Positions 1 through 64,000 of a DNA stretch of 64,000 nt are shown here, one piece after another. The notes under the pieces were generated by a model. The model saw only the letters and a list, made by a program, of their open reading frames with translations. It did not search any database and had not been told where the DNA came from. The position numbers were made by a program, and so were the translations under genes. The DNA is from Hydrogenophaga sp. GTDB taxonomy: Bacteria > Pseudomonadota > Gammaproteobacteria > Burkholderiales > Burkholderiaceae_C. Numbering within the stretch: position 1 is the first letter of the stretch; each line of letters opens with the position of its first letter. Location: contig NZ_JAHCKL010000002.1 in NCBI RefSeq assembly GCF_026125785.1, positions 62,001 to 126,000 of the forward strand. The letters are read 5' to 3'.

Positions 1-489
1 ACCAGTGCAGACCTGCCGCTGGGCTGCGTGGTTGCTCCTTCCCATCCGTTGGCGGGCGAGCCGCATGCCACTTTCAAGGACGTCGCTGCCTGGCCGCTGG
101 CGGCGCAGAGCCGCGTGCTGGCGATCCGCCGTTATCTGGAGCGTCGCCACAACTGGCTGCTGCAGGAAGCGCGGCCACCGCTGGTGACCAACTCCTTGCA
201 GCTCGTCAAAAGCCTGGTGCGCAGTGGCAGCCATGTCGCGCTCACCTCCGAGCTGGACGCGGGGCCGGAGATCCTCGCCGGGCAGTTGCGGTTCGTGCCG
301 CTCAAGGACCGCAGCGCGCAGCCGCAGACGGTGGGCGTGGCCGTGAGCGCGGGGCGCGCGCTGCCACGCATCGCGCGCATGGTGGCCGAGCGCCTGGGTG
401 AGCACGTGCAGGACTACCTGGCCCGGGTTCGTTCGGCGGGGGCTGAAACAAACCGAAAAAAACCGAAACCGCGTCGAAACCCCGGCTGA
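1..489 (+). CDS. LysR-family regulator, C-terminal part only
   Basis: The reading frame is open from the first base of the window to the TGA at 487-489, so the N-terminal helix-turn-helix lies upstream, outside the window. What remains (about 162 residues) resembles the second half of a LysR effector-binding domain: a loop reading GCVVAPSHPLAG, then SLVRSGSHVALTSE, and a basic end rich in Lys and Arg (NRKKPKPRR) that is longer than in most relatives. The effector and targets cannot be told. It is followed by 57 bases and an unrelated lipoprotein gene on the same strand. Family assignment is moderately sure; no specific function is claimed. Confidence 0.7.
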   Translation, partial: TSADLPLGCVVAPSHPLAGEPHATFKDVAAWPLAAQSRVLAIRRYLERRHNWLLQEARPPLVTNSLQLVKSLVRSGSHVALTSELDAGPEILAGQLRFVPLKDRSAQPQTVGVAVSAGRALPRIARMVAERLGEHVQDYLARVRSAGAETNRKKPKPRRNPG

Positions 490-546
490 GAGAGGCCGCG
501 GCACCATGACGGACATGTTCAACCCCTCTTCACAAAGGACACCGTC

Positions 547-1017
547 ATGAAACCCTGGATCAAGCGCTCCCTCATGGCCTTCACCGGCATCTCCATCGCC
601 ATCGGCGGCCTGGCCGCTTGCTCGTCGCGCGGTCACCACGAGTCCGGCCCCATGAGCGCGGAGCGCGCGGCCGAGATCCGTGGCAAGGTGGTGGATCGCA
701 TCACACGCAAGCTCGACCTCAACGCCGAGCAGCAACAGAAACTGGGCGTGCTGGCCGACAAGGTGCAGGCGCAGCGCACCGCGCTCATCGGCCAGACCAC
801 GAATCCGCGCGCCGAAATGGGCGCACTGGTGGCGGGTGACAAGTTCGACCGCGCCCGGGCCCTGAGCCTGCTCGACGAGAAGACCCGTGTGGTGCAGGTC
901 ACCAGCCCCGAGGTCATCACCGCGCTGGCCGACTTTTACGACAGCCTCAACCCCACCCAGCAGGCCGAGGTGCGCGAGCGACTGTCCAAGCGCCATGGCT
1001 GGTTCTCGCGCGGCTGA
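547..1017 (+). CDS. Spy/CpxP-like (LTXXQ) periplasmic lipoprotein
   Basis: 156 residues. The N-terminus has a basic start (MKPWIKR), a hydrophobic segment and a lipobox ending LAAC, predicting a lipoprotein with the mature protein starting near residue 25. The rest is helical and charged with two motifs of the Spy/CpxP family: LNAEQQQKLGVL near residue 59 and LNPTQQAEVRERL near residue 137. Family members are periplasmic chaperones or stress/metal sensors that restrain a Cpx-type sensor kinase. A response regulator and a sensor kinase lie just downstream on the same strand, which fits that role. The next gene is a diverged paralogue of its C-terminal half. Confidence 0.8.
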   Translation: MKPWIKRSLMAFTGISIAIGGLAACSSRGHHESGPMSAERAAEIRGKVVDRITRKLDLNAEQQQKLGVLADKVQAQRTALIGQTTNPRAEMGALVAGDKFDRARALSLLDEKTRVVQVTSPEVITALADFYDSLNPTQQAEVRERLSKRHGWFSRG

Positions 1018-1033
1018 GCCGGTCGGGGTGGCC

Positions 1034-1345
1034 ATGTCCATGATGCTGGAGCCCATCGGGCGTCCCTTGCGTGAGCATGGGCCTGCGCTGCTGGCGCAGG
1101 CCGATGATCCGCACGACGAACTGCTGGCCCTGGTGTGGGGCCCCCGCTTCGACCGCGAACACGCGCTGGGCCTGTGGGCCCGGCTTTCACGGCGCCAGCC
1201 GGCCGCGGCGGTGCTCACGTTGCCAGCCATCCTGTCGGTGGCCGATCGCTTCGATGCCCTGGACCGCGCGTCCCAGCAACGCCTGCGCCGGCTCATCCTG
1301 CGCCACCGTGCGCTGAGCCGCCCGGACGGTGGTGCGATGGTGTGA
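1034..1345 (+). CDS. Leaderless Spy-like paralogue, small protein
   Basis: 103 residues from the ATG at 1034, preceded by a GGGG tract at 1025-1028 that could serve as ribosome binding site; an in-frame ATG at 995 would overlap the previous gene. Read side by side, it aligns with the C-terminal half of the upstream Spy-like protein: ALLAQADDP against ALIGQTTNP, ALVWGPRFDREHAL against ALVAGDKFDRARAL, and DRFDALDRASQQ with a shared RH near the end against DFYDSLNPTQQ. It has no signal peptide or membrane segment, so unlike its neighbour it should stay in the cytoplasm. It sits 9 bases before the response regulator gene. Function unknown. Confidence 0.65.
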   Translation: MSMMLEPIGRPLREHGPALLAQADDPHDELLALVWGPRFDREHALGLWARLSRRQPAAAVLTLPAILSVADRFDALDRASQQRLRRLILRHRALSRPDGGAMV

Positions 1346-1354
1346 GAATGCCGC

Positions 1355-2053
1355 ATGCACCGTGTCCTGCTGATTGACGACGACGAACAGCTGGGTCCTC
1401 CGCTGGCGACCTATTTCCAGCGGTTCGAGCTGGCGCTCACCCATGCGCTCAAGCCCAGTGAAGGGCTGGCGCGGCTGCGCGGCGGGGGCTTTGACGTGGC
1501 CATCCTGGACGTGATGCTGCCGGAGATGGACGGCTTCGAGCTGTGCCGCACCATCCGCAAGGAAAGCGACATTCCCGTGGTGATGCTGACCGCGCGTGGC
1601 GACGTGATGGACCGCGTGGTGGGACTGGAGCTCGGTGCGGACGACTACCTGCCCAAGCCCTTTGAGCCGCGTGAACTGGTGGCGCGCATACAGACCGTGC
1701 TGCGGCGGCACCGCGGTCAGAACGGTCCTTCGGCCGTGCCGGCCGCCCCGGATGTGCTGGTGTTCGAAGGCCTCACGCTGGATCCGGCTCGCCGCAGCGT
1801 GACGCGCCAGGGCGAGGTGGTCGATCTCACGGGCACCGAGTTCGAGCTGCTGCATCTGTTGGCGCGCGAGCCCGGGCGCGTGTTCAGCCGCGACGACATC
1901 CTCAACCAGTTGCGCGGCCACGATGCCGAGCTCTATACCCGCGCCGTGGACATCGTGGTGAGCCGTTTGCGGCGCAAGCTGGAGCCGCTGGACTGCATCA
2001 AGACGCTGCGCAACGCTGGCTATTCGTTGGCCCTGCGGCGTGAAGCGCCATGA
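1355..2053 (+). CDS. OmpR-family response regulator (CpxR-like)
   Basis: 232 residues. An N-terminal receiver domain (about 1-118) has the acidic pocket DDD at 8-10, the phosphoacceptor Asp52 in AILDVMLPEMDGFE, the conserved Thr in MLTARGD and Lys in LPKPFEP. A winged-helix output domain follows (about 135-230), with LTGTEFELLHLLAREPG and RAVDIVVSRLRRKLEP. It should bind DNA as a phosphorylated dimer. The stop overlaps the start of the sensor kinase gene (ATGA, 2050-2053), so the two are translationally coupled. The Spy-like gene upstream suggests an envelope-stress system of the Cpx/Rst type; signal and targets cannot be read from the sequence. Confidence 0.93.
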   Translation: MHRVLLIDDDEQLGPPLATYFQRFELALTHALKPSEGLARLRGGGFDVAILDVMLPEMDGFELCRTIRKESDIPVVMLTARGDVMDRVVGLELGADDYLPKPFEPRELVARIQTVLRRHRGQNGPSAVPAAPDVLVFEGLTLDPARRSVTRQGEVVDLTGTEFELLHLLAREPGRVFSRDDILNQLRGHDAELYTRAVDIVVSRLRRKLEPLDCIKTLRNAGYSLALRREAP

Positions 2054-3420
2054 GCACGGTGCCGGCGACGCCTTGGTACCGCCGTGCGCTTGCTGCGCTG
2101 CGGTGCTCGCTCAAGCTGCGCCTGGTGCTGGTGTTCCTGCTGCTGGCCATGGGCATGGCCTTCACTTTCATCAGTGGAGCCCAGAAGGCGTTTTCCGTGG
2201 GCTGGCGCGAGGCGGCGCGCCCTTTGCTCATGGACTATGTGGACCGTCTGGCAGCGGACATCTCCGCTGGTGGCGTGCCGGATGTGGAAAAGGCGCGCGC
2301 GCTCACGCAGCGGCTGCCGGTCACGGTGGACATCAGCGGACCGGTGGTGAACTGGCGTTCTCACCCAGGGCAGGAGCGGCCGCACTGGAGGCGTGAGCGT
2401 GCCGGCCTTGAAGGTGGCGACGGGCGCGACTGGAACCTGCTGCTGAGCCGCACGACCGCGGACGGTCACCGCATCGAGTTCGGCATCCATGAAGACACCT
2501 TCGAGCGTCGCCCGAAAATCATCGGCTACGCGCTGGCCATCCTGTTCACACTCACGTTGCTGGCCTACCTGTATGTGCGGCATCTGCTGCGTCCGCTGGA
2601 CGACATCCGCCAGGGGGCGCAGCGGTTCGGGGCCGGCGAGTTCGGCCAACCCATTCCAGTGCGTCATCCGCAAGGACCCGACGAACTGGGCCAGCTGGCC
2701 GGCACCATCAACACCATGGGGCGCGACATTGCCCAGATGCTGGAAGCCCAGCGCGCGCTGCTGCTGGCCATCAGCCACGAGCTGCGCAGTCCGCTCACCC
2801 GTGCCCGGCTCAATACCGAGCTGCTGCCGGAGACCGGCGACGTGTTGGCACAGCGCGAGGCCTTGCTCAGGGATCTGGGCGACATGGCTCGCTTGATCAG
2901 CGATCTGCTGGAGAGCGAACGCCTGGCGGGGCGCCACCAGGCCTTGCACCGCGAGTCCACGGGGCTCGGGACGCTGGCGCGAGAAGTGATCGACGAACTG
3001 GCCATCACGCAGCCGCCCGCCCGTGGCGTCCGGCTCGACATCGCACCCGACCTGCCGGTGCTGTCAGTGGACCGCGTGCGCGTGCGCCTGCTGTTGCGCA
3101 ATCTGCTGGACAACGCGCTGCGTCACAGCGCCGCCGCGCCTCATCCGGTTGAACTGCACATCCGGCTCGAGGAGGCCGGCGCGAGACGCGGCGTGCAGAT
3201 AGAGGTGCGTGACCACGGCCCCGGTGTGCCCGAGGACCAGTTGCCCCAGCTGGCTCAGCCCTTCTTCCGTCCGGACGCGGCCCGCACCCGCAGCGCGGGT
3301 GGCGTGGGCCTGGGCTTGTACCTGTGCCGGCTGGTTGCGCAAGCCCACGGCGGCACCTTCGCCGTGCGCAATGCGTACCCGGGACTGGCCGTCAGCGTGA
3401 GCCTGCCGTTGCCTGGCTGA
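2050..3420 (+). CDS. Sensor histidine kinase of the Cpx-like system
   Basis: 456 residues, overlapping the response regulator by 4 bases. Two transmembrane segments (about 28-45 and 160-178) bracket a periplasmic sensor loop of roughly 110 residues. A HAMP linker follows (about 180-235, LLRPLDDIRQGAQRFGAGEF), then the dimerisation/phosphoacceptor domain with His243 in the motif SHELRSPLTRAR. The C-terminal ATPase domain has the N box (NLLDNALRHS), G1 box (DHGPGVP) and G2 box (GGVGLGLYLCR). It should autophosphorylate on His243 and pass phosphate to the regulator encoded just upstream. The 3' end overlaps the convergent LysR gene by 29 bases. Confidence 0.93.
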   Translation: MSTVPATPWYRRALAALRCSLKLRLVLVFLLLAMGMAFTFISGAQKAFSVGWREAARPLLMDYVDRLAADISAGGVPDVEKARALTQRLPVTVDISGPVVNWRSHPGQERPHWRRERAGLEGGDGRDWNLLLSRTTADGHRIEFGIHEDTFERRPKIIGYALAILFTLTLLAYLYVRHLLRPLDDIRQGAQRFGAGEFGQPIPVRHPQGPDELGQLAGTINTMGRDIAQMLEAQRALLLAISHELRSPLTRARLNTELLPETGDVLAQREALLRDLGDMARLISDLLESERLAGRHQALHRESTGLGTLAREVIDELAITQPPARGVRLDIAPDLPVLSVDRVRVRLLLRNLLDNALRHSAAAPHPVELHIRLEEAGARRGVQIEVRDHGPGVPEDQLPQLAQPFFRPDAARTRSAGGVGLGLYLCRLVAQAHGGTFAVRNAYPGLAVSVSLPLPG

Positions 3421-4324
3421 GCCCGCGCAGTGGCTGTGCCACGGCCTCGAGCTGCGTGCGCAGCCACTGGTGGGCCGGGTCGTGCTGATGGCGCAGGTGC
3501 CACACCATGTACATCGGCATGGTCGGGCAGGGCACGGGCACCCGCGCGCTGGCCAGTCCCCGCATCAGCGGCGAGCGCTGCCACAGGCCAGGCGCGGTGG
3601 CCAGCAGCTTGCTGCCCAGTAGAAAGGGTGGCAGTCCCGCGAAGCCCGGCACCATGACCGCGAAGCGGCGGTGCACGCCGTGCGCGAGCAGGTGCTGGTC
3701 GATGTCCAGTGCCCGCCGGGGCTCATAGACCACGGTGGCGTGGTCCGCGGCGAGGTACTCGGCCCTGGTGCGAGGGGGCTCGCGACTTCCCGGGTCGTAG
3801 AACACGCGGTAGCGGTCCTCGAACAGGCGCTTCTGGACAATGTCGCCTCCGTCTGGCGGGCGCGGGGTGATGGCCAGTTGGCAGTGCTCATGGCGCAGCA
3901 TGTCGAGCGACGGGATGTTCGAAGGCACCACACGCAGGGCCACGCCAGGGGCCTGCTCGCGCAGCCTGCTCAGAAGGCTGGGCAACAGCAGGTCGCGCTG
4001 AAAGTCGTTCGCAGCGATGGTGAACGTGGCCTGCCACTGCGCGGGAGCGAAGGCCCCCGAGCGCGCGAAGCGCTCCAGGTCGCCCAGCAGTTCGCGGGCG
4101 CGCACCGCCAGGGCTTCCGCGCGTGCAGTGGCCACGATGCCACGCCCACTGCGCACGAAGAGGGCATCCCCGGTGATGCCCCGCAGCTTGTCCAGCAGGT
4201 GGCTCACCGCCGACTGCGTGACACCCAGTCGCTGTGCGGCTCCGGTGACCGAGCCGGTTTCCACCACCGCCACGAGGAGTTGCAACAGACGGGCGTCCAG
4301 ATCTGACCAATCGAATTTGCTCAT
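3392..4324 (-). CDS. LysR-family regulator beside extradiol dioxygenase genes
   Basis: 310 residues. The winged helix-turn-helix is at the N-terminus (LLQLLVAVVETGSVTGAAQR and VTQSAVSHLLDKLR), followed by a substrate-binding domain of the NodD/NahR-like type (IAANDFQRDLLLPSLLSRL). It is transcribed away from the ligA-like gene with 79 bases between the start codons, the usual arrangement for a LysR protein that controls its divergent neighbour; a likely effector is the dioxygenase substrate or an intermediate. A GATGA-TTAT-TCATC palindrome lies at its own start. Its 3' end overlaps the convergent sensor kinase gene by 29 bases. Confidence 0.88.
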   Translation of the reverse strand: MSKFDWSDLDARLLQLLVAVVETGSVTGAAQRLGVTQSAVSHLLDKLRGITGDALFVRSGRGIVATARAEALAVRARELLGDLERFARSGAFAPAQWQATFTIAANDFQRDLLLPSLLSRLREQAPGVALRVVPSNIPSLDMLRHEHCQLAITPRPPDGGDIVQKRLFEDRYRVFYDPGSREPPRTRAEYLAADHATVVYEPRRALDIDQHLLAHGVHRRFAVMVPGFAGLPPFLLGSKLLATAPGLWQRSPLMRGLASARVPVPCPTMPMYMVWHLRHQHDPAHQWLRTQLEAVAQPLRGLSQATAGSR

Positions 4325-4329
4325 GTGTC

Positions 4330-4345
4330 TGATGATTATTCATCT
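4330..4345. promoter_or_regulatory. Putative LysR operator (T-N11-A palindrome)
   Basis: GATGA (4331-4335) and TCATC (4340-4344) form an inverted repeat around TTAT, and T4330 to A4342 fits the T-N11-A core of LysR sites. It lies just upstream of the LysR start codon and about 60 bases before the ligA-like gene, the expected place for autoregulation and activation. Binding is inferred from position only. Confidence 0.45.
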
Positions 4346-4403
4346 GTTTATCTTTGGCAATGGGTTGGGAATACTGAGGCCATTCCACCTCACGGAGACG
4401 CCC

Positions 4404-4754
4404 ATGAATCCTTCTCAGACGCCCATCCCTGGCACTGTGCTGTTTGACGGTGAACAGGCCCGCAAGGGATATGCCCTCAACAAGATGTGTTTCTCGTTCA
4501 ACGAGGAGGTCAACCGCAATGCCTTCCTCGCCGACGAGGAGGGCTATATGCGCCGCTATGGCCTGAACGAACAGCAGGCCGCCGCCATCCGTTCGCGCAA
4601 TGTGCTGCAACTGCTCGCGGCCGGCGGCAACGCCTACTACCTGGCCAAGTTCGCCGGCATCTTCAAGCTCGACATGCAGGACATCGGTGCACAGCAGACC
4701 GGCCTGACCAAGGAGCAGTTCAAGGCCAAGCTGGTGGCCGCCAATCTGCAATAA
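4404..4754 (+). CDS. ligA: Protocatechuate 4,5-dioxygenase-type alpha subunit (LigA-like)
   Basis: 116 residues from the ATG at 4404, chosen because CACGGAGACG upstream provides a ribosome binding site. The helical LigA fold is recognisable from KGYALNKMCFSFNEEVNR, YMRRYGLNEQQ and LLAAGGNAYYLAKFAGI. In this enzyme class the small subunit caps the active site of the beta subunit. It is shorter than the roughly 140-150 residues of classical LigA/PmdA, mainly at the N-terminus. The beta gene follows after 26 bases. The two subunits should cleave a catechol-type ring at the meta position using ferrous iron; protocatechuate is the likeliest substrate, with gallate or a related acid as alternatives. 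Confidence 0.8.
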   Translation: MNPSQTPIPGTVLFDGEQARKGYALNKMCFSFNEEVNRNAFLADEEGYMRRYGLNEQQAAAIRSRNVLQLLAAGGNAYYLAKFAGIFKLDMQDIGAQQTGLTKEQFKAKLVAANLQ

Positions 4755-4780
4755 CCCCCACACCACGGAGCACCCACACC

Positions 4781-5626
4781 ATGGCAACACTCATCGGCGG
4801 CCTCGGCACTTCCCATATTCCCGCCATCGGCGGCGCCATCCACAAGGGACTGCAGCAGGACCCGTACTGGAAACCTTTTTTCGACGGTTTTCCGCCCATA
4901 CGCGAGTGGCTGGGCCGCGAGAAGCCGGATGTGGTGGTCATGTTCTACAACGACCACGGCCTGAACTTCTTCCTGGACAAGATGCCGACCTTCGCCATCG
5001 GCGCCGCCGCCGAGTACCACAACGCTGATGAGGGTTGGGGCATTCCCACGCTGCCGCCTTTCAAGGGAGAGCCGGCGCTGTCCTGGCACCTCATCGACGC
5101 GCTGGTGGAGAAAGAGTTCGACATCGTGAGTTGCCAGGAAATGCTGGTCGACCATGCCTGTACGCTGCCGCTCAAACTGTTCTGGCCGGACGGCGATTGC
5201 CCGGTGAGCGTGGTGCCGGTGTGCATCAACACGGTGCAGTTTCCCTTGCCCAAGGCCTCGCGCGTCTACGCCATGGGCAAGGCGGTGGGCGAAGCCATCT
5301 GCAACTGGGACAGCGACAAGAAGGTGGCGGTGATCGCCTCGGGCGGGCTGTCCCACCAGCTCGATGGCGAACGCGCGGGCTTCATCAACAAGGCGTTCGA
5401 CCTGCAGTTCCTGGACAGCCTGGAGAGCAACCCAGAATGGGCCACGCAGTTCAGCAGCCACGAGATCGTGGAGAAAGCCGGTACCCAGGGCGTGGAGTTG
5501 CTCCAGTGGCTGGCCATGCGCGGCGCGCTCACCGCCGCCGGGCCTCGTGTGCGGCGTCTGCACACCAACTACCACATCCCGATCTCGAACACCGCGACGG
5601 CGGTGATGGCGCTGGAAGCCGCCTGA
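4781..5626 (+). CDS. ligB: Protocatechuate 4,5-dioxygenase-type beta subunit (LigB-like)
   Basis: 281 residues, a class III extradiol dioxygenase catalytic subunit. The N-terminal MATLIGGLGTSHIPAIG carries the first iron-ligand His (His12), MFYNDHGLNFF the second (near 57) together with the conserved His region, and the LSHQLDGER loop near 190 the conserved active-site His. The C-terminal TNYHIPISNTATAVMAL is typical of LigB/PmdB. Only the alpha and beta genes and a LysR regulator are here: no ring-fission aldehyde dehydrogenase, lactonase or aldolase gene is adjacent, so the rest of a 4,5-cleavage pathway must be encoded elsewhere. Substrate assigned by family only. Confidence 0.85.
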   Translation: MATLIGGLGTSHIPAIGGAIHKGLQQDPYWKPFFDGFPPIREWLGREKPDVVVMFYNDHGLNFFLDKMPTFAIGAAAEYHNADEGWGIPTLPPFKGEPALSWHLIDALVEKEFDIVSCQEMLVDHACTLPLKLFWPDGDCPVSVVPVCINTVQFPLPKASRVYAMGKAVGEAICNWDSDKKVAVIASGGLSHQLDGERAGFINKAFDLQFLDSLESNPEWATQFSSHEIVEKAGTQGVELLQWLAMRGALTAAGPRVRRLHTNYHIPISNTATAVMALEAA

Positions 5627-5627
5627 A

Positions 5628-5840
5628 TCAGGCGGGAGGGAAGAGGTCGCGGACGGAGACCCGCAGCGCGGCGGCCAGCACCTCGATCGCATCCAGGGAG
5701 GGGTTGGCACCTCCCGTCTCGATGCGCGACATGTAGGAACGCGCAAAACCGCAGCGGTCGGCGAACTCGTCCTGCTTCAGGCCGGCTGCCAGGCGCAGTT
5801 CGCGTACGCGCTGGCCGAAGGATTGACGCAGGAGGGACAT
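5628..5840 (-). CDS. Small XRE/Cro-family HTH regulator
   Basis: 70 residues, essentially one helix-turn-helix domain: VRELRLAAGLKQDEFADRCG, SYMSRIETGGANPSLDAIEV and LAAALRVSVRDLF are the classic Cro/C1 elements. It has no effector or protease domain. It is transcribed divergently from an HTH protein and DUF429 pair, and the 140-base region between the start codons contains a promoter and a strong inverted repeat. It could repress that pair and itself. It ends 2 bases after the convergent ligB-like stop, with no terminator visible between them. Confidence 0.85.
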   Translation of the reverse strand: MSLLRQSFGQRVRELRLAAGLKQDEFADRCGFARSYMSRIETGGANPSLDAIEVLAAALRVSVRDLFPPA

Positions 5841-5920
5841 GTGTCGCGCATGGTGTGGTAATGTTCACTGATCGAGAACCCACTATTCGTGACATGAACC
5901 ATGATCCAAAACAATTCTGC

Positions 5921-5949
5921 TTGCCAGTTGTCTGATGATTGCGTACATT
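5921..5949 (+). promoter_or_regulatory. Sigma-70 promoter for the HTH-DUF429 pair
   Basis: TTGCCA (5921-5926) and TACATT (5944-5949) are spaced 17 bases apart, five and four matches to the sigma-70 consensus. The predicted start site near 5956 falls inside the inverted repeat at 5947-5977, which argues for repression by occlusion. Confidence 0.55.
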
Positions 5950-5977
5950 CTGTATTCTTGATTTAAGAATACAGAAT
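5947..5977. promoter_or_regulatory. Perfect 13-bp inverted repeat, predicted operator
   Basis: ATTCTGTATTCTT (5947-5959) and AAGAATACAGAAT (5965-5977) are exact reverse complements around GATTT. The site is very AT-rich for this genome, overlaps the -10 region and ends 3 bases before the ATG at 5981. Candidate binders are the divergent XRE protein or the HTH protein encoded directly downstream. Confidence 0.75.
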
Positions 5978-5980
5978 TCA

Positions 5981-6688
5981 ATGCAGCTCAAACCTCAAGA
6001 CCTTCTGGTATCCCTGAAACTGATTGCCTGCGCGGGCCGGCGCTGGACCTATGCCAGTCTCGCGCAGGAGCTCGGCCTGAGCGCATCCGAAGTCCATGCC
6101 TGCGTGAAACGTGGGTTGCAGGCGGGGCTGCTGATGGAGCCCGCCGCGGGTTGGCCGGCGGTGCAGGCTCCGGAGTCGGCCCTCTTGAGCGAGCCCGGCA
6201 CGGCTTACCACGTAGGGGTGCGCCCCAGGCGCGCGCGTCGCTCGCCGGTGCGCCCAGGGTCGGTCCACGATGCCGGTGCGGCAGACGACAACCCCGTGCG
6301 TGCGCATGAGGCCCATCTGGCCGAGTTCGCCGTGCACGGCGCGCGCTACGCCTTCGCCGCCGTGCGCCAGCCCGGCGGGCCTGGGGTGCCCACCGGCCTG
6401 GGTGTGATGGCGGTGGTTCAGGCATTGGGTCTTCCCGAGGTGGGGGGCGGCGCGGACGCCTGGGTCTGGCCGCATCCGCAGGGTCCGGCGCAAGGGGAAG
6501 GGGTGGAGCCGCTGCACCCCAGTGCGCCTTACGCCGCCTTGCAGGATGAAAAGCTCCACGAAATGCTCGCCTTGCTGGACCTCCTGCGGCTGGGCGAGCC
6601 GGGGCTGCGCTCGGCAGCGGCTCGCCGGCTGCATGCACTCATCGACCGGGCGTCGCTGGCGCCCGAGAGGGGCGAAGGCCATGTTTGA
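5981..6688 (+). CDS. Uncharacterised HTH protein coupled to DUF429 gene
   Basis: 235 residues from the ATG at 5981; an in-frame ATG at 5939 lies upstream of the predicted start site, so the shorter form is chosen. The first 60 residues look like a winged helix (LVSLKLIACAGRRWTYASLA, LGLSASEVHACVKRGLQAGL). The remainder is Pro/Gly/Arg-rich, with a helical end (YAALQDEKLHEMLALLDLLR) and no enzyme motif I recognise. It overlaps the next gene by 8 bases, which points to translational coupling. The operator upstream covers its leader, so it may regulate itself or be controlled by the divergent XRE protein. Specific function unknown. Confidence 0.6.
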   Translation: MQLKPQDLLVSLKLIACAGRRWTYASLAQELGLSASEVHACVKRGLQAGLLMEPAAGWPAVQAPESALLSEPGTAYHVGVRPRRARRSPVRPGSVHDAGAADDNPVRAHEAHLAEFAVHGARYAFAAVRQPGGPGVPTGLGVMAVVQALGLPEVGGGADAWVWPHPQGPAQGEGVEPLHPSAPYAALQDEKLHEMLALLDLLRLGEPGLRSAAARRLHALIDRASLAPERGEGHV

Positions 6689-7478
6689 CTGTTTCATCGG
6701 CATCGACTATTCGGGGGCCCAGACCGCTCTCACACGCCTGCGCGGGCTGCAGGTGTTTGCGGCATTTCCCGGAGCCCAAGGCGCCCAGTGCTGGCAGAGC
6801 CCGGCTCTCAATGTGCAGGGCGGGGCAGCCTTCTGGAATCGCCGCGAGGTGGCGGAATGCCTGCGAAACGAGGCGCGGCGCGGTAACCGTTTCCTGGCCG
6901 GCATTGGGCATGGCTTTTCCATGCCGCTCTCACACTTTGGTCAGCACCAGCTCAAGGCCTGGCCCGCCTTTCTGAACAACTTCACCACGTACTGGCCTAC
7001 CCACCAGGAGCGTGTGGTGGTGGATTCCCTGCGAAGGCGTTTGCAGCGACAGCGCGGGGCGATCCCGACCGCAGCCGCGCACGGTGACGGACTTCGGTTG
7101 ACCGAACGGTGGACGCCTGCGGCCCGCAGCGTCTTTCTGTTCGGTACGCACGGTGCCGTGGCCAAGGCAGCCCACGCGGGCATTCCTTGGCTCAAGTGGT
7201 TGCGCGACGAAGTGGGCGAGGGCATTCACTTCTGGCCTTTCGACGGCTGGCGCCTGCCGCCGGACCGACCGGTGGTCGTCGAGGTGCACCCCGCGTTGTT
7301 TCGCAGGCGGTATCCGCAGGGCCCGCGCGACAGCGACGAGCACGATGCGTACGCCACCGCGCGCTGGATGGCCGACATGGCTGAGCGCGGCGCCTTGCCG
7401 TCCTGTTTCGATCCACCGCTGAGTTCGATGGAGCGTGGCGTGGCCGAGTTGGAAGGCTGGATGCTGGGGGTGCGGTAG
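6681..7478 (+). CDS. DUF429-family protein (RNase H-like fold)
   Basis: 265 residues. The N-terminus CFIGIDYSGAQ has the acidic residue of an RNase H-like fold, and the C-terminal region has VVVEVHPALFRRRYP and DSDEHDAYATARWMAD, where further conserved acids sit. Family members are predicted nucleases with no settled function. The start overlaps the end of the HTH gene by 8 bases. A perfect hairpin at 7490-7515 follows, though its T-tract is oriented for rpoD. The XRE, HTH and DUF429 grouping could be a small stress or foreign-DNA response module; that is inference. Confidence 0.7.
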   Translation: MFDCFIGIDYSGAQTALTRLRGLQVFAAFPGAQGAQCWQSPALNVQGGAAFWNRREVAECLRNEARRGNRFLAGIGHGFSMPLSHFGQHQLKAWPAFLNNFTTYWPTHQERVVVDSLRRRLQRQRGAIPTAAAHGDGLRLTERWTPAARSVFLFGTHGAVAKAAHAGIPWLKWLRDEVGEGIHFWPFDGWRLPPDRPVVVEVHPALFRRRYPQGPRDSDEHDAYATARWMADMAERGALPSCFDPPLSSMERGVAELEGWMLGVR

Positions 7479-7489
7479 CGAGAAAAAGC

Positions 7490-7515
7490 AAGAGGGAGCC
7501 ATGAGGCTCCCTCTT
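7490..7515 (-). terminator. Rho-independent terminator of rpoD
   Basis: AAGAGGGAGCC (7490-7500) and GGCTCCCTCTT (7505-7515) pair perfectly around ATGA. Read on the minus strand the hairpin is followed by GCTTTTTCTC, so it terminates rpoD; on the plus strand no T-run follows, so it is a weak stop for the DUF429 gene. Confidence 0.85.
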
Positions 7516-7562
7516 CGCATGTGGCCGCATGTGACGCCGCCCAGCGCGGCGCAGTGCCGTGC

Positions 7563-9935
7563 TTACAGCGTATCGATGAAGCTGCGCAGCTTGTCCGAAC
7601 GGCTCGGGTGCTTGAGCTTGCGCACCGCCTTGCTCTCGATCTGCCGAATGCGTTCACGCGTCACATCGAACTGCTTGCCCACTTCTTCCAGCGTGTGGTC
7701 GGTGGACATCTCGATGCCGAAGCGCATGCGCAGCACCTTGGCTTCGCGCGGCGTGAGGCTGTCCAGGATCTCCTTGACCACTTCGCGCAGGCCAGCCTGC
7801 ATGGCCGCCTCGATGGGGGCGGTATTGGCCTGATCCTCGATGAAGTCGCCCAGGTGCGAATCGTCGTCGTCACCGATGGGGGTTTCCATCGAGATCGGCT
7901 CCTTCGCGATCTTCATGATCTTGCGGATCTTGTCCTCGGGCATCTCCATCTTTTCGGCCAGGATGGACGCATCGGGCTCGAAGCCGAACTCCTGCAGATG
8001 CTGGCGGCTGATGCGGTTCATCTTGTTGATGGTCTCGATCATGTGCACCGGAATCCGGATGGTGCGCGCCTGGTCGGCGATCGAGCGCGTGATGGCCTGG
8101 CGGATCCACCAAGTGGCGTAGGTCGAGAACTTGTAGCCACGGCGGTATTCGAACTTGTCCACCGCCTTCATCAGACCGATGTTGCCCTCCTGGATCAGAT
8201 CCAGGAACTGCAGGCCGCGGTTGGTGTACTTCTTCGCGATGGAGATCACCAGGCGCAGGTTGGCCTCGATCATCTCCTTCTTCGCATCGCGTGAAGTCGC
8301 CTCGCCCTCGTTCATCCGCTTGTGGATGTCCTTGAGATGGGTGAGCGGCACGACCACGCTGCTCTGGATGTCGATCAGGCCTTGCTGCAGTTCCTGGATC
8401 GGCGGGATGTTGCGTTCCATCACCACGCTCCAGGCCTTGCCGGCGGCCGCCTGCTTCTCCACCCATTTCAGGTTGAGCAGGTTGACCGGGAACTCGGCAA
8501 TGAACTTCTCCTGCGGCATGCCGCACTTGTCGACGATGATGCGGCGCAGCTCGCGCTCCTTCTTGCGCACCTCGTCGACCTGGCTGCGCAACGTACCGCA
8601 CAGCTTCTCGATCGCCTTCGCGGTGAAGCGGATCGACATGAGCGTCTCGGTGATCGCCTTCTGCGTCTTCAGGTAGGTCGGGCTGCCGTAGCCTTCCTTG
8701 TCGTAGGTCTTGTGCAGCTTCTCGAACTGCACGCGCATGGTGTCGAAGCGCGACAGCGCCTCGCGCTTGAGTTCCTCCAGCTTGCGCGTGAGTGCCTTGG
8801 AGCCACCCTTGCCGTCGTCGTCGTCGGCTTCGTCGTAGTCGTCGAAGTCTTCCTCGGCCACGTAGTCGTCGGCCTCGTCGGCATCGGAAAATCCATCCAC
8901 CACGGTGGAGATCACGACCTTGCCCTCACGGATATCCTCGGACATCGCGAGGATCTCGGCGATCGTTGCCGGGCTCTCGCTGATGGCGGCCATCATGTCG
9001 TTGAGGCCGCCTTCGATGCGCTTGGCGATCTCGATCTCACCCTCGCGCGTCAGCAGTTCCACGGTGCCCATCTCGCGCATGTACATGCGCACCGGATCGG
9101 TCGTGCGGCCGAACTCGCTGTCCACCGTGGACAGGGCGGCTTCGGCTTCCTCTTCCGCCTCTTCCTCGGTAGCGGCGGTCGGTCCGGTGTTGTTCAGGAG
9201 CAGGGTCTCGGCGTCGGGTGTCTGCTCGTAGACGGCCACGCCCATGTCGTTGAGCAGCGAGACCACCACTTCCAGCGTCTCGGCTTCCACCAGCTTGTCG
9301 GGCAGGTGGTCGTTGATCTCGCCGTGCGTCAGGTAGCCGCGCGTCTTGCCCAGCTTGATCAGGGTCTTGAGGCGCTCCCGGCGGTTGCGGGCTTCTTCTT
9401 CGGACAGGATGGTCTCGTCCAGCCCGAACTCCTTCATCAGCGCGCGTTCCTTGGCCTTGCTGATCTTCATGCGCAGGGGTTTGACCTTTTCGGTCACCTG
9501 CGAGGCGGAGGTATCGACCGCTTCGGCTTCCGTTTCCTCGCCAGCCAGATCGTCCTCGATGTCGCTCAGGTCCGCGTCGTCGTCCAGGTCCGCATCGGCT
9601 TTGCCCTTGCCTTTGGCATCGGCCTTCGGTTTGCGGCCTCGCTTGGCGGCGGGTTTGTCGGCGGTTGCCGGTGCGGCAGCCTTGGCCGGGCGGCCGGCTT
9701 TCTTCTTGGCCGGGGTTTCGTCCAGCAATTCGGTGTCGGCCGCCTCGGGCTTGGTCTTGCTGGTGGTCTTCTTGGGGGCAGCGGCCTTCGGGGCAGCCTT
9801 GACAGGGGTTTTCTGGGTCACAGCGGGGGCTTTCTTCGGGGGCTTGGCCGGTGCGGCGGCGGCACCACGGGCGCTGGCCTTCTGGGCTGTCTTGGCGCTG
9901 GACACGGCGGGCGTACTGGATTTCTTCGCGGGCAT
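7563..9935 (-). CDS. rpoD: Primary sigma factor RpoD (sigma-70)
   Basis: 790 residues from the ATG at 9933-9935, preceded on the minus strand by GAGG. The first 120 residues are an unusually Lys/Ala/Pro-rich, histone-like tail ([34 protein letters not shown]), then an acidic stretch. Region 1.1 begins near [15 protein letters not shown]. Region 1.2 is [20 protein letters not shown], region 2 contains [19 protein letters not shown] and [19 protein letters not shown], region 3 follows, and region 4 ends with [20 protein letters not shown]. An acidic run of Asp lies in the non-conserved insert ([10 protein letters not shown]). It directs core RNA polymerase to housekeeping promoters. dnaG lies 293 bases upstream on the same strand, as in the ancestral macromolecular-synthesis operon; rpsU is not seen here. 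Confidence 0.98.
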
Positions 9936-10228
9936 GAGGACCTCAAAAAAATGTCGAACAGGAACCGGCAGATCACACGCAAGACGCCAGAAGGCCGCGC
10001 TGGGCGGACCGCTCCGGGGATCTTGTCTGGCACGACACCCGCTTCTTGCCGGAAAAAGCGGGCCTGCAAGCTGTGGGGGCGAACATTTGGTGTGCAGTCC
10101 TTGCGGGGTTCCGCCGGTGCCCTGGGGGGCTACCGAGGTGGCCAGGAGAGGTGTCCATATAGCCCTGTGCGTGAGGGCCGGGCCGTGCCGGAGGTGCTGC
10201 TGTCGCGCTTGCGGTGCAAAGCCGTGGA

Positions 10229-12121
10229 TTATACCGCAGGGCCGCCTATTTTGTGCTCCAGGGCCTTGCGCAGCGCCTGCAGATCCCGGTAGCGGGCCAG
10301 TTGCCCGGGGTCTTCCGCGGCGCGGGCAATGGCCTCGCTTTCCTGGGTTTTGAGGTGCTCGATGCGCAGCCGCGTCATCACTTCCTGGAGTTCCAGCGCC
10401 TCGTCTTCGGCGTCTCCCGCCAGTGCCACCGGCTCTGCCTGGGCGCAGGCAAAGGCCTCGTGCGCATGGCCGCGCAGGGCCTCGCGCAGAGCGGCCCAGG
10501 GTTGGGGTCCATGCTCGTGCAGTTGTGTTTCCAGCCAAGCGAACACCGGCCCGTGCGGTGCATCCAGGTGTGCCAGCAGCGCATGGTCGTCGGCGGACAG
10601 TTGATCCCACGCCTGGGCATTGGCCAGCAGCAGGCCCACGGCGCGATCGGCCCGGCTGGCCACGCCCCGTCGATGGCCGCTGCCACCCGAGCGCCGCCCG
10701 CTGGGGGACACGGTGCGGCGGACGGGCGGCGCATCCGGGCCGCGCTCGCGTTCCCGGGGTCGATGCCGGTTGGTCTCCGCAGGCTGCGAACGGGTGCCGC
10801 CGCGTGTGGGTTGTTGCCAGAGTTGCTCGAGGTCCTGGGTGTCCAGGTCAACGGCGTCCGCCAGCTCGCCAAGCAACTGGCGTTTGAGTGCGCCGTCGGG
10901 CAGAGCACTCCAGAGCGGCCGTGCCTGGGCGGCCATGCGCGCGCGGCCTTCGGCGGTGGAGAGGTCGCAGTCGGCGCCGGCGGATTCGACCAGGAAGCGG
11001 GAGAGGGGAAGAGCTTCCTTGACGAACTGCGCGAACGCGGCCTCGCCATGGGCGCGGATGAAGCTGTCCGGATCGTGCTCGGTCGGGAGGAAGAGGAACT
11101 TCACGCTGCGCGTGTCGGTGGCCAGGGGCAACGCGGCGTCCAGAGCCTTGCGTGCGGCGCGCCTGCCTGCGGCATCACCATCGAAACTGAACACCACCGC
11201 ATCGGTGAATCGAAAGAGCTTTTGCACGTGGTCGGGCGTGCACGCGGTGCCCAGCGTGGCCACGGCGTTGGCAAAGCCGAGTTGTGCCAGGGCTACCACG
11301 TCCATGTAACCCTCGGTCACGAGCGCGTAGCCGGCCACGCGAATGGCGGTGCGGGCTTCGAACAGGCCGTAGAGCTCCCGGCCCTTGCTGAACACGGGCG
11401 TTTCGGGTGAGTTCAGGTACTTGGGTTCGCCCTTGTCCAGCACCCGGCCGCCAAAGCCGATGCACTCGCCCTTGACATTGCGGATGGGAAACATGATGCG
11501 GTCGCGAAAACGGTCGTAGCGGCGGGCCTGTCCGTCAGAGCCTTTCTCGTCTTCGTGCTCGATCACCATGCCCGACTCCACCAGCAGCGGGTCCTGGTAG
11601 TCGGGAAACACGCTGGCCAGCGAGCGCCATCCCTCCGGCGCATAGCCCAGCCCGAAGGTCTTGGCGATTTGCCCAGAGAGACCCCGGCCCTTGAGGTAGT
11701 CGACCGCGCGTGGCGAGCCTTTGAGGTGTTTGATGTACGCCGCGGCCGCTTTCTCAAGCACGTCCGTCAGGGTGACCTGCTTCTCGCGCTGGCGCGCTGC
11801 GCGTTCCCGGTCCTGCGGCGAGGCCTCGTCCTCGGGAACCTGCATGCCGGCCTGTTGCGCCAGATCCTTCACCGCTTCGATGAAGCTCATGCCGGCATGC
11901 TCCATGAGGAAGCCGATGGCGTTGCCGTTCGCGCCACAGCCAAAGCAGTGGTAGAACTGCTTGCTTGGGCTCACGCTGAATGAAGGGGATTTTTCGCCGT
12001 GGAAGGGGCACAGGCCCATCAGGTTGGCGCCGCCCTTCCTGAGCTGTACGTAGCGGCCCACCACGTCGACCACGTCCACGCGGTTGAGCAGTTCCTGGAT
12101 GAAGGTCTGGGGGATCGCCAC
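10229..12121 (-). CDS. dnaG: DNA primase DnaG
   Basis: 630 residues from a GTG start at 12119-12121 ([15 protein letters not shown] matches the usual DnaG N-terminus; the only upstream ATG lies in the ggt gene). The zinc-binding domain is [15 protein letters not shown] then HCFGCG. The catalytic core has the TOPRIM motif [15 protein letters not shown] and the acidic [20 protein letters not shown]. The C-terminal helicase-interaction region is diverged and rich in Arg, Pro and Glu near 440-480. It makes RNA primers at the replication fork with DnaB. It lies between ggt (43 bases upstream) and rpoD on the same strand. Confidence 0.97.
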
Positions 12122-12164
12122 CAGGGTATTCTGACCGATGCGTTCCGCTGGCCACGGGACGGGA

Positions 12165-13994
12165 TCAGTTGCCCTGCACAACGCCTTCCCGTCGCGGATC
12201 GGCGCCACCGGACCAGACCGCGCCGCGGCCCTCGGCCCTGCGCATGAGTGCCTGCAACCCGCTGGGCATGGGCAGTTCGCTGACGGTGTGGCCCCGCTGC
12301 CGCAAGGCCTGCACAGTGCTCGGCGGGAAGCGGCCCTGCTCCAGCAGCAGCGGGCCGCCCAGCGTGCCGAAGTTGGGCAGATCGATGGCCTCCTGGGGCG
12401 TCAGTCCCCACTGCAGCGTGCCCAGCAATGTCTTGGCGGTGTAGTGGATGATCAGCGCGCCGCCCGGACTGCCTGTGCTCAGCAGGGGCGTGCCGGTGGT
12501 CCGGTCGAACACCAGCGTGGGCGACATGGATGAGCGGGGCCGCTTGCCGGCTTCGACCCGGTTGGCCACCGGCCGGCCCTGGGCATCACGCGGCGAAAAG
12601 CTGAAGTCGGTGAGCTGGTTGTTCAGCATGAAACCGCCGCCCCTTCGAGGGTCGGTGTTCACCATCAGCCGCGCGCCAAAGGCCGACTCGATGGTGGTCG
12701 TCATGGCCAGCGCATGGCCCTGGGCATCGACGATGCTGATATGGCTGGTGCCATGCTCTTCCTGCGCCGGCATGGGCGCCCACGCCAAGGGCTGGCCATC
12801 TGGCACACCGGCGGGCGCGTCGCGCATGCGGGCAGGGCCCATGAGCCGCGCGCGCTCGTCGAGGTAGCTTGGCTCCAGCAGGCTGAGCCAGCGGCCGGCG
12901 GGCGGCGGCACGAAGTCCGGGTCGGCCACGTACTGCGCGCGGTCGGCAAAGGCCAGGCGCGAGGCTTCGGCGTAGCTGTGCAGCCAATCGGTGGTCGGCA
13001 GGCCTTGCACCAATGGGGCGGCAGCCTGGGGCGTACGGGCCAGCAGGCCGAGAATCTGCCCGATGGCCAGCGCGCCCGAACTGGGCGGCGGGAAGCCGCA
13101 CAGCCGCAGGGCGCGCTGCGCGATCACCTGATCGTGGCACAGGGCATCGCGCTCACGCGGCTGGTACCGCTTCAGGTCTTCCAGGCTGAGCCGACCGGGC
13201 AGGGTAGGGTGGTTCTGCACCTTGTCCACCATGGCGCGCGCCACCGGGCCTTCGTAGAAGGCGATGGGGCCTTGGACGGCCAGGTTGCGAAGCACCAGCG
13301 CCAACTCCGGGTTGCGCAGCAGGTGGCCTACCGGATGGGGCTGCCCATCGGCCTGGTAGAAATACGCCGCCGCGACGGGGTCCATGCGGAGCCGGGCACT
13401 TTCCTCGCGCAACAGCGTGTGCAGGCGCGGGCTCACTGGAAAGCCGCTTTCGGCGAGGGCGATAGCGGGCTCGAACAACCGCGCCCATGGCAGCCTGCCG
13501 TGTTGTCTGTGCGCCATGGCCAGCATCATCACCGCCCCTGGAACCCCCACAGAACTCCCGCTGGCCACGGCCTCCATGAAGGGCCGTGGTTGACCGCGAG
13601 CATCGAGAAAGAGGTTCTCGTCAACACCTGCCGGCGCGGTCTCGCGGCCGTCAAAGGCCTGTACGCGTTGGCCGTCGAAATGCAGCAGAAACGCCCCGCC
13701 ACCGATACCGCTGGACTGCGGCTCCACCAGGGTGAGCACCATCTGCACCGCGATCGCTGCATCCACCGCACTGCCGCCGGCGCGCAGAATGCCCACCCCC
13801 GCCTCGGCGGCCAGCGGATGGGCCGCAGCGACGGCTTGCCGCTCGAAGGTCCAGCCCGGCTTTGCGGTATAGCCCGAGGCCCCTTCAGGCTGCTGCACGA
13901 CGGGGAGCGGTGCGCCGCAGGCTCCCAGCAGACCCAGCAGGGCGATCCACGCAAGACGTTTCATGTGCGGCTTCATCGGTGAAGTGTCGTTCAT
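12165..13994 (-). CDS. ggt: Gamma-glutamyltransferase, lipoprotein-type
   Basis: 609 residues. The N-terminus has a signal sequence ending in LLGACG, a lipobox, so the enzyme is probably membrane-anchored on the periplasmic face. The large-subunit region starts with AVAAAHPLAAEAGVGILRAG and SAVDAAIAVQMVL. The self-cleavage site and nucleophilic Thr are in EEHGTSHISIVD near 420, followed by the substrate loop (RSSMSPTLVFD) and GSPGGALIIHY. It transfers or hydrolyses the gamma-glutamyl group of glutathione. If the ATG at 13974 (MKPHMKR) is used, the protein is 6 residues shorter. No obvious partner gene nearby. Confidence 0.93.
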   Translation of the reverse strand: MNDTSPMKPHMKRLAWIALLGLLGACGAPLPVVQQPEGASGYTAKPGWTFERQAVAAAHPLAAEAGVGILRAGGSAVDAAIAVQMVLTLVEPQSSGIGGGAFLLHFDGQRVQAFDGRETAPAGVDENLFLDARGQPRPFMEAVASGSSVGVPGAVMMLAMAHRQHGRLPWARLFEPAIALAESGFPVSPRLHTLLREESARLRMDPVAAAYFYQADGQPHPVGHLLRNPELALVLRNLAVQGPIAFYEGPVARAMVDKVQNHPTLPGRLSLEDLKRYQPRERDALCHDQVIAQRALRLCGFPPPSSGALAIGQILGLLARTPQAAAPLVQGLPTTDWLHSYAEASRLAFADRAQYVADPDFVPPPAGRWLSLLEPSYLDERARLMGPARMRDAPAGVPDGQPLAWAPMPAQEEHGTSHISIVDAQGHALAMTTTIESAFGARLMVNTDPRRGGGFMLNNQLTDFSFSPRDAQGRPVANRVEAGKRPRSSMSPTLVFDRTTGTPLLSTGSPGGALIIHYTAKTLLGTLQWGLTPQEAIDLPNFGTLGGPLLLEQGRFPPSTVQALRQRGHTVSELPMPSGLQALMRRAEGRGAVWSGGADPRREGVVQGN

Positions 13995-14038
13995 CCAGGG
14001 AAGCCGGGCGACCGGGGCGCGGTCACGACGCGGTTGGC

Positions 14039-14797
<759 letters not shown>

Positions 14798-14823
14798 GGA
14801 GTGTTCCTCAGGTGAATGAAGGA

Positions 14824-14846
14824 TTTACGTTGACGTAAACGTCAAC
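14824..14846. promoter_or_regulatory. Overlapping ACGT palindromes upstream of the SDR gene
   Basis: TTTACGT-TG-ACGTAAA (14824-14839) and GTTGACGT-AA-ACGTCAAC (14829-14846) are two perfect overlapping inverted repeats, 27 bases upstream of the SDR start. The ACGT-centred form resembles sites of MerR-type LiuR regulators of branched-chain acyl-CoA catabolism, which would suit the gene. The regulator is not in this window. Confidence 0.6.
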
Positions 14847-14938
14847 TCAGCGCGAATTATGCGACATGGTGTTGTCACGTCACTGTCACGCAGTCTTCCT
14901 AGGCTCGTGGGCTTGTTCAGAGCATGGAGGCCTCATTC

Positions 14939-15859
14939 ATGATCGATTCGCGGGACGAATGGATGCGCCGTATTCACGATGACCTGATGGACGGGTACGA
15001 CGAAGAGTTGGAAATGGAACTGGAGGATCGCCATGTGGACCTGTTGGTCCCGGCGACCCCGGATGCCCAGGCGCATGAGCAGCACAGGGCGCAGCGGCAG
15101 TTGTACTTCCGTGAGCTGTTCCGCCTGCAGGCTGAGTTGGTGAAACTGCAGGACTGGGTGGTGGCCACCGGGCACAAGGTGGTGATCGTGTTCGAGGGCC
15201 GCGACGCTGCCGGCAAAGGCGGGGTGATCAAGCGCATCACCCAGCGGCTGAACCCGCGCGTGTGCCGCGTGGCGGCATTGCCCGCGCCCAACGACCGCGA
15301 GCGCACCCAGTGGTACTTTCAGCGCTATGCGGCGCACCTGCCCGCTGCGGGTGAGATGGTGCTGTTCGACCGCAGTTGGTACAACCGCGCTGGCGTCGAG
15401 CGCGTGATGGGCTTCTGCAACGACGAGCAGTACGAGGAGTTCTTCCGCTCCGTGCCCGAGTTCGAACGCATGCTGGTGCGCTCAGGCATCCAGTTGCTGA
15501 AGTACTGGTTCTCGATCTCGGACGAGGAGCAGCACCTGCGATTCCTCGGCCGCATCCACGATCCTCTCAAGCAATGGAAACTCAGTCCCATGGACCTGGA
15601 GAGCCGTCGCCGCTGGGAGCTCTATACCCAGGCCAAGGAAGTCATGCTCGAGCGTACCCATATCGCAGAGGCGCCCTGGTGGGTGGTGCCTGCCGATGAC
15701 AAGAAGAAGGCACGCCTGAACTGCATCCACCACCTGCTGCAGCAGATGCCCTACACCGAGGTCGAACGACCGGCCATCACCTTGCCTGAGCGCGTGCGGC
15801 ACGAAGGCTACCGCCGCCACCAGGTGCCCGGCGAAATCCACGTCCCACAGGTGTTCTGA
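14939..15859 (+). CDS. ppk2: Polyphosphate kinase 2 (PPK2)
   Basis: 306 residues from the ATG at 14939, preferred over the in-frame ATG at 14924 because GGAGG at 14926-14930 lies 8 bases before it. Walker A is FEGRDAAGKGGVIKR, the lid region contains RVAALPAPNDRERTQWYFQR, and Walker B is LFDRSWYNRAGVER; these are the catalytic signatures of PPK2. It moves phosphate between polyphosphate and nucleoside di- or monophosphates; one-domain length fits class I. It stands alone, divergent from the SDR gene and followed by a hairpin-rich repeat. Confidence 0.95.
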   Translation: MIDSRDEWMRRIHDDLMDGYDEELEMELEDRHVDLLVPATPDAQAHEQHRAQRQLYFRELFRLQAELVKLQDWVVATGHKVVIVFEGRDAAGKGGVIKRITQRLNPRVCRVAALPAPNDRERTQWYFQRYAAHLPAAGEMVLFDRSWYNRAGVERVMGFCNDEQYEEFFRSVPEFERMLVRSGIQLLKYWFSISDEEQHLRFLGRIHDPLKQWKLSPMDLESRRRWELYTQAKEVMLERTHIAEAPWWVVPADDKKKARLNCIHHLLQQMPYTEVERPAITLPERVRHEGYRRHQVPGEIHVPQVF

Positions 15860-15909
15860 TCCCCCGCGCGCCGGAGAGGTGGCGCTTCCCAGCCCAGGGC
15901 ATCGCGGAA

Positions 15910-15978
15910 CCGGCTTTGCCGGGCCGCAGATGCCGCCCCCCTGGGGGGGTGACGCGCCGCAGGCGCGGCGCGGGGGGG
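15910..15978. repeat. GC-rich multi-hairpin intergenic repeat
   Basis: Three small hairpins follow one another: CCGGC-TTT-GCCGG (15910-15922), CCCCCC-T-GGGGGG (15936-15948) and CGCCGC-AGGC-GCGGCG (15955-15970), ending in a G-run. It lies between the convergent ppk2 and iron-receptor genes. The make-up resembles dispersed repeats common between genes in Comamonadaceae; only one copy is seen in this window. It may also act as a two-way transcription barrier. Confidence 0.55.
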
Positions 15979-15981
15979 AGA

Positions 15982-17037
15982 TCACTTGTACCCGACGCGG
16001 TCCAGCATCTGCTGGACCTTGGTCAGGTTCTTGGCCACCACGCCCAGCGGCACGGTTTCGGCCTTGAAGTGGTCGCCGCCCATGGCCTTGATGGCCGGGT
16101 TGTCGGCCTTGAGTCCCTTGGCGGCGGGGAACTCGTTGTTGCCGTTGGCGAAGTAGTCCTGGGCGTAGGGGCTGGACAGGAACTCCATGAACTGCACCGC
16201 GTTGTCGCGGTTCTTGGCGTACTTCGCCACGGCCGCCCCGGCGATGTTCACATGCGTGCCGCTGGTGGCCTGGTTCGGGAATACCACCCGCACTTTCTCA
16301 ACCACGGCGCGATCTTCCGGCTTGTTGGACTTGATGAGGCGCGCGAAGTAGTAGGTGTTGGTCAGTGCCACGCCGCATTCGCCCGAGGCCACGCCCTTGA
16401 TCTGGTCGGTGTCGCCGCCCTTGGGCGCGCGCGCCATGTTGTCCACAACACCCTTGAGCCAGGCTTCTCCCTTGGCATCGCCCAGACGCTCCACCACGGT
16501 GGCGAAGAGCGACAGGTTATAGGGGTGCGAGCCAGAGCGGGTGCACACCATGCCCTTGAGCTTGGGGTCGGCCAGTTGTTCGTAGGTGGCCACGTCTTCC
16601 GGCTTCACGCGCATGGGGTCGTACACGATGACGCGGGCGCGGGTGGAGAAACCGGTCCAGGTCACGCCATCGGCGGTCGCGTCGGCGCGCAGGTTGGCCG
16701 GGATGGCCGCATCCAGCTTGGCCGATTTGATCGGCTGGAACAGGCCTTGTGCATCCGCCACCGCCAGACGAGCGGCATCCACCATCAGCACCACGTCTGC
16801 CGGCGATGCCGAGCCTTCGGCGCGCAGGCGCGCCACAATCCCGGCATCGTCCGCGTCCACGCGGTTGATCTTGATGCCGGTGGTCTTGGTGAAGGTCTCG
16901 TACATCACCTCATCGGTCTGGTAGTGACGGGCAGAGTAGAGGTTGAGCACCTTGTCCTGCGCAGTGGCCGCGGCATGGGCCCCGAGCGTGGCCGCGATGG
17001 CCAGCACCACTTGCGAGAGCTTGGAGAACTGGTTCAT
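15982..17037 (-). CDS. Fe(III) ABC transporter substrate-binding protein (FutA/FbpA-like)
   Basis: 351 residues from the ATG at 17035-17037. The N-terminus is a signal peptide (LSQVVLAIAATLGAHAAATAQ) followed by VLNLYSARHYQTDEVMYETF, the typical start of periplasmic ferric-iron binding proteins. Iron-ligand tyrosines are likely in LYSARHYQT and in NTYYFARL near 220. DPKLKGMVCTRSGSHPYN and NEFPAAKG are also conserved. It should deliver ferric iron to an inner-membrane permease, but no permease or ATPase gene is adjacent. A weak Fur-like sequence lies about 100 bases upstream. Confidence 0.9.
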   Translation of the reverse strand: MNQFSKLSQVVLAIAATLGAHAAATAQDKVLNLYSARHYQTDEVMYETFTKTTGIKINRVDADDAGIVARLRAEGSASPADVVLMVDAARLAVADAQGLFQPIKSAKLDAAIPANLRADATADGVTWTGFSTRARVIVYDPMRVKPEDVATYEQLADPKLKGMVCTRSGSHPYNLSLFATVVERLGDAKGEAWLKGVVDNMARAPKGGDTDQIKGVASGECGVALTNTYYFARLIKSNKPEDRAVVEKVRVVFPNQATSGTHVNIAGAAVAKYAKNRDNAVQFMEFLSSPYAQDYFANGNNEFPAAKGLKADNPAIKAMGGDHFKAETVPLGVVAKNLTKVQQMLDRVGYK

Positions 17038-17125
17038 GACAATCCTTTTGAGGGCAAATGAAAAAAGCGTGGAGAGTTGTACGCGCCAGAATCCGAGGGG
17101 GCACGGCAGGGATAATTCTCCAGGG

Positions 17126-18085
17126 ATGCTAACACAAACGCGAATGGTTCTTAATAAGACATGGGCCCATCTGGCCGCTGCTTTCCTGGTGGTTCTGCTG
17201 ACGGCCTGCTCCACCTCACCGCACACGCCGCCACCGCCTGACGTACCGGTTTCTCCGGCGGTGACACCGCCGGCCGTCTCTCCCGAAGTGCACACGCGCG
17301 CACCGCGCCTGGGCTTGGCGCTGGGCGGTGGTGCGGCGCGCGGCTTTGCCCACGTGGGCGTCATCCAGGTGCTGGAGCAGAATGGCATCCGGCCCGACCT
17401 CGTCGTGGGTACATCGGCGGGCAGCCTGGTGGCTGCGCTCTATGCCAGCGGGCAATCCGCCGCCCAGCTTGAGGCGGCCGCGCTGGGGATCGACGAGGCC
17501 ATGCTGACCGACTGGAGTCTGCCCATCCTGGGTCGAGGTCTGCTGCGCGGAGAGGCGCTCGCGCGCTACGTTCGCCAGGCGGTGCACGGCAAGCTGCTGG
17601 AAAACATGTCCCTGCCCCTGGGGGTGCTGGCGACCGACTTGGCCACAGGGCAGGGCGTGTTGTTCCGCCGTGGCGACACGGCGCAGGCGGTGCGGGCTTC
17701 GAGCGCCGTGCCGGGCGTGTTCGCGCCGGTGGGCATCTCTGGGCGCGAGTACGTCGATGGCGGTCTGGTCGCTCCAGTGCCTGTGCGCCAAGCTCGCGAC
17801 ATGGGGGCCGAAGTGGTGCTGGCCATCGACATCTCCAGCGTGCCCGAGGGCAATGCCGCCTCTGGCAGCTTGCAGGTGCTGCTGCAGACCTTTGCCATCA
17901 TGGGGCAGAGCATCAACCGGCACGAGCTGTCGACGGCCGATGTGGTGGTGCGTCCCGCACTCAGCGGGGTGGGCAGCGCCGATTTCGCGGCGCGCAAGCG
18001 CTCCATAGAGGCTGGCAGGGCGGCCATGCAGGCGGCGCTGCCGCAACTGCGTGCGCAACTCGCGCGGCGCGTGCCAGTGTCCTGA
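17126..18085 (+). CDS. Patatin-like phospholipase lipoprotein
   Basis: 319 residues from the ATG at 17126 (MLTQTRM); starting at the second ATG, 17144, would give 313. A hydrophobic segment ends in the lipobox LLTACS, so the protein is probably lipid-anchored in the envelope. The patatin domain has the oxyanion loop LGGGAARGFAHVG, the catalytic Ser in VVGTSAGSLVAALYA (GxSxG) and the catalytic Asp in YVDGGLVAPVPV. The Pro-rich stretch after the lipobox is a linker. Similar to RssA-type bacterial patatins; a lipid acyl hydrolase with unknown natural substrate. Confidence 0.92.
   Translation: MLTQTRMVLNKTWAHLAAAFLVVLLTACSTSPHTPPPPDVPVSPAVTPPAVSPEVHTRAPRLGLALGGGAARGFAHVGVIQVLEQNGIRPDLVVGTSAGSLVAALYASGQSAAQLEAAALGIDEAMLTDWSLPILGRGLLRGEALARYVRQAVHGKLLENMSLPLGVLATDLATGQGVLFRRGDTAQAVRASSAVPGVFAPVGISGREYVDGGLVAPVPVRQARDMGAEVVLAIDISSVPEGNAASGSLQVLLQTFAIMGQSINRHELSTADVVVRPALSGVGSADFAARKRSIEAGRAAMQAALPQLRAQLARRVPVS
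17140..17158. promoter_or_regulatory. Possible Fur box upstream of the iron receptor
   Basis: The 19 bases GCGAATGGTTCTTAATAAG resemble an imperfect Fur-type repeat. They lie about 100 bases upstream of the iron-receptor start, at the beginning of the divergent patatin gene. Support is weak and rests on resemblance and context. Confidence 0.3.
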
Positions 18086-18253
18086 GCACGCTGCCCTCAG
18101 TCGAGAAAGCGGTGGGCTGTCCGCTGGGGCGGGAGCATGCAATGGACGGATCTGCCAAACAGGCGGTAGCGGTTGCGTGCCACCCAGCGCTAGGCAGGAT
18201 CTCGCACCGCGCTGGGGACCAGCCACGCCACTCAGGCCAGGACGGGTCGTCGC

Positions 18254-18286
18254 ATAAAAAAAGCCCTCGCTTTGCAGAGAGGGCTT
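18254..18286 (-). terminator. Terminator of the phasin gene, with its trailing region
   Basis: AAGCCCTC (18261-18268) and GAGGGCTT (18279-18286) form a hairpin which, on the minus strand, is followed by a run of seven T. It ends the phasin transcript about 130 bases past its stop. The rest of the 329-base gap between the convergent patatin and phasin genes (18086-18414) shows no further gene or motif. Confidence 0.8.
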
Positions 18287-18414
18287 AAGGGGTCCGATGA
18301 AACCGAATTTCGAAAAGGACCCGAGGAGACAACCAGAAAAACCGGTTTTGATGCTAGAGACGCTGTGCGGCGCTGTGCCGCACAACCCGATCAACGGTGT
18401 GATCGCGGCGATGT

Positions 18415-18957
18415 TCAGCGCTTCTTGGCAGTGGTCTTGGTCGCGTTGACGGCGGAGGTCGCCACGGTGTTGAAGTTGGCTTCGGCCATTTCGGTGGCTT
18501 GCTTGACGGCCTTCTGCACCGATTCGATGGCGTTGTTGGCGGCAGAGACAGCGCTCTTCATCACGGCCACGGCGGTTTCGGAGCCGGCAGGCGCGTTCTT
18601 GGCGGCGTTGTCCACGACAGCCAGGAATTTCTTCTGGGTGTCGCTGGCCTGCGCTTCGGCGGCCTTGCTGAACTCGGCGCCGGTGCCGGAGGCGATGTCA
18701 TACAGATGGCGGTTGTAGGCCACGGTCTTCTCGGCCAGCGGCTGAAGCAGGGAAGCTTGCAGGGCCAGAAGTTCTTGCGCGTCCTTCACGCTCAGGATGG
18801 CCTGGGCGCTGTTGGCGGACTCGGACAGTGCGGCCTTGGTGGCCTGCACGTTGAGTTCCACCAGCTTTTCCACGCCTTCAAAGGCCTTCTGGGTCAGGCC
18901 GAAAAGGGTTTCGATGTTGGCTTTCTGGGCGGCAACGATTTGTTCAGCGGTCAACAT
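18415..18957 (-). CDS. phaP: Phasin family protein (PhaP)
   Basis: 180 residues starting at the second of two close ATGs (18955-18957). AGGAG lies 7 bases before it but only 1 base before the first ATG (18961-18963), and [20 protein letters not shown] is the usual phasin start. The protein is almost wholly helical and Ala-rich, with [19 protein letters not shown] and a basic tail (TKTTAKKR). Phasins coat polyhydroxyalkanoate granules and limit their size. A near-consensus promoter and two PhaR-like TGCA-rich sites lie upstream, so expression should follow polymer synthesis. Confidence 0.95.
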
Positions 18958-19050
18958 ATTCATACTCCTGAATTTTGAGAATGCGGATGGGTTGTAGTTG
19001 AGGGCTGCTGGGAACACCGCGCTGTCTGGACGCTGTTGTTCTCGTTCTCT

Positions 19051-19066
19051 TTGCTGCACTGCAACA
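19051..19066. promoter_or_regulatory. PhaR-like operator, proximal site
   Basis: TTGCTGCACTGCAACA lies just downstream of the predicted phasin transcription start. TTGC and GCAA arms and two TGCA cores are the pattern bound by PhaR repressors at phasin promoters. PhaR itself is not in the window. Confidence 0.55.
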
Positions 19067-19074
19067 TGGCCTCG

Positions 19075-19102
19075 ATTATAGGGAAGCTGAAGGGGCTTGC
19101 AA
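19075..19102 (-). promoter_or_regulatory. Sigma-70 promoter of phaP
   Basis: On the minus strand a perfect TATAAT (plus 19075-19080) follows TTGCAA (plus 19097-19102) after 16 bases. The predicted start, near 19068, is next to the proximal PhaR-like site. Confidence 0.75.
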
Positions 19103-19109
19103 GCCTTTT

Positions 19110-19125
19110 TTGTTGCGATGCAACA
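19110..19125. promoter_or_regulatory. PhaR-like operator, distal site
   Basis: TTGTTGCGATGCAACA contains TGTTGC and GCAACA as an inverted repeat around GAT. It lies just upstream of the phasin -35 element and 6 bases before the divergent deacetylase start, so a bound repressor could affect both genes. Confidence 0.55.
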
Positions 19126-19131
19126 TTCTAG

Positions 19132-20157
19132 ATGGGCGCTCCTAAAACCCGAGGGCCAGGCAGCGGAAAGGGCTCCCAAGGACAATCCATTTCCTCCCCA
19201 GTCGGCTCCCTGACTCCCATTGCCGTGCAAGCCTTCTACGCCGACCATTTCGTCCTGCCTTTGCCCGAGGGCCATCGGTTTCCCATGGCCAAGTACGCCC
19301 GGTTGCGTGAACGGCTGGCCGCGGAGCTGCCTGTGGTGAGGTTGTGCGAGGCATTGCCCGCTTCCCATGAGGAACTCACGCTGGTGCATTCCCCGGCCTA
19401 TGTCGACGCAGTGATGCGCGGCACCCTGTCCGCTGCCGCGCAGCGCGAGATCGGGTTCCCCTGGAGCCCCGCCATGGCCGAGCGGGCGAGGCGTTCGGTA
19501 GGCGCCACGCTGCAGGCGTGCCGCAGCGTGATGCATGCGCGAGCCGGCCTGTCGGCCAACCTGGCCGGTGGTACGCACCACGCCTACGCGGACAAGGGCA
19601 GTGGTTTCTGCGTATTCAATGATTTCGCGGTGGCTGCCCGGTTGATGCAGGCGGAACAAGCCTCCCGGGGAGAGCGTCTCCGGGTGGCGATCGTGGACCT
19701 GGATGTGCATCAGGGCAACGGGACGGCGCGCATTTTTGCGGAGGACGATTCGGTCTTCACGCTGTCCCTGCATGGAGCCAAGAACTTTCCTTTCCGCAAG
19801 GAGCCCAGCGATCTGGACGTGGAATTGGCCGATGGTTGTACGGACGGTGACTATTTGGAGGCGCTGGAGTCCGCCCTGCAGACGCTGGAACAGCGCTTTG
19901 AACCGGATCTTGTGCTCTACCTGGCGGGTGCAGACCCGCATGAAGGGGATCGGCTGGGGCGCCTCAAGCTCAGCTTCGAGGGCCTTGCAGCGCGGGATCG
20001 GCGCGTGATGGACTGGGCCTTGCACAGGCGGTTGCCGCTGGTTTTCGCCATGGGCGGCGGCTATGGCCACGACCTGGAGGCGACCGTACAAGTGCAGGTG
20101 AACACCTACCGCGCGGCGCTGGACAGTTGGGCGCGCTGGCACAATGCCGGCGCATGA
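19132..20157 (+). CDS. Histone deacetylase-superfamily hydrolase
   Basis: 341 residues from the ATG at 19132; the family's usual start aligns with [17 protein letters not shown], so a GTG at 19225 (310 residues) is also possible. Zinc and catalytic residues are visible: the His pair in [19 protein letters not shown], Asp and His of [12 protein letters not shown], the Asp of [13 protein letters not shown], and the MGGGYG loop. Bacterial members are acetylpolyamine amidohydrolase- or AcuC-like deacetylases; the true substrate is unknown. Its stop overlaps the next start (ATGA at 20154), opening a three-gene operon with a thioesterase and a nitroreductase. Confidence 0.9.
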
Positions 20158-20603
20158 ATACCGTCACCCGTTCCCCGCGTCCGAGCGCCCAGCCGCGTGG
20201 CCACTACCGGGTGTTTCGCCCTATCGGCACCCGCTGGAGCGACAACGACGTCTACGGGCACGTGAACAACGTGGTGTACTACAGCTGGTTCGACACGGCG
20301 GTCAATGCGTTCCTGATCGAGCAGGGTGTGCTGGACATCCATGCAGGGTCGGTGATCGGCCTGGTGATCGAGACGCAGTGCAACTACTTCGCGCCGCTGG
20401 CGTTCCCGCAAACTGTTCAGGCCGGCCTGAGGGTGTCGCACCTGGGGACTTCCAGCGTGCGCTACGAAGTCGGCCTGTTCGCCGAGGGCGAGGAATTCTG
20501 CGCCGCGTGTGGCCATTTCGTGCATGTGTATGTCGGGCGTGACAGCCGCCGTCCCTTGCCGCTGCCCGACTCTCTCAAATCTGTCCTGGAGACGCTCCGA
20601 TGA
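20154..20603 (+). CDS. Hot-dog fold acyl-CoA thioesterase (4HBT/FadM type)
   Basis: 149 residues. The 4-hydroxybenzoyl-CoA thioesterase signature is clear: [20 protein letters not shown] with the catalytic Asp in [10 protein letters not shown], and [13 protein letters not shown] in the core strand. Such enzymes hydrolyse short or medium acyl-CoAs in the cytoplasm. The first 20 residues are a Pro/Arg-rich extension. It overlaps both neighbours by 4 bases (ATGA), so deacetylase, thioesterase and nitroreductase are translationally coupled. Confidence 0.92.
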
Positions 20604-21328
20604 CCTTGAACCCCCAGACCGAGTTGCCTGCGATCGATACCGCCAGCGTGGAGGCCGCCATCACCAGCCGCATGTCGGTGCGTGCCTTCCTGCCCCGGCC
20701 GGTGCCACGCGCAACGCTGGAGCACTTGCTGGCGGTAGCCAGCCGCGCGCCCTCGGGCACGAACACGCAGCCCTGGAAGGTCTACGTGCTGCAAGGCCGC
20801 AGCCGCGACGCGCTGGTGGACAAGGTCTGCACGGCGCACGATGCACTGCGGGCCGACCCGTCGCTGGCCGCGCAGTACAAGGAGGCGTACGACTACTACC
20901 CGGAGAAGTGGATCAGCCCCTACGTGGATCGCCGCCGCGAGAATGGCTGGGGCCTCTATGGCCTGCTTGGCATCACCAAGGGCGACAAGGACCGCATGCA
21001 TGCCCAGCACCAGCGCAACTTCCGCTTCTTCGATGCACCGGTCGGGCTGATGTTCACGATCGACCGGGTGATGGGACGCGGTTCCCTGATGGACTACGGC
21101 ATGTTCATGCAGAACATCATGGTGGCGGCTCGTGCCCATGGTCTGCACACCTGCCCGCAGGCGGCCTGGAACGGGTACGCCAGCATCATCCTGCCGCACA
21201 TCGGCGCTGGCGACAACGAGATGCTCGTCTGCGGCATGTCGCTGGGTTATGCCGACCCCGACGAGGCCGTCAACGGCTTTCACACGCCGCGCGAGCCCGT
21301 CGCCTCGTTCACGCAGTGGCTGGAATAA
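20600..21328 (+). CDS. Nitroreductase-family FMN oxidoreductase
   Basis: 242 residues. FMN-binding features are [14 protein letters not shown] near the N-terminus, [17 protein letters not shown], and [17 protein letters not shown] near the C-terminus. The middle stretch [20 protein letters not shown] is typical of the subgroup found in Burkholderiales. It should use NAD(P)H to reduce nitro, quinone or enone compounds; the substrate is unknown. It is the last gene of the operon, ending 49 bases before the FKBP gene. Confidence 0.92.
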
Positions 21329-21377
21329 TCGCAGCCTCTTTTTTTTGCATTTCCTTTTCAGATAACCAGGAGTTCCC

Positions 21378-21725
21378 ATGATCACCACCCCCAGCGGCCT
21401 GCAATACGAAGACACCGTGATGGGCCAAGGCGAACAGGCCCGGGCCGGTCGCCCGGTGCAGGTGCATTACACCGGCTGGCTCTACAACGACGGTGTGCAA
21501 GGCGCCAAGTTCGATTCCAGCAAGGACCGAGGCCAACCGTTCGAGTTCGCCCTGGGCGCAGGCCATGTGATCCGTGGCTGGGACGAGGGCGTGCAGGGCA
21601 TGGCCGTGGGCGGCACGAGGCGCCTGGTGATCCCGGCGGCGCTCGGTTACGGTGCGCGCGGCGCCGGTGGCGTGATTCCGCCGAATGCGACGCTGCTGTT
21701 CGAGGTCGAACTGTTGGCTGTCTGA
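21378..21725 (+). CDS. FKBP-type peptidyl-prolyl isomerase
   Basis: 115 residues, a single cytoplasmic FKBP domain: VQVHYTGWLYNDGVQGAKFD, FEFALGAGHVIRGWDEGVQG, and RRLVIPAALGYGARGAGGVI. It has no signal peptide and no insert-in-flap, so it is the minimal type that speeds prolyl isomerisation. AGGAG lies 7 bases before the ATG. It is the next gene downstream of the nitroreductase on the same strand. Confidence 0.96.
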   Translation: MITTPSGLQYEDTVMGQGEQARAGRPVQVHYTGWLYNDGVQGAKFDSSKDRGQPFEFALGAGHVIRGWDEGVQGMAVGGTRRLVIPAALGYGARGAGGVIPPNATLLFEVELLAV

Positions 21726-21786
21726 ACCCGTTCCGAATTCCGAACACCGTGTTGTCCCCGGTCTGCGGGGGTCTCAGGAGACAAGC

Positions 21787-23199
21787 ATGAAATTCCGAAC
21801 CGTGCCATGGCTGGTGCTGGTCATGGCACTGTTGCCCGGGTTGGCGCAGGCAGCCGATCTCGATGGCAGCCAGCTCTCAGTGTGGTGGGGGGTGCCTTTT
21901 GCGGGGGTGCTGCTGTCGATCGCGCTGCTGCCCTTGGTGGCACCGATCTTCTGGCACCACCATTTCGGCAAGGTGTCCGCCGCCTGGGCGCTCGCCTTCC
22001 TGCTGCCTTTTGCCGTGCTCCTGGGGCCCGGCCTGACCTGGACCAGTGTGGTCCATGCCATGGTGGCCGAGTACATCCCGTTCATCATTCTTCTGACCGC
22101 GCTCTTCACCGTTGCAGGCGGCATCTATGTGCGCGGCAACCTGCATGGCAGCCCCCTGCTCAACACCGGCCTGCTGGGCATCGGCGCCGTGCTGGCCAGC
22201 TTCATGGGCACCACGGGCGCCTCGATGCTGCTCATCCGTCCCCTGATCCGCGCCAACGACAACCGCAAGCACCAGGTGCACGTGGTGGTGTTCTTCATCT
22301 TCATCGTGTCCAACGCGGGTGGCGCGCTGACGCCCCTGGGAGATCCGCCGCTGTTCCTGGGCTTTCTCAAGGGCGTGGACTTCTTCTGGACGCTGGAGAA
22401 CCTCTACCTCAAGACGGGCTTCATCGTCGGAGCCCTGCTGCTGATCTTCTTCCTGATCGACAGCTGGCTCTACCGCAGCCAGGGCGAGGTCCGTGCGGCC
22501 GACCCAACACCCGACAGCGCGCGCGTCGGCTTTGACGGCGGCATCAACTTCGTGCTGCTGGCCGTGGTGGTGGGGCTGGTGCTGATGAGCGGGCTGTGGA
22601 AGTCGTCCGTCGTGTTCAATCTGTGGGGCACGGAAGTGGCCTTGCCCAGCCTGCTGCGCGATGCCGGCCTGGTGGCCGTCACGCTGGCTTCACTGCGCGT
22701 CACGCCGCCGTCCGTGCACGACAACAACCAGTTCGGCTGGGGGCCCATGCAGGAGGTGGCCAAGCTGTTTGCCGCCATTTTCCTCACGATCATTCCGGTG
22801 ATCGCCATGCTCAAGGCCGGTGTGGACGGTCCGTTCGGCACGGTGGTGCGCGCGGTGACCAACACCGATGGCTCGCCCAACCCGGCCATGTACTTCTGGA
22901 TCACCGGTGCGCTCAGTTCCTTTCTGGACAACGCGCCGACCTACCTGGTGTTCTTCAACACCGCAGGCGGCGACCCGCAGGTGCTCATGACCGCGATGGC
23001 GCCCACGCTGGTGGCGATTTCGGCGGGCGCCGTGTTCATGGGCGCCAACACGTACATCGGCAATGCGCCCAACCTGATGGTCAAGGCCATCGCCGAAGAC
23101 CGGGGCGTGCGCATGCCCAGCTTCTTTGGCTACATGCTCTGGTCATTCGGCATCCTGCTGCCGCTGTTCGCGGTCGTGACCTGGATCTGGTTTATCTGA
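21787..23199 (+). CDS. nhaD: NhaD-type sodium/proton antiporter
   Basis: 470 residues from the ATG at 21787, with a GGAG sequence about 6 bases upstream. A cleavable-looking leader (LVLVMALLPGLAQAAD) precedes about 12 membrane segments. Motifs of the NhaD branch of the ion transporter superfamily are visible: SFMGTTGASMLLIRPLIRAN, NAGGALTPLGDPPLFLGF, SSFLDNAPTYLVFFN and GANTYIGNAPNLMVKAIAED. It should exchange sodium or lithium for protons at the inner membrane. It starts 61 bases after the FKBP gene on the same strand. Confidence 0.9.
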   Translation: MKFRTVPWLVLVMALLPGLAQAADLDGSQLSVWWGVPFAGVLLSIALLPLVAPIFWHHHFGKVSAAWALAFLLPFAVLLGPGLTWTSVVHAMVAEYIPFIILLTALFTVAGGIYVRGNLHGSPLLNTGLLGIGAVLASFMGTTGASMLLIRPLIRANDNRKHQVHVVVFFIFIVSNAGGALTPLGDPPLFLGFLKGVDFFWTLENLYLKTGFIVGALLLIFFLIDSWLYRSQGEVRAADPTPDSARVGFDGGINFVLLAVVVGLVLMSGLWKSSVVFNLWGTEVALPSLLRDAGLVAVTLASLRVTPPSVHDNNQFGWGPMQEVAKLFAAIFLTIIPVIAMLKAGVDGPFGTVVRAVTNTDGSPNPAMYFWITGALSSFLDNAPTYLVFFNTAGGDPQVLMTAMAPTLVAISAGAVFMGANTYIGNAPNLMVKAIAEDRGVRMPSFFGYMLWSFGILLPLFAVVTWIWFI

Positions 23200-23220
23200 C
23201 CCACGGACAAGGAGACACCC

Positions 23221-24213
23221 ATGACCCGCCAGCGCCCCGCTGTCCTGATCGCCCGCACCGTGTTCCCGGAGGTCGTGGCGCACCTGCAGGCGCATGCCGA
23301 CGTGACCATGAACGAAACCGATGCGGTGTACAGCCCGCAGGAGTTGATGGCACAGTTGCAGGGCAAGGACGCTGTGCTCACCACGGGGTCGGAGCGGGTG
23401 GACGCGACGCTGCTCGCCGCCTGCCCGCAGTTGCGCATGGTTGCCAACATCGCGGTGGGCTACAACAACTTCGACATGCCGGCCATCACCGCCGCAGGCG
23501 TGCTGGCCACCAACACCCCCGACGTGCTGACCGAAACCACGGCGGACTTCGGCTTCGCGCTGATTCTGGCGACCGCGCGCCGCCTGACCGAGAGCGAGCA
23601 TTTCCTGCGCGCCGGGCAATGGAACCGCTGGAGCCTGGACATGTTTGCCGGTGCCGAGGTGCACGGCAGCACGTTGGGCATTCTCGGCATGGGCCGCATA
23701 GGTCAAGCCATTGCGCGGCGTGGCGCTCACGGGTTCGGCATGCAGGTGATCTACCACAACCGCTCGCGGCTGGATGCGGCCACCGAGGCCGACTGCAAGG
23801 CCCGCTACGTGGAGAAGGACGAACTGCTGCGCACTGCCGACCACCTGATCCTGGTGCTGCCCTACAGCGCGGAATCGCACCACGCCATCGGCGCGGCGGA
23901 GTTGGCATGCATGAAGCCCACCGCCACGCTGGTCAACATTGCACGCGGCGGCATCGTCGACGACGCCGCACTGGCGCAGGCCTTGCGAGAGAGGCGCATC
24001 GCTGCCGCAGGCCTGGATGTGTTCGAAGGCGAACCCCGGGTGCATCCAGACCTGCTGGACTTGACCAATGTGGTGCTCACGCCCCACATCGCCAGTGCCA
24101 CGATGGCCACCCGCAAGGCCATGGCCATGCTGGCGGCGGACAACGTGATCGCCTACCTGACCGAGGGTCGCGCGCTCACGCCGCTCAACCCCCAGGTGCT
24201 CCAGAAGGGCTGA
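23221..24213 (+). CDS. D-2-hydroxyacid dehydrogenase (GhrB-like)
   Basis: 330 residues. The NAD(P) motif is LGILGMGRIGQAIARR near 160. Catalytic residues fit the family: Arg in NIARGGIVDDAALAQAL, Glu in GLDVFEGEPRVHPDLL and His in LTPHIASATMATRK. MVANIAVGYNNFDMPAI is the typical substrate loop. Close to glyoxylate/hydroxypyruvate or 2-ketogluconate reductases. It follows nhaD by 21 bases, with GGAG upstream, and precedes rmuC by 7 bases, so the three may be cotranscribed. Confidence 0.92.
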   Translation: MTRQRPAVLIARTVFPEVVAHLQAHADVTMNETDAVYSPQELMAQLQGKDAVLTTGSERVDATLLAACPQLRMVANIAVGYNNFDMPAITAAGVLATNTPDVLTETTADFGFALILATARRLTESEHFLRAGQWNRWSLDMFAGAEVHGSTLGILGMGRIGQAIARRGAHGFGMQVIYHNRSRLDAATEADCKARYVEKDELLRTADHLILVLPYSAESHHAIGAAELACMKPTATLVNIARGGIVDDAALAQALRERRIAAAGLDVFEGEPRVHPDLLDLTNVVLTPHIASATMATRKAMAMLAADNVIAYLTEGRALTPLNPQVLQKG

Positions 24214-24220
24214 GCGCGAC

Positions 24221-25600
24221 ATGGACGGTCCGACCCTGCTCCCATGGGTGCTGCTCTCGCTGCTCCTGCTCATCCTGGGCTTGCTGCTGTGGCTGCTGCT
24301 GCGGCGCGCGCCGGTGGATGCGGACGCGCTCGCGCACCGGCAACTGCTGCTCGCGCAGTTGCAACAGCAAGGCCAGCGCATGGAGCGGGTGGAGAGTGAG
24401 CTGCGGCGTGAGATCGGCGAGTCCTCCCGGGACGGCCGCAGGGAGATGCAGCAGACCCTGGCGACTTTCCAGGAGACGATCACTGGCCAGTCGGCGGAGA
24501 CCACGCGCACCCAGAATGCCCAGCTCGACGGTTTTGCGCAGCAGCTGGTTCTGCTGCGCGGCACCCTGGGTGACACCTTGACGCGCCAGTTGCAGGACAT
24601 GGCCGAGAGCAATGCACGCCGCCTCGCGGAAATCCGCACCACGCTGGACGCGCAACTCCAGCAACTGCAGCAGGGCAATGCCGCCAAGCTCGACGAGATG
24701 CGCGCCACCGTGGACGAGAAGCTCCAGAGCACGCTGCAGGCGCGCCTGGGCGAGAGTTTCAAGCAGGTGGCCGATCGGCTGGAACAGGTTCACAAGGGGC
24801 TGGGGGAGATGCAGACGCTCGCGCAGGGTGTCGGCGACCTCAAGCACCTGCTCACCAACGTCAAGACGCGTGGCATGTTCGGCGAAGCGCAGCTGGCGGC
24901 TCTGCTGGAGCAGGTGTTCGCGCCCGACCAGTACGCGGCCCAGGTCAGCACGCGTCCGGGTAGCCGAAACGCGGTCGACTTCGCGGTGAAGCTGCCGGGC
25001 CGAGGCGAGGATGGCGCCCCGTGCTGGCTGCCCATCGATGCCAAGTTTCCCAACGAGGACTACGAACGCCTGCTCGACGCACAACAGCGTGCCGACGCGG
25101 AGGCCGCGGACGCTGCGGGCCGGGCGCTGGAACAGCGCATCCGGCTGGAGGCCAAGTCCATGGCGGAGAAGTACCTCGAACCGCCGCACACCACCGACTT
25201 TGCCATCCTCTTCCTGCCCACCGAGGGTCTGTACGCCGAGGTGCTGCGGCGGCCCGGGCTGGTGGAGTTCCTGCAGCGCGAGCACCGCGTCACGCTGGCC
25301 GGCCCGACCACCCTGATGGCCATGCTCAACTCGTTGCAGATGGGTTTTCGCACGCTGGCGCTGGAGAAGCGCTCCAGCGAGGTCTGGCAGGTTCTGGGCG
25401 CGGTCAAGACCGAGTTCGCCAAGTTCGGCGATGTGCTCGCCCGCGTCAAGAGCCAGACGCAGACCGTGCTCAACACGCTCGATGCCGCCGAGACCCGCAG
25501 CCGCGCCATGGGCCGCGCGCTCAAGACGGTGGAGGCGCTGCCGCAGGACCAGGCCAGCACGCTGTTGCCGCTGGACCCGGCCGACCGCGGCGAAACCTGA
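24221..25600 (+). CDS. rmuC: DNA recombination protein RmuC
   Basis: 459 residues. One N-terminal membrane anchor (LLPWVLLSLLLLILGLLLWL) is followed by a long coiled coil (about 30-200, rich in Gln, Glu, Arg). The RmuC nuclease-like domain comes after: NVKTRGMFGEAQLAALLEQV, LPIDAKFPNEDYERLLDAQ and FLPTEGLYAEVLRRPG. The PIDAKFP strand carries the acidic and Lys residues of the restriction-endonuclease-like fold. RmuC limits inversions and recombination at short repeats. Confidence 0.95.
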   Translation: MDGPTLLPWVLLSLLLLILGLLLWLLLRRAPVDADALAHRQLLLAQLQQQGQRMERVESELRREIGESSRDGRREMQQTLATFQETITGQSAETTRTQNAQLDGFAQQLVLLRGTLGDTLTRQLQDMAESNARRLAEIRTTLDAQLQQLQQGNAAKLDEMRATVDEKLQSTLQARLGESFKQVADRLEQVHKGLGEMQTLAQGVGDLKHLLTNVKTRGMFGEAQLAALLEQVFAPDQYAAQVSTRPGSRNAVDFAVKLPGRGEDGAPCWLPIDAKFPNEDYERLLDAQQRADAEAADAAGRALEQRIRLEAKSMAEKYLEPPHTTDFAILFLPTEGLYAEVLRRPGLVEFLQREHRVTLAGPTTLMAMLNSLQMGFRTLALEKRSSEVWQVLGAVKTEFAKFGDVLARVKSQTQTVLNTLDAAETRSRAMGRALKTVEALPQDQASTLLPLDPADRGET

Positions 25601-25604
25601 GGGC

Positions 25605-26780
25605 ATGCCCGGCATGCAGACCCAACTGGTGAAACTGATCGGGGCCCAGATCAGCCTGCACGCCTGCATGACCGGCTTTCGCCTCGCGGCTCCCCTGCTG
25701 GCGCTGCGCGAAGGCTATGGCCCTGTGGCGGTCGGCCTCCTGCTGGCGCTCTTCGCGCTTGCACCGGTGTTTCTGGGACTGCCTGCCGGCCGCTATGCAG
25801 ACCGCCGTGGCCTGCGCAAACCAGTGGCCATCTCCGTCGGGGTCGCCACACTGGGCGCGGCGCTGTCGGTGGCGTTCCCGGTGTTTCCCGTCCTGTGCGT
25901 CACGGCCCTGACCTGTGGTGCGGCCACCGGCCTGGCCATGATCGCCCTGCAACGCCATGTCGGGCGCATGGCGCGCGACCCCATGGCCTTGCGCCAGGTG
26001 TTCAGCTGGATGGCGCTGGGCCCGTCGATCTCCAACTTTCTCGGGCCCTTCGTCACCGGCATCATGATCGACGCCTTCGGCTTTCGCAGCGCCTTCGTGC
26101 TGCTGGCCCTGCTGCCGTCGCTGGCCTGGTTCTGGGTGCGGCGCACCGTGGAGCACGAACCCGTGGCGCCGGAACTGCGCCAGGCCAGTGGTTCCTCGTG
26201 GAACCTGTTGCGGGACAAGAGCTTCAGGCAGCTCATGGCCATCAACTGGATGCTCTCGTCCTGCTGGGATGTGCATACCTTCATGGTCCCTGTGCTCGGC
26301 CATGAGCGCGGCCTCAGCGCGACCGCCATCGGTACCATCCTGGGCGGCTTCGCGCTGGCGGCCACCGCCATCCGATTGCTCATGCCCTGGCTGGCTGCGC
26401 GGTTGCGCGAGTCGCAGGTGATCGGCACCGCAATGGTGAGCACCGCTGCGCTGTTCTCCATTTACCCGCTGGCTCTTACGGCCTGGACCATGGGCGTGCT
26501 GTCGGTGCTGCTGGGCATGGCGCTGGGGTGCGTGCAGCCCATGATCATGAGTGCCCTGCACCAGATCACGCCGCACCACCGCCACGGGGAAGCGCTGGGC
26601 ATGAGGGCCATGGCGATCAATGGCTCCAGTGTGGTCATGCCGCTGCTGTTCGGTTCGGCCGGCGTGGTGGTGGGTGCGGGTGCGGTGTTCTGGGTGGTTG
26701 GGGCTCTGGTGGGCTTGGGTTCACCGCTGGCCTGGCGTCTGCGTACCCCGGGGCAGGAGCCTCACCGCGTGCAGCCCTGA
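25605..26780 (+). CDS. Major facilitator superfamily transporter
   Basis: 391 residues from the ATG at 25605 (a second ATG at 25614 is equally well placed). Twelve hydrophobic segments are visible. The MFS loop motif GLPAGRYADRRGLRKP lies between segments 2 and 3, and GRMARDPMALRQVFSWMALG and ITPHHRHGEALGMRAMAING in later loops. The substrate cannot be told; drug or metabolite export is common in this group. It follows rmuC by 4 bases and ends 12 bases from the convergent TetR gene. Confidence 0.88.
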   Translation: MPGMQTQLVKLIGAQISLHACMTGFRLAAPLLALREGYGPVAVGLLLALFALAPVFLGLPAGRYADRRGLRKPVAISVGVATLGAALSVAFPVFPVLCVTALTCGAATGLAMIALQRHVGRMARDPMALRQVFSWMALGPSISNFLGPFVTGIMIDAFGFRSAFVLLALLPSLAWFWVRRTVEHEPVAPELRQASGSSWNLLRDKSFRQLMAINWMLSSCWDVHTFMVPVLGHERGLSATAIGTILGGFALAATAIRLLMPWLAARLRESQVIGTAMVSTAALFSIYPLALTAWTMGVLSVLLGMALGCVQPMIMSALHQITPHHRHGEALGMRAMAINGSSVVMPLLFGSAGVVVGAGAVFWVVGALVGLGSPLAWRLRTPGQEPHRVQP

Positions 26781-26792
26781 GCCGGTCAGGTT

Positions 26793-27458
26793 TCAGGCGG
26801 TGGCGTCGGAGGGAGCCGCTTCGGTCGCCGTGGACGCGGCTGGATGCCGGAATCCCAGTCCTGCAAGGTAGGTATCCACGGTTTCGCGTCCGCACTGCAC
26901 CAGGTCGAATGCGTCCGGGTCCAGCAACCAGTTCTGAATCAGCCCGTCCACGATCACATGCAACCCCAGGGCCGCGGCAGGCAGGGGGATGGCCAGTGGC
27001 AGCTTCTCGCGCCGCACCGCTTCGCCCAATGCGGCCTGGGTCATGGCCATGCACTCGTTGCGCACGCGCAAATGGCGGTCCCGCACGGCCTGCATTTCAG
27101 GCACGTACTCCACCTTGTGGGTGGCCACCTCGAACACCCGTCGGGTCTGCTCATCGGTCGCGGTCTGGCGCAATGCCCCCATCATGGACTCGCGCAAGGC
27201 CCGCAGCGGGTCGTCCGTGGCCAGCGCGGTGTCGGCCAGCGAGCACTCCAGCGGCATGGTGACGCGCTCCATCATGGCGTTGAAGAGGTCGGCCTTGTCC
27301 TTGAAGTGCCAGTAGATGGCGCCACGCGTGGTGCCGGCTTCGGTGGCGATGTCGTTGAGCGAGGTGCGCGAGACGCCACGCGCCTGAAACAGATGTTCGG
27401 CAGCATCGAGCAGGCTGTTGCGGGTGGCCAGCGCCTCGGTCTTGGTGCGTCGAACCAT
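26793..27458 (-). CDS. TetR-family repressor of the RND efflux operon (AcrR/TtgR-like)
   Basis: 221 residues. The N-terminal helix-turn-helix is classic for the AcrR/TtgR/MexR group: RNSLLDAAEHLFQARGVSRT, LNDIATEAGTTRGAIYWHFK, DKADLFNAM. The C-terminal ligand domain ends in a low-complexity Ala/Thr tail. It is transcribed away from the efflux genes, and the intergenic palindrome at 27523-27550 is very close to the known AcrR operator, so it almost surely represses both itself and the pump and lets go when it binds a drug. Confidence 0.95.
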   Translation of the reverse strand: MVRRTKTEALATRNSLLDAAEHLFQARGVSRTSLNDIATEAGTTRGAIYWHFKDKADLFNAMMERVTMPLECSLADTALATDDPLRALRESMMGALRQTATDEQTRRVFEVATHKVEYVPEMQAVRDRHLRVRNECMAMTQAALGEAVRREKLPLAIPLPAAALGLHVIVDGLIQNWLLDPDAFDLVQCGRETVDTYLAGLGFRHPAASTATEAAPSDATA

Positions 27459-27522
27459 AATGGGTGTCTCCTGTCGTCGGATGCAGGCAAGACCCTGACA
27501 AGCCAGGGCCCAATGCCGGGAC

Positions 27523-27550
27523 TATACATACATTCTTGAGTGTATGTATA
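27523..27550. promoter_or_regulatory. AcrR/TtgR-type operator
   Basis: TATACATACA (27523-27532) and TGTATGTATA (27541-27550) are exact reverse complements around 8 bases (TTCTTGAG). The TACATACATT...TGTATGTA pattern matches the E. coli acrAB operator almost base for base. TATACT on the plus strand and TATAGT on the minus strand at its edges could be the -10 elements of the two divergent promoters. Confidence 0.85.
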
Positions 27551-27624
27551 CTGCGCGGCTTTGCGGCAGGCGCCACCGCATGGCTTTGCCGTCTCCGCAC
27601 AAACCATTTCACCCAAGGATTCCC

Positions 27625-28890
27625 ATGCCCGTCTTGAGCCACATCAAGCCCGAGCCTACCGTGCGCCGCACGCCGACTTCGCGCCACCGTTCCCGCGTGT
27701 TCATGGGTTGCTCGGTTCTCGCGCTCGCTGCCTTGCTGGCGGCTTGTGGCCGCTCCGATCCATCCGCCGCCGCGGCTGCGCCGGGTGGTGGCATGCCAGC
27801 GCCGGAGGTGGGTGTGATCACCGTTGCGCCGGGCGATGTCGGGCTCACGAACGAACTGCCTGGCCGCCTGGAGGCTTCCCGCGTGGCCCAGGTACGGGCG
27901 CGCGCCGCGGGCATCCTGCAGGAGCGCCTGTTCCGTGAGGGCAGCGAGGTCAAGGCGGGCCAGTCGCTGTTCCGCATCGACGCCGCGCCGTATACCGCCG
28001 CACTGCAAAGTGCTCAGGCCAGCCTGGCCCGTTCGCAGGCCAATCTGACCCAGGCCACCGCGTTGGCGGAGCGCTATGCCCCGCTGGTGAAGGAAAACGC
28101 CATCAGCCAGCAGGAGTACGCGAGCGCCGTTGCCGCGCAGAAGCAGGCCGAGGCCGATGTGGCCGCGGGCCGTGCCGCCGTGCAGACGGCCAGCATCAAT
28201 CTGGGCTATGCGCGCGTGACCGCTCCCATCTCCGGTCGCATTGGCCGCGCGCTGGTGACCGAGGGGGCGCTGGTCGGACAGGGTGAGGCCACGCCGCTGG
28301 CGGTGATCCAGCAGATCAACCCCATGTACGTGAACTTCACGCAGTCCGCGGCGGAGGTCTACCAGCTTCGCAAGGCCATGGAGGCCGGCCAGCTCAAGGG
28401 TGCTGGCGGCGAGGCGGCCAGCGTGCAGGTGGTGCTGGAGGACGGCAGTGTGTACGAACGCCCCGGGCGCCTGCTGTTCTCGGACCTGACGGTGGACAGC
28501 ACCACGGGCCAGATCACGTTGCGCGCGGAGATTCCCAACCCCAAGGGCACGCTGTTGCCCGGACTTTATGTGCGGGTGCGCCTGGAGCAGGCCAAGGCCG
28601 GCAATGCCATTGCCTTGCCGCAGCAGGCGGTGACGCGCTCGGCCCAGGGCGACACGGTGTCGGTGGTTGGCGCCGATGGCAAGGTGGCGCAGCGCAAGGT
28701 CAGGGTGGGTGGCCAGCAGGATGGCCGGTGGGTGATCGTCGATGGCCTCAAGGCCGGGGAGCAGGTGATGGTCGATGGCTTCCAGAAGCTGCAGATGATG
28801 CCGCCGGGCACGCCCGTGAAGGCGGTGCCCTGGCAGCAGCCGGGTACCGGCGCGACGGCGGCGCCCGCAGCGCCCGGTGCGTCGAGCTAA
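27625..28890 (+). CDS. RND efflux periplasmic adaptor (AcrA/MexA family)
   Basis: 421 residues from the ATG at 27625, with AAGGA 5 bases upstream. The signal ends in the lipobox LLAACG near residue 37, so it is an inner-membrane-anchored lipoprotein. The lipoyl half-motifs ARAAGILQERLFREGSEVKA and INLGYARVTAPISGRIGRAL flank a helical hairpin of about 70 residues (QASLARSQANLTQATALAER), and beta-barrel and membrane-proximal domains follow (LLFSDLTVDSTTGQITLRAE). It joins the permease to the outer-membrane channel. First gene of the pump operon; the permease begins 12 bases later. Confidence 0.95.
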   Translation: MPVLSHIKPEPTVRRTPTSRHRSRVFMGCSVLALAALLAACGRSDPSAAAAAPGGGMPAPEVGVITVAPGDVGLTNELPGRLEASRVAQVRARAAGILQERLFREGSEVKAGQSLFRIDAAPYTAALQSAQASLARSQANLTQATALAERYAPLVKENAISQQEYASAVAAQKQAEADVAAGRAAVQTASINLGYARVTAPISGRIGRALVTEGALVGQGEATPLAVIQQINPMYVNFTQSAAEVYQLRKAMEAGQLKGAGGEAASVQVVLEDGSVYERPGRLLFSDLTVDSTTGQITLRAEIPNPKGTLLPGLYVRVRLEQAKAGNAIALPQQAVTRSAQGDTVSVVGADGKVAQRKVRVGGQQDGRWVIVDGLKAGEQVMVDGFQKLQMMPPGTPVKAVPWQQPGTGATAAPAAPGASS

Positions 28891-28902
28891 GGAGCGCCGG
28901 AC

Positions 28903-31900
28903 ATGGCGAAGTTCTTTATCGACAGGCCCATCTTTGCCTGGGTGATCGCGCTCTTCATCATGGTGATGGGCGGCGTGTCCATCACCCAGTTGCCGATCGC
29001 GCAGTACCCGCCGGTGGCACCGCCGGCCATCATCATCAACGCCACCTACCCGGGGGCGTCGGCCGCCACGCTGGAAGACAGCGTGTTGTCGGTGATCGAG
29101 CAGGAGATGAACGGCTCGCCCGGCCTGATCTACATGGAATCGGTGGCTCAGGCCAACGGCACCGGCAGCATCACGCTGAGTTTCGAGACCGGCACCAATG
29201 CCGATCTGGCGCAGGTGGATGTGCAGAACCGGCTGTCCCGCGCCACGCCGCGCTTGCCCGCGGCGGTGACGCAGCAGGGCGTGCGCGTGGACAAGTCGCG
29301 CAGCAACTTCCTGCTGTTTGCCATCCTCTCCAGCGACGACCCGGCCTGGGACCCGGTGGCGCTGGGTGACTACGCTTCGCGCAGCGTGGTGCCCGAACTG
29401 CAGCGCCTGCCCGGTGTGGGACAGGCCCAGCTCTTCGGTACCGAGCGCGCCATGCGGATCTGGATCGACCCGGCCAAGCTGCTCGGTTTCAACCTGAGCG
29501 CGGCCGACGTCACCAATGCGATCCGGGCGCAGAACGCACAGGTGTCGGCGGGTGAGATCGGTGCGCTGCCCAACGTGGGCGGCCAGAGCATCTCGGCCAC
29601 CGTCGTGGTCAACGGGCAGCTCGCCAATGTCGAGCAGTTCGGCAACATCGTGCTGCGCGCCAGCACCGACGGCGCGACAGTGCGCCTCAAGGATGTGGCG
29701 CGCATCGAACTGGGCGCGCAGGCCTACGCCACCTCGGCCCGCCTCAATGGCAAGCCCTCCACCGGCATCGGCGTGCAGCTCTCGCCCAGCGGCAACGCGC
29801 TGGCCACCGCCAATGCGGTGCGCGCGAAGATGACGGAGCTGGAGCGCTTCTTTCCGCACGGCATGAGCTGGTCGATTCCCTACGACAGCTCGCGCTTCGT
29901 GAAGATCTCCATCCAGCAGGTCGCGCAGACCCTGGGCGAGGCGATGCTGCTGGTGTTCCTGGTGATGTTCCTGTTCCTGCAGAACTTCCGCTACACCATC
30001 ATTCCCACCATCGTGGTGCCGGTGGCCTTGCTGGGTACCTTCGCCACGCTGCTGGCCATGGGCTTCTCCATCAACGTGCTCACCATGTTCGGCATGGTGC
30101 TGGTGATCGGGATCGTGGTGGACGACGCCATCGTGGTGGTGGAGAACGTCGAGCGCATCATGAGCGAGGAAGGCCTGCCACCGCTGCAGGCCACACGCAA
30201 AGCCATGGGCCAGATCTCCGGCGCCATCATCGGCGTGACGGTGGTGCTGATTTCGGTGTTCGTGCCGCTGGCCTTTTTCAGCGGTTCCGTGGGCAACATC
30301 TACCGCCAGTTCTCGGCGGTGATGGGGGTGTCGATCGCGTTCTCCGCCTTCATGGCGCTCTCGCTCACGCCAGCGCTGTGCGCGACGCTGCTCAAGCCGG
30401 TCGAAGCGGGCCACCACCACGAAAAGAAGGGCTTCTTCGGCTGGTTCAACCGCGCGTTCACGCGCACGGCCAGGCGGTACGAGGGCGGCGTCGCCGCGTT
30501 GCTGCCGCGTGCCGGTCGCACGCTGATCGTCTACCTCGCCATCGTCGCCGCCGCGGCCGTCGTCTACATGCGCCTGCCCACCTCCTTCCTGCCCAATGAA
30601 GACCAGGGCACGATGCTGGTGAACGTGCAACTCCCGCCGGGCGCGACGCAGGAGCGCACGCTGGAGGTGATGAAGAAGGTCGAGGGCTTCATCCTGCAGC
30701 AGCCCGAGGTGCAGAGCATGGTCGGCGTGCTGGGCTTCAGCTTCTCCGGCCAGGGGCAGAACGCCGCGCTGGCGTTCGTGACGCTCAAGGACTGGGCCGA
30801 ACGGCATGCGCCGGGCAGCTCGGCCGAGGCGCTGGCGGGACGGGCCTTCGGTGCGCTCTCGGGCATCCGCGATGCCTTCATCTACCCGCTGAGTCCTCCA
30901 CCCATTCCCGAACTGGGTGCTTCGTCGGGCTTCAATTTCCGTCTGCAGGACCGCGCTGGCCAGGGGCGAGAGGCCTTGCTGGCCGCGCGCAACCAGTTGC
31001 TGGGTCTGGCTTCGCAAAGCAAGGTCATCACGCAGGTCCGCCCGGATGGCCTGGAGGACGCGCCGCAGTTGCAGATCGACATCGACCGCGACAAGGCCAA
31101 CGCGCTGGGTGTGGGCTTCGACGTGATCAATGCCGCCATCGGTACGGCACTGGGCTCCAGCTACGTGAACGACTTTCCCAACGCCGGCCGCCTGCAGCGC
31201 GTGGTGGTGCAGGCCGATGCGCCCGCGCGCATGCAGCCCGACGATCTGCTGCGCCTGAACGTGGTGAACAACAAGGGCCAGGCGGTGCCGCTGTCGGCCT
31301 TTGCCAGCACCCACTGGGTCACCGGGCCCATGCAGACCGTGCGCTACAACGGCTACCCCTCCATGCGCATCAGCGGCAGCGCGGCGCCGGGCTACAGCAC
31401 GGGCGCGGCCATCGCCGAGATGGAGCGGCTGGCGGCGCAATTGCCCCAGGGCTTCGGCTACGAGTGGACCGGTCAGACGCGTGAAGAAAAGCTGGCCGGT
31501 GCCCAGGCGCTGGTGCTCTATGGCTTCGCCATCCTCGCGGTGTTCCTGTGCCTGGCCGCCCTCTATGAAAGCTGGACCATCCCGCTCTCGGTCATCCTGG
31601 TGGTGCCGCTGGGCGTGCTCGGCGTGCTCCTGGCGACACTGCTTCGCAACTACTCGAACGACGTCTACTTCCAGGTGGGGCTGATCACCATCATCGGCCT
31701 GACAGCCAAGAACGCCATCCTGATCATCGAGTTCGCCAAGGATCTGCAGGCCCAGGGCAAGAGCGTGATCGAGGCGGCGCTGGGCGCTGCCCACATCCGC
31801 TTCCGCCCCATCGTCATGACGTCCATGGCCTTCACACTGGGCGTGCTGCCACTGGCCATCGCCTCCGGCGCCGGATCGGCCAGCCAGCGCGCCATCGGCA

Positions 31901-32067
31901 CCGGGGTGATCGGCGGCATGATCACCGGCACCGTGCTGGCGGTGGTGTTCGTGCCCATTTTCTTTGTGGTGGTCCGCAGCATCTTCAAGGGCAGCGAGCG
32001 GCAGCGCCTGCACGACGCCGAGCAAGCCCGCCACCATGGTCATGGAGCCTCTTCCAATGATGCCTAA
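28903..32067 (+). CDS. RND multidrug efflux permease (AcrB/MexB family)
   Basis: 1054 residues, the normal length for hydrophobe/amphiphile pumps. It begins MAKFFIDRPIFAWVIALFIM and has the proton-relay pair of Asp residues in IVVDDAIVVVENVERIM near 410. Two periplasmic loops of about 300 residues follow segments 1 and 7. YATSARLNGKPSTGIGVQLS, SFSGQGQNAALAFVTLKDW and GLTAKNAILIIEFAKDLQ are strongly conserved. It works as a trimer, driven by protons, and should export antibiotics, dyes, solvents or detergents. The outer-membrane gene overlaps its 3' end by 11 bases. Confidence 0.97.
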   Translation: MAKFFIDRPIFAWVIALFIMVMGGVSITQLPIAQYPPVAPPAIIINATYPGASAATLEDSVLSVIEQEMNGSPGLIYMESVAQANGTGSITLSFETGTNADLAQVDVQNRLSRATPRLPAAVTQQGVRVDKSRSNFLLFAILSSDDPAWDPVALGDYASRSVVPELQRLPGVGQAQLFGTERAMRIWIDPAKLLGFNLSAADVTNAIRAQNAQVSAGEIGALPNVGGQSISATVVVNGQLANVEQFGNIVLRASTDGATVRLKDVARIELGAQAYATSARLNGKPSTGIGVQLSPSGNALATANAVRAKMTELERFFPHGMSWSIPYDSSRFVKISIQQVAQTLGEAMLLVFLVMFLFLQNFRYTIIPTIVVPVALLGTFATLLAMGFSINVLTMFGMVLVIGIVVDDAIVVVENVERIMSEEGLPPLQATRKAMGQISGAIIGVTVVLISVFVPLAFFSGSVGNIYRQFSAVMGVSIAFSAFMALSLTPALCATLLKPVEAGHHHEKKGFFGWFNRAFTRTARRYEGGVAALLPRAGRTLIVYLAIVAAAAVVYMRLPTSFLPNEDQGTMLVNVQLPPGATQERTLEVMKKVEGFILQQPEVQSMVGVLGFSFSGQGQNAALAFVTLKDWAERHAPGSSAEALAGRAFGALSGIRDAFIYPLSPPPIPELGASSGFNFRLQDRAGQGREALLAARNQLLGLASQSKVITQVRPDGLEDAPQLQIDIDRDKANALGVGFDVINAAIGTALGSSYVNDFPNAGRLQRVVVQADAPARMQPDDLLRLNVVNNKGQAVPLSAFASTHWVTGPMQTVRYNGYPSMRISGSAAPGYSTGAAIAEMERLAAQLPQGFGYEWTGQTREEKLAGAQALVLYGFAILAVFLCLAALYESWTIPLSVILVVPLGVLGVLLATLLRNYSNDVYFQVGLITIIGLTAKNAILIIEFAKDLQAQGKSVIEAALGAAHIRFRPIVMTSMAFTLGVLPLAIASGAGSASQRAIGTGVIGGMITGTVLAVVFVPIFFVVVRSIFKGSERQRLHDAEQARHHGHGASSNDA

Positions 32068-33502
32068 GCGCTCTTTCGTGTTCACCCTGCGCGCTCCGCT
32101 CGGCCTCATCGCCCTGGCGGTGATGGCCGGTTGCTCGCTGATCCCCACCTACGAAAGGCCGGCGGCGCCGGTCGCGGCGCAGTGGCCGGTGGCGGCATCC
32201 TCGGCTGCGCCGCAAACGCCGCTGGCGGCCGACATCGCCTGGACCGACTTCGTGGGCGATGCGCGCCTGCGCGAACTCATTGCGCTGGCGCTGTCCAACA
32301 ACCGCGACCTGCGCGTGGCCACGCTCAACATCGAGCAGGTGCGCGCGCAGTACCAGGTGCGCCAGGCCGACCAGTTCCCTACCGTCAATGCCGCCGCCAC
32401 GGGCAACCGCCAGCCCAACGGCACCGGCGGGATTGCCAGCACCTACAGCGTGGGCCTGGCGCTCAGCAGTTGGGAGATCGATTTCTTCGGCCGCATCGCC
32501 AGCCTCAAGGAGGCTGCCCTGGCCCAGTTCCTCGCCAGCGAGGAGGCCCGGCGCGCCGCCCAGACCAGTCTGGTGGCGGCGGTTGCCAGCACCTGGCTCA
32601 GCCTGCAGGCCAATGAGGAACTGCTGGCTTTGACGCAGCGCACCCAGGCCACGCGAGACGATTCGCTGCGCCTGAGCAAGCTGCGCTTTGACAACGGCGC
32701 GGCGTCCGCGCTGGACCTGCGCCAGGCCGAATCGCTCGCCGCCGCGGCCCAGGTGGCCCTGGCCCAGCAGCGGCGCCAGCGTGCGCTCGACATCAATGCC
32801 CTGACCCTGCTGGTGGGGCAGGCGCCGCCGGCGAACCTGCTGCCGGCGCCGGTCGCCGTGCCACAGGACACCAGTGTGGTGCCCACCATGGGAACGCCCG
32901 CCAACATGCTGCGCGACGTGCCGGCCGGCCTGCCCTCGGACCTGCTCACGCGCCGTGCCGACATCCGGCAGGCCGAGCAGCAACTGATCGCGGCCAACGC
33001 CAACATCGGTGCGGCGCGCGCGGCTTTCTTCCCGCGCATCTCGTTGACCGCCAGCGTCGGTACCGCGAGTTCGGAACTCTCTGGTCTCTTCAAGGATGGG
33101 TCGTGGGGCTTCACGCTCGCGCCGCAAGCCTTGCTGCCGATCTTCGATGCGGGGCGCAACCGCGCCAACCTGGACGCGGCCGAGGTCGGCCGCGACATCG
33201 CGGTGGCGCAGTACGAGAAGACGATCCAGACCGCGTTTCGCGAAGTGGCCGACGCCCTCGCCGGCAGCGCCACGCTGGGCGACCAACTGGCCGCCCAGCA
33301 GCGCCAGGCCGATGCCGAAGCCGATCGTTTCCGCCTCGCCGAACTGCGCTACCGCAATGGCGTCGCCAGTTACCTGGATGTGCTGGACGCGCAACGCTCG
33401 CTGTTTGCCACCCAGCAGGCGCTGGCGCAGACACGGCTGGCACAGCAACAGAACCAGGTTGCGCTCTACAAAGCCCTGGGCGGCGGTTGGACGCAGAACT
33501 GA
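32057..33502 (+). CDS. RND efflux outer-membrane factor (OprM/NodT family)
   Basis: 481 residues from the ATG at 32057 (32060 is an equal choice; GGAG lies about 10 bases upstream). The signal ends in the lipobox VMAGCSLIP. Two OEP repeats follow, each built of long helices: DARLRELIALALSNNRDLRV and QEDTS-like loops, then RADIRQAEQQLIAANANIGA, AARAAFFPRISLTASVG and LPIFDAGRNRANLDAAEVGR. It forms the trimeric outer-membrane tunnel of the pump. Last gene of the operon; a GC hairpin without a T-run lies at 33562-33582. Confidence 0.95.
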   Translation: MMPKRSFVFTLRAPLGLIALAVMAGCSLIPTYERPAAPVAAQWPVAASSAAPQTPLAADIAWTDFVGDARLRELIALALSNNRDLRVATLNIEQVRAQYQVRQADQFPTVNAAATGNRQPNGTGGIASTYSVGLALSSWEIDFFGRIASLKEAALAQFLASEEARRAAQTSLVAAVASTWLSLQANEELLALTQRTQATRDDSLRLSKLRFDNGAASALDLRQAESLAAAAQVALAQQRRQRALDINALTLLVGQAPPANLLPAPVAVPQDTSVVPTMGTPANMLRDVPAGLPSDLLTRRADIRQAEQQLIAANANIGAARAAFFPRISLTASVGTASSELSGLFKDGSWGFTLAPQALLPIFDAGRNRANLDAAEVGRDIAVAQYEKTIQTAFREVADALAGSATLGDQLAAQQRQADAEADRFRLAELRYRNGVASYLDVLDAQRSLFATQQALAQTRLAQQQNQVALYKALGGGWTQN

Positions 33503-33598
33503 CGCGGCTTATGCAGCCGTCGTCGTGTTGCCCGAGCAGGCGGGACACGCCGGTGTGACGCGCGCGCCCTCCAGGGGCGCGCAAAGCGCGGCGAATGG

Positions 33599-34468
33599 TC
33601 AGGTCTTCAGGTCGTAGAACTGGACGATGTGCGCCCAGGCCGCCTGCGGTTCGTCCACGTACTTGAAGAGGTTCAGGTCTTCGGGCGAGATGGTGCCTTC
33701 CTCGACCAGCACCTCCAGGTTGAAGAGGCGCTTCCAGTAGTCGCTGCCGAACAGCACGATGGGCACCGGCTTGGCCTTCTTGCACTGCACCAGCGTGATG
33801 ACTTCGAAGAGTTCGTCCAGCGTGCCAAAGCCCCCCGGGAAGGCGACGAGGGCCTTGGCGCGCATCATGAAGTGCATCTTGCGCAGCGCGAAGTAGTGGA
33901 ACTTGAAGCTCAGCTCCTGTGACACGTAGGGGTTGGCGGACTGCTCGTGGGGCAGGGCGATGTTCAGGCCCACATTGAGCGCCCCCTCGTCGTGGGCCCC
34001 CCGGTTGGCGGCTTCCATGATGCCCGGGCCACCGCCGGTGCAGATGAACAACTGGTCGGCGTGAGGACAGCGCTGGCTGTAGCGGGCCACGATGCGCGCG
34101 AACTCTCGCGCGTTTTCGTAGTGGTGGGCGTTGCGCAGCAGCGTGCGGGCGCGGGCGATGGCATGCGGTTCACCATGGCGCTCCGCCTGGGCCAGCAGTT
34201 CGCTCGCTTCGGCGGTGTCGCGAAATCGGGCGCTGCCGAAAACCACCACGGTGTTCTCGATGCCGAGATCGCGCTGCGCCAGGTCCGGCTTGAGCATCTC
34301 GAGCTGGAAGCGGATGCCGCGCGTCTCGCGTCTGAGCAGGAACTCGGGGTCGGCGAAGGCCAGGCGGTAGGCGTCGGCCTGAAGGGCATGGCCGTCGTTG
34401 GAATGCGCCTGCAGTTCGGCCCAGGCATCGGCCAGCCGGCGTTCGTTGAGGTCTTGGGTGGCTTCCAT
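33599..34468 (-). CDS. LOG-family protein (nucleoside monophosphate phosphoribohydrolase type)
   Basis: 289 residues from the ATG at 34466-34468. The LOG Rossmann fold has TVVVFGSARFRD, the phosphate-binding ICTGGGPGIMEAANRGA, and the signature MHFMMRAKALVAFPGGFGTL with DELFEVITLVQ. The PGGFGTxxE-like loop here reads PGGFGTLDE. Members are often mislabelled as lysine decarboxylases; those tested split ribose 5-phosphate from nucleotides. It is longer than the plain family by about 90 N-terminal residues of helix. It lies 38 bases downstream of the AEC carrier gene on the same strand. Confidence 0.9.
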   Translation of the reverse strand: MEATQDLNERRLADAWAELQAHSNDGHALQADAYRLAFADPEFLLRRETRGIRFQLEMLKPDLAQRDLGIENTVVVFGSARFRDTAEASELLAQAERHGEPHAIARARTLLRNAHHYENAREFARIVARYSQRCPHADQLFICTGGGPGIMEAANRGAHDEGALNVGLNIALPHEQSANPYVSQELSFKFHYFALRKMHFMMRAKALVAFPGGFGTLDELFEVITLVQCKKAKPVPIVLFGSDYWKRLFNLEVLVEEGTISPEDLNLFKYVDEPQAAWAHIVQFYDLKT

Positions 34469-34506
34469 ATCGGGGTTCCTTCTGGGGCGGTTTGACCGGT
34501 TCGGGG

Positions 34507-35385
34507 TCAGAAACTCAGGGCCAGGGCCAGGGGTACGAAGACCACGGCGAGCGCATTGCCCAGCATGATCATGGCACCGACCTTCTCGGGCTCCTGGTGG
34601 TAGCGGTCCGCGAGCATGAACTGCATCACGGCGGGCGGCAACGCCGCGAACAGCAGCAACTGGCCACGCGCTACGCCCTCCAGCCCAAGAGCCCAGGCCA
34701 GAGGCAGGCCGATGGCCAGTCCGATGAGGGGGCGTGCCAGCGCGCCGAGCAGGCCCAGGCCCAGCCCGGCGCGCGTGAGGGACGTCAACCGGGCACCGAG
34801 CGCGAACAGCATCAGCGGCAGAATGGCGTCGCCCAGCAGCTTCATGCCGGAGAGCAGTGCTTCGGGCGGTCGCACCTCGGTGAATGCGCTGGCAAAGCCG
34901 AGCACGGTGGCGATCATCAGCGGGCTGGTCATCAGGTCGCGCGTACGGGCGCGCTGGCTGGTGATGCGGGCTCCGACGGAAAAGTGCAGCAGCATGCTGA
35001 CGGCAAACAGGGCTACCGCCGCACCGAGTTCCGCGGGACCGAAGGCCAGCAGCGCCAGCGGCAGGCCCATGTTGCCGCAGTTGTTGAACATGACCACCGG
35101 TACCAGGGTGCGCGGCTGCACACGGCACGCGAGCGCCAGCGGCCAGGCCAGCAGGCCACCCGCAAGGATTACCACGGCCCCGCCAACGAGCAAGGTGAGG
35201 TGGGCCTGGATCTCGAAGTCCTTTGCCGCGAGCGCCGAATAGACCAGCATGGGCGCCAGCACGTCCAGCGCGATGCGGTTGAAGGCCGTGAGGTCTGGCT
35301 GCTCGCGGCGCGCGTAGGCATAGCCTACGGCCACGATCAGGAAGACCGGGATGATGACGTCTGCGATGCGGCTGAGCAGATCCAT
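34507..35385 (-). CDS. AEC-family (auxin efflux carrier-like) transporter
   Basis: 292 residues from the ATG at 35383-35385; a longer in-frame start at 35439 lies inside the efp terminator and is unlikely. About ten hydrophobic segments in two halves, with VPVVMFNNCGNMGLPLALLA in the crossover of the first half and LLLFAALPPAVMQFMLADRY in the second, both typical of the AEC/MdcF family. It probably moves a dicarboxylate or other small anion across the inner membrane; substrate unknown. Confidence 0.9.
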   Translation of the reverse strand: MDLLSRIADVIIPVFLIVAVGYAYARREQPDLTAFNRIALDVLAPMLVYSALAAKDFEIQAHLTLLVGGAVVILAGGLLAWPLALACRVQPRTLVPVVMFNNCGNMGLPLALLAFGPAELGAAVALFAVSMLLHFSVGARITSQRARTRDLMTSPLMIATVLGFASAFTEVRPPEALLSGMKLLGDAILPLMLFALGARLTSLTRAGLGLGLLGALARPLIGLAIGLPLAWALGLEGVARGQLLLFAALPPAVMQFMLADRYHQEPEKVGAMIMLGNALAVVFVPLALALSF

Positions 35386-35410
35386 GGGAAGGGCGGTGGG
35401 GTCAAACGGA

Positions 35411-35436
35411 AAAAGGCTCCCACGGGAGCCTTTTTT
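35411..35436 (-). terminator. Bidirectional-looking terminator after efp
   Basis: GGCTCCC (35415-35421) and GGGAGCC (35424-35430) form a tight hairpin flanked by AAAAA on the left and TTTTTT on the right. On the minus strand it ends efp transcription 29 bases past the stop and insulates the AEC gene from efp. Confidence 0.85.
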
Positions 35437-35458
35437 CATGCCTGGTGTGTGCGGCGCC

Positions 35459-36013
35459 TCAGACGCGCTTGCGGTACTCGCCCGTGCGGGTGTCGATCTC
35501 GATGCGATCGCCCTGGGAGACGAACAGCGGCACCGCGACCTCGAAGCCGGTGGCGATCTTGGCGGGCTTGAGCACCTTGCCCGAGGTGTCGCCCTTGACG
35601 GCCGGCTCGGTCCAGGAAATCTCGCGTTCCACGCTGGTCGGCAGTTCGACCGAGATGGCCTTGCCTTCGTAGAACACGACTTCGACGGCCATGTTGTCTT
35701 CGAGGTAGTTCAGGGCGTCGCCCATGTTCTCGGCCTCGACTTCGTACTGGTTGTAGTCGGCGTCCATGAACACGTACATCGGGTCGGCGAAGTAGGAGTA
35801 GGTGCACTCCTTGTGGTCCAGGATGATCTGGTCCATCTTGTCGTCGGCCTTGAACACCACTTCGGTGCCGATGTTGCCGAGCAGGCCCTTGAGCTTCATG
35901 CGCACGGTGGCAGCGCCGCGGCCTCCACGGCTGTATTCGGTGCGCAGGACGATCATGGGGTCCTTGCCGTGCATGATCACGTTGCCGGCGCGGATTTCTT
36001 GAGCGATTTTCAT
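35459..36013 (-). CDS. efp: Translation elongation factor P, arginine type
   Basis: 184 residues starting [20 protein letters not shown] at 36011-36013. Three beta-barrel domains are present. The tip of the first-domain loop reads [12 protein letters not shown], with Arg at position 32 where the E. coli protein has a modified Lys. Arg32 is the residue that EarP rhamnosylates, and earP is the neighbouring gene upstream. EF-P binds between the P and E sites and relieves stalling at polyproline, which matters here since proteins such as RpoD and the RND adaptor have Pro-rich stretches. Confidence 0.97.
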
Positions 36014-36125
36014 GGTGTGAGCAATGGTTGGAACCGCAGCGGGTTCGGGCTGGAGCGAAGGGTGAGCCTGCTGTCCAGCCCACGGGCCGGGCACTGGGGA
36101 CCGGCATTTCGCAAAACCCGTGATT

Positions 36126-37262
36126 TTACGGGCTTTCTGCGACCCATCCCAGCAACTGGCTGACGAGGTCCTGCTGCCCCAGCAGGCGTGCGCGCGCGCG
36201 CAGCGTGCAGTCGCGCCAATCGGCCAGGGTCTCGTCCGCAGGCCAGTGCGCCCGGGCCGTGCCGATGGCGTTCCAGGCGAGGTGGAAGGCCCTCAGGGAA
36301 GCGGGCGCCTCCAGCCAGTCCAGAAAGGCCGCCAGCTTGGCGTGGTGGGCGTCGTCGTGCTGGGGGTAGATGTGCCACACGAACGGCTGTCCGGCCCAGA
36401 GTGCGCGCACCAGCGAGTCTTCCCCACGCACGAAATTCAGGTCGCAGGCCCACAGCAGGTGGTCGAAGTCGTGCTGGGTCAGGGCGGGCAGGGCGTGCAG
36501 CCGGCAGGCTGGGCCGGGCGCTGCCTGCCCGGCCTGTGCGACCTGCACCGCCTGCCAGGCACGGCCTGGCGTGACCAGCCATTCGCTGGGCCTGTCGGCC
36601 TGGCCGGCCTGCGCCAGTACGGAGGGAAGGGCGGCGGGTTCGTAGCAGAACAGGCTGACCCAGCGCGCGCCGGGTGGCGAGCCGTCGGCCAGCCCCATCC
36701 GCTCGCGCCAGGTGTGGGCGTTGAAGCCGGCCTGGCGGCTGGCCAGGTCGGCCTCGCGGAGCAGGCCGCCGGTACGGCCAGTGAAGCCTGGGTAGAAGAA
36801 GACCTTGGTGCGTCCGCGTGCCGGACCGCTCATGACCGGCGACGGCAGCAGGTGCGAGCGTTCGACGTAAGGTTCCGCGCTCAGGTATTCCAGGTTGATC
36901 CAGCGCGGCGGCGGTCCGGTGCGGCGTGCCACGTCGCTGTGCACGAACTCGGTCGGCAGTTCACAGCCGAAGGCCTCGATCCAGACGCCCGCCGGTGGCA
37001 GTGCCAGTTGCGCGGCGGTCAGCGGCGCGCGCCAGCGCAGCACCTGCACGCCCGCCACGTCGCCTTCCAGAGCGCCCGGCGCCATCCAGCGCAGCGGCTC
37101 GGGCTGGTCGATCCAGAGCCGGACCTGCTGGCCTCGCCGGGCCAGGTCGGCGCAGAGCCGCCAGCACACGCCGATGTCGCCGAGGTTGTCCACCACGTGG
37201 CAGAACACGTCCCACGGCCGGATGGGGGCGGGGTGGTCGGGTGCGCGGGCGGACTCTTGCAT
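36126..37262 (-). CDS. earP: EF-P arginine rhamnosyltransferase EarP
   Basis: 378 residues starting [13 protein letters not shown] at 37260-37262. The GT-B glycosyltransferase begins [20 protein letters not shown], where the DNxGD motif carries the catalytic Asp. The C-terminal half has the signature [20 protein letters not shown], including the Glu and Asp that hold the nucleotide sugar, and [10 protein letters not shown]. It transfers rhamnose from dTDP-rhamnose to Arg32 of EF-P. It lies directly upstream of efp (112 bases), so enzyme and substrate are encoded together. dTDP-rhamnose genes are not in the window. Confidence 0.96.
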
Positions 37263-37318
37263 GGGGTGCGATCTTGCCGCAAACCCGCACGGACGTGCCC
37301 GGGCCACAATACGCTCCC

Positions 37319-39358
37319 ATGTCCGACAGCCCTCACTCCGACCAGTTGCTCAGCGAAGTGGCGGCCCTGCCCGCGCTGCCCGGCGTGTACCGGTACTTCG
37401 ACGCCCAGGGGCAACTGCTCTATGTGGGCAAGGCGCGCAACCTCAAGAAGCGTGTGGCGAGCTACTTCCAGAAGAACCACGATGGCACGCGGATAGGCCA
37501 CATGGTGGGCAAGATCGCGCGCATGGAGACCACGGTGGTGCGCTCCGAGGCCGAGGCGCTGCTGCTGGAAAACAACCTCATCAAGACGCTCAACCCGCGG
37601 TTCAACATCCTGTTCCGTGACGACAAGAGCTATCCCTACCTGAAGATCACCGGCACGCGCGAGGGTGGAGGACGCGCGGGCGCGGCACGCGTGCCCACGC
37701 CCGCGCAGGCCTTCCCGCGCATGGCTTATTACCGTGGCGTGGTGGACCGCCGCCACAGCTACTACGGCCCTTACCCCAGCGCCTGGGCGGTGAAGGAGTC
37801 CATCACGCTGCTGCAGAAGGTGTTTCGCCTGCGCACCTGTGAGGACACCGTGTTCGCCAACCGCACGCGCCCTTGCCTGCTCTACCAGATCAAGCGCTGC
37901 AGCGGGCCCTGCGTGGACCTGATCGACAGCGAGGCCTATGCGCGCGACGTGGCCGACGCCGAGGCTTTCCTGCGCGGCGAGACGCAGGCGGTGCTGGCCG
38001 GCCTGGAGCAGCGCATGATGGCCCACGCCGAAAAACTGGCGTTCGAGCAGGCGGCCGAACTGCGCAACCAGATCACCGCGCTCTCGCGCGTGCTGCACCA
38101 GCAGGCGGTGGACAACGTCTCCGACAAAGACGTGGACGTGCTGGCCGTCAAGGTGCACGGCGGGCGCGCCTGCGTGAACCTGGCCATGGTCCGGGGCGGG
38201 CGGCACCTGGGCGACCGCCCATACTTTCCGGCACACGTCGAGGACGCCACCGCGATCGACCACGCACTGGCCGAAGAGGCTGTGGTGGTGGATCCCGCCG
38301 AGCGTGTCGCGGTGCAGGTACTTGAAGCCTTCATTGCCCAGCACTACCTGGGCGTGGCCATGCCGCACACGCTGGTGACCAGCCATCCGGTGGGCAAAGC
38401 GCTGCTCGAGGCATTGACCACGCAGACCGGCGCCCGGGTGCATGCCGTGCACCAGCCGCGCGAGCACCGCCGCATCTGGCTGGAGATGGCGCAGAAGAAC
38501 GCCGAGATCGCACTGGCCCGCTTGCTGGCCGAGGAGGGCTCGCAGCAGGCGCGTACGCGCGCGCTGGCCGATGCGCTGAATCTGCCCGATGACCAGCTCG
38601 ATGCGCTGCGCATCGAGTGCTTCGACATTTCGCACACGGCGGGCGAGTCCACCCAGGCCTCCTGCGTGGTGTTCGAAGGCCACAAGATGCAGAACAGCCA
38701 GTACCGCCGCTACCGTATCGAAGGCATCACGCCGGGCGACGATTACGCCGCCATGCGCCAGGTGCTGCTGCGCCGCTACGGCCGCATCGCCGAGGCGATG
38801 CGCGAGCAGGACGCCTTGGAGCCCCAGGCGGCGGCGCCGGAGCCGCAGAGCGCCGATGCGGCGGACGAACCGCTGCCGGAACCCACGGCCGAATCCACCG
38901 GCGGTCCACGCATGCCCGACCTGGTGCTCATCGACGGTGGCAAAGGCCAGGTGACGGTGGCGCGCGAGGTGTTCGGGCAACTGGGACTGGACCTTTCCAT
39001 CCTTGTGGGCGTGGAAAAGGGCGAGGGCCGCAAGGTCGGCCTGGAGGAACTGGTGTTCGCCGACGGCCGCGACAAGGTCTACCTGGGGCACGATTCGGCG
39101 GCCCTGATGCTGGTCGCCCAGATCCGCGACGAGGCGCACCGGTTCGCCATCACCGGCATGCGCGCCCAGCGGGCCAAGGTGCGCACCGGCGGCAGCCGGC
39201 TGGAGGACATTCCCGGTGTGGGCCCCAAGAAGCGTGCGCGCCTCCTGCAACGCTTTGGCGGCGTGCGCGGCGTGGCCGCCGCCAGCGTCGAAGACCTGGC
39301 CACGGTCGAGGGCATCTCGGCCGACCTGGCCGACGCCATCTACCGCGCGCTGCACTGA
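37319..39358 (+). CDS. uvrC: Excinuclease ABC subunit C
   Basis: 679 residues. The GIY-YIG nuclease is at the N-terminus ([20 protein letters not shown]), then a Cys-containing region ([19 protein letters not shown]), the UVR motif near 245 ([20 protein letters not shown]), the RNase H-like second nuclease ([20 protein letters not shown] and [18 protein letters not shown]) and a C-terminal helix-hairpin-helix pair ([20 protein letters not shown]). It makes both incisions in nucleotide-excision repair. Two insertions are lineage-specific: a Gly/Ala stretch near 120 and an acidic Pro/Glu-rich stretch near 500. It is divergent from earP. Confidence 0.97.
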
Positions 39359-39408
39359 TTCCCCGCAGGCGCCGGGGCCGCGCGGGGCAACGCATAATCC
39401 AGGGCATC

Positions 39409-39978
39409 ATGTTCTTCAACCTTCCCACCCTGCTCACCTGGGCCCGCATCGTGGCCATTCCGCTGATCGTGGGTGTGTTCTACCTGGAAGGTGTGAGCCC
39501 GGCTCGGCAGAACCTCATCGCCACGGCGATGTTCATCGTCTTCGCGCTGACCGACTGGGCCGACGGGTACCTGGCGCGCCGGCTCAACCAGACCTCGGCC
39601 TTTGGCGCTTTCCTGGACCCCGTGGCCGACAAGTTCCTGGTCTGTGCCAGCCTGCTGGTGCTGGTGCACCTGGAGCGGGCCGACGTGTTCGTCGCGCTCA
39701 TCATCATCGGCCGCGAGATCGCCATTTCCTCGCTGCGCGAATGGATGGCCATCATCGGCGCGACCAAGAGCGTGGCGGTCCACATGCTTGGCAAGGTCAA
39801 GACCTCGGTGCAGATGGTCGCGATTCCCTTCCTGCTCTACGACGGCCGGGTGCTGGGCGTGATCGACACGCACCTCTGGGGCACCTGGCTGATCTGGGCC
39901 GCCGCCGTGCTGACCGTGTGGTCCATGGTCTATTACCTGCAGAAGGCGCTGCCCGAGATCCGCGCACGCGCACGCTGA
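39409..39978 (+). CDS. pgsA: CDP-diacylglycerol-glycerol-3-phosphate 3-phosphatidyltransferase
   Basis: 189 residues with about five membrane segments. The CDP-alcohol phosphotransferase signature is complete: ALTDWADGYLARRLNQTSAF and GAFLDPVADKFLV, giving the DG-AR-G-D-D pattern of metal-binding acids. It makes phosphatidylglycerol-phosphate, the first committed step to phosphatidylglycerol and cardiolipin. It follows uvrC by 50 bases, the pairing seen in many proteobacteria. Confidence 0.97.
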   Translation: MFFNLPTLLTWARIVAIPLIVGVFYLEGVSPARQNLIATAMFIVFALTDWADGYLARRLNQTSAFGAFLDPVADKFLVCASLLVLVHLERADVFVALIIIGREIAISSLREWMAIIGATKSVAVHMLGKVKTSVQMVAIPFLLYDGRVLGVIDTHLWGTWLIWAAAVLTVWSMVYYLQKALPEIRARAR

Positions 39979-39986
39979 GCCCGGCC

Positions 39987-40883
39987 ATGAACCAGGCCGC
40001 CTCCCCGCAAGACAACGCCTGGCTGCGCGCCATGCCCTGGGTGTTCGTGCTGATCTGGAGCACGGGCTTCATCGTTGCCCGCTACGGCATGCCGCACGCG
40101 CCACCCATGAAGTTCCTCGCGGTGCGTTATGCGCTGTCCATCCTCTGCTTCCTGCCCTGGATCGTCCTGGCCGGGGTGAAATGGCCAGCCAGCCGCGCGC
40201 AGTGGTGGCACCTCGCGGTGACGGGCGTGCTCATGCATGCGGGCTACCTGGGCGGCGTGTGGGCGGCGGTCAAGGCCGGCATGGGGTCGGGTCTCTCCGC
40301 GCTCATCGTCGGTCTGCAGCCGGTGCTCACCGCGATCTGGTTGTCGGGCACCGGCTCACGCGTTTCGCGCCGCCAGTGGCTGGGTCTGGTGCTGGGGTTC
40401 GCCGGCCTGGTGCTCGTGGTCTCGCGCAAGTTCGGCGCGGGCGGGCCGGGCGACCAGGCCAACTGGCTCAACCTGTCGTTCGCGGTGATGGCGCTGATGG
40501 CCATCACGGTGGGCACGCTGTACCAGAAGCGCTTCGTTGCTCCCTGCGACGTGCGCACCGCCAACGCGGTGCAACTCATGGCGGCGCTGCTGGTCACCTT
40601 GCCGCTGACCTTGCTGGAGGCCGAAGCCATGCATTGGAATGGCGAGCTCATCGGTGCGATGGCCTGGTCCGTGCTCGGCCTCACCTTGGGTGGCAGTTCG
40701 CTGCTCTACATGCTGATCCAGCGTGGCGCGGCGGCCTCGGTGACGAGCCTGATGTACCTGGTGCCGCCCTGCACGGCATTGATCGCCTGGGTGTTGTTTT
40801 CCGAACCCATCACGACCGCCACCATTGCCGGCACGGCGCTCACTGCGTTCGGCGTGAGCCTCGTGGTGCGGTCGGCGCGCTGA
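39987..40883 (+). CDS. DMT-superfamily (EamA) transporter
   Basis: 298 residues, ten membrane segments in two EamA repeats of about 140 residues: PWVFVLIWSTGFIVARYGMP opens the first, ANWLNLSFAVMALMAITVGT the second. SGLSALIVGLQPVLTAIWLS and AAASVTSLMYLVPPCTALIA are the paired fourth segments. Exporters of amino acids or metabolites are common in this family; the substrate is unknown. It follows pgsA by 8 bases. Its last 44 bases overlap the end of the convergent LysR gene, which may control it or the divergent hydrolase operon. Confidence 0.92.
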   Translation: MNQAASPQDNAWLRAMPWVFVLIWSTGFIVARYGMPHAPPMKFLAVRYALSILCFLPWIVLAGVKWPASRAQWWHLAVTGVLMHAGYLGGVWAAVKAGMGSGLSALIVGLQPVLTAIWLSGTGSRVSRRQWLGLVLGFAGLVLVVSRKFGAGGPGDQANWLNLSFAVMALMAITVGTLYQKRFVAPCDVRTANAVQLMAALLVTLPLTLLEAEAMHWNGELIGAMAWSVLGLTLGGSSLLYMLIQRGAAASVTSLMYLVPPCTALIAWVLFSEPITTATIAGTALTAFGVSLVVRSAR

Positions 40884-41808
40884 AGCGCTTCCACGGTTCC
40901 CCGCGGAAACGCTCTGCCAGAAAGTCCACCAACAGGCGGATGCGTCGCGGGACGCGCGGCTGATAGGGTGCGAGCCAGTGCACATCGGCATCTGGCATGG
41001 CGTAGGCGGGCAGCACGCGGACCAGGTCTCCGCTCGCCAGATGGGGCGCAATGTCCCACAGGCTGCGCAGCATGATGCCGCGGCCCTCAAGGCACCAGTC
41101 GCGCACGAGTTCACCGGAGTTGCTGGACAGCGGGCCGCTGACCGGAACGTGCGTGACCTGGGCATCGGCCGTTCGGCGCAAGCGCCAGTGATCGAAGCGC
41201 TGGTCCGGTCCTCCGTCGTTCTCCCGCACCACCAGACAGGCATGCATCGCCAGGTCTTGCAGGCCACGGGGTGTTCCATGCCGCTCCAGATAGCCCGGGG
41301 CGGCCACCAGCACGCGCTGGTTGGCCGCGAGTTTGCGCGACACCCACTCGGCCGCGCGCTCGCGCGGTGCATTCCAGAGCCAGATGGCGCCATCGAAACC
41401 TTGCACCGCGAGGTCGGGCAATTGTTCGGTGAGCTGCAACTGGATGCGGATGCCCGGATGGCGTGCCTGGAACGCCGCCAACGCCGGGCCGACCCAGAGC
41501 CGGCCGAAACCGAAGGTGGCGGCCAGGCGCACCGGACCCGCCGGTTCGGCTTGCCGCTCGCGCAGCTCGGCCTGTACCTCGTCGAACGCGTGCAGCAGAT
41601 GCACCGCCCGTTCGCACAGCACCTCGCCTTCGGCAGTGGGGCTCACGCGCCGCGTGGTGCGCTGAAACAGGCGCAGCCCCAGGCTGGCCTCCAGCGCCGC
41701 CAACCTTTTGGTGACAGCCGATGGCGTGACGCGCAAGGCGCGTGCGGCCATCACAAGGCTGCCGTGTTGGCGCACGGCAATCACAAGTTCCAGGTCAGGG
41801 CGGTCCAA
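40840..41808 (-). CDS. LysR-family regulator beside dehalogenase/dehydrogenase operon
   Basis: 322 residues from a TTG start (41806-41808). The N-terminal winged helix is LELVIAVRQHGSLVMAARAL and VTPSAVTKRLAALEASLGLR, followed by LFQRTTRRVSPTAEGEVLCE. The effector domain fits the large CrgA-like LysR group. It is divergent from the haloacid dehalogenase-like gene with only 53 bases between starts and a near-perfect inverted repeat there, so it probably controls that operon. TctR or tartrate-linked LysR proteins are similar in setting; the effector is unknown. Confidence 0.87.
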   Translation of the reverse strand: MDRPDLELVIAVRQHGSLVMAARALRVTPSAVTKRLAALEASLGLRLFQRTTRRVSPTAEGEVLCERAVHLLHAFDEVQAELRERQAEPAGPVRLAATFGFGRLWVGPALAAFQARHPGIRIQLQLTEQLPDLAVQGFDGAIWLWNAPRERAAEWVSRKLAANQRVLVAAPGYLERHGTPRGLQDLAMHACLVVRENDGGPDQRFDHWRLRRTADAQVTHVPVSGPLSSNSGELVRDWCLEGRGIMLRSLWDIAPHLASGDLVRVLPAYAMPDADVHWLAPYQPRVPRRIRLLVDFLAERFRGEPWKRFSAPTAPRGSRRTQ

Positions 41809-41830
41809 TTGTTTCTTTCAAGGAAGCAAT
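41808..41830. promoter_or_regulatory. Near-palindromic LysR operator candidate
   Basis: ATTGTTTCTTT (41808-41818) and AAGGAAGCAAT (41820-41830) pair at 9 of 11 positions around one C. It covers the TTG start of the LysR gene and lies 32 bases before the hydrolase start, as expected for a shared regulatory site. Confidence 0.55.
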
Positions 41831-41861
41831 CCATTGACGAATTATTGCCGCATGTGCCGCT

Positions 41862-42767
41862 ATGCTGGCGCCCATGCTGAACGACTTCCAGCCTCTCACC
41901 GTGCACCGCGATGGCGTGGCGCTGCATACCCGCGCGGGGGGAGGAGGGCCGCCGCTGCTGCTCTTGCATGGGCACCCACAGAGCATGGCCATGTGGCACC
42001 GGGTCGCTCCCGAACTCGCGCGGCACTTCACCGTGGTGCTGATGGACCTGCGTGGCTACGGCGATTCGGCGCGCCCGGCGTCCGACGCGGCGCACGCCGC
42101 CTACAGCAAGCGCGAGATGGCGCTCGACGCGCTGGCTGTCATGGCTGCATACGGTTTTTCCCGTTTCGACGTGCTCGCCCATGACCGTGGCGCCCGTGTT
42201 GCGCACCGCCTTGCGATGGACCATGCCGCTGCCGTGCGGCGTCTCATGCTGCTGGACATCGCGCCCACGCTGGCCATGTACGCACACACCGGCGAGGCCT
42301 TTGCCCGTGCCTACTGGCACTGGTTCTTCCTGATCCAGCCACCGCCCTTGCCCGAGGTGCTGATCGAGTCCGACCCCGCGCGCTACGTGCGCAGCGTGAT
42401 GGGCAGCCGCCACGCGGGCCTGGATGCCTTCGACGCCGCCGCGCTGGCCGAATACGCCCGTTGCGCGGCCATCCCGGGCACGGCCGCGTCGATCTGCGAG
42501 GACTACCGTGCCAGCGCCAGCATCGACCTCGATCACGACCGGGCCGACGTTGCTGCCGGTCGCGTGCTGGCACAACCGCTGCGCGTCCTGTGGGGGGAGC
42601 ACGGCACCGTCGCGCGCTGTTTTGACGTGCTGGCTCTCTGGCGTGAGCGCGCCAGCCAGGTGTCGGGCCAGAGCCTGCCCTGCGGCCATTACATCGCCGA
42701 GGAATCGCCGCGGCACCTGTTGCAGGAAGCCTTGTCCTTTTTGTCCACTTTCCAGGAGTCACCATGA
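41862..42767 (+). CDS. Haloacetate (fluoroacetate) dehalogenase-like alpha/beta hydrolase
   Basis: 301 residues from the ATG at 41862 (or 297 from 41874). An alpha/beta hydrolase with the full residue set of fluoroacetate dehalogenases: nucleophile Asp108 with Arg109 and Arg112 in AHDRGARVAHRLAMD, Asp132 in LLDIAPT, the halide-pocket pair His153-Trp154 in ARAYWHWFFLIQ, Tyr215 in ICEDYRAS and base His276 in PCGHYIAEE. An Asp nucleophile, not Ser, is the mark of dehalogenases and epoxide hydrolases. It should release halide from short 2-haloacids, possibly including fluoride. Its stop overlaps the start of the tartrate dehydrogenase-like gene (ATGA). Confidence 0.82.
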   Translation: MLAPMLNDFQPLTVHRDGVALHTRAGGGGPPLLLLHGHPQSMAMWHRVAPELARHFTVVLMDLRGYGDSARPASDAAHAAYSKREMALDALAVMAAYGFSRFDVLAHDRGARVAHRLAMDHAAAVRRLMLLDIAPTLAMYAHTGEAFARAYWHWFFLIQPPPLPEVLIESDPARYVRSVMGSRHAGLDAFDAAALAEYARCAAIPGTAASICEDYRASASIDLDHDRADVAAGRVLAQPLRVLWGEHGTVARCFDVLALWRERASQVSGQSLPCGHYIAEESPRHLLQEALSFLSTFQESP

Positions 42768-43858
42768 GCCACAAGCACCGCATTGCCGTCATCGCCGGGG
42801 ACGGCATCGGCACCGAAGTCATGCCCGAGGGCCTGCGCGTGCTGGAGGCCGCCGCCTCGAAGCATGGCCTCGACCTGCAATTCGATCACTTCGATTTCTC
42901 CAGCTGCGACTACTTCGAGCGTCACGGCAAGATGCTGCCCGACAACTGGAAGGAGCAGATCGGCGGCCACGACGCCATCTACTTTGGCGCAGTGGGCTGG
43001 CCCGACAAGGTGCCCGACCATGTCTCGCTCTGGGGCTCACTGCTGCTGTTTCGCCGCGAGTTCGACCAGTACGTCAACGTGCGGCCTGCACGCCTCATGC
43101 CCGGCGTCACCGCGCCCGTGGTGCGGCGCGACGGCAGCCCTCGCGTGCCCGGCGAGATCGACATGGTCATCGTGCGCGAGAACACCGAAGGCGAGTACTC
43201 CAGCGTGGGCGGACGCATGTTCATCGGCACCGAACGCGAGATCGTGCTGCAGGAAACCGTGATGTCCCGCGTCGGCGTGGACCGCGTGCTGCGCTACGCC
43301 TTTGAAACCGCGCGCTCGCGCCCGAAGAAGCACCTGACCAGCGCCACCAAGTCCAACGGCATCGCCATCACCATGCCCTACTGGGACGAGCGCGTGGCAG
43401 AGATCGCCAAGGACTACCCGGACGTGCGGGTCGACAAGTTCCACATCGACATCCTCACCGCGCACTTCGTGCAGCGCCCCGACTTCTTCGATGTGGTGGT
43501 GGGCAGCAACCTCTTTGGCGACATCCTCAGCGACCTGGGACCCGCTTGTACCGGCACCATCGGCATCGCACCCAGCGCCAACCTCAACCCCACGCGCATG
43601 CATCCATCGCTGTTTGAGCCTGTGCATGGTTCGGCGCCGGACATCGCCGGCAAGGGCATCGCCAATCCCATAGGACAGATCTGGTGCGGCGCGATGATGC
43701 TGGATTTCCTCGGCCACCGGGACGCGCACGACACCGTGATGCGTGCCATCGAAGCGGTGTTGCAGCCCGGCAGCGGTGCACCGCGCACGGCGGACCTCGG
43801 AGGCTCCGCGGGCACGTCGGATGTCGGGCGCGCCATTGCCCAGGCCGTGGCCACCTGA
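42764..43858 (+). CDS. Tartrate / D-malate dehydrogenase family (TtuC/DmlA-like)
   Basis: 364 residues of the isocitrate/isopropylmalate dehydrogenase family. IAVIAGDGIGTEVMPEGLRV opens the fold, the substrate loop is LWGSLLLFRREFDQYVNVRP, and the metal and substrate residues lie in VIVRENTEGEYSSVGGR, TSATKSNGIAITMPYWDERV, and VVGSNLFGDILSDLGPACTG. SWxxL-type sequence at the loop (DHVSLWGSLL) is that of tartrate or D-malate dehydrogenases, which act NAD-dependently with Mn or Mg. Coupled to the dehalogenase-like gene upstream; the shared substrate is a hydroxy- or haloacid pool by inference. Confidence 0.9.
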   Translation: MSHKHRIAVIAGDGIGTEVMPEGLRVLEAAASKHGLDLQFDHFDFSSCDYFERHGKMLPDNWKEQIGGHDAIYFGAVGWPDKVPDHVSLWGSLLLFRREFDQYVNVRPARLMPGVTAPVVRRDGSPRVPGEIDMVIVRENTEGEYSSVGGRMFIGTEREIVLQETVMSRVGVDRVLRYAFETARSRPKKHLTSATKSNGIAITMPYWDERVAEIAKDYPDVRVDKFHIDILTAHFVQRPDFFDVVVGSNLFGDILSDLGPACTGTIGIAPSANLNPTRMHPSLFEPVHGSAPDIAGKGIANPIGQIWCGAMMLDFLGHRDAHDTVMRAIEAVLQPGSGAPRTADLGGSAGTSDVGRAIAQAVAT

Positions 43859-43971
43859 GCTGGCGCGCGCCACGGCATTGCGACATTTTGTAGCCGCGGG
43901 CGGAGCGGGAAATGAAAGCGTCTAGAATCTCGCCTCTTGTTCCGCCTAGGCTGGACGCGACCTGCGACGTA

Positions 43972-44001
43972 TTGACAGGGGTCGTGCCCAGTGGGTCTAA
44001 T
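43972..44001 (+). promoter_or_regulatory. Strong sigma-70 promoter of the HU gene
   Basis: A perfect TTGACA (43972-43977) and TCTAAT (43996-44001) are 18 bases apart. It would give a 5' leader of about 130 bases before the HU gene. The 280-base gap from 43859 holds nothing else I recognise. Confidence 0.75.
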
Positions 44002-44138
44002 CACTCAGCGCGAGTCACTCACTGTGTGGGCCGCGTCCTTCGGTTCAGAGCGATCCGGTTTTTGCCCACGGCCTGCCCGCCGCCCTCGGAAAAACCCGAT
44101 ATCACGAAACATTCATTCCATTTCATGAGGGGCTATTT

Positions 44139-44411
44139 GTGAACAAAACAGAACTCGTCGAACACATTGCCAAGCACGCCGATATTTCCAAGGCGGCCGC
44201 GACGCGTGCACTGGATTCCACCATCACCGCGATCCGGACCACGCTGAAGAAGGGCGGCACCGTTTCGCTGGTTGGCTTTGGCTCGTTTGCCGTGACCAAG
44301 CGCCCCGCTCGCAAGGGCCGCAACCCCCGCACCGGCGCCGAGATTAAAATCAAGGCCGCCAAGGTTCCGAAGTTCCGCCCCGGCAAGGCCCTCAAGGATG
44401 CTCTGAACTGA
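44139..44411 (+). CDS. hupB: HU-family DNA-binding protein
   Basis: 90 residues from a GTG start at 44139; GAGGGG lies about 8 bases upstream. It begins [20 protein letters not shown] and has the HU signature [20 protein letters not shown], with the DNA-bending arm around the conserved Pro. HU dimers compact the nucleoid and assist replication and repair. It has its own near-consensus promoter and is followed by tRNA-Val after 26 bases. Confidence 0.97.
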
Positions 44412-44437
44412 GGCCGTCACCGGATGATGTACCGATG

Positions 44438-44513
44438 GGGTGCTTAGCTCAGTTGGTAGAGCGGCGCCCTTACAAGGCGTAGGTCGGCGGTTCGACCCCG
44501 TCAGCACCCACCA
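44438..44513 (+). tRNA. tRNA-Val (anticodon TAC)
   Basis: 76 bases with encoded CCA. The acceptor stem GGGTGCT pairs with AGCACCC, the D-loop reads TAGCTCAGTTGGTAGAGC, the anticodon loop CTTACAA carries TAC, and the T arm is GGTTCGA. It is followed by a strong terminator. Confidence 0.97.
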
Positions 44514-44520
44514 CCATCGA

Positions 44521-44547
44521 AAAGGCGAACCCGGGTTCGCCTTTTTT
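44521..44547 (+). terminator. Terminator after tRNA-Val
   Basis: GGCGAACCC (44524-44532) and GGGTTCGCC (44533-44541) form a perfect palindrome followed by TTTTTT. It ends the HU/tRNA-Val transcript. Confidence 0.88.
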
Positions 44548-44604
44548 GTTGTCTCCACTGGCAGCGCCTCGTGCCGCCGGTTTCGTCAGTAGCAGGGTTC
44601 ACGC

Positions 44605-46521
44605 ATGTTCGATTCCATCCGCAATCACAAGAAGTACCTCATGGGCTTCCTGGCGATCCTGGTCATCCCATCCTTCCTGCTGTTCGGCATCGAAGGCTAT
44701 ACCCGCTTCAACGAAGGTTCCGTGGCGGTGGCCACGGTGGACGGCAAGGACATCAAGAAGGCCGAATGGGATCAGGCCCACCAGCAGGAGTCGCAACGCC
44801 TGCGCCAGGCCATGCCCACCATCGACGCGGCGCTGCTGGACGGAGAGGCTGCGCGCTATGCGACGCTGGAGCGGCTGGTGCGTGAACGCCTGCTGGCCGC
44901 CGCGGCTCAGAACTTCCACCTCTACACCAGCAATGAGCGCCTGGCCCGTGAGCTGCAACAGAACGAGGTGATTGCGACCTTGCGGCGTCCCGACGGTTCG
45001 CTGGACGTCGAGGCCTACCGCGCCCTGCTCGCCCGCCAGGGCCTGTCGCCCGAGGGTTTCGAGGCCGGCGTGCGCGCCGATCTTTCGCAGCGCCAGGTCT
45101 CCATGGGGCTGCTGGCCTCGGGTTTCGCGCCGACGGCACTGGCCAACCTGTCTCTCAACGCCTTCTTCGAACGCCGCGAGGTGCGCGTGGCGCAGTTCGC
45201 CGCGCGCGACTTTGCCGCCCAGGTCAAACCCACCGACGCGGAGATCGAGTCCTACTACAACGCCCACACGGCGAGCTTCCAGGCCCCCGAGCAGATGGAC
45301 ATCGAGTACCTGGTGCTCGATGCGGCCGCTCTGGAAAAGAACGTGACCGTCAACGAAGCCGACCTGCGCGCCTACTACGACCAGAACGTGGGCCGGCTCT
45401 CCGGCAACGAGGAGCGCCGTGCCAGCCACATCCTGCTGACCGTGCCTTCCGGTGCCACGCCGGAACAGAAGGACACCGTGCGCCAGCGCGCGCAGGCCCT
45501 GCTGGAGAAAGTGCGCAAGACCCCGGGCACCTTTGCCGAGGTCGCGAAGGCCGAGTCGCAGGACCCGAGCTCCGCGGCCAATGGCGGTGATCTGGACTAT
45601 TTCGGCCGCGGCGCCATGGTCAAGCCTTTCGAGGACGCGGTGTTCTCCATGAGCAAAGGCCAGATATCCGACCTCGTCGAGAGCGACTTCGGTTTCCACA
45701 TCATCCAGCTCAACGACATCAAGAGCCCGCCGCCGCGCAGCTTCGAGTCGGTGCGCGCACAGATCGAAGGCGACCTGCGCAAGCAGCAAGCGCAGCGCCA
45801 GTTCGCCGAAGCGGCCGACACCTTCAGCAACCTGGTCTATGAACAGGCCGACAGCCTGCAACCCGCAACCGACCGCCTCAAGCTCACCATCCGCACCGCC
45901 AAGGGCGTGCAGCGCCAGCCTCAACCCGGTGCCCAGGGCCCTCTGGCCAGCCCGCGCCTGCTGGAGGCCCTGTTCTCGGACGAAGCCATCGACAAGAAGC
46001 GCAACACCGAAGCCATCGACACCGGCTCTGGCCAACTCACCGCCGCCCGTGTGGTGCAGCATGCCGCGGCACGCACCCTGCCGCTGGCCGAAGTGCGCGA
46101 GCAGGTGCGCGAGCGCCTGGTGGTGCAGCGTTCGGCCGAGCTCGCCCGCGTCGAGGGGGAGAAGCGCCTGGAGGCCTGGAAGGCCGGTAACGGTGGCGAT
46201 GCAGGCCTGGCCGCGGCCGTCGTGGCGTCGCGTGAGAACCCGCAGGGCCTGACGCAGGAGATGCTGAGCGCCGCGCTGAGCGCCGATCCCAAGGGCTTGC
46301 CCGCCTGGACCGGCGTGAGCCTGGGTGACCAGGGCTACGCCGTCATCAAGATCGACAAGGTGCTGCCCCGCGACACGCGCAACGCACAACAGCTCGCGCA
46401 GGAAGTGCAGCAGTACAACCAGTGGTGGACCGCAGCCGAGAACGAGGCCTACCTCGAGTCACTCAAGCAACGCTTCAAGGTGCGCATCCTCGTGCCCGAG
46501 CCGGCAACGCCCCTGCGCTGA
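44605..46521 (+). CDS. ppiD: Peptidyl-prolyl isomerase D, periplasmic chaperone (PpiD)
   Basis: 638 residues, the usual length. The cytoplasmic start MFDSIRNHKKYLMGF is followed by a single membrane anchor (ILVIPSFLLFGIEGY), a SurA-like helical region, one parvulin domain (about 265-360: RRASHILLTVPSGATPEQKD, ARSQDPSSAANGGDL-like strand and GRGAMVKPFEDAVFSMSKGQ) and a long C-terminal region. It sits at the exit of the Sec translocon and assists folding of outer-membrane proteins. A tRNA-Val gene lies upstream and a tRNA-His gene downstream. Confidence 0.95.
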   Translation: MFDSIRNHKKYLMGFLAILVIPSFLLFGIEGYTRFNEGSVAVATVDGKDIKKAEWDQAHQQESQRLRQAMPTIDAALLDGEAARYATLERLVRERLLAAAAQNFHLYTSNERLARELQQNEVIATLRRPDGSLDVEAYRALLARQGLSPEGFEAGVRADLSQRQVSMGLLASGFAPTALANLSLNAFFERREVRVAQFAARDFAAQVKPTDAEIESYYNAHTASFQAPEQMDIEYLVLDAAALEKNVTVNEADLRAYYDQNVGRLSGNEERRASHILLTVPSGATPEQKDTVRQRAQALLEKVRKTPGTFAEVAKAESQDPSSAANGGDLDYFGRGAMVKPFEDAVFSMSKGQISDLVESDFGFHIIQLNDIKSPPPRSFESVRAQIEGDLRKQQAQRQFAEAADTFSNLVYEQADSLQPATDRLKLTIRTAKGVQRQPQPGAQGPLASPRLLEALFSDEAIDKKRNTEAIDTGSGQLTAARVVQHAAARTLPLAEVREQVRERLVVQRSAELARVEGEKRLEAWKAGNGGDAGLAAAVVASRENPQGLTQEMLSAALSADPKGLPAWTGVSLGDQGYAVIKIDKVLPRDTRNAQQLAQEVQQYNQWWTAAENEAYLESLKQRFKVRILVPEPATPLR

Positions 46522-46536
46522 GCGCAAACACCACGC

Positions 46537-46542
46537 TATAAT
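46537..46542 (+). promoter_or_regulatory. -10 element of the tRNA-His promoter
   Basis: A perfect TATAAT lies 13-18 bases before the tRNA-His gene, at the right distance for its start site. No convincing -35 element is seen upstream, where the ppiD stop codon lies. Confidence 0.6.
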
Positions 46543-46554
46543 GGCGAGCTTGCG

Positions 46555-46630
46555 GTGGCTGTAGCTCAGTTGGTAGAGTCCAGGATTGTGATTCCTGTTG
46601 TCGTGGGTTCGAGCCCCATCAGCCACCCCA
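46555..46630 (+). tRNA. tRNA-His (anticodon GTG)
   Basis: 76 bases with encoded CCA. GTGGCTG pairs with CAGCCAC; the anticodon loop carries GTG (GATTGTGATT) and the T arm GGTTCGA. G46554 before the stem and the discriminator C46627 give the G(-1):C73 pair unique to tRNA-His. Its downstream side is the left edge of the accessory island. Confidence 0.97.
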
Positions 46631-46642
46631 TACCAACACTGG

Positions 46643-46675
46643 AAAGCCTGCTATCGAATCGGTAGCAGGCTTTTT
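46643..46675 (+). terminator. Terminator after tRNA-His
   Basis: AAAGCCTGCTA (46643-46653) and TAGCAGGCTTT (46663-46673) form a perfect 11-bp stem followed by TTTCTTTT. It closes the tRNA-His transcript at the island's left edge. Confidence 0.85.
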
Positions 46676-47021
46676 CTTTTGGTGCTGCTTGTAGGCAATC
46701 TGTAGGCAGACGCGCCGGTTCAGGGTGCTTCGAGGCATGGGTGCTGGCTCGTGGTGCGCAGGTGATGTGTTCGCGCATCTGCCCAGGCCTGAGACGCCCA
46801 AGCGCACACTGCCACGCCGCACAAGAAAAGATTTCCCGATGCCCGGGGTTGCTTCGATCCGGCAGAATCGAAGAGAGGGGGGGCACCGCCCCAGCCGGCG
46901 CGTAACGGAGTCGAGCAGGAGGTAGCGCGCCGGTCCTGCAAAAAAATTTGAATTACCAGACCCAGTGGGCCTGAAAATTCTAAAAAATAACTGAATCATT
47001 CCGCATCTACTGCGGCGCCAA
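46676..47021. other. Non-coding left part of the accessory island
   Basis: About 350 bases without a convincing gene. TGTAGGCA occurs twice (46690-46697 and 46701-46708). GGGGC-ACC-GCCCC (about 46880-46892) and CCGGCGCG (46895-46902) with CGCGCCGG (46926-46933) could fold into two adjacent hairpins, followed by a run of seven A and AT-rich sequence (46940-46990). Composition changes abruptly from the GC-rich core. It could be island junction sequence or a structured RNA. Confidence 0.4.
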
Positions 47022-47663
47022 ATGAAGTCTCCCACCTCGCACCCCCAGAGGCGAAGCAGCGCCACCAACGCTGCAACGTTCCGACCGCTAGTTTGGGCGG
47101 CGACGATTTACATTTTGGCGATGAGCAGTGCTTTAGGGCAGACCATTCAGCCTGCGCTATGTCACTATTCAAAACTGCCGACACTGAAGCTTCACGATGA
47201 CCCGGGCAAGCTTGCACGAGAGTTGCTGGACGAATTCACTGCTCTGGAGCAAGCCATCGCATCCCTCTCGCCGCGTGAAGATGAATGGTTGAACGTAGAG
47301 TTGAACGCGGATGTGGCCCGACACGTTCGAGCCAGGTCCTCGCACGAATACGCTCTCAGAAGTGCGAAGCTCCATGCAAACAGTGTCCGCGAGTCGCTGC
47401 TGTTCCTCACCAAGCAAAAAGAGTCACGGATAGCTCCCTCAATGCAGTGGGTGTTCCTCACTGCGACGATCCTCGAAAAGGATTTCTATGACGACATCGC
47501 TGCGCTCGTCGCAACGGGAGGTGTAGGTAGGTCAGCTATTCCACAGCTTTGGCTCGCGTTACCGGGCGAGCGCGATGTGGCGAAGAGTCTCGATGTGCAC
47601 TTTTCCAGGCTCGCCCAGCACATATTGACGTGCACTCTGCCTCAGGTGACCATTCAGAAGTGA
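47022..47663 (+). CDS. Hypothetical secreted or anchored protein in the island
   Basis: 213 residues, no family recognised. A basic N-terminus is followed by a hydrophobic segment (FRPLVWAATIYILAMSSALG) that looks like a signal sequence ending near TIQ, with a Cys soon after (PALCHYS). The rest is soluble and helical (LARELLDEFTALEQAIASLS, HVRARSSHEYALRSAKLHAN). The codon choice is visibly less GC-rich than the flanking core genes, a sign of transfer. A second unknown gene follows 48 bases later. Confidence 0.5.
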   Translation: MKSPTSHPQRRSSATNAATFRPLVWAATIYILAMSSALGQTIQPALCHYSKLPTLKLHDDPGKLARELLDEFTALEQAIASLSPREDEWLNVELNADVARHVRARSSHEYALRSAKLHANSVRESLLFLTKQKESRIAPSMQWVFLTATILEKDFYDDIAALVATGGVGRSAIPQLWLALPGERDVAKSLDVHFSRLAQHILTCTLPQVTIQK

Positions 47664-47711
47664 TCGTCGCGCGAGAGCCTCGGATGCATTGCAACATTCA
47701 GGAGATTCGAC

Positions 47712-48059
47712 ATGGTTAAGTCTCTGGGGGCCGCGCTCGCCGGACTGTTGGCTGCCGGGTGCGCATCGACGAGTAGCCTCGTGCCTGCACCCTTTGCCAC
47801 CGCTTCTGACCCCGAATGGATTCAGTCCTTCGACGCGGGTTTGCGCGAGAAGCAGACGCAGACGGTCAACAGCTTCGGCGGGCGCGTCGAATCGAAACTC
47901 GCACTGTGGGAGCAGCTTGACTGCTCGCGGCGCGTGTACGTGTCGCAGGCCAGGGCTGCCCAGATTAAGGCTACAGAGACGGGGGCAGCGGTCAACGATG
48001 CGATGAGGCAAGTCACCGCAGAACCTATGTGGATTCTGGCTCGCAACTCGTGCCGCTGA
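47712..48059 (+). CDS. Small hypothetical lipoprotein in the island
   Basis: 115 residues. The leader MVKSLGAALAGLLAAGCAST has a clear lipobox (LAAGC), so the protein is probably lipid-anchored. The mature part has two further Cys (EQLDCSRRVY and ARNSCR at the end) that might form a disulphide. No family recognised. AGGAG lies several bases before the ATG. It is next to the other unknown island gene, and the two may form an operon. Confidence 0.5.
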   Translation: MVKSLGAALAGLLAAGCASTSSLVPAPFATASDPEWIQSFDAGLREKQTQTVNSFGGRVESKLALWEQLDCSRRVYVSQARAAQIKATETGAAVNDAMRQVTAEPMWILARNSCR

Positions 48060-48133
48060 CTCGCTCCCTCGCGCGCGCATGGTAGTTCTGTCACGACTGT
48101 GGGAGGGTGCAACCCATTGGGTTTGATGAAACC

Positions 48134-48778
48134 CTAGTGCTGGGCATGTGCATGTGTGCACCCCCTATAGGGTGGTGCACTGCACGCACACTTGTTTGCC
48201 CTTTGTGCGCACAGTGCATGCACATGAATGCACCGATTGCACATGACTAGACCCCTGCAGAACCCACGGCGGTTGCCCTGTCGAACTGCAAAACGGGGAA
48301 AAGGTTGCCAGGGTAGCAGTCCTTGGATGAGTTCATCAGGCGGCTGGAAAGCCTCAGGAAGGGCATCGGCGAAGACGATCGACATTGCATGCGGGGGTGG
48401 TTCATTCGACGGCGCTGCGGCGCTGGCGGTGAACATCTCCGAAACGTCAAGCTGTGGCCGAGTCCAACCGTAGCGCTGCGCCAGATGAAAAATTGACGCT
48501 GGACCCACGGCGTTCTCTTTGTCACTTTGGAAGCTGCCCCATTGCTGTGCGACTGCCTTGTCGCCGGGGTACTTGGTCGGATCGCCAGCGCTCCAGGCGC
48601 GCCACATCTCATGGGCTCTTTCTGCCTGTCCGGATGCTTCGCCTTGGGCCTTCAACGCGAATCCAGTGCGGACCCACTCATCTCGGGAGCATGATGGGGG
48701 TATGGCACTAAGCGCACTGCGCAGGTCGTTCCAGTCTGCAGCGGCTATCCCGACGCGTGCCGCCGAGTGCGACACCAC
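48134..48778 (-). pseudogene. Broken PriCT_2 primase/helicase gene of a mobile element
   Basis: About 150 residues match the PriCT_2 domain of phage or plasmid primase-helicases: DLRSALSAIPPSCSRDEWVR, GFALKAQGEASGQAERAHEM, WRAWSAGDPTKYPGDKAVAQ, QQWGSFQSDKENAVGPASIF. The next block, DELIQGLLPW, is the usual lead-in to an AAA/RepA-type ATPase, but the P-loop that should follow is lost: the frame then runs through the TGCA-repeat cluster into a His/Cys-rich tail with no homology. Its start lies within or next to the reverse transcriptase fragment. Read as a truncated, frame-disrupted remnant. Confidence 0.65.
48149..48241. repeat. Cluster of TGCA repeats and a strong palindrome
   Basis: Eight copies of TGCA fall within 93 bases, most as GTGCA or TGCAC. 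GTGCACC (48156-48162) and GGTGCAC (48174-48180) form an inverted repeat enclosing the palindrome CCCTATAGGG. Beside a primase/helicase remnant this looks like the iteron or origin region of a mobile replicon; that reading is inference. Confidence 0.55.
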
Positions 48779-49070
48779 GGGCGAGTTTGTGCGACGGCGC
48801 AGCGGCTCGATACGCGCGCGAACGAAACCGGCAAGGCATACCCGAGATGATGATGTCGTCCACGTAGACAGTCACGACAAACCGCTTGTCGCTGTGCAGT
48901 TCGTCAAGGTACTTTCCGAGCGCGCTTTTGTGTAGTGCGAGCGAAGCCAACAGCGGCGACTGAACGAACCCATACGGCAGGATTTGCCTAGCGGCGTCCC
49001 CCGGATGTTGAACAGTGCTGACGGTTGCCATGCGGCGCGCGTCAGTGTGAGGGAAGAACTCCTTCAGCAC
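48708..49070 (-). pseudogene. Reverse transcriptase fragment
   Basis: The frame from 49070 (GTG) includes about 75 residues typical of the palm of a reverse transcriptase: ILPYGFVQSPLLASLALHKS (motif B-like) and VVTVYVDDIIISG (motif C with the catalytic YVDD). The fingers domain and everything after motif C are missing; sequence beyond ISG (from about 48845) has no homology and merges with the PriCT_2 remnant. The style of motif B resembles retron/Abi/DRT-type enzymes more than group II introns, but the class cannot be fixed from a fragment. Its 5' side abuts the truncated DUF802 gene. Confidence 0.7.
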
Positions 49071-50592
49071 CCGCGAGATGCGGGAGCGGCTGGCTGATCA
49101 CGCCGGCCGCGGCCTCGGGGACTTCGGCCGCCGTGCGCAGCAGCCGGTCGAGGGGGGCTTCCAGCGCGGTGCCGAGGTCGGCCAGGTGTTGGGCCACCTC
49201 GGCCTGCAGGCTGGAGAGGCGGTCCACCGCGGCCTGTCCGCGCAGGGCTTCGTCGTTGCGCAGTTCCGCCAGGCCGTTGCGCCAGAGCGCGGCGATCTCG
49301 TCGAGACGCTGGTCGTGGCTGGAGATCCATCGGCTTTCGGCCTCGATGCGCGATCGGGCCAGCTCTTCGACGCCGGCCTGCAGGCGTGCCATGCGCTCCA
49401 GCGTCTGCCCGGCCTGCTCGCGGTGGGCTTGCGCGGCCTGCTGCGCGCTCTGTGCGAGCGCCTCCCGGGTGTCGGTCAGCCAATGGGTGGCGTGTTGTTC
49501 GAAACGACCGCTGAACGCTTCCAGCGCGTGTTCCAGTTCCTGCACGAGCGTCTGCTGGGCCTGCGTCTGCTGCTGCAGGTGGCCGCGCCAGCCTTCGGCG
49601 GTGGCGTGGGCCGTCTCTGCCCAGCGGGCACAGAGGCCGTCAAGCTGGGTCTGCAGCGCGTTGACGGTGCGTTCATGCAGTTGCGTCGTGTCCTGGGCCA
49701 CGCGGTTCATGGCGGTTTCCACCACCGGCTTGAGGCTTTCGCTGGCGGCGCGTGCGCTGGCCACCAGCGTGTCTTGCAGGGAGGTCTGCACCGACTGGGC
49801 CAACCGGTTGTAGGCCTGGCCCACGTCCTGGTGAAACAGGTTCTGGCGTTCCAGCATCTGCGTGTGCTGCTGCTCGCTGCGCTGGTCCATGCGCTCGACC
49901 AGCGCCTGCAGGCTGTCCACCACGGCGGGCAGCGTACGCGCCTGTTGCTGCAGGGCTTCGTAGGCGGCCTGCCGCTGGTGGGCGTGGGAGAACGGGTGCA
50001 GAGCGGTCGCCAGGTGGGACTCCAGCGTGCGGGTGGCCGCCAGGCGCTCGCGGCGGCTGATGGCGGCCATGAGGCCCAGCATGGCGGAGGAGGCGACGCC
50101 CGCGACCGAGGTGCCGAAGGACAGCCCCAGGCCTTTGATGGGCGCGGACAGCGCCGCGCGCATGGCCGCCAGGTCGGCAGAGCTCTCCAGCGCCAGCACC
50201 GCGCCCTGGAAGGTGACCACCATCCCGAGAAACGTACCCAGCATGCCCAGCATCACCAGCAGGCCGACCAGATACGGGGTGAGCGCCAGCGCGGGCAGGG
50301 CGGCGCGTTCACCCTCCAGGCGCAGGCGCACCGTCTGCCGCAGCGAGGCGGGAAGGGTGTTCAGCCAGGCCTGCACATCCTCCAGGGGTTGGGGTACGTT
50401 GGCCAGTGCGCGGGTGAAGGCGGCGGTGTCCGTGCGAAAGCGCCGGACCTCCAGGGCACCGAACAGGTACACCGCGCCGATGACCAGGGTCATGGCCACG
50501 GCCAGCGCGCTGGTGGCCGACCAGCAGACCCAGGCCACGGTGGCCAGGCCGATGGCGAAGGCCAGTATCAGGATGGGGTGGTTCATCTTCAT
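49042..50592 (-). CDS. DUF802 protein, apparently truncated at its C-terminus
   Basis: 516 residues as it now reads, from the ATG at 50590-50592, which overlaps the DUF3348 stop (ATGA). Two N-terminal membrane segments, a third/fourth pair near 120-210 (LLVMLGMLGTFLGMVVTFQG, GLSFGTSVAGVASSAMLGLM) of MotA/TolQ-like character, then a long coiled coil to about 500. The last homologous stretch seems to be VPEAAAGVISQ; the following 15-20 residues come from the junction with the island. Family members in Burkholderiales are longer and are followed by DUF2894 and OmpA-type genes, absent here. Probably damaged; the N-terminal channel-like part is intact. Confidence 0.75.
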   Translation of the reverse strand: MKMNHPILILAFAIGLATVAWVCWSATSALAVAMTLVIGAVYLFGALEVRRFRTDTAAFTRALANVPQPLEDVQAWLNTLPASLRQTVRLRLEGERAALPALALTPYLVGLLVMLGMLGTFLGMVVTFQGAVLALESSADLAAMRAALSAPIKGLGLSFGTSVAGVASSAMLGLMAAISRRERLAATRTLESHLATALHPFSHAHQRQAAYEALQQQARTLPAVVDSLQALVERMDQRSEQQHTQMLERQNLFHQDVGQAYNRLAQSVQTSLQDTLVASARAASESLKPVVETAMNRVAQDTTQLHERTVNALQTQLDGLCARWAETAHATAEGWRGHLQQQTQAQQTLVQELEHALEAFSGRFEQHATHWLTDTREALAQSAQQAAQAHREQAGQTLERMARLQAGVEELARSRIEAESRWISSHDQRLDEIAALWRNGLAELRNDEALRGQAAVDRLSSLQAEVAQHLADLGTALEAPLDRLLRTAAEVPEAAAGVISQPLPHLAGAEGVLPSH

Positions 50593-51278
50593 GCGTGCGT
50601 TCCAGTGTGGTTGCGCAGGGCTTCGACAAGCCCCACGACGGGTTGCAGGCGGGCGTCGAGTTCGGCCAGCAGCACCGCCTGCCATTCCTTGACGAAGTCC
50701 GCGAGCCAACCCTCCCGTGGCGGGCCATCGTCGGTCTGCCGGGCCTGTTGCTGGCGCAGGGCGAAGCGTCGCTCCAGCAACTGCGGCAAGGCGCCAAAGA
50801 GGCGCTGTTCGCGCACGCCCAGGGCCTCGTTGAGCAGGGTGTCGAGCAGGGCCAGCCGCGCCAGCGGCGGGGAGGTTTGGGACAAGGTCTGGCGCAGGTG
50901 GTCGCGCAGTGCGTCGACGCGCAATTCCATCTGCCGCTGCAGTTCCAGGTGGCGCTGGTGCAGCAGCGCATAGGCACCGTCGGCGTCGTCGGCGGATGTG
51001 CCCGTGGCCCGCAGCGGGTTTTGGCCTGCGATGGCCTGTGCCAGCGTGGCGCGCAGCCGTCGGCATGCCTCGTCGGCCGGCTGTGGTGCGCTGGCTCGGC
51101 GCCGCGCGGGTGCCGCCGCCGCACGGGTCTGGTGGGCGGCATGCAGGCGGATGGCATCGGGCACGCCAAGCCATTCGCTCAGGCGTTGCGCGACCTCCTC
51201 GGTGGTGTGGGCGTCTGCGTCGGCACCTGGTTCGGCCAGCAGGCGGATCAGGTCCGGTCGGTTCGATTGACGTGGCAA
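50589..51278 (-). CDS. DUF3348-family protein
   Basis: 229 residues from a TTG start (51276-51278) giving LPRQSNRPDLIRLLAEPG, which fits the usual family N-terminus; a TTG at 51362 would add 28 residues with no homology. The protein is helical: VAQRLSEWLGVPDAIRLHAA, an Ala/Arg-rich linker, then LFGALPQLLERRFALRQQ and VKEWQAVLLAELDARLQPVV. No ATG is available near the start. Function unknown; it is translationally coupled to the DUF802 gene, the pairing seen across Burkholderiales. Confidence 0.78.
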   Translation of the reverse strand: MPRQSNRPDLIRLLAEPGADADAHTTEEVAQRLSEWLGVPDAIRLHAAHQTRAAAAPARRRASAPQPADEACRRLRATLAQAIAGQNPLRATGTSADDADGAYALLHQRHLELQRQMELRVDALRDHLRQTLSQTSPPLARLALLDTLLNEALGVREQRLFGALPQLLERRFALRQQQARQTDDGPPREGWLADFVKEWQAVLLAELDARLQPVVGLVEALRNHTGTHA

Positions 51279-51405
51279 ATGCGTGCTGTCGCCCCAGTGG
51301 GGCGGGTCCCGGTATCGTTCTTCGTGTCTGGCCGCGCCCCCGTTGTCCTGGGTGCGCGCCAACCGCCAATTAGAAACGATCCGGGACCGGGCCGGCCCAG
51401 GGGGC

Positions 51406-52899
51406 TCAGGCCTTGTGGCGCAGGCGCTTGTACCAGCCGGTCTGGCTGACCAGGGTGAAGACCAGCGCAGCCAGGATGATGGCCGACAGCGGCGTGGTGA
51501 AGAACTCGGTGAAGAACACGCCGACGTCCTCGCCGGTGGCGATCATGGCCTGGCGGTAGCTGCGGTCCATCAGCGGTCCGAGGATCATGCCCAGCACCAC
51601 GGGACCGACCTGGAAACCGTACATCTTCAGGAAATAGCCCAGCACGCCGAAGCCAAGCATCCAGTAGACGTCCACCGGGTTGTTGTTGATGGCGTAGGCG
51701 CCCACGGCCGAGAGCACCAGGATCAGGGGCAGCAGCACCGGTTTGGGCGTCTCCACGATCTTGGCGAAGAGCTTGATCCCGGAGAGCCCGAAGATCAGCA
51801 GGAAGATGTTGGCCAGCGTGAGCGAGCCCACGATGAACCAGAACAGGTGCGGCGTCTCGATCATCAGCATGGGGCCGGGCTTGAGGCCATGGATGTACAA
51901 GGCGCCGATGATCACGGCGGTGACGGCGTCACCCGGGATGCCCAGCGTGAGCATGGGCACGTAGGCGCCGCCCACGGCCGCGTTGTTGGCCGATTCCGGG
52001 GCCACCAGGCCTTCGTAGGCACCTTCGCCGAAGGGGCGTGAAGGATTCTTCACCGTGCGCTTGGCGTGGTCGTAGGCCATCAGTGCGGCGATGTCACCAC
52101 CCGCGCCGGGCAAGGCGCCGACCACCACGCCAATGCCCGAGGTGCGCGTGGCCAGCGGCAGGTGTTTGCGCACCAGGGCCCAGGACGGGATGATCTTGCT
52201 GACGTTCTGCTTCACCACCGCGGCCTTGAGGGTGTGCAGTTGTGCAATGACCTCGGAGACGCCGAAGAAGCCGATCATGGCCGCTACGTAGGAAATGCCG
52301 GCCGACATCTGCAGGTTACCGAAGGTCAGGCGCTGCTCGCCGGTCATGGGGTCCAGGCCCACGCACGATATCAGCGCGCCCAGGGCGCCGGCAAAGATGC
52401 CCTTGGAGAGCGATTCCCCTGACAGGCTGCCGACCAACAGAATGCCCCAGATGGCCAGCAGCAGATATTCGCGCGGCCCGAACTTGAGCGCCAGTTCAGA
52501 CACGGCGGGTGCGGCCAGGGCCAGCGCCAGGATGCCGATGAAGCCGCCATAGACCGACACCACGGTGGTCAGCCCGATGGCCTGGCCGGCTTCGCCACGC
52601 TTGGCCAGCGGGTAGCCATCCAGACCGGTGGCGATGGCCGCTGGCGCGCCGGGGATGTTGAGCAGGATGGCGCTGCGCGAACCGCCGTACACGCCCCCCA
52701 GGAAGATGCCTGAGATGAGCGCCAGCGCCTGGTTGACTTCCCACTTGAAGGTGAAGGAAATCAGGATGGACACCGCCATGGTGACGGACAGGCCCGGGAT
52801 GGCGCCGATGTAGATGCCGGCGAAGGTGCCCAGCGCGGTGAGCAGCAGCAATTTGACGTCCAGCCAGGACATCAGGAAATAACCGAGGGCTTCCATCAT
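51406..52899 (-). CDS. tctA: Tripartite tricarboxylate transporter large membrane subunit (TctA)
   Basis: 497 residues from the ATG at 52897-52899, overlapping the tctB stop. About 12 membrane segments. The two TctA signatures are present: GAIPGLSVTMAVSILISFTF with GGVYGGSRSAILLNIPGAPA in the first half, and VVGALPGAGGDIAALMAYDH with GEGAYEGLVAPESANNAAVG in the second. It forms the sodium- or proton-driven channel part of a Bug-dependent importer. Substrate set by the TctC receptor encoded upstream; the surrounding catabolic genes suggest a hydroaromatic or related acid. Confidence 0.96.
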   Translation of the reverse strand: MMEALGYFLMSWLDVKLLLLTALGTFAGIYIGAIPGLSVTMAVSILISFTFKWEVNQALALISGIFLGGVYGGSRSAILLNIPGAPAAIATGLDGYPLAKRGEAGQAIGLTTVVSVYGGFIGILALALAAPAVSELALKFGPREYLLLAIWGILLVGSLSGESLSKGIFAGALGALISCVGLDPMTGEQRLTFGNLQMSAGISYVAAMIGFFGVSEVIAQLHTLKAAVVKQNVSKIIPSWALVRKHLPLATRTSGIGVVVGALPGAGGDIAALMAYDHAKRTVKNPSRPFGEGAYEGLVAPESANNAAVGGAYVPMLTLGIPGDAVTAVIIGALYIHGLKPGPMLMIETPHLFWFIVGSLTLANIFLLIFGLSGIKLFAKIVETPKPVLLPLILVLSAVGAYAINNNPVDVYWMLGFGVLGYFLKMYGFQVGPVVLGMILGPLMDRSYRQAMIATGEDVGVFFTEFFTTPLSAIILAALVFTLVSQTGWYKRLRHKA

Positions 52900-53405
52900 T
52901 TCAGCAACTCCGGTAGGTAGGGGCCGACCAGGCTGCCGGCGGGCAGCACCACCGAGAAGGCGGTGCGGAAGACGACGAAGATGGCGGCCAGCACCAGAAG
53001 GCTGACCAGCAGGTTGAGCACCACGCGGCGGCTGCCGAGCAGAAACATGGAGGCGACCAGGAAGAGGTAGGAAGCCACCAGGAAACCCACGACTTCCATG
53101 CCCAGCATGTAGAGCACGATGAGCACGGTGAACAGCACGAGCTGCAGTGGCGTGACCTTGCGCGCGAACTGTTGCCCCACGCTCTCGCCGTTGTCCAGCT
53201 GCAGGCGGGCGCGGGCGGTGGTCACCAGATTGATGATGCCGGTGACCGCCATGGCGAGGGCGCACACGGTGGGGAAGCTGCCCGGTGCGGCCAGCGAGTC
53301 GAAGCTGGAGATGTGGTAAGCCGTCCAGAGCAGGAACAGGCTGGCCAGGACCAGCAGAATCATGAAGGTGAGTTCGCCCGCCAGTCGCGGGTGGCTGGTA
53401 TGCAT
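52896..53405 (-). CDS. tctB: Tripartite tricarboxylate transporter small membrane subunit (TctB)
   Basis: 169 residues from the ATG at 53403-53405. Four membrane segments, typical of TctB: LTFMILLVLASLFLLWTAYH, an AAPGSFP motif after the first, VLFTVLIVLYMLGMEVVGFL and YLFLVASMFLLG. It partners TctA. Stop and tctA start overlap by 4 bases; the tctC gene ends 85 bases upstream on the same strand. Confidence 0.94.
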   Translation of the reverse strand: MHTSHPRLAGELTFMILLVLASLFLLWTAYHISSFDSLAAPGSFPTVCALAMAVTGIINLVTTARARLQLDNGESVGQQFARKVTPLQLVLFTVLIVLYMLGMEVVGFLVASYLFLVASMFLLGSRRVVLNLLVSLLVLAAIFVVFRTAFSVVLPAGSLVGPYLPELLK

Positions 53406-53490
53406 CGCGGATCTCCTAGAAGGGTGCGGATGACAGCCCGGACCTGCCAGAAGGTCCGGGCCGCTCCCGGCATGAATGGCCGGGCGCTGC

Positions 53491-54504
53491 TCAGGGCTTG
53501 GGAATGCCCAGCGTGGCCGGATCGACCTTGGCGGTGCCGGCACCCTGGTACAGCCATGCGGTGGTCGACTGCCATTTGCGGATAAAGGCCTCGGCCTCGG
53601 CGCCGCCGATGTTGAGCATGGTGGTGCCCCGGCCTTCCATCAGTTTGCGGTACTGCGGGTTGTCCCCGGCCTTCTTGAAGGCGGCCACCAGACGCGCCTT
53701 TACGGGCTCGGGGGTTTCCTTGCGCACGAACACGCCGTACCAGGGGCCCCATGGCAGGTACTTGGGCAGGCCGCGCAGCGACGGTGCGTCGGTCATGGGC
53801 GGAATGCCTTGGTAGGGCTTGTTGTCCAGCACGCCCAGAGCCTTGAGGCGGCCGGCGCGCACGTGTTCGATCACCGCTCCCGATGCGATGAAGCCGAAGT
53901 CGATGTGGCCGCCTTGCAGGGCAGCGATGGCAGGGCCGTCGCCATCGAAAGGTACGGGGATGGTTTCGAACTTGGTCAGGCTGCTCACCATGGTGTTCAC
54001 GGTGAAAGGCGTCGTGCCCTGGCCAGCCATGTACTGCTTGAGCTTCTTGGGGTTGGCCTGCACATGGCTGAGCAGGTCTTGCATGGTGTTGAAGGGCGAG
54101 TCCGGACGCGTGACCACAAAGATGGTGTTCGCGATGGCCGCGATGTTGATGGGATAGAAGCGGTCGTAGTCAAAGTCCGCCATGCCCATCACGCGGAACA
54201 GCGCCTGCGGTTCGGCGCCCATGAGCAGCGTGTAGCCGTCGGCCGGCTGCTGGAGGACGAAGTTGGCGCCGATGGCGCCGGCCGCGCCGGGGCGGTTCTG
54301 CAGCACGATCTTGCGGCCCAGGGCTTCCTCCGCATACGGCGCGTAGCCGCGCATCGCCACGTCGGTGCCGCCTCCGGCGCCCCATTGAATGATGGCGGTC
54401 ACGTCGCGCTCGGGGTAGTTCTGGGCGAGGGCCGGGGTGCCCAGGGTGGCGGCGGCCAGCGCTGCGGCGGCCGCGCCCATGAATTGGCGTCGTTGTTTCA
54501 GCAT
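53491..54504 (-). CDS. tctC: Bug-family substrate receptor (TctC)
   Basis: 337 residues from the ATG at 54502-54504. A twin-arginine-like leader (MLKQRRQFMGAAAAALAAAT) ends near ALAQ. Bug-type features follow: VTAIIQWGAGGGTDVAMRGY, LQNRPGAAGAIGANFVLQQP, ADGYTLLMGAEPQ and GVFVRKETPEPVKARL near the end. It catches the substrate in the periplasm for TctAB. First gene of the tctCBA operon; the predicted IclR element with 21-bp spacing lies 125-160 bases upstream. Confidence 0.95.
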   Translation of the reverse strand: MLKQRRQFMGAAAAALAAATLGTPALAQNYPERDVTAIIQWGAGGGTDVAMRGYAPYAEEALGRKIVLQNRPGAAGAIGANFVLQQPADGYTLLMGAEPQALFRVMGMADFDYDRFYPINIAAIANTIFVVTRPDSPFNTMQDLLSHVQANPKKLKQYMAGQGTTPFTVNTMVSSLTKFETIPVPFDGDGPAIAALQGGHIDFGFIASGAVIEHVRAGRLKALGVLDNKPYQGIPPMTDAPSLRGLPKYLPWGPWYGVFVRKETPEPVKARLVAAFKKAGDNPQYRKLMEGRGTTMLNIGGAEAEAFIRKWQSTTAWLYQGAGTAKVDPATLGIPKP

Positions 54505-54628
54505 GGTGTTGTCTCCTTGGTGATCAAGCCCTTCATCAGGGCTTCGGGGCGGGTGAAGTGGATGTGTCGCGAGTGGTTGCCAATGTAGAAGCTGCCTATT
54601 CGACGGTCCATGGCGGACGAACACTTGC

Positions 54629-54662
54629 CGATCGATAATCGATCGAATTTGATCGTTTATCG
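54629..54662. promoter_or_regulatory. Predicted IclR (PcaU-like) site A, tctCBA operon
   Basis: TCGATAATCG (54632-54641) is repeated as TCGTTTATCG (54653-54662), exactly 21 bases apart. The left copy is part of a perfect 17-bp palindrome (CGATCGAT-A-ATCGATCG, 54629-54645). The same 10-bp element with the same spacing occurs at 60064 and 63827. Confidence 0.65.
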
Positions 54663-54693
54663 GTTGTAACTAGGGTTAATACTGAGTTCTGTC

Positions 54694-55488
54694 TCAACGG
54701 CCCAGGAGGAATTCGACGATGAGCTCCTTGACGCGCCCGAACATCTCACCGCCAGTGACGCTGGCGCAGCCGCGCTCGCGTGCCGCCACCAGGAAAGGAG
54801 AAACCGGTGGCGCGGTGATGGCGCAGGCCGCCATGGTGCCCGGCTGCAGGCGCGTCACGTCGATGGGGTAGGGGTCGTCAGCCTGCATGCCCGCGGTGGT
54901 GGCGTTGACCACAAGGTCGAACCCGGTCGGATCGGCACTGCCGTGCGTGACCGGGCACAGGCCCAGCGCGGCCAGCCGTTCCACCAGCGCCTGCCGGCGC
55001 TGGGCATCGGTGTCGTGGATGGCCAAGCGGCTCACGCCAGCCAGCGCCAGTGAGTGCGCGATGGCGGATCCGGCGCCGCCCGCGCCCGCCAGCAGGGCGG
55101 ACTTGCCTTTGGGCTCGTAGCCCTTGTCCTGCAGCGCTCGCAGCATGCCTGGCCCGTCGCCCATGTCGCCATGCCAGCCGCCGTCGGGGCCGCGGCGCAT
55201 GGTGTTGACGGCGCGCAGGAAGGCCGCGTGTTCCGTGGTGGAGGAGCAGAGGTCGAAACAGGCGAACTTGTGGGGCACGGTGACGATGATGCTGTCCACG
55301 TTCTGTGCCAGCGAGACGCCTGCCACCCAGGCCCGCAACTGGGCGGGTGCGACATGGGCCGGGACCACCAGCGCATTGCGGCCTTGGGCGACCAATGCGC
55401 GTGTGACGTCGGAAGGGGATTTCACCTGGGCGATCGGATCGCCGACGATGTAGTGGATGCGGGTGGCGCCGTTGAGATGGTCGAGCAT
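54694..55488 (-). CDS. Divergent shikimate/quinate dehydrogenase-like protein 1
   Basis: 264 residues. The AroE fold is clear: GDPIAQVKSPSDVTRAL at the N-terminus, catalytic Lys74 in IIVTVPHK, Asn95 in RAVNTMRR, and Asp111 in HGDMGDGPG; the NAD(P) motif is ALLAGAGGAGSAIAHSLALA. The first Ser of the usual SKS motif, which holds the shikimate carboxylate, is Val22, and the usual GxNTDG reads GDMGDG. So the catalytic residues remain while the substrate pocket differs. It is transcribed away from an IclR gene. Housekeeping AroE is unlikely; a catabolic role on quinate, shikimate or a related ring is inferred. Confidence 0.85.
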   Translation of the reverse strand: MLDHLNGATRIHYIVGDPIAQVKSPSDVTRALVAQGRNALVVPAHVAPAQLRAWVAGVSLAQNVDSIIVTVPHKFACFDLCSSTTEHAAFLRAVNTMRRGPDGGWHGDMGDGPGMLRALQDKGYEPKGKSALLAGAGGAGSAIAHSLALAGVSRLAIHDTDAQRRQALVERLAALGLCPVTHGSADPTGFDLVVNATTAGMQADDPYPIDVTRLQPGTMAACAITAPPVSPFLVAARERGCASVTGGEMFGRVKELIVEFLLGR

Positions 55489-55547
55489 GGCTGCTGGCGT
55501 AGGCCGAGGTTGAAGTGGCGGCGATCTTAATTAAAACTGGAATTCGG

Positions 55548-55560
55548 TTCAACTATTGAA
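55548..55560. promoter_or_regulatory. Palindrome between AroE-like gene and IclR gene
   Basis: TTCAA-CTA-TTGAA lies in the AT-rich 104-base region between the divergent starts. Its sequence is unlike the TCGAT-type sites of the cluster, so it is more likely bound by the IclR protein encoded next to it. Confidence 0.5.
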
Positions 55561-55592
55561 TTTTGTTCTGAAAATAGATAGACTGCTCGCCC

Positions 55593-56426
55593 ATGAGTGG
55601 CGTACTCGAACGGACCCTGGGCATTCTGGAACTGCTGTCGCGGTACGGAGAAGGCATGGAGTTGGCTGTGCTGGCCGACCGGCTGGGCATGCCCCGCAGC
55701 GCCGCCCACCGGCTGCTGGCCGACCTGGTGCGGCTGGGCTATGTGCGCCAGGCACGGGGGCGTGGCGACTACATGCTGACCACGCGGCTGGTGAGCATGG
55801 GCCTGTCCTACCTGAGCCAGAGTGGCATTGTGGATGTGGCCCAGCCACTGCTCAACCAGTTGGCCGAAGCTTCCGGTGAGCTGGTGAGGCTTTCCGTGGT
55901 CGATGGCGAACGCCTGACCTGGGTGGCGCGCGCGCAAGGAGCGCGCCAGGGCCTGCGGTACGACCCCGACATGGGCATCGATGCCCAGCTCTCGTGTTCC
56001 TCGTCGGGCTGGGCTTGGCTGTCCACCTTGAGCGATGACGTGGCGCTGGCTTTGTTGGCTCGGCAAGGCCTGGGCGCACCTGAAGATTTCGGCCCCGACG
56101 CGCCGACCTCGCTGCAGGCTGTGATGGAGGCCGTCCGGGCGACGCGTGAACGCGGCTACAGCCTGACGGTGGACACCTACGGGCTGGGCCTGTCGGCCAT
56201 CTCGGCACCGGTGCGCTTCGCCGGGCAGGCGGCCATGGGCGTCATCACCATCGCCGGCCCGACCGTGCGATTCACGCCGCAGCGCATGCAGGAGTTCGGT
56301 CCCGAGCTCTTGTCGGTTGCCGCTCAGCTCGCCGCCATCAGCGGTGCATCACCTTTCTTCAACCTCACTGCAGAGACCGGCGGCGCCGATGCCCCAGCGG
56401 GGCGCCGGCCGATCTATGCCCCCTGA
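55593..56426 (+). CDS. IclR-family regulator 1
   Basis: 277 residues. The N-terminal winged helix is LERTLGILELLSRYGEGMEL, LADRLGMPRSAAHRLLADLV and RLGYVRQARG; the effector domain has LVRLSVVDGERLTWVARAQG, AQLSCSSSGWAWLSTLSDD and VDTYGLGLSAISAPVR. It lies opposite the first AroE-like gene and is followed by an isomerase, an acyl-CoA dehydrogenase and a CoA-transferase, all on its strand. It probably controls that set. It differs from the PcaR-type IclR gene at the window's end. Confidence 0.92.
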   Translation: MSGVLERTLGILELLSRYGEGMELAVLADRLGMPRSAAHRLLADLVRLGYVRQARGRGDYMLTTRLVSMGLSYLSQSGIVDVAQPLLNQLAEASGELVRLSVVDGERLTWVARAQGARQGLRYDPDMGIDAQLSCSSSGWAWLSTLSDDVALALLARQGLGAPEDFGPDAPTSLQAVMEAVRATRERGYSLTVDTYGLGLSAISAPVRFAGQAAMGVITIAGPTVRFTPQRMQEFGPELLSVAAQLAAISGASPFFNLTAETGGADAPAGRRPIYAP

Positions 56427-56447
56427 CTTCTACCACCACAGCAACCC

Positions 56448-57263
56448 ATGACACGAATCTATTCACTCGCCTATCTCGGGGCTCACCGTTGCACGCCCGC
56501 CGAAGCCCTGCGCGTAGGCGCTGCCCAGGGCTATGCCTATGTGGGCTTGCGTCTGTGGCCCAACGCCCCCGGGGCTCCGCAGCAGCATCTGCTGGGAGAT
56601 GCCGAAGCTCTGCGCGAAACCGTGGCGGTGCAGCGCGACACCGGCGTGGGCGTTTTCGACCTGGAGATCATCCGCATCAACGAAGGCTTTGATCCGCACA
56701 CCTGGGATGCGCTCTACGACGCGGGTGCCGCGCTGAACGCCAAGGCGATCCTGGTGGCCGGCGACGATCCCGACGAGGCGCGTCTGACCGACAGCTATGC
56801 CCGCCTGTGCGAGGTGATGAAGCCTTATGGGATGACGGCCGATCTGGAGTTCATGCCCTGGACCGCGGTGTCCAGCGCCAATGCCGCGCTGCGCGTGATC
56901 CGCAACGCCGGCCAGCCCGCCAACGCAGGCATCCTGGTGGATGCGCTGCACTTCGGGCGCTCCCACACCACGCTGGACGACATCCGCGCCATTCCGCGCG
57001 AGCTGCTGCACTACGCCCAGATCTGCGACGCGCAGGCCGGCACCCACTTCAGCCACGAGCAATTGATCCACACCGCGCGTTGCGAACGCCTGTTGCCGGG
57101 CGACGGCACCATCGACCTGCATGGCCTGTTCGCGGCCTTGCCGGCAGACCTGCCCATCAGCGTGGAAGTGATCAACCTCGAACGCGAGAAGACGGCCGAC
57201 GTCAACGCCTGGGCTGCCCAGTGCCTGGCGGCGAGCCGTCCCTTTGTCGAAGCCACCCGCTGA
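56448..57263 (+). CDS. TIM-barrel sugar phosphate isomerase/epimerase-family protein
   Basis: 271 residues of the xylose isomerase-like family. Metal-binding acids are likely in VFDLEIIRINEGF (Glu), MTADLEFMPWTAVSS (Glu), AGILVDALHFGRS (Asp and His) and PISVEVINLEREK (Glu). Family members isomerise or dehydrate sugars and cyclic polyols. It follows the IclR gene by 21 bases and precedes the acyl-CoA dehydrogenase by 23. A ring isomerase or dehydratase role on a hydroaromatic acid is possible; nothing in the sequence proves the substrate. Confidence 0.82.
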   Translation: MTRIYSLAYLGAHRCTPAEALRVGAAQGYAYVGLRLWPNAPGAPQQHLLGDAEALRETVAVQRDTGVGVFDLEIIRINEGFDPHTWDALYDAGAALNAKAILVAGDDPDEARLTDSYARLCEVMKPYGMTADLEFMPWTAVSSANAALRVIRNAGQPANAGILVDALHFGRSHTTLDDIRAIPRELLHYAQICDAQAGTHFSHEQLIHTARCERLLPGDGTIDLHGLFAALPADLPISVEVINLEREKTADVNAWAAQCLAASRPFVEATR

Positions 57264-57286
57264 CCTTTTGCCTCAGAAAGAGAACC

Positions 57287-58447
57287 ATGGACTTTTCCCT
57301 CAACGATGAACAAAAGATGATGATCGACACCGTGCGTCGATTCATCGCCGAAGAGCTGCAACCACTGGAAGACACGCTGGAGAACCAGGGCCGTCTGGAC
57401 AAGGCCCAGGCGCAGGCGGTGCACGAGAAGTCCAAGGCGCTCGGGCTCTACGCCCTGAACATGCCGGCCGAGTTGGGCGGTGCCGGACTGTCCAACCTGG
57501 ACCGCATCCTGTGTGAAGAGCAGTTCGGCCACACCACCGACTACCTGATCCGCCGGGCCTTCGGCAATGTGTACGAGCCGCTGCTGCACTGCAAGGGCGA
57601 ACAGGTCGAGCGCTGGCTCACGCCTTCGGTGCGTGGCGAGCGCACCTGCGCCATCGCCATCACCGAGCCTGGCGCTGGCTCCGATGCGGCGGGCATCCAG
57701 ACCCATGCGCGCAAGACCGAGAACGGCTGGGTGCTCAACGGCAGCAAGCACTTCATCAGCGACGGCGAGTGGAGTGACTTCTTCCTGGTTTCGGCCAGGA
57801 CCGGCGAGAAAGAGATTTCGATGTTCATGGTCGACAAGGGCCTGCCCGGTTTCACCGTGGGCAAGGACCAGGCCATGATGGGCATCCGCGGTACGCCGCA
57901 CCTGGAACTGTTCTTCGACAACGTGCCGCTGGAGAACGCCGCGCTGCTGGGCGAGCAAGGCCAGGGCTTCAAGCTCGCCATGGGCGCGCTCAATGTGGTC
58001 CGCCTGGCCCAGGTGGGCGCGCGCGCGGTGGGCAAGGCTTCGCACGTGTGCGAGAAGATGCTGGCCTACGCCAACGAGCGCCAGCAGTTCAAGACCCGCA
58101 TCGGCGAGTTCCAGATGATCCAGCAAATGCTGGCCGACAGCGTGATCGAGATCAATGCCGCACGCTGGATGGTCTATCACGCTGCGTGGATGCTGGACCA
58201 GGGCTTGGACGCACGCGAGCAGATCGCCATGGTCAAGGTGCACGCGGCCGAGACGCTGGGCCGCGTCGTGGACCGCGCGGTGCAGGTCTTCGGTGGCATG
58301 GGCTTCTGCAAGGAGCTGCCCATCGAACGTTACTACCGCGATGCGCGCATCTACCGCATCTTCGACGGCACCAGCGAGATCCACCGCGGCGTGATCGCCA
58401 AGAGCGCGCTCAAGAAGGGCGCCATGCTGTTCGACATCCACCGGTGA
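57287..58447 (+). CDS. Acyl-CoA dehydrogenase with Asp at the usual base position
   Basis: 386 residues from the ATG at 57287. The FAD-dependent fold is complete: AIAITEPGAGSDAAGIQTHA and GWVLNGSKHFISDGEWSDFF in the middle domain, RQQFKTRIGEFQMIQQMLAD and VFGGMGFCKELPIERYYRDA in the C-terminal domain. The motif that usually reads YEGT(S/A)EIQR, where Glu is the catalytic base in medium-chain enzymes, is IFDGTSEIHR, with Asp360. Asp there, or a base elsewhere, is seen in ring-acting and branched-chain members. It should oxidise a CoA thioester; the CoA-transferase 6 bases downstream would supply it. Confidence 0.92.
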   Translation: MDFSLNDEQKMMIDTVRRFIAEELQPLEDTLENQGRLDKAQAQAVHEKSKALGLYALNMPAELGGAGLSNLDRILCEEQFGHTTDYLIRRAFGNVYEPLLHCKGEQVERWLTPSVRGERTCAIAITEPGAGSDAAGIQTHARKTENGWVLNGSKHFISDGEWSDFFLVSARTGEKEISMFMVDKGLPGFTVGKDQAMMGIRGTPHLELFFDNVPLENAALLGEQGQGFKLAMGALNVVRLAQVGARAVGKASHVCEKMLAYANERQQFKTRIGEFQMIQQMLADSVIEINAARWMVYHAAWMLDQGLDAREQIAMVKVHAAETLGRVVDRAVQVFGGMGFCKELPIERYYRDARIYRIFDGTSEIHRGVIAKSALKKGAMLFDIHR

Positions 58448-58452
58448 GCACC

Positions 58453-60036
58453 ATGACGCACAGCAAGTTCGTGACGGCCGCGCAGGCGGTCGAACTCATT
58501 CGCGACGGTGACACCGTCGGCCTCATGGGCGGCGGCGGCGGCCTGATGGAGGCCACCCATGTGTTCGAGGCGGTGCAGGCTCGCTTCAAGGCCACGCAGA
58601 CGCCGCGCGACCTGACCGTGGTCCATGCACTGGGCATTGGCGACAAGAAGACCAAGGGCATGAACTGCTTCGCGCACGAAGGCCTGGTGCGCCGCGTCAT
58701 CGGCGGCCACTGGGTCTGGTCACCCGCCATGCAGCAGCTCGCGCTGGACAACAAGATCGAGGCCTACATCCTGCCCGGCGGCGTTTCCAGCCAACTGCTG
58801 CGCGAGATCGGCGCCGGACGGCCCGGGCTGATCTCGCACGTTGGCCTGGGCACGGTGTGCGACCCGCGCCACGGCGGCGGACGCATGAACGATGCCGCGC
58901 GCGACGACTTGGCCGAGGTCATCGCCATCGACGGCCGAGAGTACCTGCGCTACAAACCCTTTCCCATCCACGTGGCCATCGTGCGCGCGAGCGCGGCCGA
59001 CGAGGACGGCAACATCAGCTTCGAGCACGAGGCCGCCAACCTGGACGCGCAGTCGCTGGCGCTGGCCGCACGCAACAGCGGTGGCAAGGTGATCGTGCAG
59101 GTCAAGGAACGCCTGCCGCGCGGTTCGCTCAAGGCGCGCGAAGTGCGCATTCCTTCTGCCTGGGTGGACGCCATCGTGGTCGACCCCGCGCAGCAGACCA
59201 GCTACGACATCCCGTTTGATCCCGCCTTCAGCGGCGAGCTGACCGGCGAAGCGCGCGCGCGCAGCGAGGCCGAGGACCATGCGCGCGAAGTGGCCGCGGC
59301 GCAGGAGGCTTTCAGCGAGCGCCAGGCCGTGGCCCGGCGCGCCGCCGAGGAACTCTTCAACACCGGCAAGGCGCGTCCCGTCATCAACTACGGCGTGGGC
59401 GTGCCCGATGCGGTGGCCAAGCTGATTGCCGCGCGCGATGAGCAACACCGCATCTACCAGACCATCGAGCACGGCACCTATGGCGGCACGCTGATGGACG
59501 GTGTGCTGTTTGGCTACGCGCGCAACGCCACCGCGATGCTGGACGCGGCCACCCAGTTCGACTTCTATGGCGGTGGCGGGCTGGACGTGGCCTTCCTGGG
59601 GTTTGGCGAGTTCGACGAGGAGGGCAGTGTCAACGTCTCGCGCCTGGGTGGCGTCACGGTAGGGCCGGGGGGCTTCATCGACATCGCGCAGAACGCGCGC
59701 AAGGTGGTGTTCTGTGGCACGCTGGCGGCCAAGGGCGTGAAGCTGCAGACCGGCGATGGCCAGATGCGGGTGCTGCAGCAGGGCAGCGTGAAGAAGCTGG
59801 TGAACAAGGTCGACCAGATCACCTTCAGCGGCCCGCAGGGGCTGGTGCGTGGACAGGAGGTGCTCTACCTTACCGAGCGTGGCAGCTTCCGGCTGACGCC
59901 AGACGGCGTGGAACTGTTCGAGATCGCACCCGGCATCGACCTGCAGCGCGACATCCTGGATCAGATGGCTTTCCAGCCCCGTGTGGCGCAGCCTTTGGCC
60001 GTGATGCCCGCACGCTTCTTCGACGCCACAGCCTGA
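58453..60036 (+). CDS. Fused acyl-CoA:carboxylate CoA-transferase (Pct/family I type)
   Basis: 527 residues, both halves of a class I CoA-transferase in one chain. The N-terminal half has GDTVGLMGGGGGLMEATHVF and LPGGVSSQLLREIGAGRPGL; the C-terminal half has the catalytic Glu339 in YQTIEHGTYGGTLMDG, plus DFYGGGGLDVAFLGFGEFD and GSVNVSRLGGVTVGPGGFID. Such enzymes move CoA from acetyl- or succinyl-CoA to a carboxylate with no ATP cost. Its place behind an acyl-CoA dehydrogenase suggests it activates the substrate that this enzyme then oxidises. Confidence 0.92.
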   Translation: MTHSKFVTAAQAVELIRDGDTVGLMGGGGGLMEATHVFEAVQARFKATQTPRDLTVVHALGIGDKKTKGMNCFAHEGLVRRVIGGHWVWSPAMQQLALDNKIEAYILPGGVSSQLLREIGAGRPGLISHVGLGTVCDPRHGGGRMNDAARDDLAEVIAIDGREYLRYKPFPIHVAIVRASAADEDGNISFEHEAANLDAQSLALAARNSGGKVIVQVKERLPRGSLKAREVRIPSAWVDAIVVDPAQQTSYDIPFDPAFSGELTGEARARSEAEDHAREVAAAQEAFSERQAVARRAAEELFNTGKARPVINYGVGVPDAVAKLIAARDEQHRIYQTIEHGTYGGTLMDGVLFGYARNATAMLDAATQFDFYGGGGLDVAFLGFGEFDEEGSVNVSRLGGVTVGPGGFIDIAQNARKVVFCGTLAAKGVKLQTGDGQMRVLQQGSVKKLVNKVDQITFSGPQGLVRGQEVLYLTERGSFRLTPDGVELFEIAPGIDLQRDILDQMAFQPRVAQPLAVMPARFFDATA

Positions 60037-60053
60037 GCGAATACGGGTTTTCC

Positions 60054-60094
60054 CGATGTTCGGTCGATCATCGAACGGATTCGACCGAACATCG
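60054..60094. promoter_or_regulatory. Predicted IclR (PcaU-like) site B, second AroE-like gene
   Basis: TCGATCATCG (60064-60073) is followed at 21 bases by CCGAACATCG (60085-60094). The whole is enclosed in a perfect 14-bp inverted repeat, CGATGTTCGGTCGA (60054-60067) and TCGACCGAACATCG (60081-60094). Three GTTCG-type half sites are visible, the layout known for PcaU and PobR operators. Confidence 0.7.
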
Positions 60095-60182
60095 CTCCCG
60101 GCGTGGTGCCATCAGGGCCTGACCGCTGGCCGCTGCTCCTACAGTTGCGCGCAAGACCTTCCATCTCTTCAGCGCTGACACC

Positions 60183-61016
60183 ATGATCAACGGCCACACG
60201 GACATCCTTGCCCACATCGGTTACCCGACGCACACCTTCAAGTCGCCGCTCATCTACAACCCCTATTTCGAGCACATCGGCGTCAACGCGGTGGTGGTGC
60301 CCATGGGTTGCCGCACGCCCGACTACCCGGCGTTCCTGCGTTCGGTCTTCACCCTCACGAATATCCGGGGCGCGCTCATCACCATGCCGCACAAGGTGGT
60401 GACCATGGGCCTGCTGGACGAGGTGACGGCCACGGCCCGGGTGGCCGGTGCCTGCAATGCCGTCAAGCGCACCGAAGACGGTCGCCTGGTCGGCGACATG
60501 TTCGACGGCGAGGGCTTCGTGCGCGGCGTGCGCCGCAAGGGCCTGGTGCTGGCTGGCGCCAAGGTGCTGGTGGTGGGCAGTGGTGGCGTGGGCAGCGCGA
60601 TTGCCGCCTCCCTGGCGGCGGCCGGCGTGGGCATGCTGGCGCTGCACGACGTCAACAGGGCCTCGGCCGAGGCGCTGGCTCAGCGCTTGCGCCAGCACTT
60701 TCCGGCGGTCGAACTGCGCCTGGGGTCCAACGATCCTGCCGGCATGGACCTGGTGGTCAATGCCACGCCGCTGGGCATGAACGAAGGCGATCCGCTGCCG
60801 CTGGATGTGTCTCGCCTGGCCGCGCGCACCTTCGTCGGCGAGGTGGTGATGCGCACCGAGATGACCGCCTTTCTGTCGGCGGCCCGGGACCGTGGTTGTG
60901 CGGTTCAAGTGGGTACCGACATGCTGTTCGAACAGATTCCCGCCTATCTGGAATACTTCGGGTTTCCCACCACCACGGCCGAGGTGCTGCGGTCGGTGGC
61001 CCGTCTGAGCGACTGA
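60183..61016 (+). CDS. Divergent shikimate/quinate dehydrogenase-like protein 2
   Basis: 277 residues. AroE-type features: GYPTHTFKSPLIYNPYF, Lys71 in LITMPHKVV, Asn92 in GACNAVKR, Asp108 in VGDMFDGEGF, and the cofactor motif VLVVGSGGVGSAIAASLAAA with Asp in HDVNRAS (selecting NAD). As in the first copy, the first Ser of SKS is replaced (Phe19) and NTDG reads MFDG, so the two paralogues share the same departures. It follows predicted IclR site B by about 90 bases and precedes a DMT transporter. Probably acts on a ring substrate brought in by this cluster. Confidence 0.87.
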   Translation: MINGHTDILAHIGYPTHTFKSPLIYNPYFEHIGVNAVVVPMGCRTPDYPAFLRSVFTLTNIRGALITMPHKVVTMGLLDEVTATARVAGACNAVKRTEDGRLVGDMFDGEGFVRGVRRKGLVLAGAKVLVVGSGGVGSAIAASLAAAGVGMLALHDVNRASAEALAQRLRQHFPAVELRLGSNDPAGMDLVVNATPLGMNEGDPLPLDVSRLAARTFVGEVVMRTEMTAFLSAARDRGCAVQVGTDMLFEQIPAYLEYFGFPTTTAEVLRSVARLSD

Positions 61017-61038
61017 CCGCATTCCCAGCAAGGCCCCC

Positions 61039-61905
61039 TTGTACGACCCGAGATTTCCGCACGCCGCGCAAGGCATCGCGCTGGCGGTGCTGGCCATGCT
61101 GTGCTTTGCCTTGCTGGACACCATTTCGCAGTACGTGGGGCCCATGGTCCCGGTGTTCATGGCGGTCTGGCTGCGTTTCCTGGTGCAGGCGGTCATGACG
61201 CCGCTGCTGCTCTGGCGGCGGCAAGGCCCGGCCATGTTGCGCACCCGTGCGCCGGGTTGGCAGGTCCTGCGTGGCTCGCTCATGCTGTGCTCCAGCGCGG
61301 TCGCCTACATGAGCCTGCGCCATGTGCCGGTGGCGGAGTTCACCGCCATCCTGATGCTGGTGCCGCTCATCATCACCGTGCTGGCCGCGCCGCTGCTGCG
61401 CGAGCGCATCACGCCCATGACCTGGTGGCTGGTGGCGGGCGGCTTGATCGGCGCGCTGGTGGTGATCCGCCCGCGGGGAGGGCAGTTCCAGGGAGCCTTG
61501 TTGCTGCCGCTGGGGCTGGTGATGATCAACGCGGTCTACCAGATCGTGACCAGCCGCATGGTGCGCACCGAAGACCCTGGCACCACCCATTTCTACACCG
61601 GCCTGACCGGGCTGGTCATCAGTTCGCTGCTGCTGCCCTGGACCTGGGCCGCTCTGGCGGACTGGAAGCTGTGGGTGCTGGCGGCGTTGATCGGGGTGTT
61701 CGGCTCACTCGGCCACTACCTGCTGATCCAGGCTTACCACCGTGCGCCGGCCTCTCGGTTGACGCCCTACATGTACGCGCAGGTCTGTTTTGCCACGCTG
61801 CTGGGCTGGCTGGCCTTTGGCTACGCGCCCGATGCCTGGTCCATCGCTGGCATCGTGCTCATCGCACTGTGCGGAGGCCTGGGCGTGCGCATGCGGCACG
61901 GCTGA
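61039..61905 (+). CDS. DMT-superfamily (EamA) transporter in the catabolic cluster
   Basis: 288 residues from a TTG start at 61039, with AAGG about 5 bases upstream; no ATG lies near the natural N-terminus. Ten membrane segments in two EamA repeats: ALAVLAMLCFALLDTISQYV with MAVWLRFLVQAVMTPLLLWR first, and GALLLPLGLVMINAVYQIVT opening the second. HVPVAEFTAILMLVPLIITV and APASRLTPYMYAQVCFATLL are the paired fourth segments. It follows the AroE-like gene by 22 bases and ends 5 bases before the convergent dehydratase gene. Substrate unknown. Confidence 0.9.
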   Translation: MYDPRFPHAAQGIALAVLAMLCFALLDTISQYVGPMVPVFMAVWLRFLVQAVMTPLLLWRRQGPAMLRTRAPGWQVLRGSLMLCSSAVAYMSLRHVPVAEFTAILMLVPLIITVLAAPLLRERITPMTWWLVAGGLIGALVVIRPRGGQFQGALLLPLGLVMINAVYQIVTSRMVRTEDPGTTHFYTGLTGLVISSLLLPWTWAALADWKLWVLAALIGVFGSLGHYLLIQAYHRAPASRLTPYMYAQVCFATLLGWLAFGYAPDAWSIAGIVLIALCGGLGVRMRHG

Positions 61906-61910
61906 GGCGC

Positions 61911-62819
61911 TCAGCCAACGCCCAGCTTCAGGCGCATCTGGTTGGGCAGCGGCACTGAGCGGCGCAGCACGTCCTCGGCCAGCCACAGGGCCGAGCGCCG
62001 AGCGCGCTCGGCCACCATGGGCAGCGGCATCTGCTGGTAGTCGTCGTTGAAGACCTCGAAGCTGTAGTCGCCCCGGTAGCCCAGGCGGTCGAGCTTGAGC
62101 ACGAGGTCCACCAGTTGTTCGCTGTGCACGCCCTCGCCAGGGAACACGCGGAAGGTGCGCGCGGTGGTCATGCGCTCTTCGAAAGTGCGGGTTTCCTGCC
62201 ACATGAAATCCGCGAGCTGGACCAGGAAGATCTTGTCCGGATCGAGGTAGTCGATCTCCTCCAGCGGCGTCTTGGCCGCGAAGATGTGGAACGAATCCAG
62301 GCCCAGGCCCAGGTTGGGGCAGTCGGCGCGGCACACCACGTCCCAGGCGGTGGTGAACTCATTGACCGTGCGGCCCCAGGACAGGCCCTCATAGGCGATC
62401 CGTATGCCCAGCGGGATGGCCAGCATCGCCAGCTTGCGCAGGTCGCGCGCAATGTGGTCGATGTCTTGCGAGGCGTGCACCGACGTGGACGAGCAGGCCA
62501 GCAGCACGCGGCAGTCCAGCGCGGCGCACATCTCCAGCATGCTCTTGGCGATGTCCATCTTGTAGTGGTGCAGATGCCCCGACAGGCCCTCGAAGTCGCG
62601 CAGCACCTGGAAGCCGGTGCCGCGCAGGCCGCTGTCTTTCACCGCCTGCACGGCGGCCTGCAGCCCGCCCGGGTGGCCGACCAGGTCGTTGGCCTTGAGC
62701 ATGACTTGCGAGAAGCCTGCGGCTTTCATGGCGGCCAGCTTGGCCTCCAGCGGTCCCGCCAGGGTGATGGTGTCCATGCCGAAGCCGCCGATGGCTTCGC
62801 TCGTGTCGCGTGCGTGCAT
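61911..62819 (-). CDS. 3-dehydroshikimate dehydratase-like TIM-barrel enzyme
   Basis: 302 residues from the ATG at 62817-62819 (a GTG directly before it could be used). The metal-ligand set of bacterial dehydroshikimate dehydratases is in order: Glu144 in RIAYEGLSWGR, Asp175 in LGLGLDSFHIF, Gln201 in FLVQLADFMW and Glu255 in YSFEVFNDD. TFRVFPGEGVHSEQLVDL is also typical. It should dehydrate 3-dehydroshikimate to protocatechuate. In QsuB/QuiC enzymes this domain is fused to an HPPD-like domain; here the HPPD-like part is a separate gene, 6 bases upstream. Confidence 0.83.
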   Translation of the reverse strand: MHARDTSEAIGGFGMDTITLAGPLEAKLAAMKAAGFSQVMLKANDLVGHPGGLQAAVQAVKDSGLRGTGFQVLRDFEGLSGHLHHYKMDIAKSMLEMCAALDCRVLLACSSTSVHASQDIDHIARDLRKLAMLAIPLGIRIAYEGLSWGRTVNEFTTAWDVVCRADCPNLGLGLDSFHIFAAKTPLEEIDYLDPDKIFLVQLADFMWQETRTFEERMTTARTFRVFPGEGVHSEQLVDLVLKLDRLGYRGDYSFEVFNDDYQQMPLPMVAERARRSALWLAEDVLRRSVPLPNQMRLKLGVG

Positions 62820-62825
62820 CACCGC

Positions 62826-63743
62826 TCAGGCCTTTTCGCTGTGAACCAGTTCAAACACCACCGACCCGAGGTAGGTCTTGGTGATGGCGCCGCGCTGCTC
62901 GGTGTGCGCGGCGGCGGTTTCGACGAACTCCACACCCAGTGCGCGCAAGGCGTTGACCGCCGCCAGCACGTCGGGAACCCCCAGGCCGATGCGCTGCAGG
63001 CGCTCGTCGGCATCGACCACGTTGATCTCCGGTTCGATGAGTTGCAGCATGAAGCGCTTTGCGGGGTCCAGCGCCGGTGTGCGCAGCAGCGTGCCCTTGG
63101 GCATGATGCCGAAGCGTTGGTCATCCGGGATGAGCTCGGTGCCGAAAAGCTCGTTGTAGAACTCGATCCAGTCGTTGCTGCGTTCGGGTCCGATGTACTG
63201 CACGACGCCGAAGAAGTGCAGGCCGGCGGTGGCCGGTGGCCGCTGGTCCACCGAGGGGATGGGCACGAAATCCACGTCGTAGATCGAAAACTCCTTGTAC
63301 CGGTCGACAAAGTAGATGCGGCTGTTGCCCGCGCCGTGGATGGCCGGGATGTTGAGTTCCATCACCTCCGCGTGCGTGGGCACCGACCAGGCACCGCGTT
63401 CGAGCACATAGTGGTAGGCCGCTCGCGCGTCGCGCACGCGCAGCGCGATCGCGGAAATGAAAGGCACCTCACCGCCATGGCCACCGCCGCTGCGGGCGTC
63501 CGTGGGGTGCGCATTGACCACGATGTTGAGTTCCCCCTGGCGGTACAGCAGCACCTCGCGCGAACGGTGGCGCCCGACCGGGCGAAAGCCCATCATCTCC
63601 AGCACCTGCCCCAGGGCCTGAGGCTTGCTGGTCACGTACTCGATGAACTCGACGCCATCCAGGCCCAGCGGGTTGGCGGCGTCGCTGAAGGACGCCTGCA
63701 GGGGTTCGCGGCCAGCACTGGTGCTGAGAAGGAGATCGCTCAT
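62826..63743 (-). CDS. HPPD-like vicinal oxygen chelate protein, partner of the dehydratase
   Basis: 305 residues of two VOC repeats, resembling the C-terminal domain of QsuB/QuiC more than true 4-hydroxyphenylpyruvate dioxygenase. It opens with GLDGVEFIEYVTSKPQALGQ, a family hallmark, and has MMGFRPVGRHRSREVLLYRQ, GLHFFGVVQYIG (His) and SVVFELVHSEKA (Glu) at the end. It is first in the pair, the TIM-barrel dehydratase second, the reverse of the domain order in the fused enzymes. In those fusions this half has no proven catalytic role. Confidence 0.83.
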   Translation of the reverse strand: MSDLLLSTSAGREPLQASFSDAANPLGLDGVEFIEYVTSKPQALGQVLEMMGFRPVGRHRSREVLLYRQGELNIVVNAHPTDARSGGGHGGEVPFISAIALRVRDARAAYHYVLERGAWSVPTHAEVMELNIPAIHGAGNSRIYFVDRYKEFSIYDVDFVPIPSVDQRPPATAGLHFFGVVQYIGPERSNDWIEFYNELFGTELIPDDQRFGIMPKGTLLRTPALDPAKRFMLQLIEPEINVVDADERLQRIGLGVPDVLAAVNALRALGVEFVETAAAHTEQRGAITKTYLGSVVFELVHSEKA

Positions 63744-63825
63744 GAGGACACTCTCTGGGGTAAGGACAACGGTCGGACTTTAGGGCCAGCTCAGGGTTGA
63801 GCCCAAGCAGGCAGTCCCAAAAACG

Positions 63826-63859
63826 GTCGACAATCGGACATTCGCAATCGATGATCGAT
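63826..63859. promoter_or_regulatory. Predicted IclR (PcaU-like) site C, dehydratase genes and iclR
   Basis: TCGACAATCG (63827-63836) and TCGATGATCG (63848-63857) are 21 bases apart. The right copy is within a perfect palindrome, ATCGAT-G-ATCGAT (63847-63859). It lies between the divergent HPPD-like gene and the IclR gene, so one bound regulator could control both. Confidence 0.65.
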
Positions 63860-63899
63860 CAATATACGGGTTATCCCTAGACATCAAACCGAGCCTGCC

Positions 63900-64000
63900 A
63901 TGCCGACACCCCCTGCACCTGTGACACCGCATCCCCTGGAACGCCGCGACTGGATCGCCGGTCTGGAGCGGGGGCTTGCGGTCATCGAGGCCTTCGACGA
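63900..64000 (+). CDS. IclR-family regulator 2 (PcaR/PcaU-like), N-terminal part
   Basis: Starts at the ATG at 63900 and runs off the window after about 33 residues. The visible part, RRDWIAGLERGLAVIEAFD, is the usual start of PcaR/PcaU/CatR-type IclR proteins, which respond to protocatechuate-pathway acids. It is divergent from the HPPD-like/dehydratase genes, with predicted site C in between. It is the natural candidate to bind the three sites spaced at 21 bases. Confidence 0.8.
   Translation, partial: MPTPPAPVTPHPLERRDWIAGLERGLAVIEAFD

Follow-up and report, generated by a model that had tools for sequence, protein, structure and literature searches.

Several described systems resemble parts of the locus analysed here. 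QuiC1 of Pseudomonas putida and QsuB of Corynebacterium glutamicum are dehydroshikimate dehydratases (DSDs), each a single two-domain protein, and a published list gives the DSD active site as R64, L97, E134, L136, D165, H168, Q191, S206, R210 and E239 (PMC7442255). In the chc system of Sinomonas cyclohexanicum, a ketone is formed and two desaturases follow (PMC9795900). In the thn system of anaerobic naphthalene degradation, a family I CoA-transferase, ThnP, and an acyl-CoA dehydrogenase, ThnO, act jointly on a cyclohexanecarboxyl-CoA; ThnP is reportedly an intramolecular transferase of the Cat1 subgroup without the conserved active-site glutamate (PMC11659651). Finally, the E. coli K-12 gene group ydiN-ydiB-aroD-ydiF-ydiO-(ydiP)-ydiQRST-fadK likewise places an AroE-family gene by a YdiF-type CoA-transferase and an acyl-CoA dehydrogenase, together with ETF genes.

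The window is a 64,000-nucleotide stretch of a Hydrogenophaga sp. contig (NZ_JAHCKL010000002.1, positions 62,001 to 126,000), and coordinates below are positions within it. Its sequence contains two gene modules side by side, each with its own operator type: module A (IclR2), consisting of aroE2, TIM2 with VOC, eamA and tctCBA, and module B (IclR1), consisting of aroE1, TIM1, an acyl-CoA dehydrogenase (ACAD) and a YdiF-like CoA-transferase (CoAT). Open frames and family matches were found for TctC, AroE1, IclR1, TIM1, ACAD, CoAT, AroE2, EamA, TIM2 and VOC. Beyond the window, module B also comprises two KstD-like flavoenzymes (FAD1 and FAD2) and a NIPSNAP protein, elsewhere in the same genome. 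Gene content, linkage, operator motifs and active-site residues are established for this putative hydroaromatic-acid island, whose neighbouring and separately controlled modules probably convert plant-type ring acids to protocatechuate. Our literature search found no published description of module B.

The tct genes lie on the reverse strand. tctA (51406..52899, an ORF with a frame of 497 aa) presumably encodes the membrane subunit of a tripartite tricarboxylate-type importer, a name taken from its partner genes, its operator placing it with module A. tctB (52896..53408, an ORF with a putative start) presumably encodes the small membrane subunit; both of these frames lie outside the 53491..64000 segment of the sequence-only reading. 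tctC (53491..54504; Pfam TctC, E 2.5e-37) encodes the periplasmic binding protein. In relatives carrying Tct, tctB lies between the other two; of the 80 named loci compared further on, 16 have a tctA match of at least 80% identity. On the forward strand are the shikimate-dehydrogenase-family AroE2 (60183..61016; Shikimate_dh_N, E 1e-14), which is under the NCBIfam AroE equivalog cut-off (best 140.6 bits versus 200.2), and an EamA-family transporter (61039..61905; EamA, E 5.5e-28).

The dehydroshikimate dehydratase pair noticed in the sequence-only reading is real. TIM2 (61911..62822, reverse strand, start uncertain) is the catalytic half: it aligns with positions 6-268 at the N-terminal end of the QuiC model (E 1.7e-47) and also matches structure 5hmq (E 2.2e-40). 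VOC (62826..63743, reverse strand; Glyoxalase_5, E 3.1e-44) is the HPPD-like half and covers the C-terminal part (positions 290-467, E 1.2e-21), scoring slightly better on the 4-hydroxyphenylpyruvate dioxygenase model (E 1.6e-23, below the cut-off). The enzyme is thus split into two genes with VOC upstream of TIM2, and on the single two-domain QuiC model (NCBIfam NF042435, cut-off 1200) the two give only 162 and 77 bits for TIM2 and VOC respectively. TIM2 has nine of the ten DSD active-site residues, with S206 replaced by Ala; here we assumed an offset of 2 in the residue numbers of the 5hmq chain, under which each of the ten listed letters is found at its position. The first 101 bases of iclR2 (63900..64000, forward strand) fall in the window and the gene ends outside it at 64688, so the full gene was taken from the genome (L006:13901-14689). 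Its product is PcaR/PcaU/PobR-like, at 267.8 bits under the cut-off of 284.75 (TIGR02431), on which IclR1 scores 125. Homologues of TIM2, VOC and IclR2 adjoin AroE2 homologues in many genomes without the CoA genes. Module A fits a route from shikimate or 3-dehydroshikimate to protocatechuate.

In module B, AroE1 (54694..55488, reverse strand; Shikimate_dh_N, E 3e-11) has 4k28 as its best PDB match, and its predicted model (pLDDT 92.3) superposes on that structure with a TM of 0.91; it too is under the AroE equivalog cut-off (best 111.5 bits versus 252). We take the catalytic Lys, Asp and Asn of the shikimate dehydrogenase superfamily to be K65, D102 and N86 of E. coli AroE; the corresponding K73, D110 and N94 are invariant in 18 proteins and in 30 AroE1. 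A further E. coli position, which we take to be Q244, corresponds to Val in all 30 AroE1 and to Gln in AroE2. The regulator gene iclR1 (55593..56426, forward strand; IclR_C, E 1.5e-22) has a product 82% identical to the copy in a related locus (L008).

The next three genes are all on the forward strand. TIM1 (56448..57263; AP_endonuc_2, E 9.7e-13) is a xylose-isomerase-like TIM barrel that had been described simply as a second TIM-barrel isomerase, a label that misses its resemblance to DSDs: in a low-identity alignment it has eight of the ten active-site residues (L136 is Met and S206 is Ala), and all ten positions are constant across 38 TIM1 proteins. Its QuiC model score is a mere 27 bits; its predicted structure (pLDDT 94.4) has Foldseek matches that include QuiC1 and AsbF. 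ACAD (57287..58447; Acyl-CoA_dh_1, E 2.7e-46) is under the cut-offs for cyclohexanecarboxyl-CoA dehydrogenase (NF043006, 238 of 650 bits; TIGR03207, 166 of 575 bits), and Asp occupies the position of the 1ukw Glu in 62 of 63 matches of at least 65% identity, repeated records included, the motif being absent in the other. CoAT (58453..60036; CoA_trans, E 3.6e-22) has E. coli YdiF as its best solved relative (2ahu, E 1.9e-124 over residues 8-524). It has the fused alpha/beta chain, the 2ahu match and the beta-half Glu of a YdiF-type family I transferase; TIEHG aligns to TVETG between CoAT and YdiF, and we take the Glu in the beta half to be the catalytic residue of this type.

Outside the window, FAD1 and FAD2 resemble 3-oxosteroid 1-dehydrogenase 7p18 (E 1.5e-82 and 1.5e-91 respectively). 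The four FAD1/FAD2 proteins scanned are under the cut-offs for 4-oxocyclohexanecarboxylate desaturases, with 302-315 bits against 1000 for ChcC1 (NF053676) and 417-490 against 900 for ChcC2 (NF053677). As the FADs extend module B past what the window contains, they may contribute to ring unsaturation alongside the CoA branch.

The two operator types differ clearly, as had been claimed for the two IclR genes. The predicted IclR1 operator, identified by pattern and matrix, is a double palindrome between aroE1 and iclR1 (55537..55572, forward strand). A site scoring above 3 is found in 68 of 76 AroE1 upstream regions, which form the training set of the matrix and come in part from duplicate records. 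The exact pattern occurs at only two places in the genome: the window site and C12:10499, approximately 107 kb off, where FAD1 and FAD2 sit. The predicted IclR2 operators are simple palindromes, given here on the forward strand, upstream of tctC (54632..54644, one mismatch to TCGATSATCGAWC and exact for TCGATNATCGAWC), upstream of aroE2 (60064..60076, exact) and between VOC and iclR2 (63848..63860, exact). With one mismatch allowed and both strands counted, the window contains six matches, a number reached by none of 100 shuffles. Genome-wide, TCGATNATCGAWC has three exact matches, each of them in this island; one mismatch adds 13 more places, which counts against the two-branch scheme below. 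Related palindromes precede IclR2 homologues in 9 of 11 cases, VOC in 6 of 19, tctC in 7 of the 18 places scanned (window counted) and AroE2 in only 2 of 27. The operator of the Tct importer belongs to this second type and is not an IclR1 site. The suggestion of two sub-branches gains from the two regulators having disjoint operator types; which regulator binds which site is predicted from position and conservation.

We then compared 42 named loci of at least 20 kb, drawn from the best 80 of 414 TIM1 relatives, a sample to which all counts out of 42 or 80 refer. Within 10 kb of TIM1 these contain AroE1 in 41, IclR1 in 39, ACAD, CoAT and FAD1 in 38 each, and FAD2 and NIPSNAP in 37 each, with all seven present in 33. 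ACAD and CoAT occur together in 38 of 42, and in 37 TIM1, ACAD and CoAT are consecutive among the labelled genes. Every locus has a candidate ring-desaturating system: FAD and ACAD in 34, FAD only in 4 and ACAD only in 4. The proposed neighbourhood comparison did not refute the idea of a joint pathway: the AroE-like and CoA genes stay together in these relatives. The wider family is different: among 17 fetched TIM1 loci, some cut by contig ends, AroE1 is present in 9, ACAD in 4 and CoAT in 3. By this sample, it is in the subclade closest to the window that the CoA genes were added. The idea of a pathway joining AroE-like enzymes to CoA activation is partly supported, as gene linkage in relatives.

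A Gfo/Idh/MocA protein is found in 32 of 42 loci; neither it nor NIPSNAP has a step in the two-branch scheme, which counts against that scheme. L115, from Hydrogenophaga sp. IBVHS1, is the locus nearest to this one; it has no FAD1, FAD2 or NIPSNAP beside TIM1, and its genome at E <= 1e-60 has only FAD2 homologues of 42-54% identity, so the split of module B is not common to it. ETF genes follow CoAT in L059/L144 (one record). A metabolite/H+ symporter adjoining FAD1 in L057 scores 264 bits on a shikimate-transporter model (cut-off 538), and L065 carries its homologue. Several neighbours favour protocatechuate as the end point. One or more lig genes occur in 7 of 80 loci, with ligI, A, B and C all in 6, and when aroQ and the module A genes are counted along with lig, 15 of the 42 loci and 23 of the 80 have one or more of these genes. 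In the genome studied, the lig genes are on the contig of modules A and B, and one record (L066/L157) has pobA next to module B.

We consider the chances evenly balanced that the island comprises two branches meeting at protocatechuate, a scheme in which we infer every reaction, their order, the substrates and the regulator-motif pairing. In branch A, tctCBA would import shikimate or a close relative, AroE2 would oxidise it to 3-dehydroshikimate, and the split VOC-TIM2 dehydratase would form protocatechuate. Branch B would start from a more reduced, ring-hydroxylated cyclohexanecarboxylate, for example 3,4-dihydroxy- or 3,4,5-trihydroxycyclohexanecarboxylate (dihydroshikimate). CoAT would load CoA, possibly from the thioester of the unsaturated product so that CoA cycles; ACAD would form the C1=C2 bond, passing electrons to ETF; AroE1 would make a ring ketone, beside which FAD1 and FAD2 would desaturate; and TIM1 would remove water. 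The three unsaturations of the ring could then come from the ketone/enol, a desaturation, and a dehydration or second desaturation, for which the branch B enzymes would suffice in combination, and the protocatechuate would enter the LigAB 4,5-cleavage route. Against the scheme, ACAD plus two FADs exceed the desaturation need of one substrate, AroE1 and the FADs score under the cut-offs of the functionally named families listed, few of the 17 wider-family loci have ACAD or CoAT, L115 lacks the FADs beside TIM1, and L060 has CoAT and ACAD without TIM1 or an AroE-like match in its 20 kb. More tentatively, and with less than even confidence, we suggest that module B is an undescribed aerobic pathway built on a CoA loop, which recurs in Comamonadaceae and serves to recover hydroaromatic acids in reduced form. 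CoAT and ACAD would jointly act as a free-acid desaturase for dihydroshikimate and 3,4-dihydroxycyclohexanecarboxylate, and ketone-directed desaturation and DSD-like dehydration would lead on to protocatechuate. Fermenting bacteria reduce quinate and shikimate, and the pathway would be the oxidative counterpart of that reduction.

Module B could instead convert mono-oxygenated (4-hydroxy or 4-oxo) cyclohexanecarboxylates to 4-hydroxybenzoate as in Sinomonas; AroE1 would then serve as alcohol dehydrogenase, and FAD1 and FAD2 would be the two successive desaturases. In the chc report two consecutive desaturases aromatise the 4-oxo acid (PMC9795900), the ChcC2 model gives FAD2 478-490 and FAD1 417-420 bits, neighbouring SDR proteins reach 166 and 186 bits on ChcB2, and the single record L066/L157 has pobA as a neighbour of module B. 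We nevertheless think this route unlikely: these scores are far under the cut-offs (900 for ChcC2, 1000 for ChcC1 and 350 for ChcB2), TIM1 would have no task, no P450 or other ring hydroxylase was recognised beside TIM1 in a general inspection, and at least one lig gene occurs in 7 of 80 loci against pobA in 1.

The linkage counts bear on another explanation, that ACAD and CoAT form a pair for beta-oxidation of fatty or branched-chain acids, standing beside aroE by history and outside ring-acid breakdown. Short-chain acyl-CoA dehydrogenases are among the top PDB matches of ACAD, CoAT scores 351 bits on the fatty-acid-degradation FadX model (cut-off 750), and the 20 kb read of L060 contains CoAT and ACAD but nothing that matches TIM1 or an AroE-like protein. 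Short MaoC-like (hydratase-type) frames were seen by eye near CoAT in L061 and L063, but in both of these AroE-like genes also adjoin CoAT or ACAD. The pair's presence near TIM1 in 38 of 42 loci, in 37 next after it among the labelled genes, makes an unrelated role improbable, as do 20 loci around CoA-transferases of 39-47% identity, which have no match to AroE1, AroE2, TIM1, IclR1, FAD1 or FAD2. It is very doubtful that module B runs reductively, as an electron sink turning shikimate-type acids into saturated acids (as might be imagined for the ydi genes), since, although its AroE, YdiF, acyl-CoA dehydrogenase and ETF set equals ydiB-aroD-ydiF-ydiO-ydiQR and ACAD matches the caffeyl-CoA reductase subunit CarC (6fah, E 1.1e-62), some relatives carry protocatechuate 4,5-dioxygenase genes next to the cluster, which implies aerobic oxidation, ACAD shares only 32% identity with YdiO, and KstD-like enzymes are characterised as oxidative.

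If the two-branch and CoA-loop proposals are correct, reduced ring acids of the plant type would have a sink in aerobic Comamonadaceae metabolism, many genes that curated models call only 'FAD-dependent oxidoreductase', 'NIPSNAP' or TIM-barrel isomerase-like would gain a role, and ydiF-ydiO, the neighbours of ydiB-aroD in E. coli, a testable function. Testing is easy, since the two regulons are small and their operator motifs clear.

Compared with QuiC1 and QsuB, TIM2 shares nine of ten active-site residues and VOC is the HPPD-like domain, but here they are two genes in reversed order, and AroE2 departs from classical quinate/shikimate catabolism in being under the AroE cut-offs. Module B would share with chc a ketone followed by two desaturases and differs in its FADs, which are under the ChcC cut-offs, and in its use of an AroE-type dehydrogenase and a DSD-like TIM barrel together with NIPSNAP and the CoA genes; its likeness to thn is the pairing of a family I CoA-transferase with a dehydrogenase. 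E. coli AroD has no match in the window, the two type II dehydroquinases of this genome being on other contigs, and the E. coli ydi record has no TIM1, FAD1/2, NIPSNAP or IclR gene there. Identities to the ydi proteins are 41% for CoAT and YdiF, 32% for ACAD and YdiO, and 25% for AroE1 and YdiB. The combination in module B is therefore not wholly new in type, ydiB-aroD-ydiF-ydiO of E. coli being a precedent.

The window corresponds to C12:62001-126000 in genome coordinates. The stretch 51406..64688, the end of which lies beyond the window, was resolved by open reading frames and family matches. Its left part contains tctA, tctB, tctC and aroE1, all on the reverse strand, followed on the forward strand by iclR1, TIM1, ACAD, CoAT, aroE2 and eamA. 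TIM2 and VOC, to the right of eamA, are again on the reverse strand, and iclR2, the last gene, runs forward to 64688, past the window end. Downstream of iclR2 are a quinone-oxidoreductase-like gene and apparent housekeeping genes (named by eye), and the cluster therefore seems to end just after iclR2.

The sequence-only reading had suggested two operator types and with them two sub-branches, which we call module A (iclR2, aroE2, TIM2, VOC, eamA and tctCBA) and module B (iclR1, aroE1, TIM1, ACAD and CoAT). This suggestion is well founded, since pattern scans place the two predicted operator motifs disjointly. The IclR1-type pattern GAAN5TTCN7GAAN5TTC matches exactly two places in the genome, namely the aroE1–iclR1 gap of the window (55537-55572) and the gap in a second module B locus, L008 (C12:2000-20000, on the same contig); the reversed control pattern has 0 matches in the genome. 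Upstream of AroE1, 68 of 76 regions carry this double palindrome (score > 3, against a best score of -7.5 in shuffled regions), the same 76 regions having served both to train the matrix and for the count, and the other eight have no operator site. The IclR2-type pattern TCGATNATCGAWC has exact matches at only three sites in the genome: 54632, ahead of tctC, where two overlapping rows mark a single site; 60064, ahead of aroE2; and 63848, in the gap between VOC and iclR2. Allowing one mismatch adds 15 rows, comprising two other-strand rows of the known sites and 13 elsewhere in the genome; a narrower pattern gives six matches in the window at one mismatch, compared to a shuffled mean of 0.19.

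L008 contains FAD1 and FAD2 (KstD-like flavoenzymes), a second AroE1 (60% identical), a second IclR1 (82%) and a NIPSNAP protein. SDR genes lie there too, and a TRAP-type transporter was recognised by eye. The simplest reading of the shared operator is that the window and L008 would form one regulon in two places. The closest relative, Hydrogenophaga sp. IBVHS1 (L115), lacks the flavoenzymes at its main locus; its genome has FAD2 homologues that are only 42-54% identical, and so it is not an instance of the same split.

Among relatives, palindromes related to the IclR2-type motif occur upstream of IclR2 homologues (9/11), tctC (7/18) and VOC (6/19), of AroE2 in only 2/27, and of AroE1 in 0/77. 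The possibility that Tct is the importer for module B is weakened by this distribution, since the motif is upstream of tctC and of none of the AroE1 genes, yet there are relatives in which tct lies beside FAD1–AroE1. The distributions of the two motifs thus assign Tct in this genome, as a prediction, to module A. Elsewhere in the genome (L043:10550-13831, contig C17), a further AroE-like gene precedes one for a TctC-type binding protein and one that, by eye, encodes an FAD-dependent oxidoreductase.

A search of 300 genomes of the order (E <= 1e-40) found an AroE2 match in 35, including this one. Neighbourhoods were fetched for the 20 best places outside this genome and for 16 further stretches. 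In many of these, TIM2, VOC and IclR2 homologues lie beside AroE2, and four of them (L029-L032) have the order VOC–AroE2–TIM2 with an IclR2 homologue adjoining. Outside this genome, the AroE2 stretches contain no CoAT match (E <= 1e-12) save one of fragment length in L037. AroE2 is nonetheless found near CoA genes in ten loci (L079, L083, L086, L087, L095, L101, L113, L115, L120 and L137). We do not favour assigning AroE2 to the CoA module, because many genomes have its orthologues paired with TIM2, VOC and IclR2 homologues but no CoA genes beside them, and because an IclR2-type motif lies upstream of aroE2. TIM2 retains nine of the ten active-site residues that excerpts of PMC7442255 list for QuiC1/QsuB. 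Module A is predicted to convert shikimate or 3-dehydroshikimate to protocatechuate, using TIM2 and VOC as a split dehydroshikimate dehydratase.

The conservation of module B was analysed in 80 named loci, which are the top 80 among 414 relatives in the TIM1 alignment and hence tilted to close relatives. They come from Limnohabitans, Hydrogenophaga, Malikia, Pseudacidovorax, Xenophilus, Variovorax, Polaromonas, Rhodoferax, Cupriavidus basilensis and unnamed bins. In the 42 of these loci that are at least 20 kb long, the genes found within 10 kb of TIM1 are AroE1 (41), IclR1 (39), FAD1 (38), FAD2 (37), NIPSNAP (37), ACAD (38) and CoAT (38), and all seven are present together in 33. All 42 contain FAD1/FAD2 or ACAD: 34 have both, four only FAD and four only ACAD. 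Counts are lower in the 38 shorter loci, giving AroE1 59, ACAD 55 and CoAT 51 for all 80; the nine loci with neither FAD nor ACAD are all short. The genes typically run importer–FAD1–AroE1, then (GFO)–IclR1–FAD2–NIPSNAP–TIM1–ACAD–CoAT. GFO, a Gfo/Idh/MocA protein found mostly between AroE1 and IclR1, is present in 32 of the 42 longer loci and 37 of the 80 (for example L098:4604-5665); neither the window nor L008 gave a match to it. The NIPSNAP protein (L008:11374-12000 in this genome), for which NCBIfam gives no function, occurs in 65 of the 80 loci, usually adjoining FAD2. Near module B, 16 loci (L088, L089, L112, L114, L116, L119, L129, L136, L139, L142, L145, L146, L149 and L154, with L067 and L073) have a further KstD-like flavoenzyme (45-48% identical to FAD2), a small NIPSNAP-like protein and an SDR, mostly with an AraC-type regulator, which perhaps represent a related alicyclic pathway. 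In L067, this further flavoenzyme reaches 549 bits on the ChcC2 model (cut-off 900).

The control consisted of 20 loci around CoA-transferases that share 39-47% identity with CoAT. These loci take in 21 of the 31 places outside the window and have no AroE1, AroE2, TIM1, IclR1, FAD1 or FAD2 match, and two contain distant ACAD homologues (27-33%); L055, one more of the places, likewise lacks AroE1, AroE2, TIM1, IclR1 and FAD neighbours. Across 160 family genomes, this one counted, CoAT is found in seven (E <= 1e-150) and TIM1 in 20 (E <= 1e-40). Seventeen TIM1 loci were fetched from this sample (19 other genomes minus G366 and G409), some of them cut by contig ends; AroE1 is present in nine, ACAD in four and CoAT in three, a weaker linkage of ACAD and CoAT than in the best 80 of 414. 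Some records are common to the two sets, as judged by contigs of equal length (L057/L092, L058/L086, L059/L144 and L066/L157). Because of these low counts in the wider sample, the ACAD–CoAT pair is a feature of the subclade nearest the window.

CoAT matches YdiF (2ahu) with an E value of 1.9e-124 and is 41% identical to E. coli YdiF. ACAD (57287-58447) is an acyl-CoA dehydrogenase by Pfam. At its C-terminal EGT motif, 62 of 63 hits at least 65% identical have Asp opposite the Glu of 1ukw, and in one the motif was not found; we take this Glu position to be that of the usual acyl-CoA dehydrogenase base. The closest solved relative of AroE1 is 4k28, both by sequence and by predicted structure (Foldseek). 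AroE1 keeps the family Lys, Asn and Asp and has Val at positions which we take to be S14 (29/30) and Q244 (30/30) of E. coli AroE; these two replacements hint that the substrate carries fewer hydroxyls on its ring. TIM1 has eight of the ten dehydroshikimate dehydratase residues, and all ten positions are constant in 38 proteins; the best Foldseek hits of its model are Lmo2234, IolI and QuiC1, and AsbF ranks 29th. FAD1 and FAD2 resemble 3-oxosteroid 1-dehydrogenase (7p18). They exceed the cut-offs of PRK12843 and PRK06134 respectively, neither of which names a function, and are below those of ChcC1/ChcC2.

We infer all the reactions of module B. Starting from a saturated trihydroxycyclohexanecarboxylate, ACAD would desaturate the CoA ester once, AroE1 would oxidise one alcohol, and one dehydration by TIM1 would give protocatechuate; from a dihydroxy acid, desaturation by a flavoenzyme would take the place of the dehydration. 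The unsaturated product could serve CoAT as CoA donor, and CoA would then cycle. CoA cycling of this kind operates in caffeate reduction by Acetobacterium. Excerpts of PMC11659651 describe a CoA-transferase and an acyl-CoA dehydrogenase acting jointly on a cyclohexanecarboxyl-CoA, and those of PMC9795900 a ring ketone met by two successive desaturases.

The likely sink is indicated by lig genes near TIM1 in relatives and on this contig, which point to protocatechuate 4,5-cleavage. Six of the best 80 of 414 have ligI, ligA, ligB and ligC no more than 10 kb from TIM1, and one more has ligC alone; type II dehydroquinase is found in four of the 80, and module A genes in 14. LigA exceeds the cut-off for the protocatechuate 4,5-dioxygenase alpha subunit, and LigB that for the class III extradiol dioxygenase beta subunit; LigI and LigC are presumptive names, given by position and similarity. 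This genome has all four (81-90% identical) at about C12:56.5 kb. Window 4419-5623 carries another, less similar LigAB-like dioxygenase pair (36-40% identical to the relatives' lig genes). Steroid catabolism, which the KstD-like pair might suggest, is not favoured given the AroE, dehydroshikimate dehydratase-like and lig neighbours. The classical quinate pathway alone is rejected for module B, because it would make the CoA, KstD-like and second AroE enzymes superfluous; the two type II dehydroquinases of this genome are on other contigs than the cluster.

Going by titles and abstracts, we found no paper on the Comamonadaceae cluster among those that our searches of an open-access library listed. 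Module B is a real and conserved variant, apparently uncharacterised, for which the ring acids named above are candidate substrates. The combination of genes is itself known from annotation, since the E. coli locus ydiN-ydiB-aroD-ydiF-ydiO-ydiQRST-fadK already brings a YdiF-type transferase together with both an AroE enzyme and an acyl-CoA dehydrogenase.
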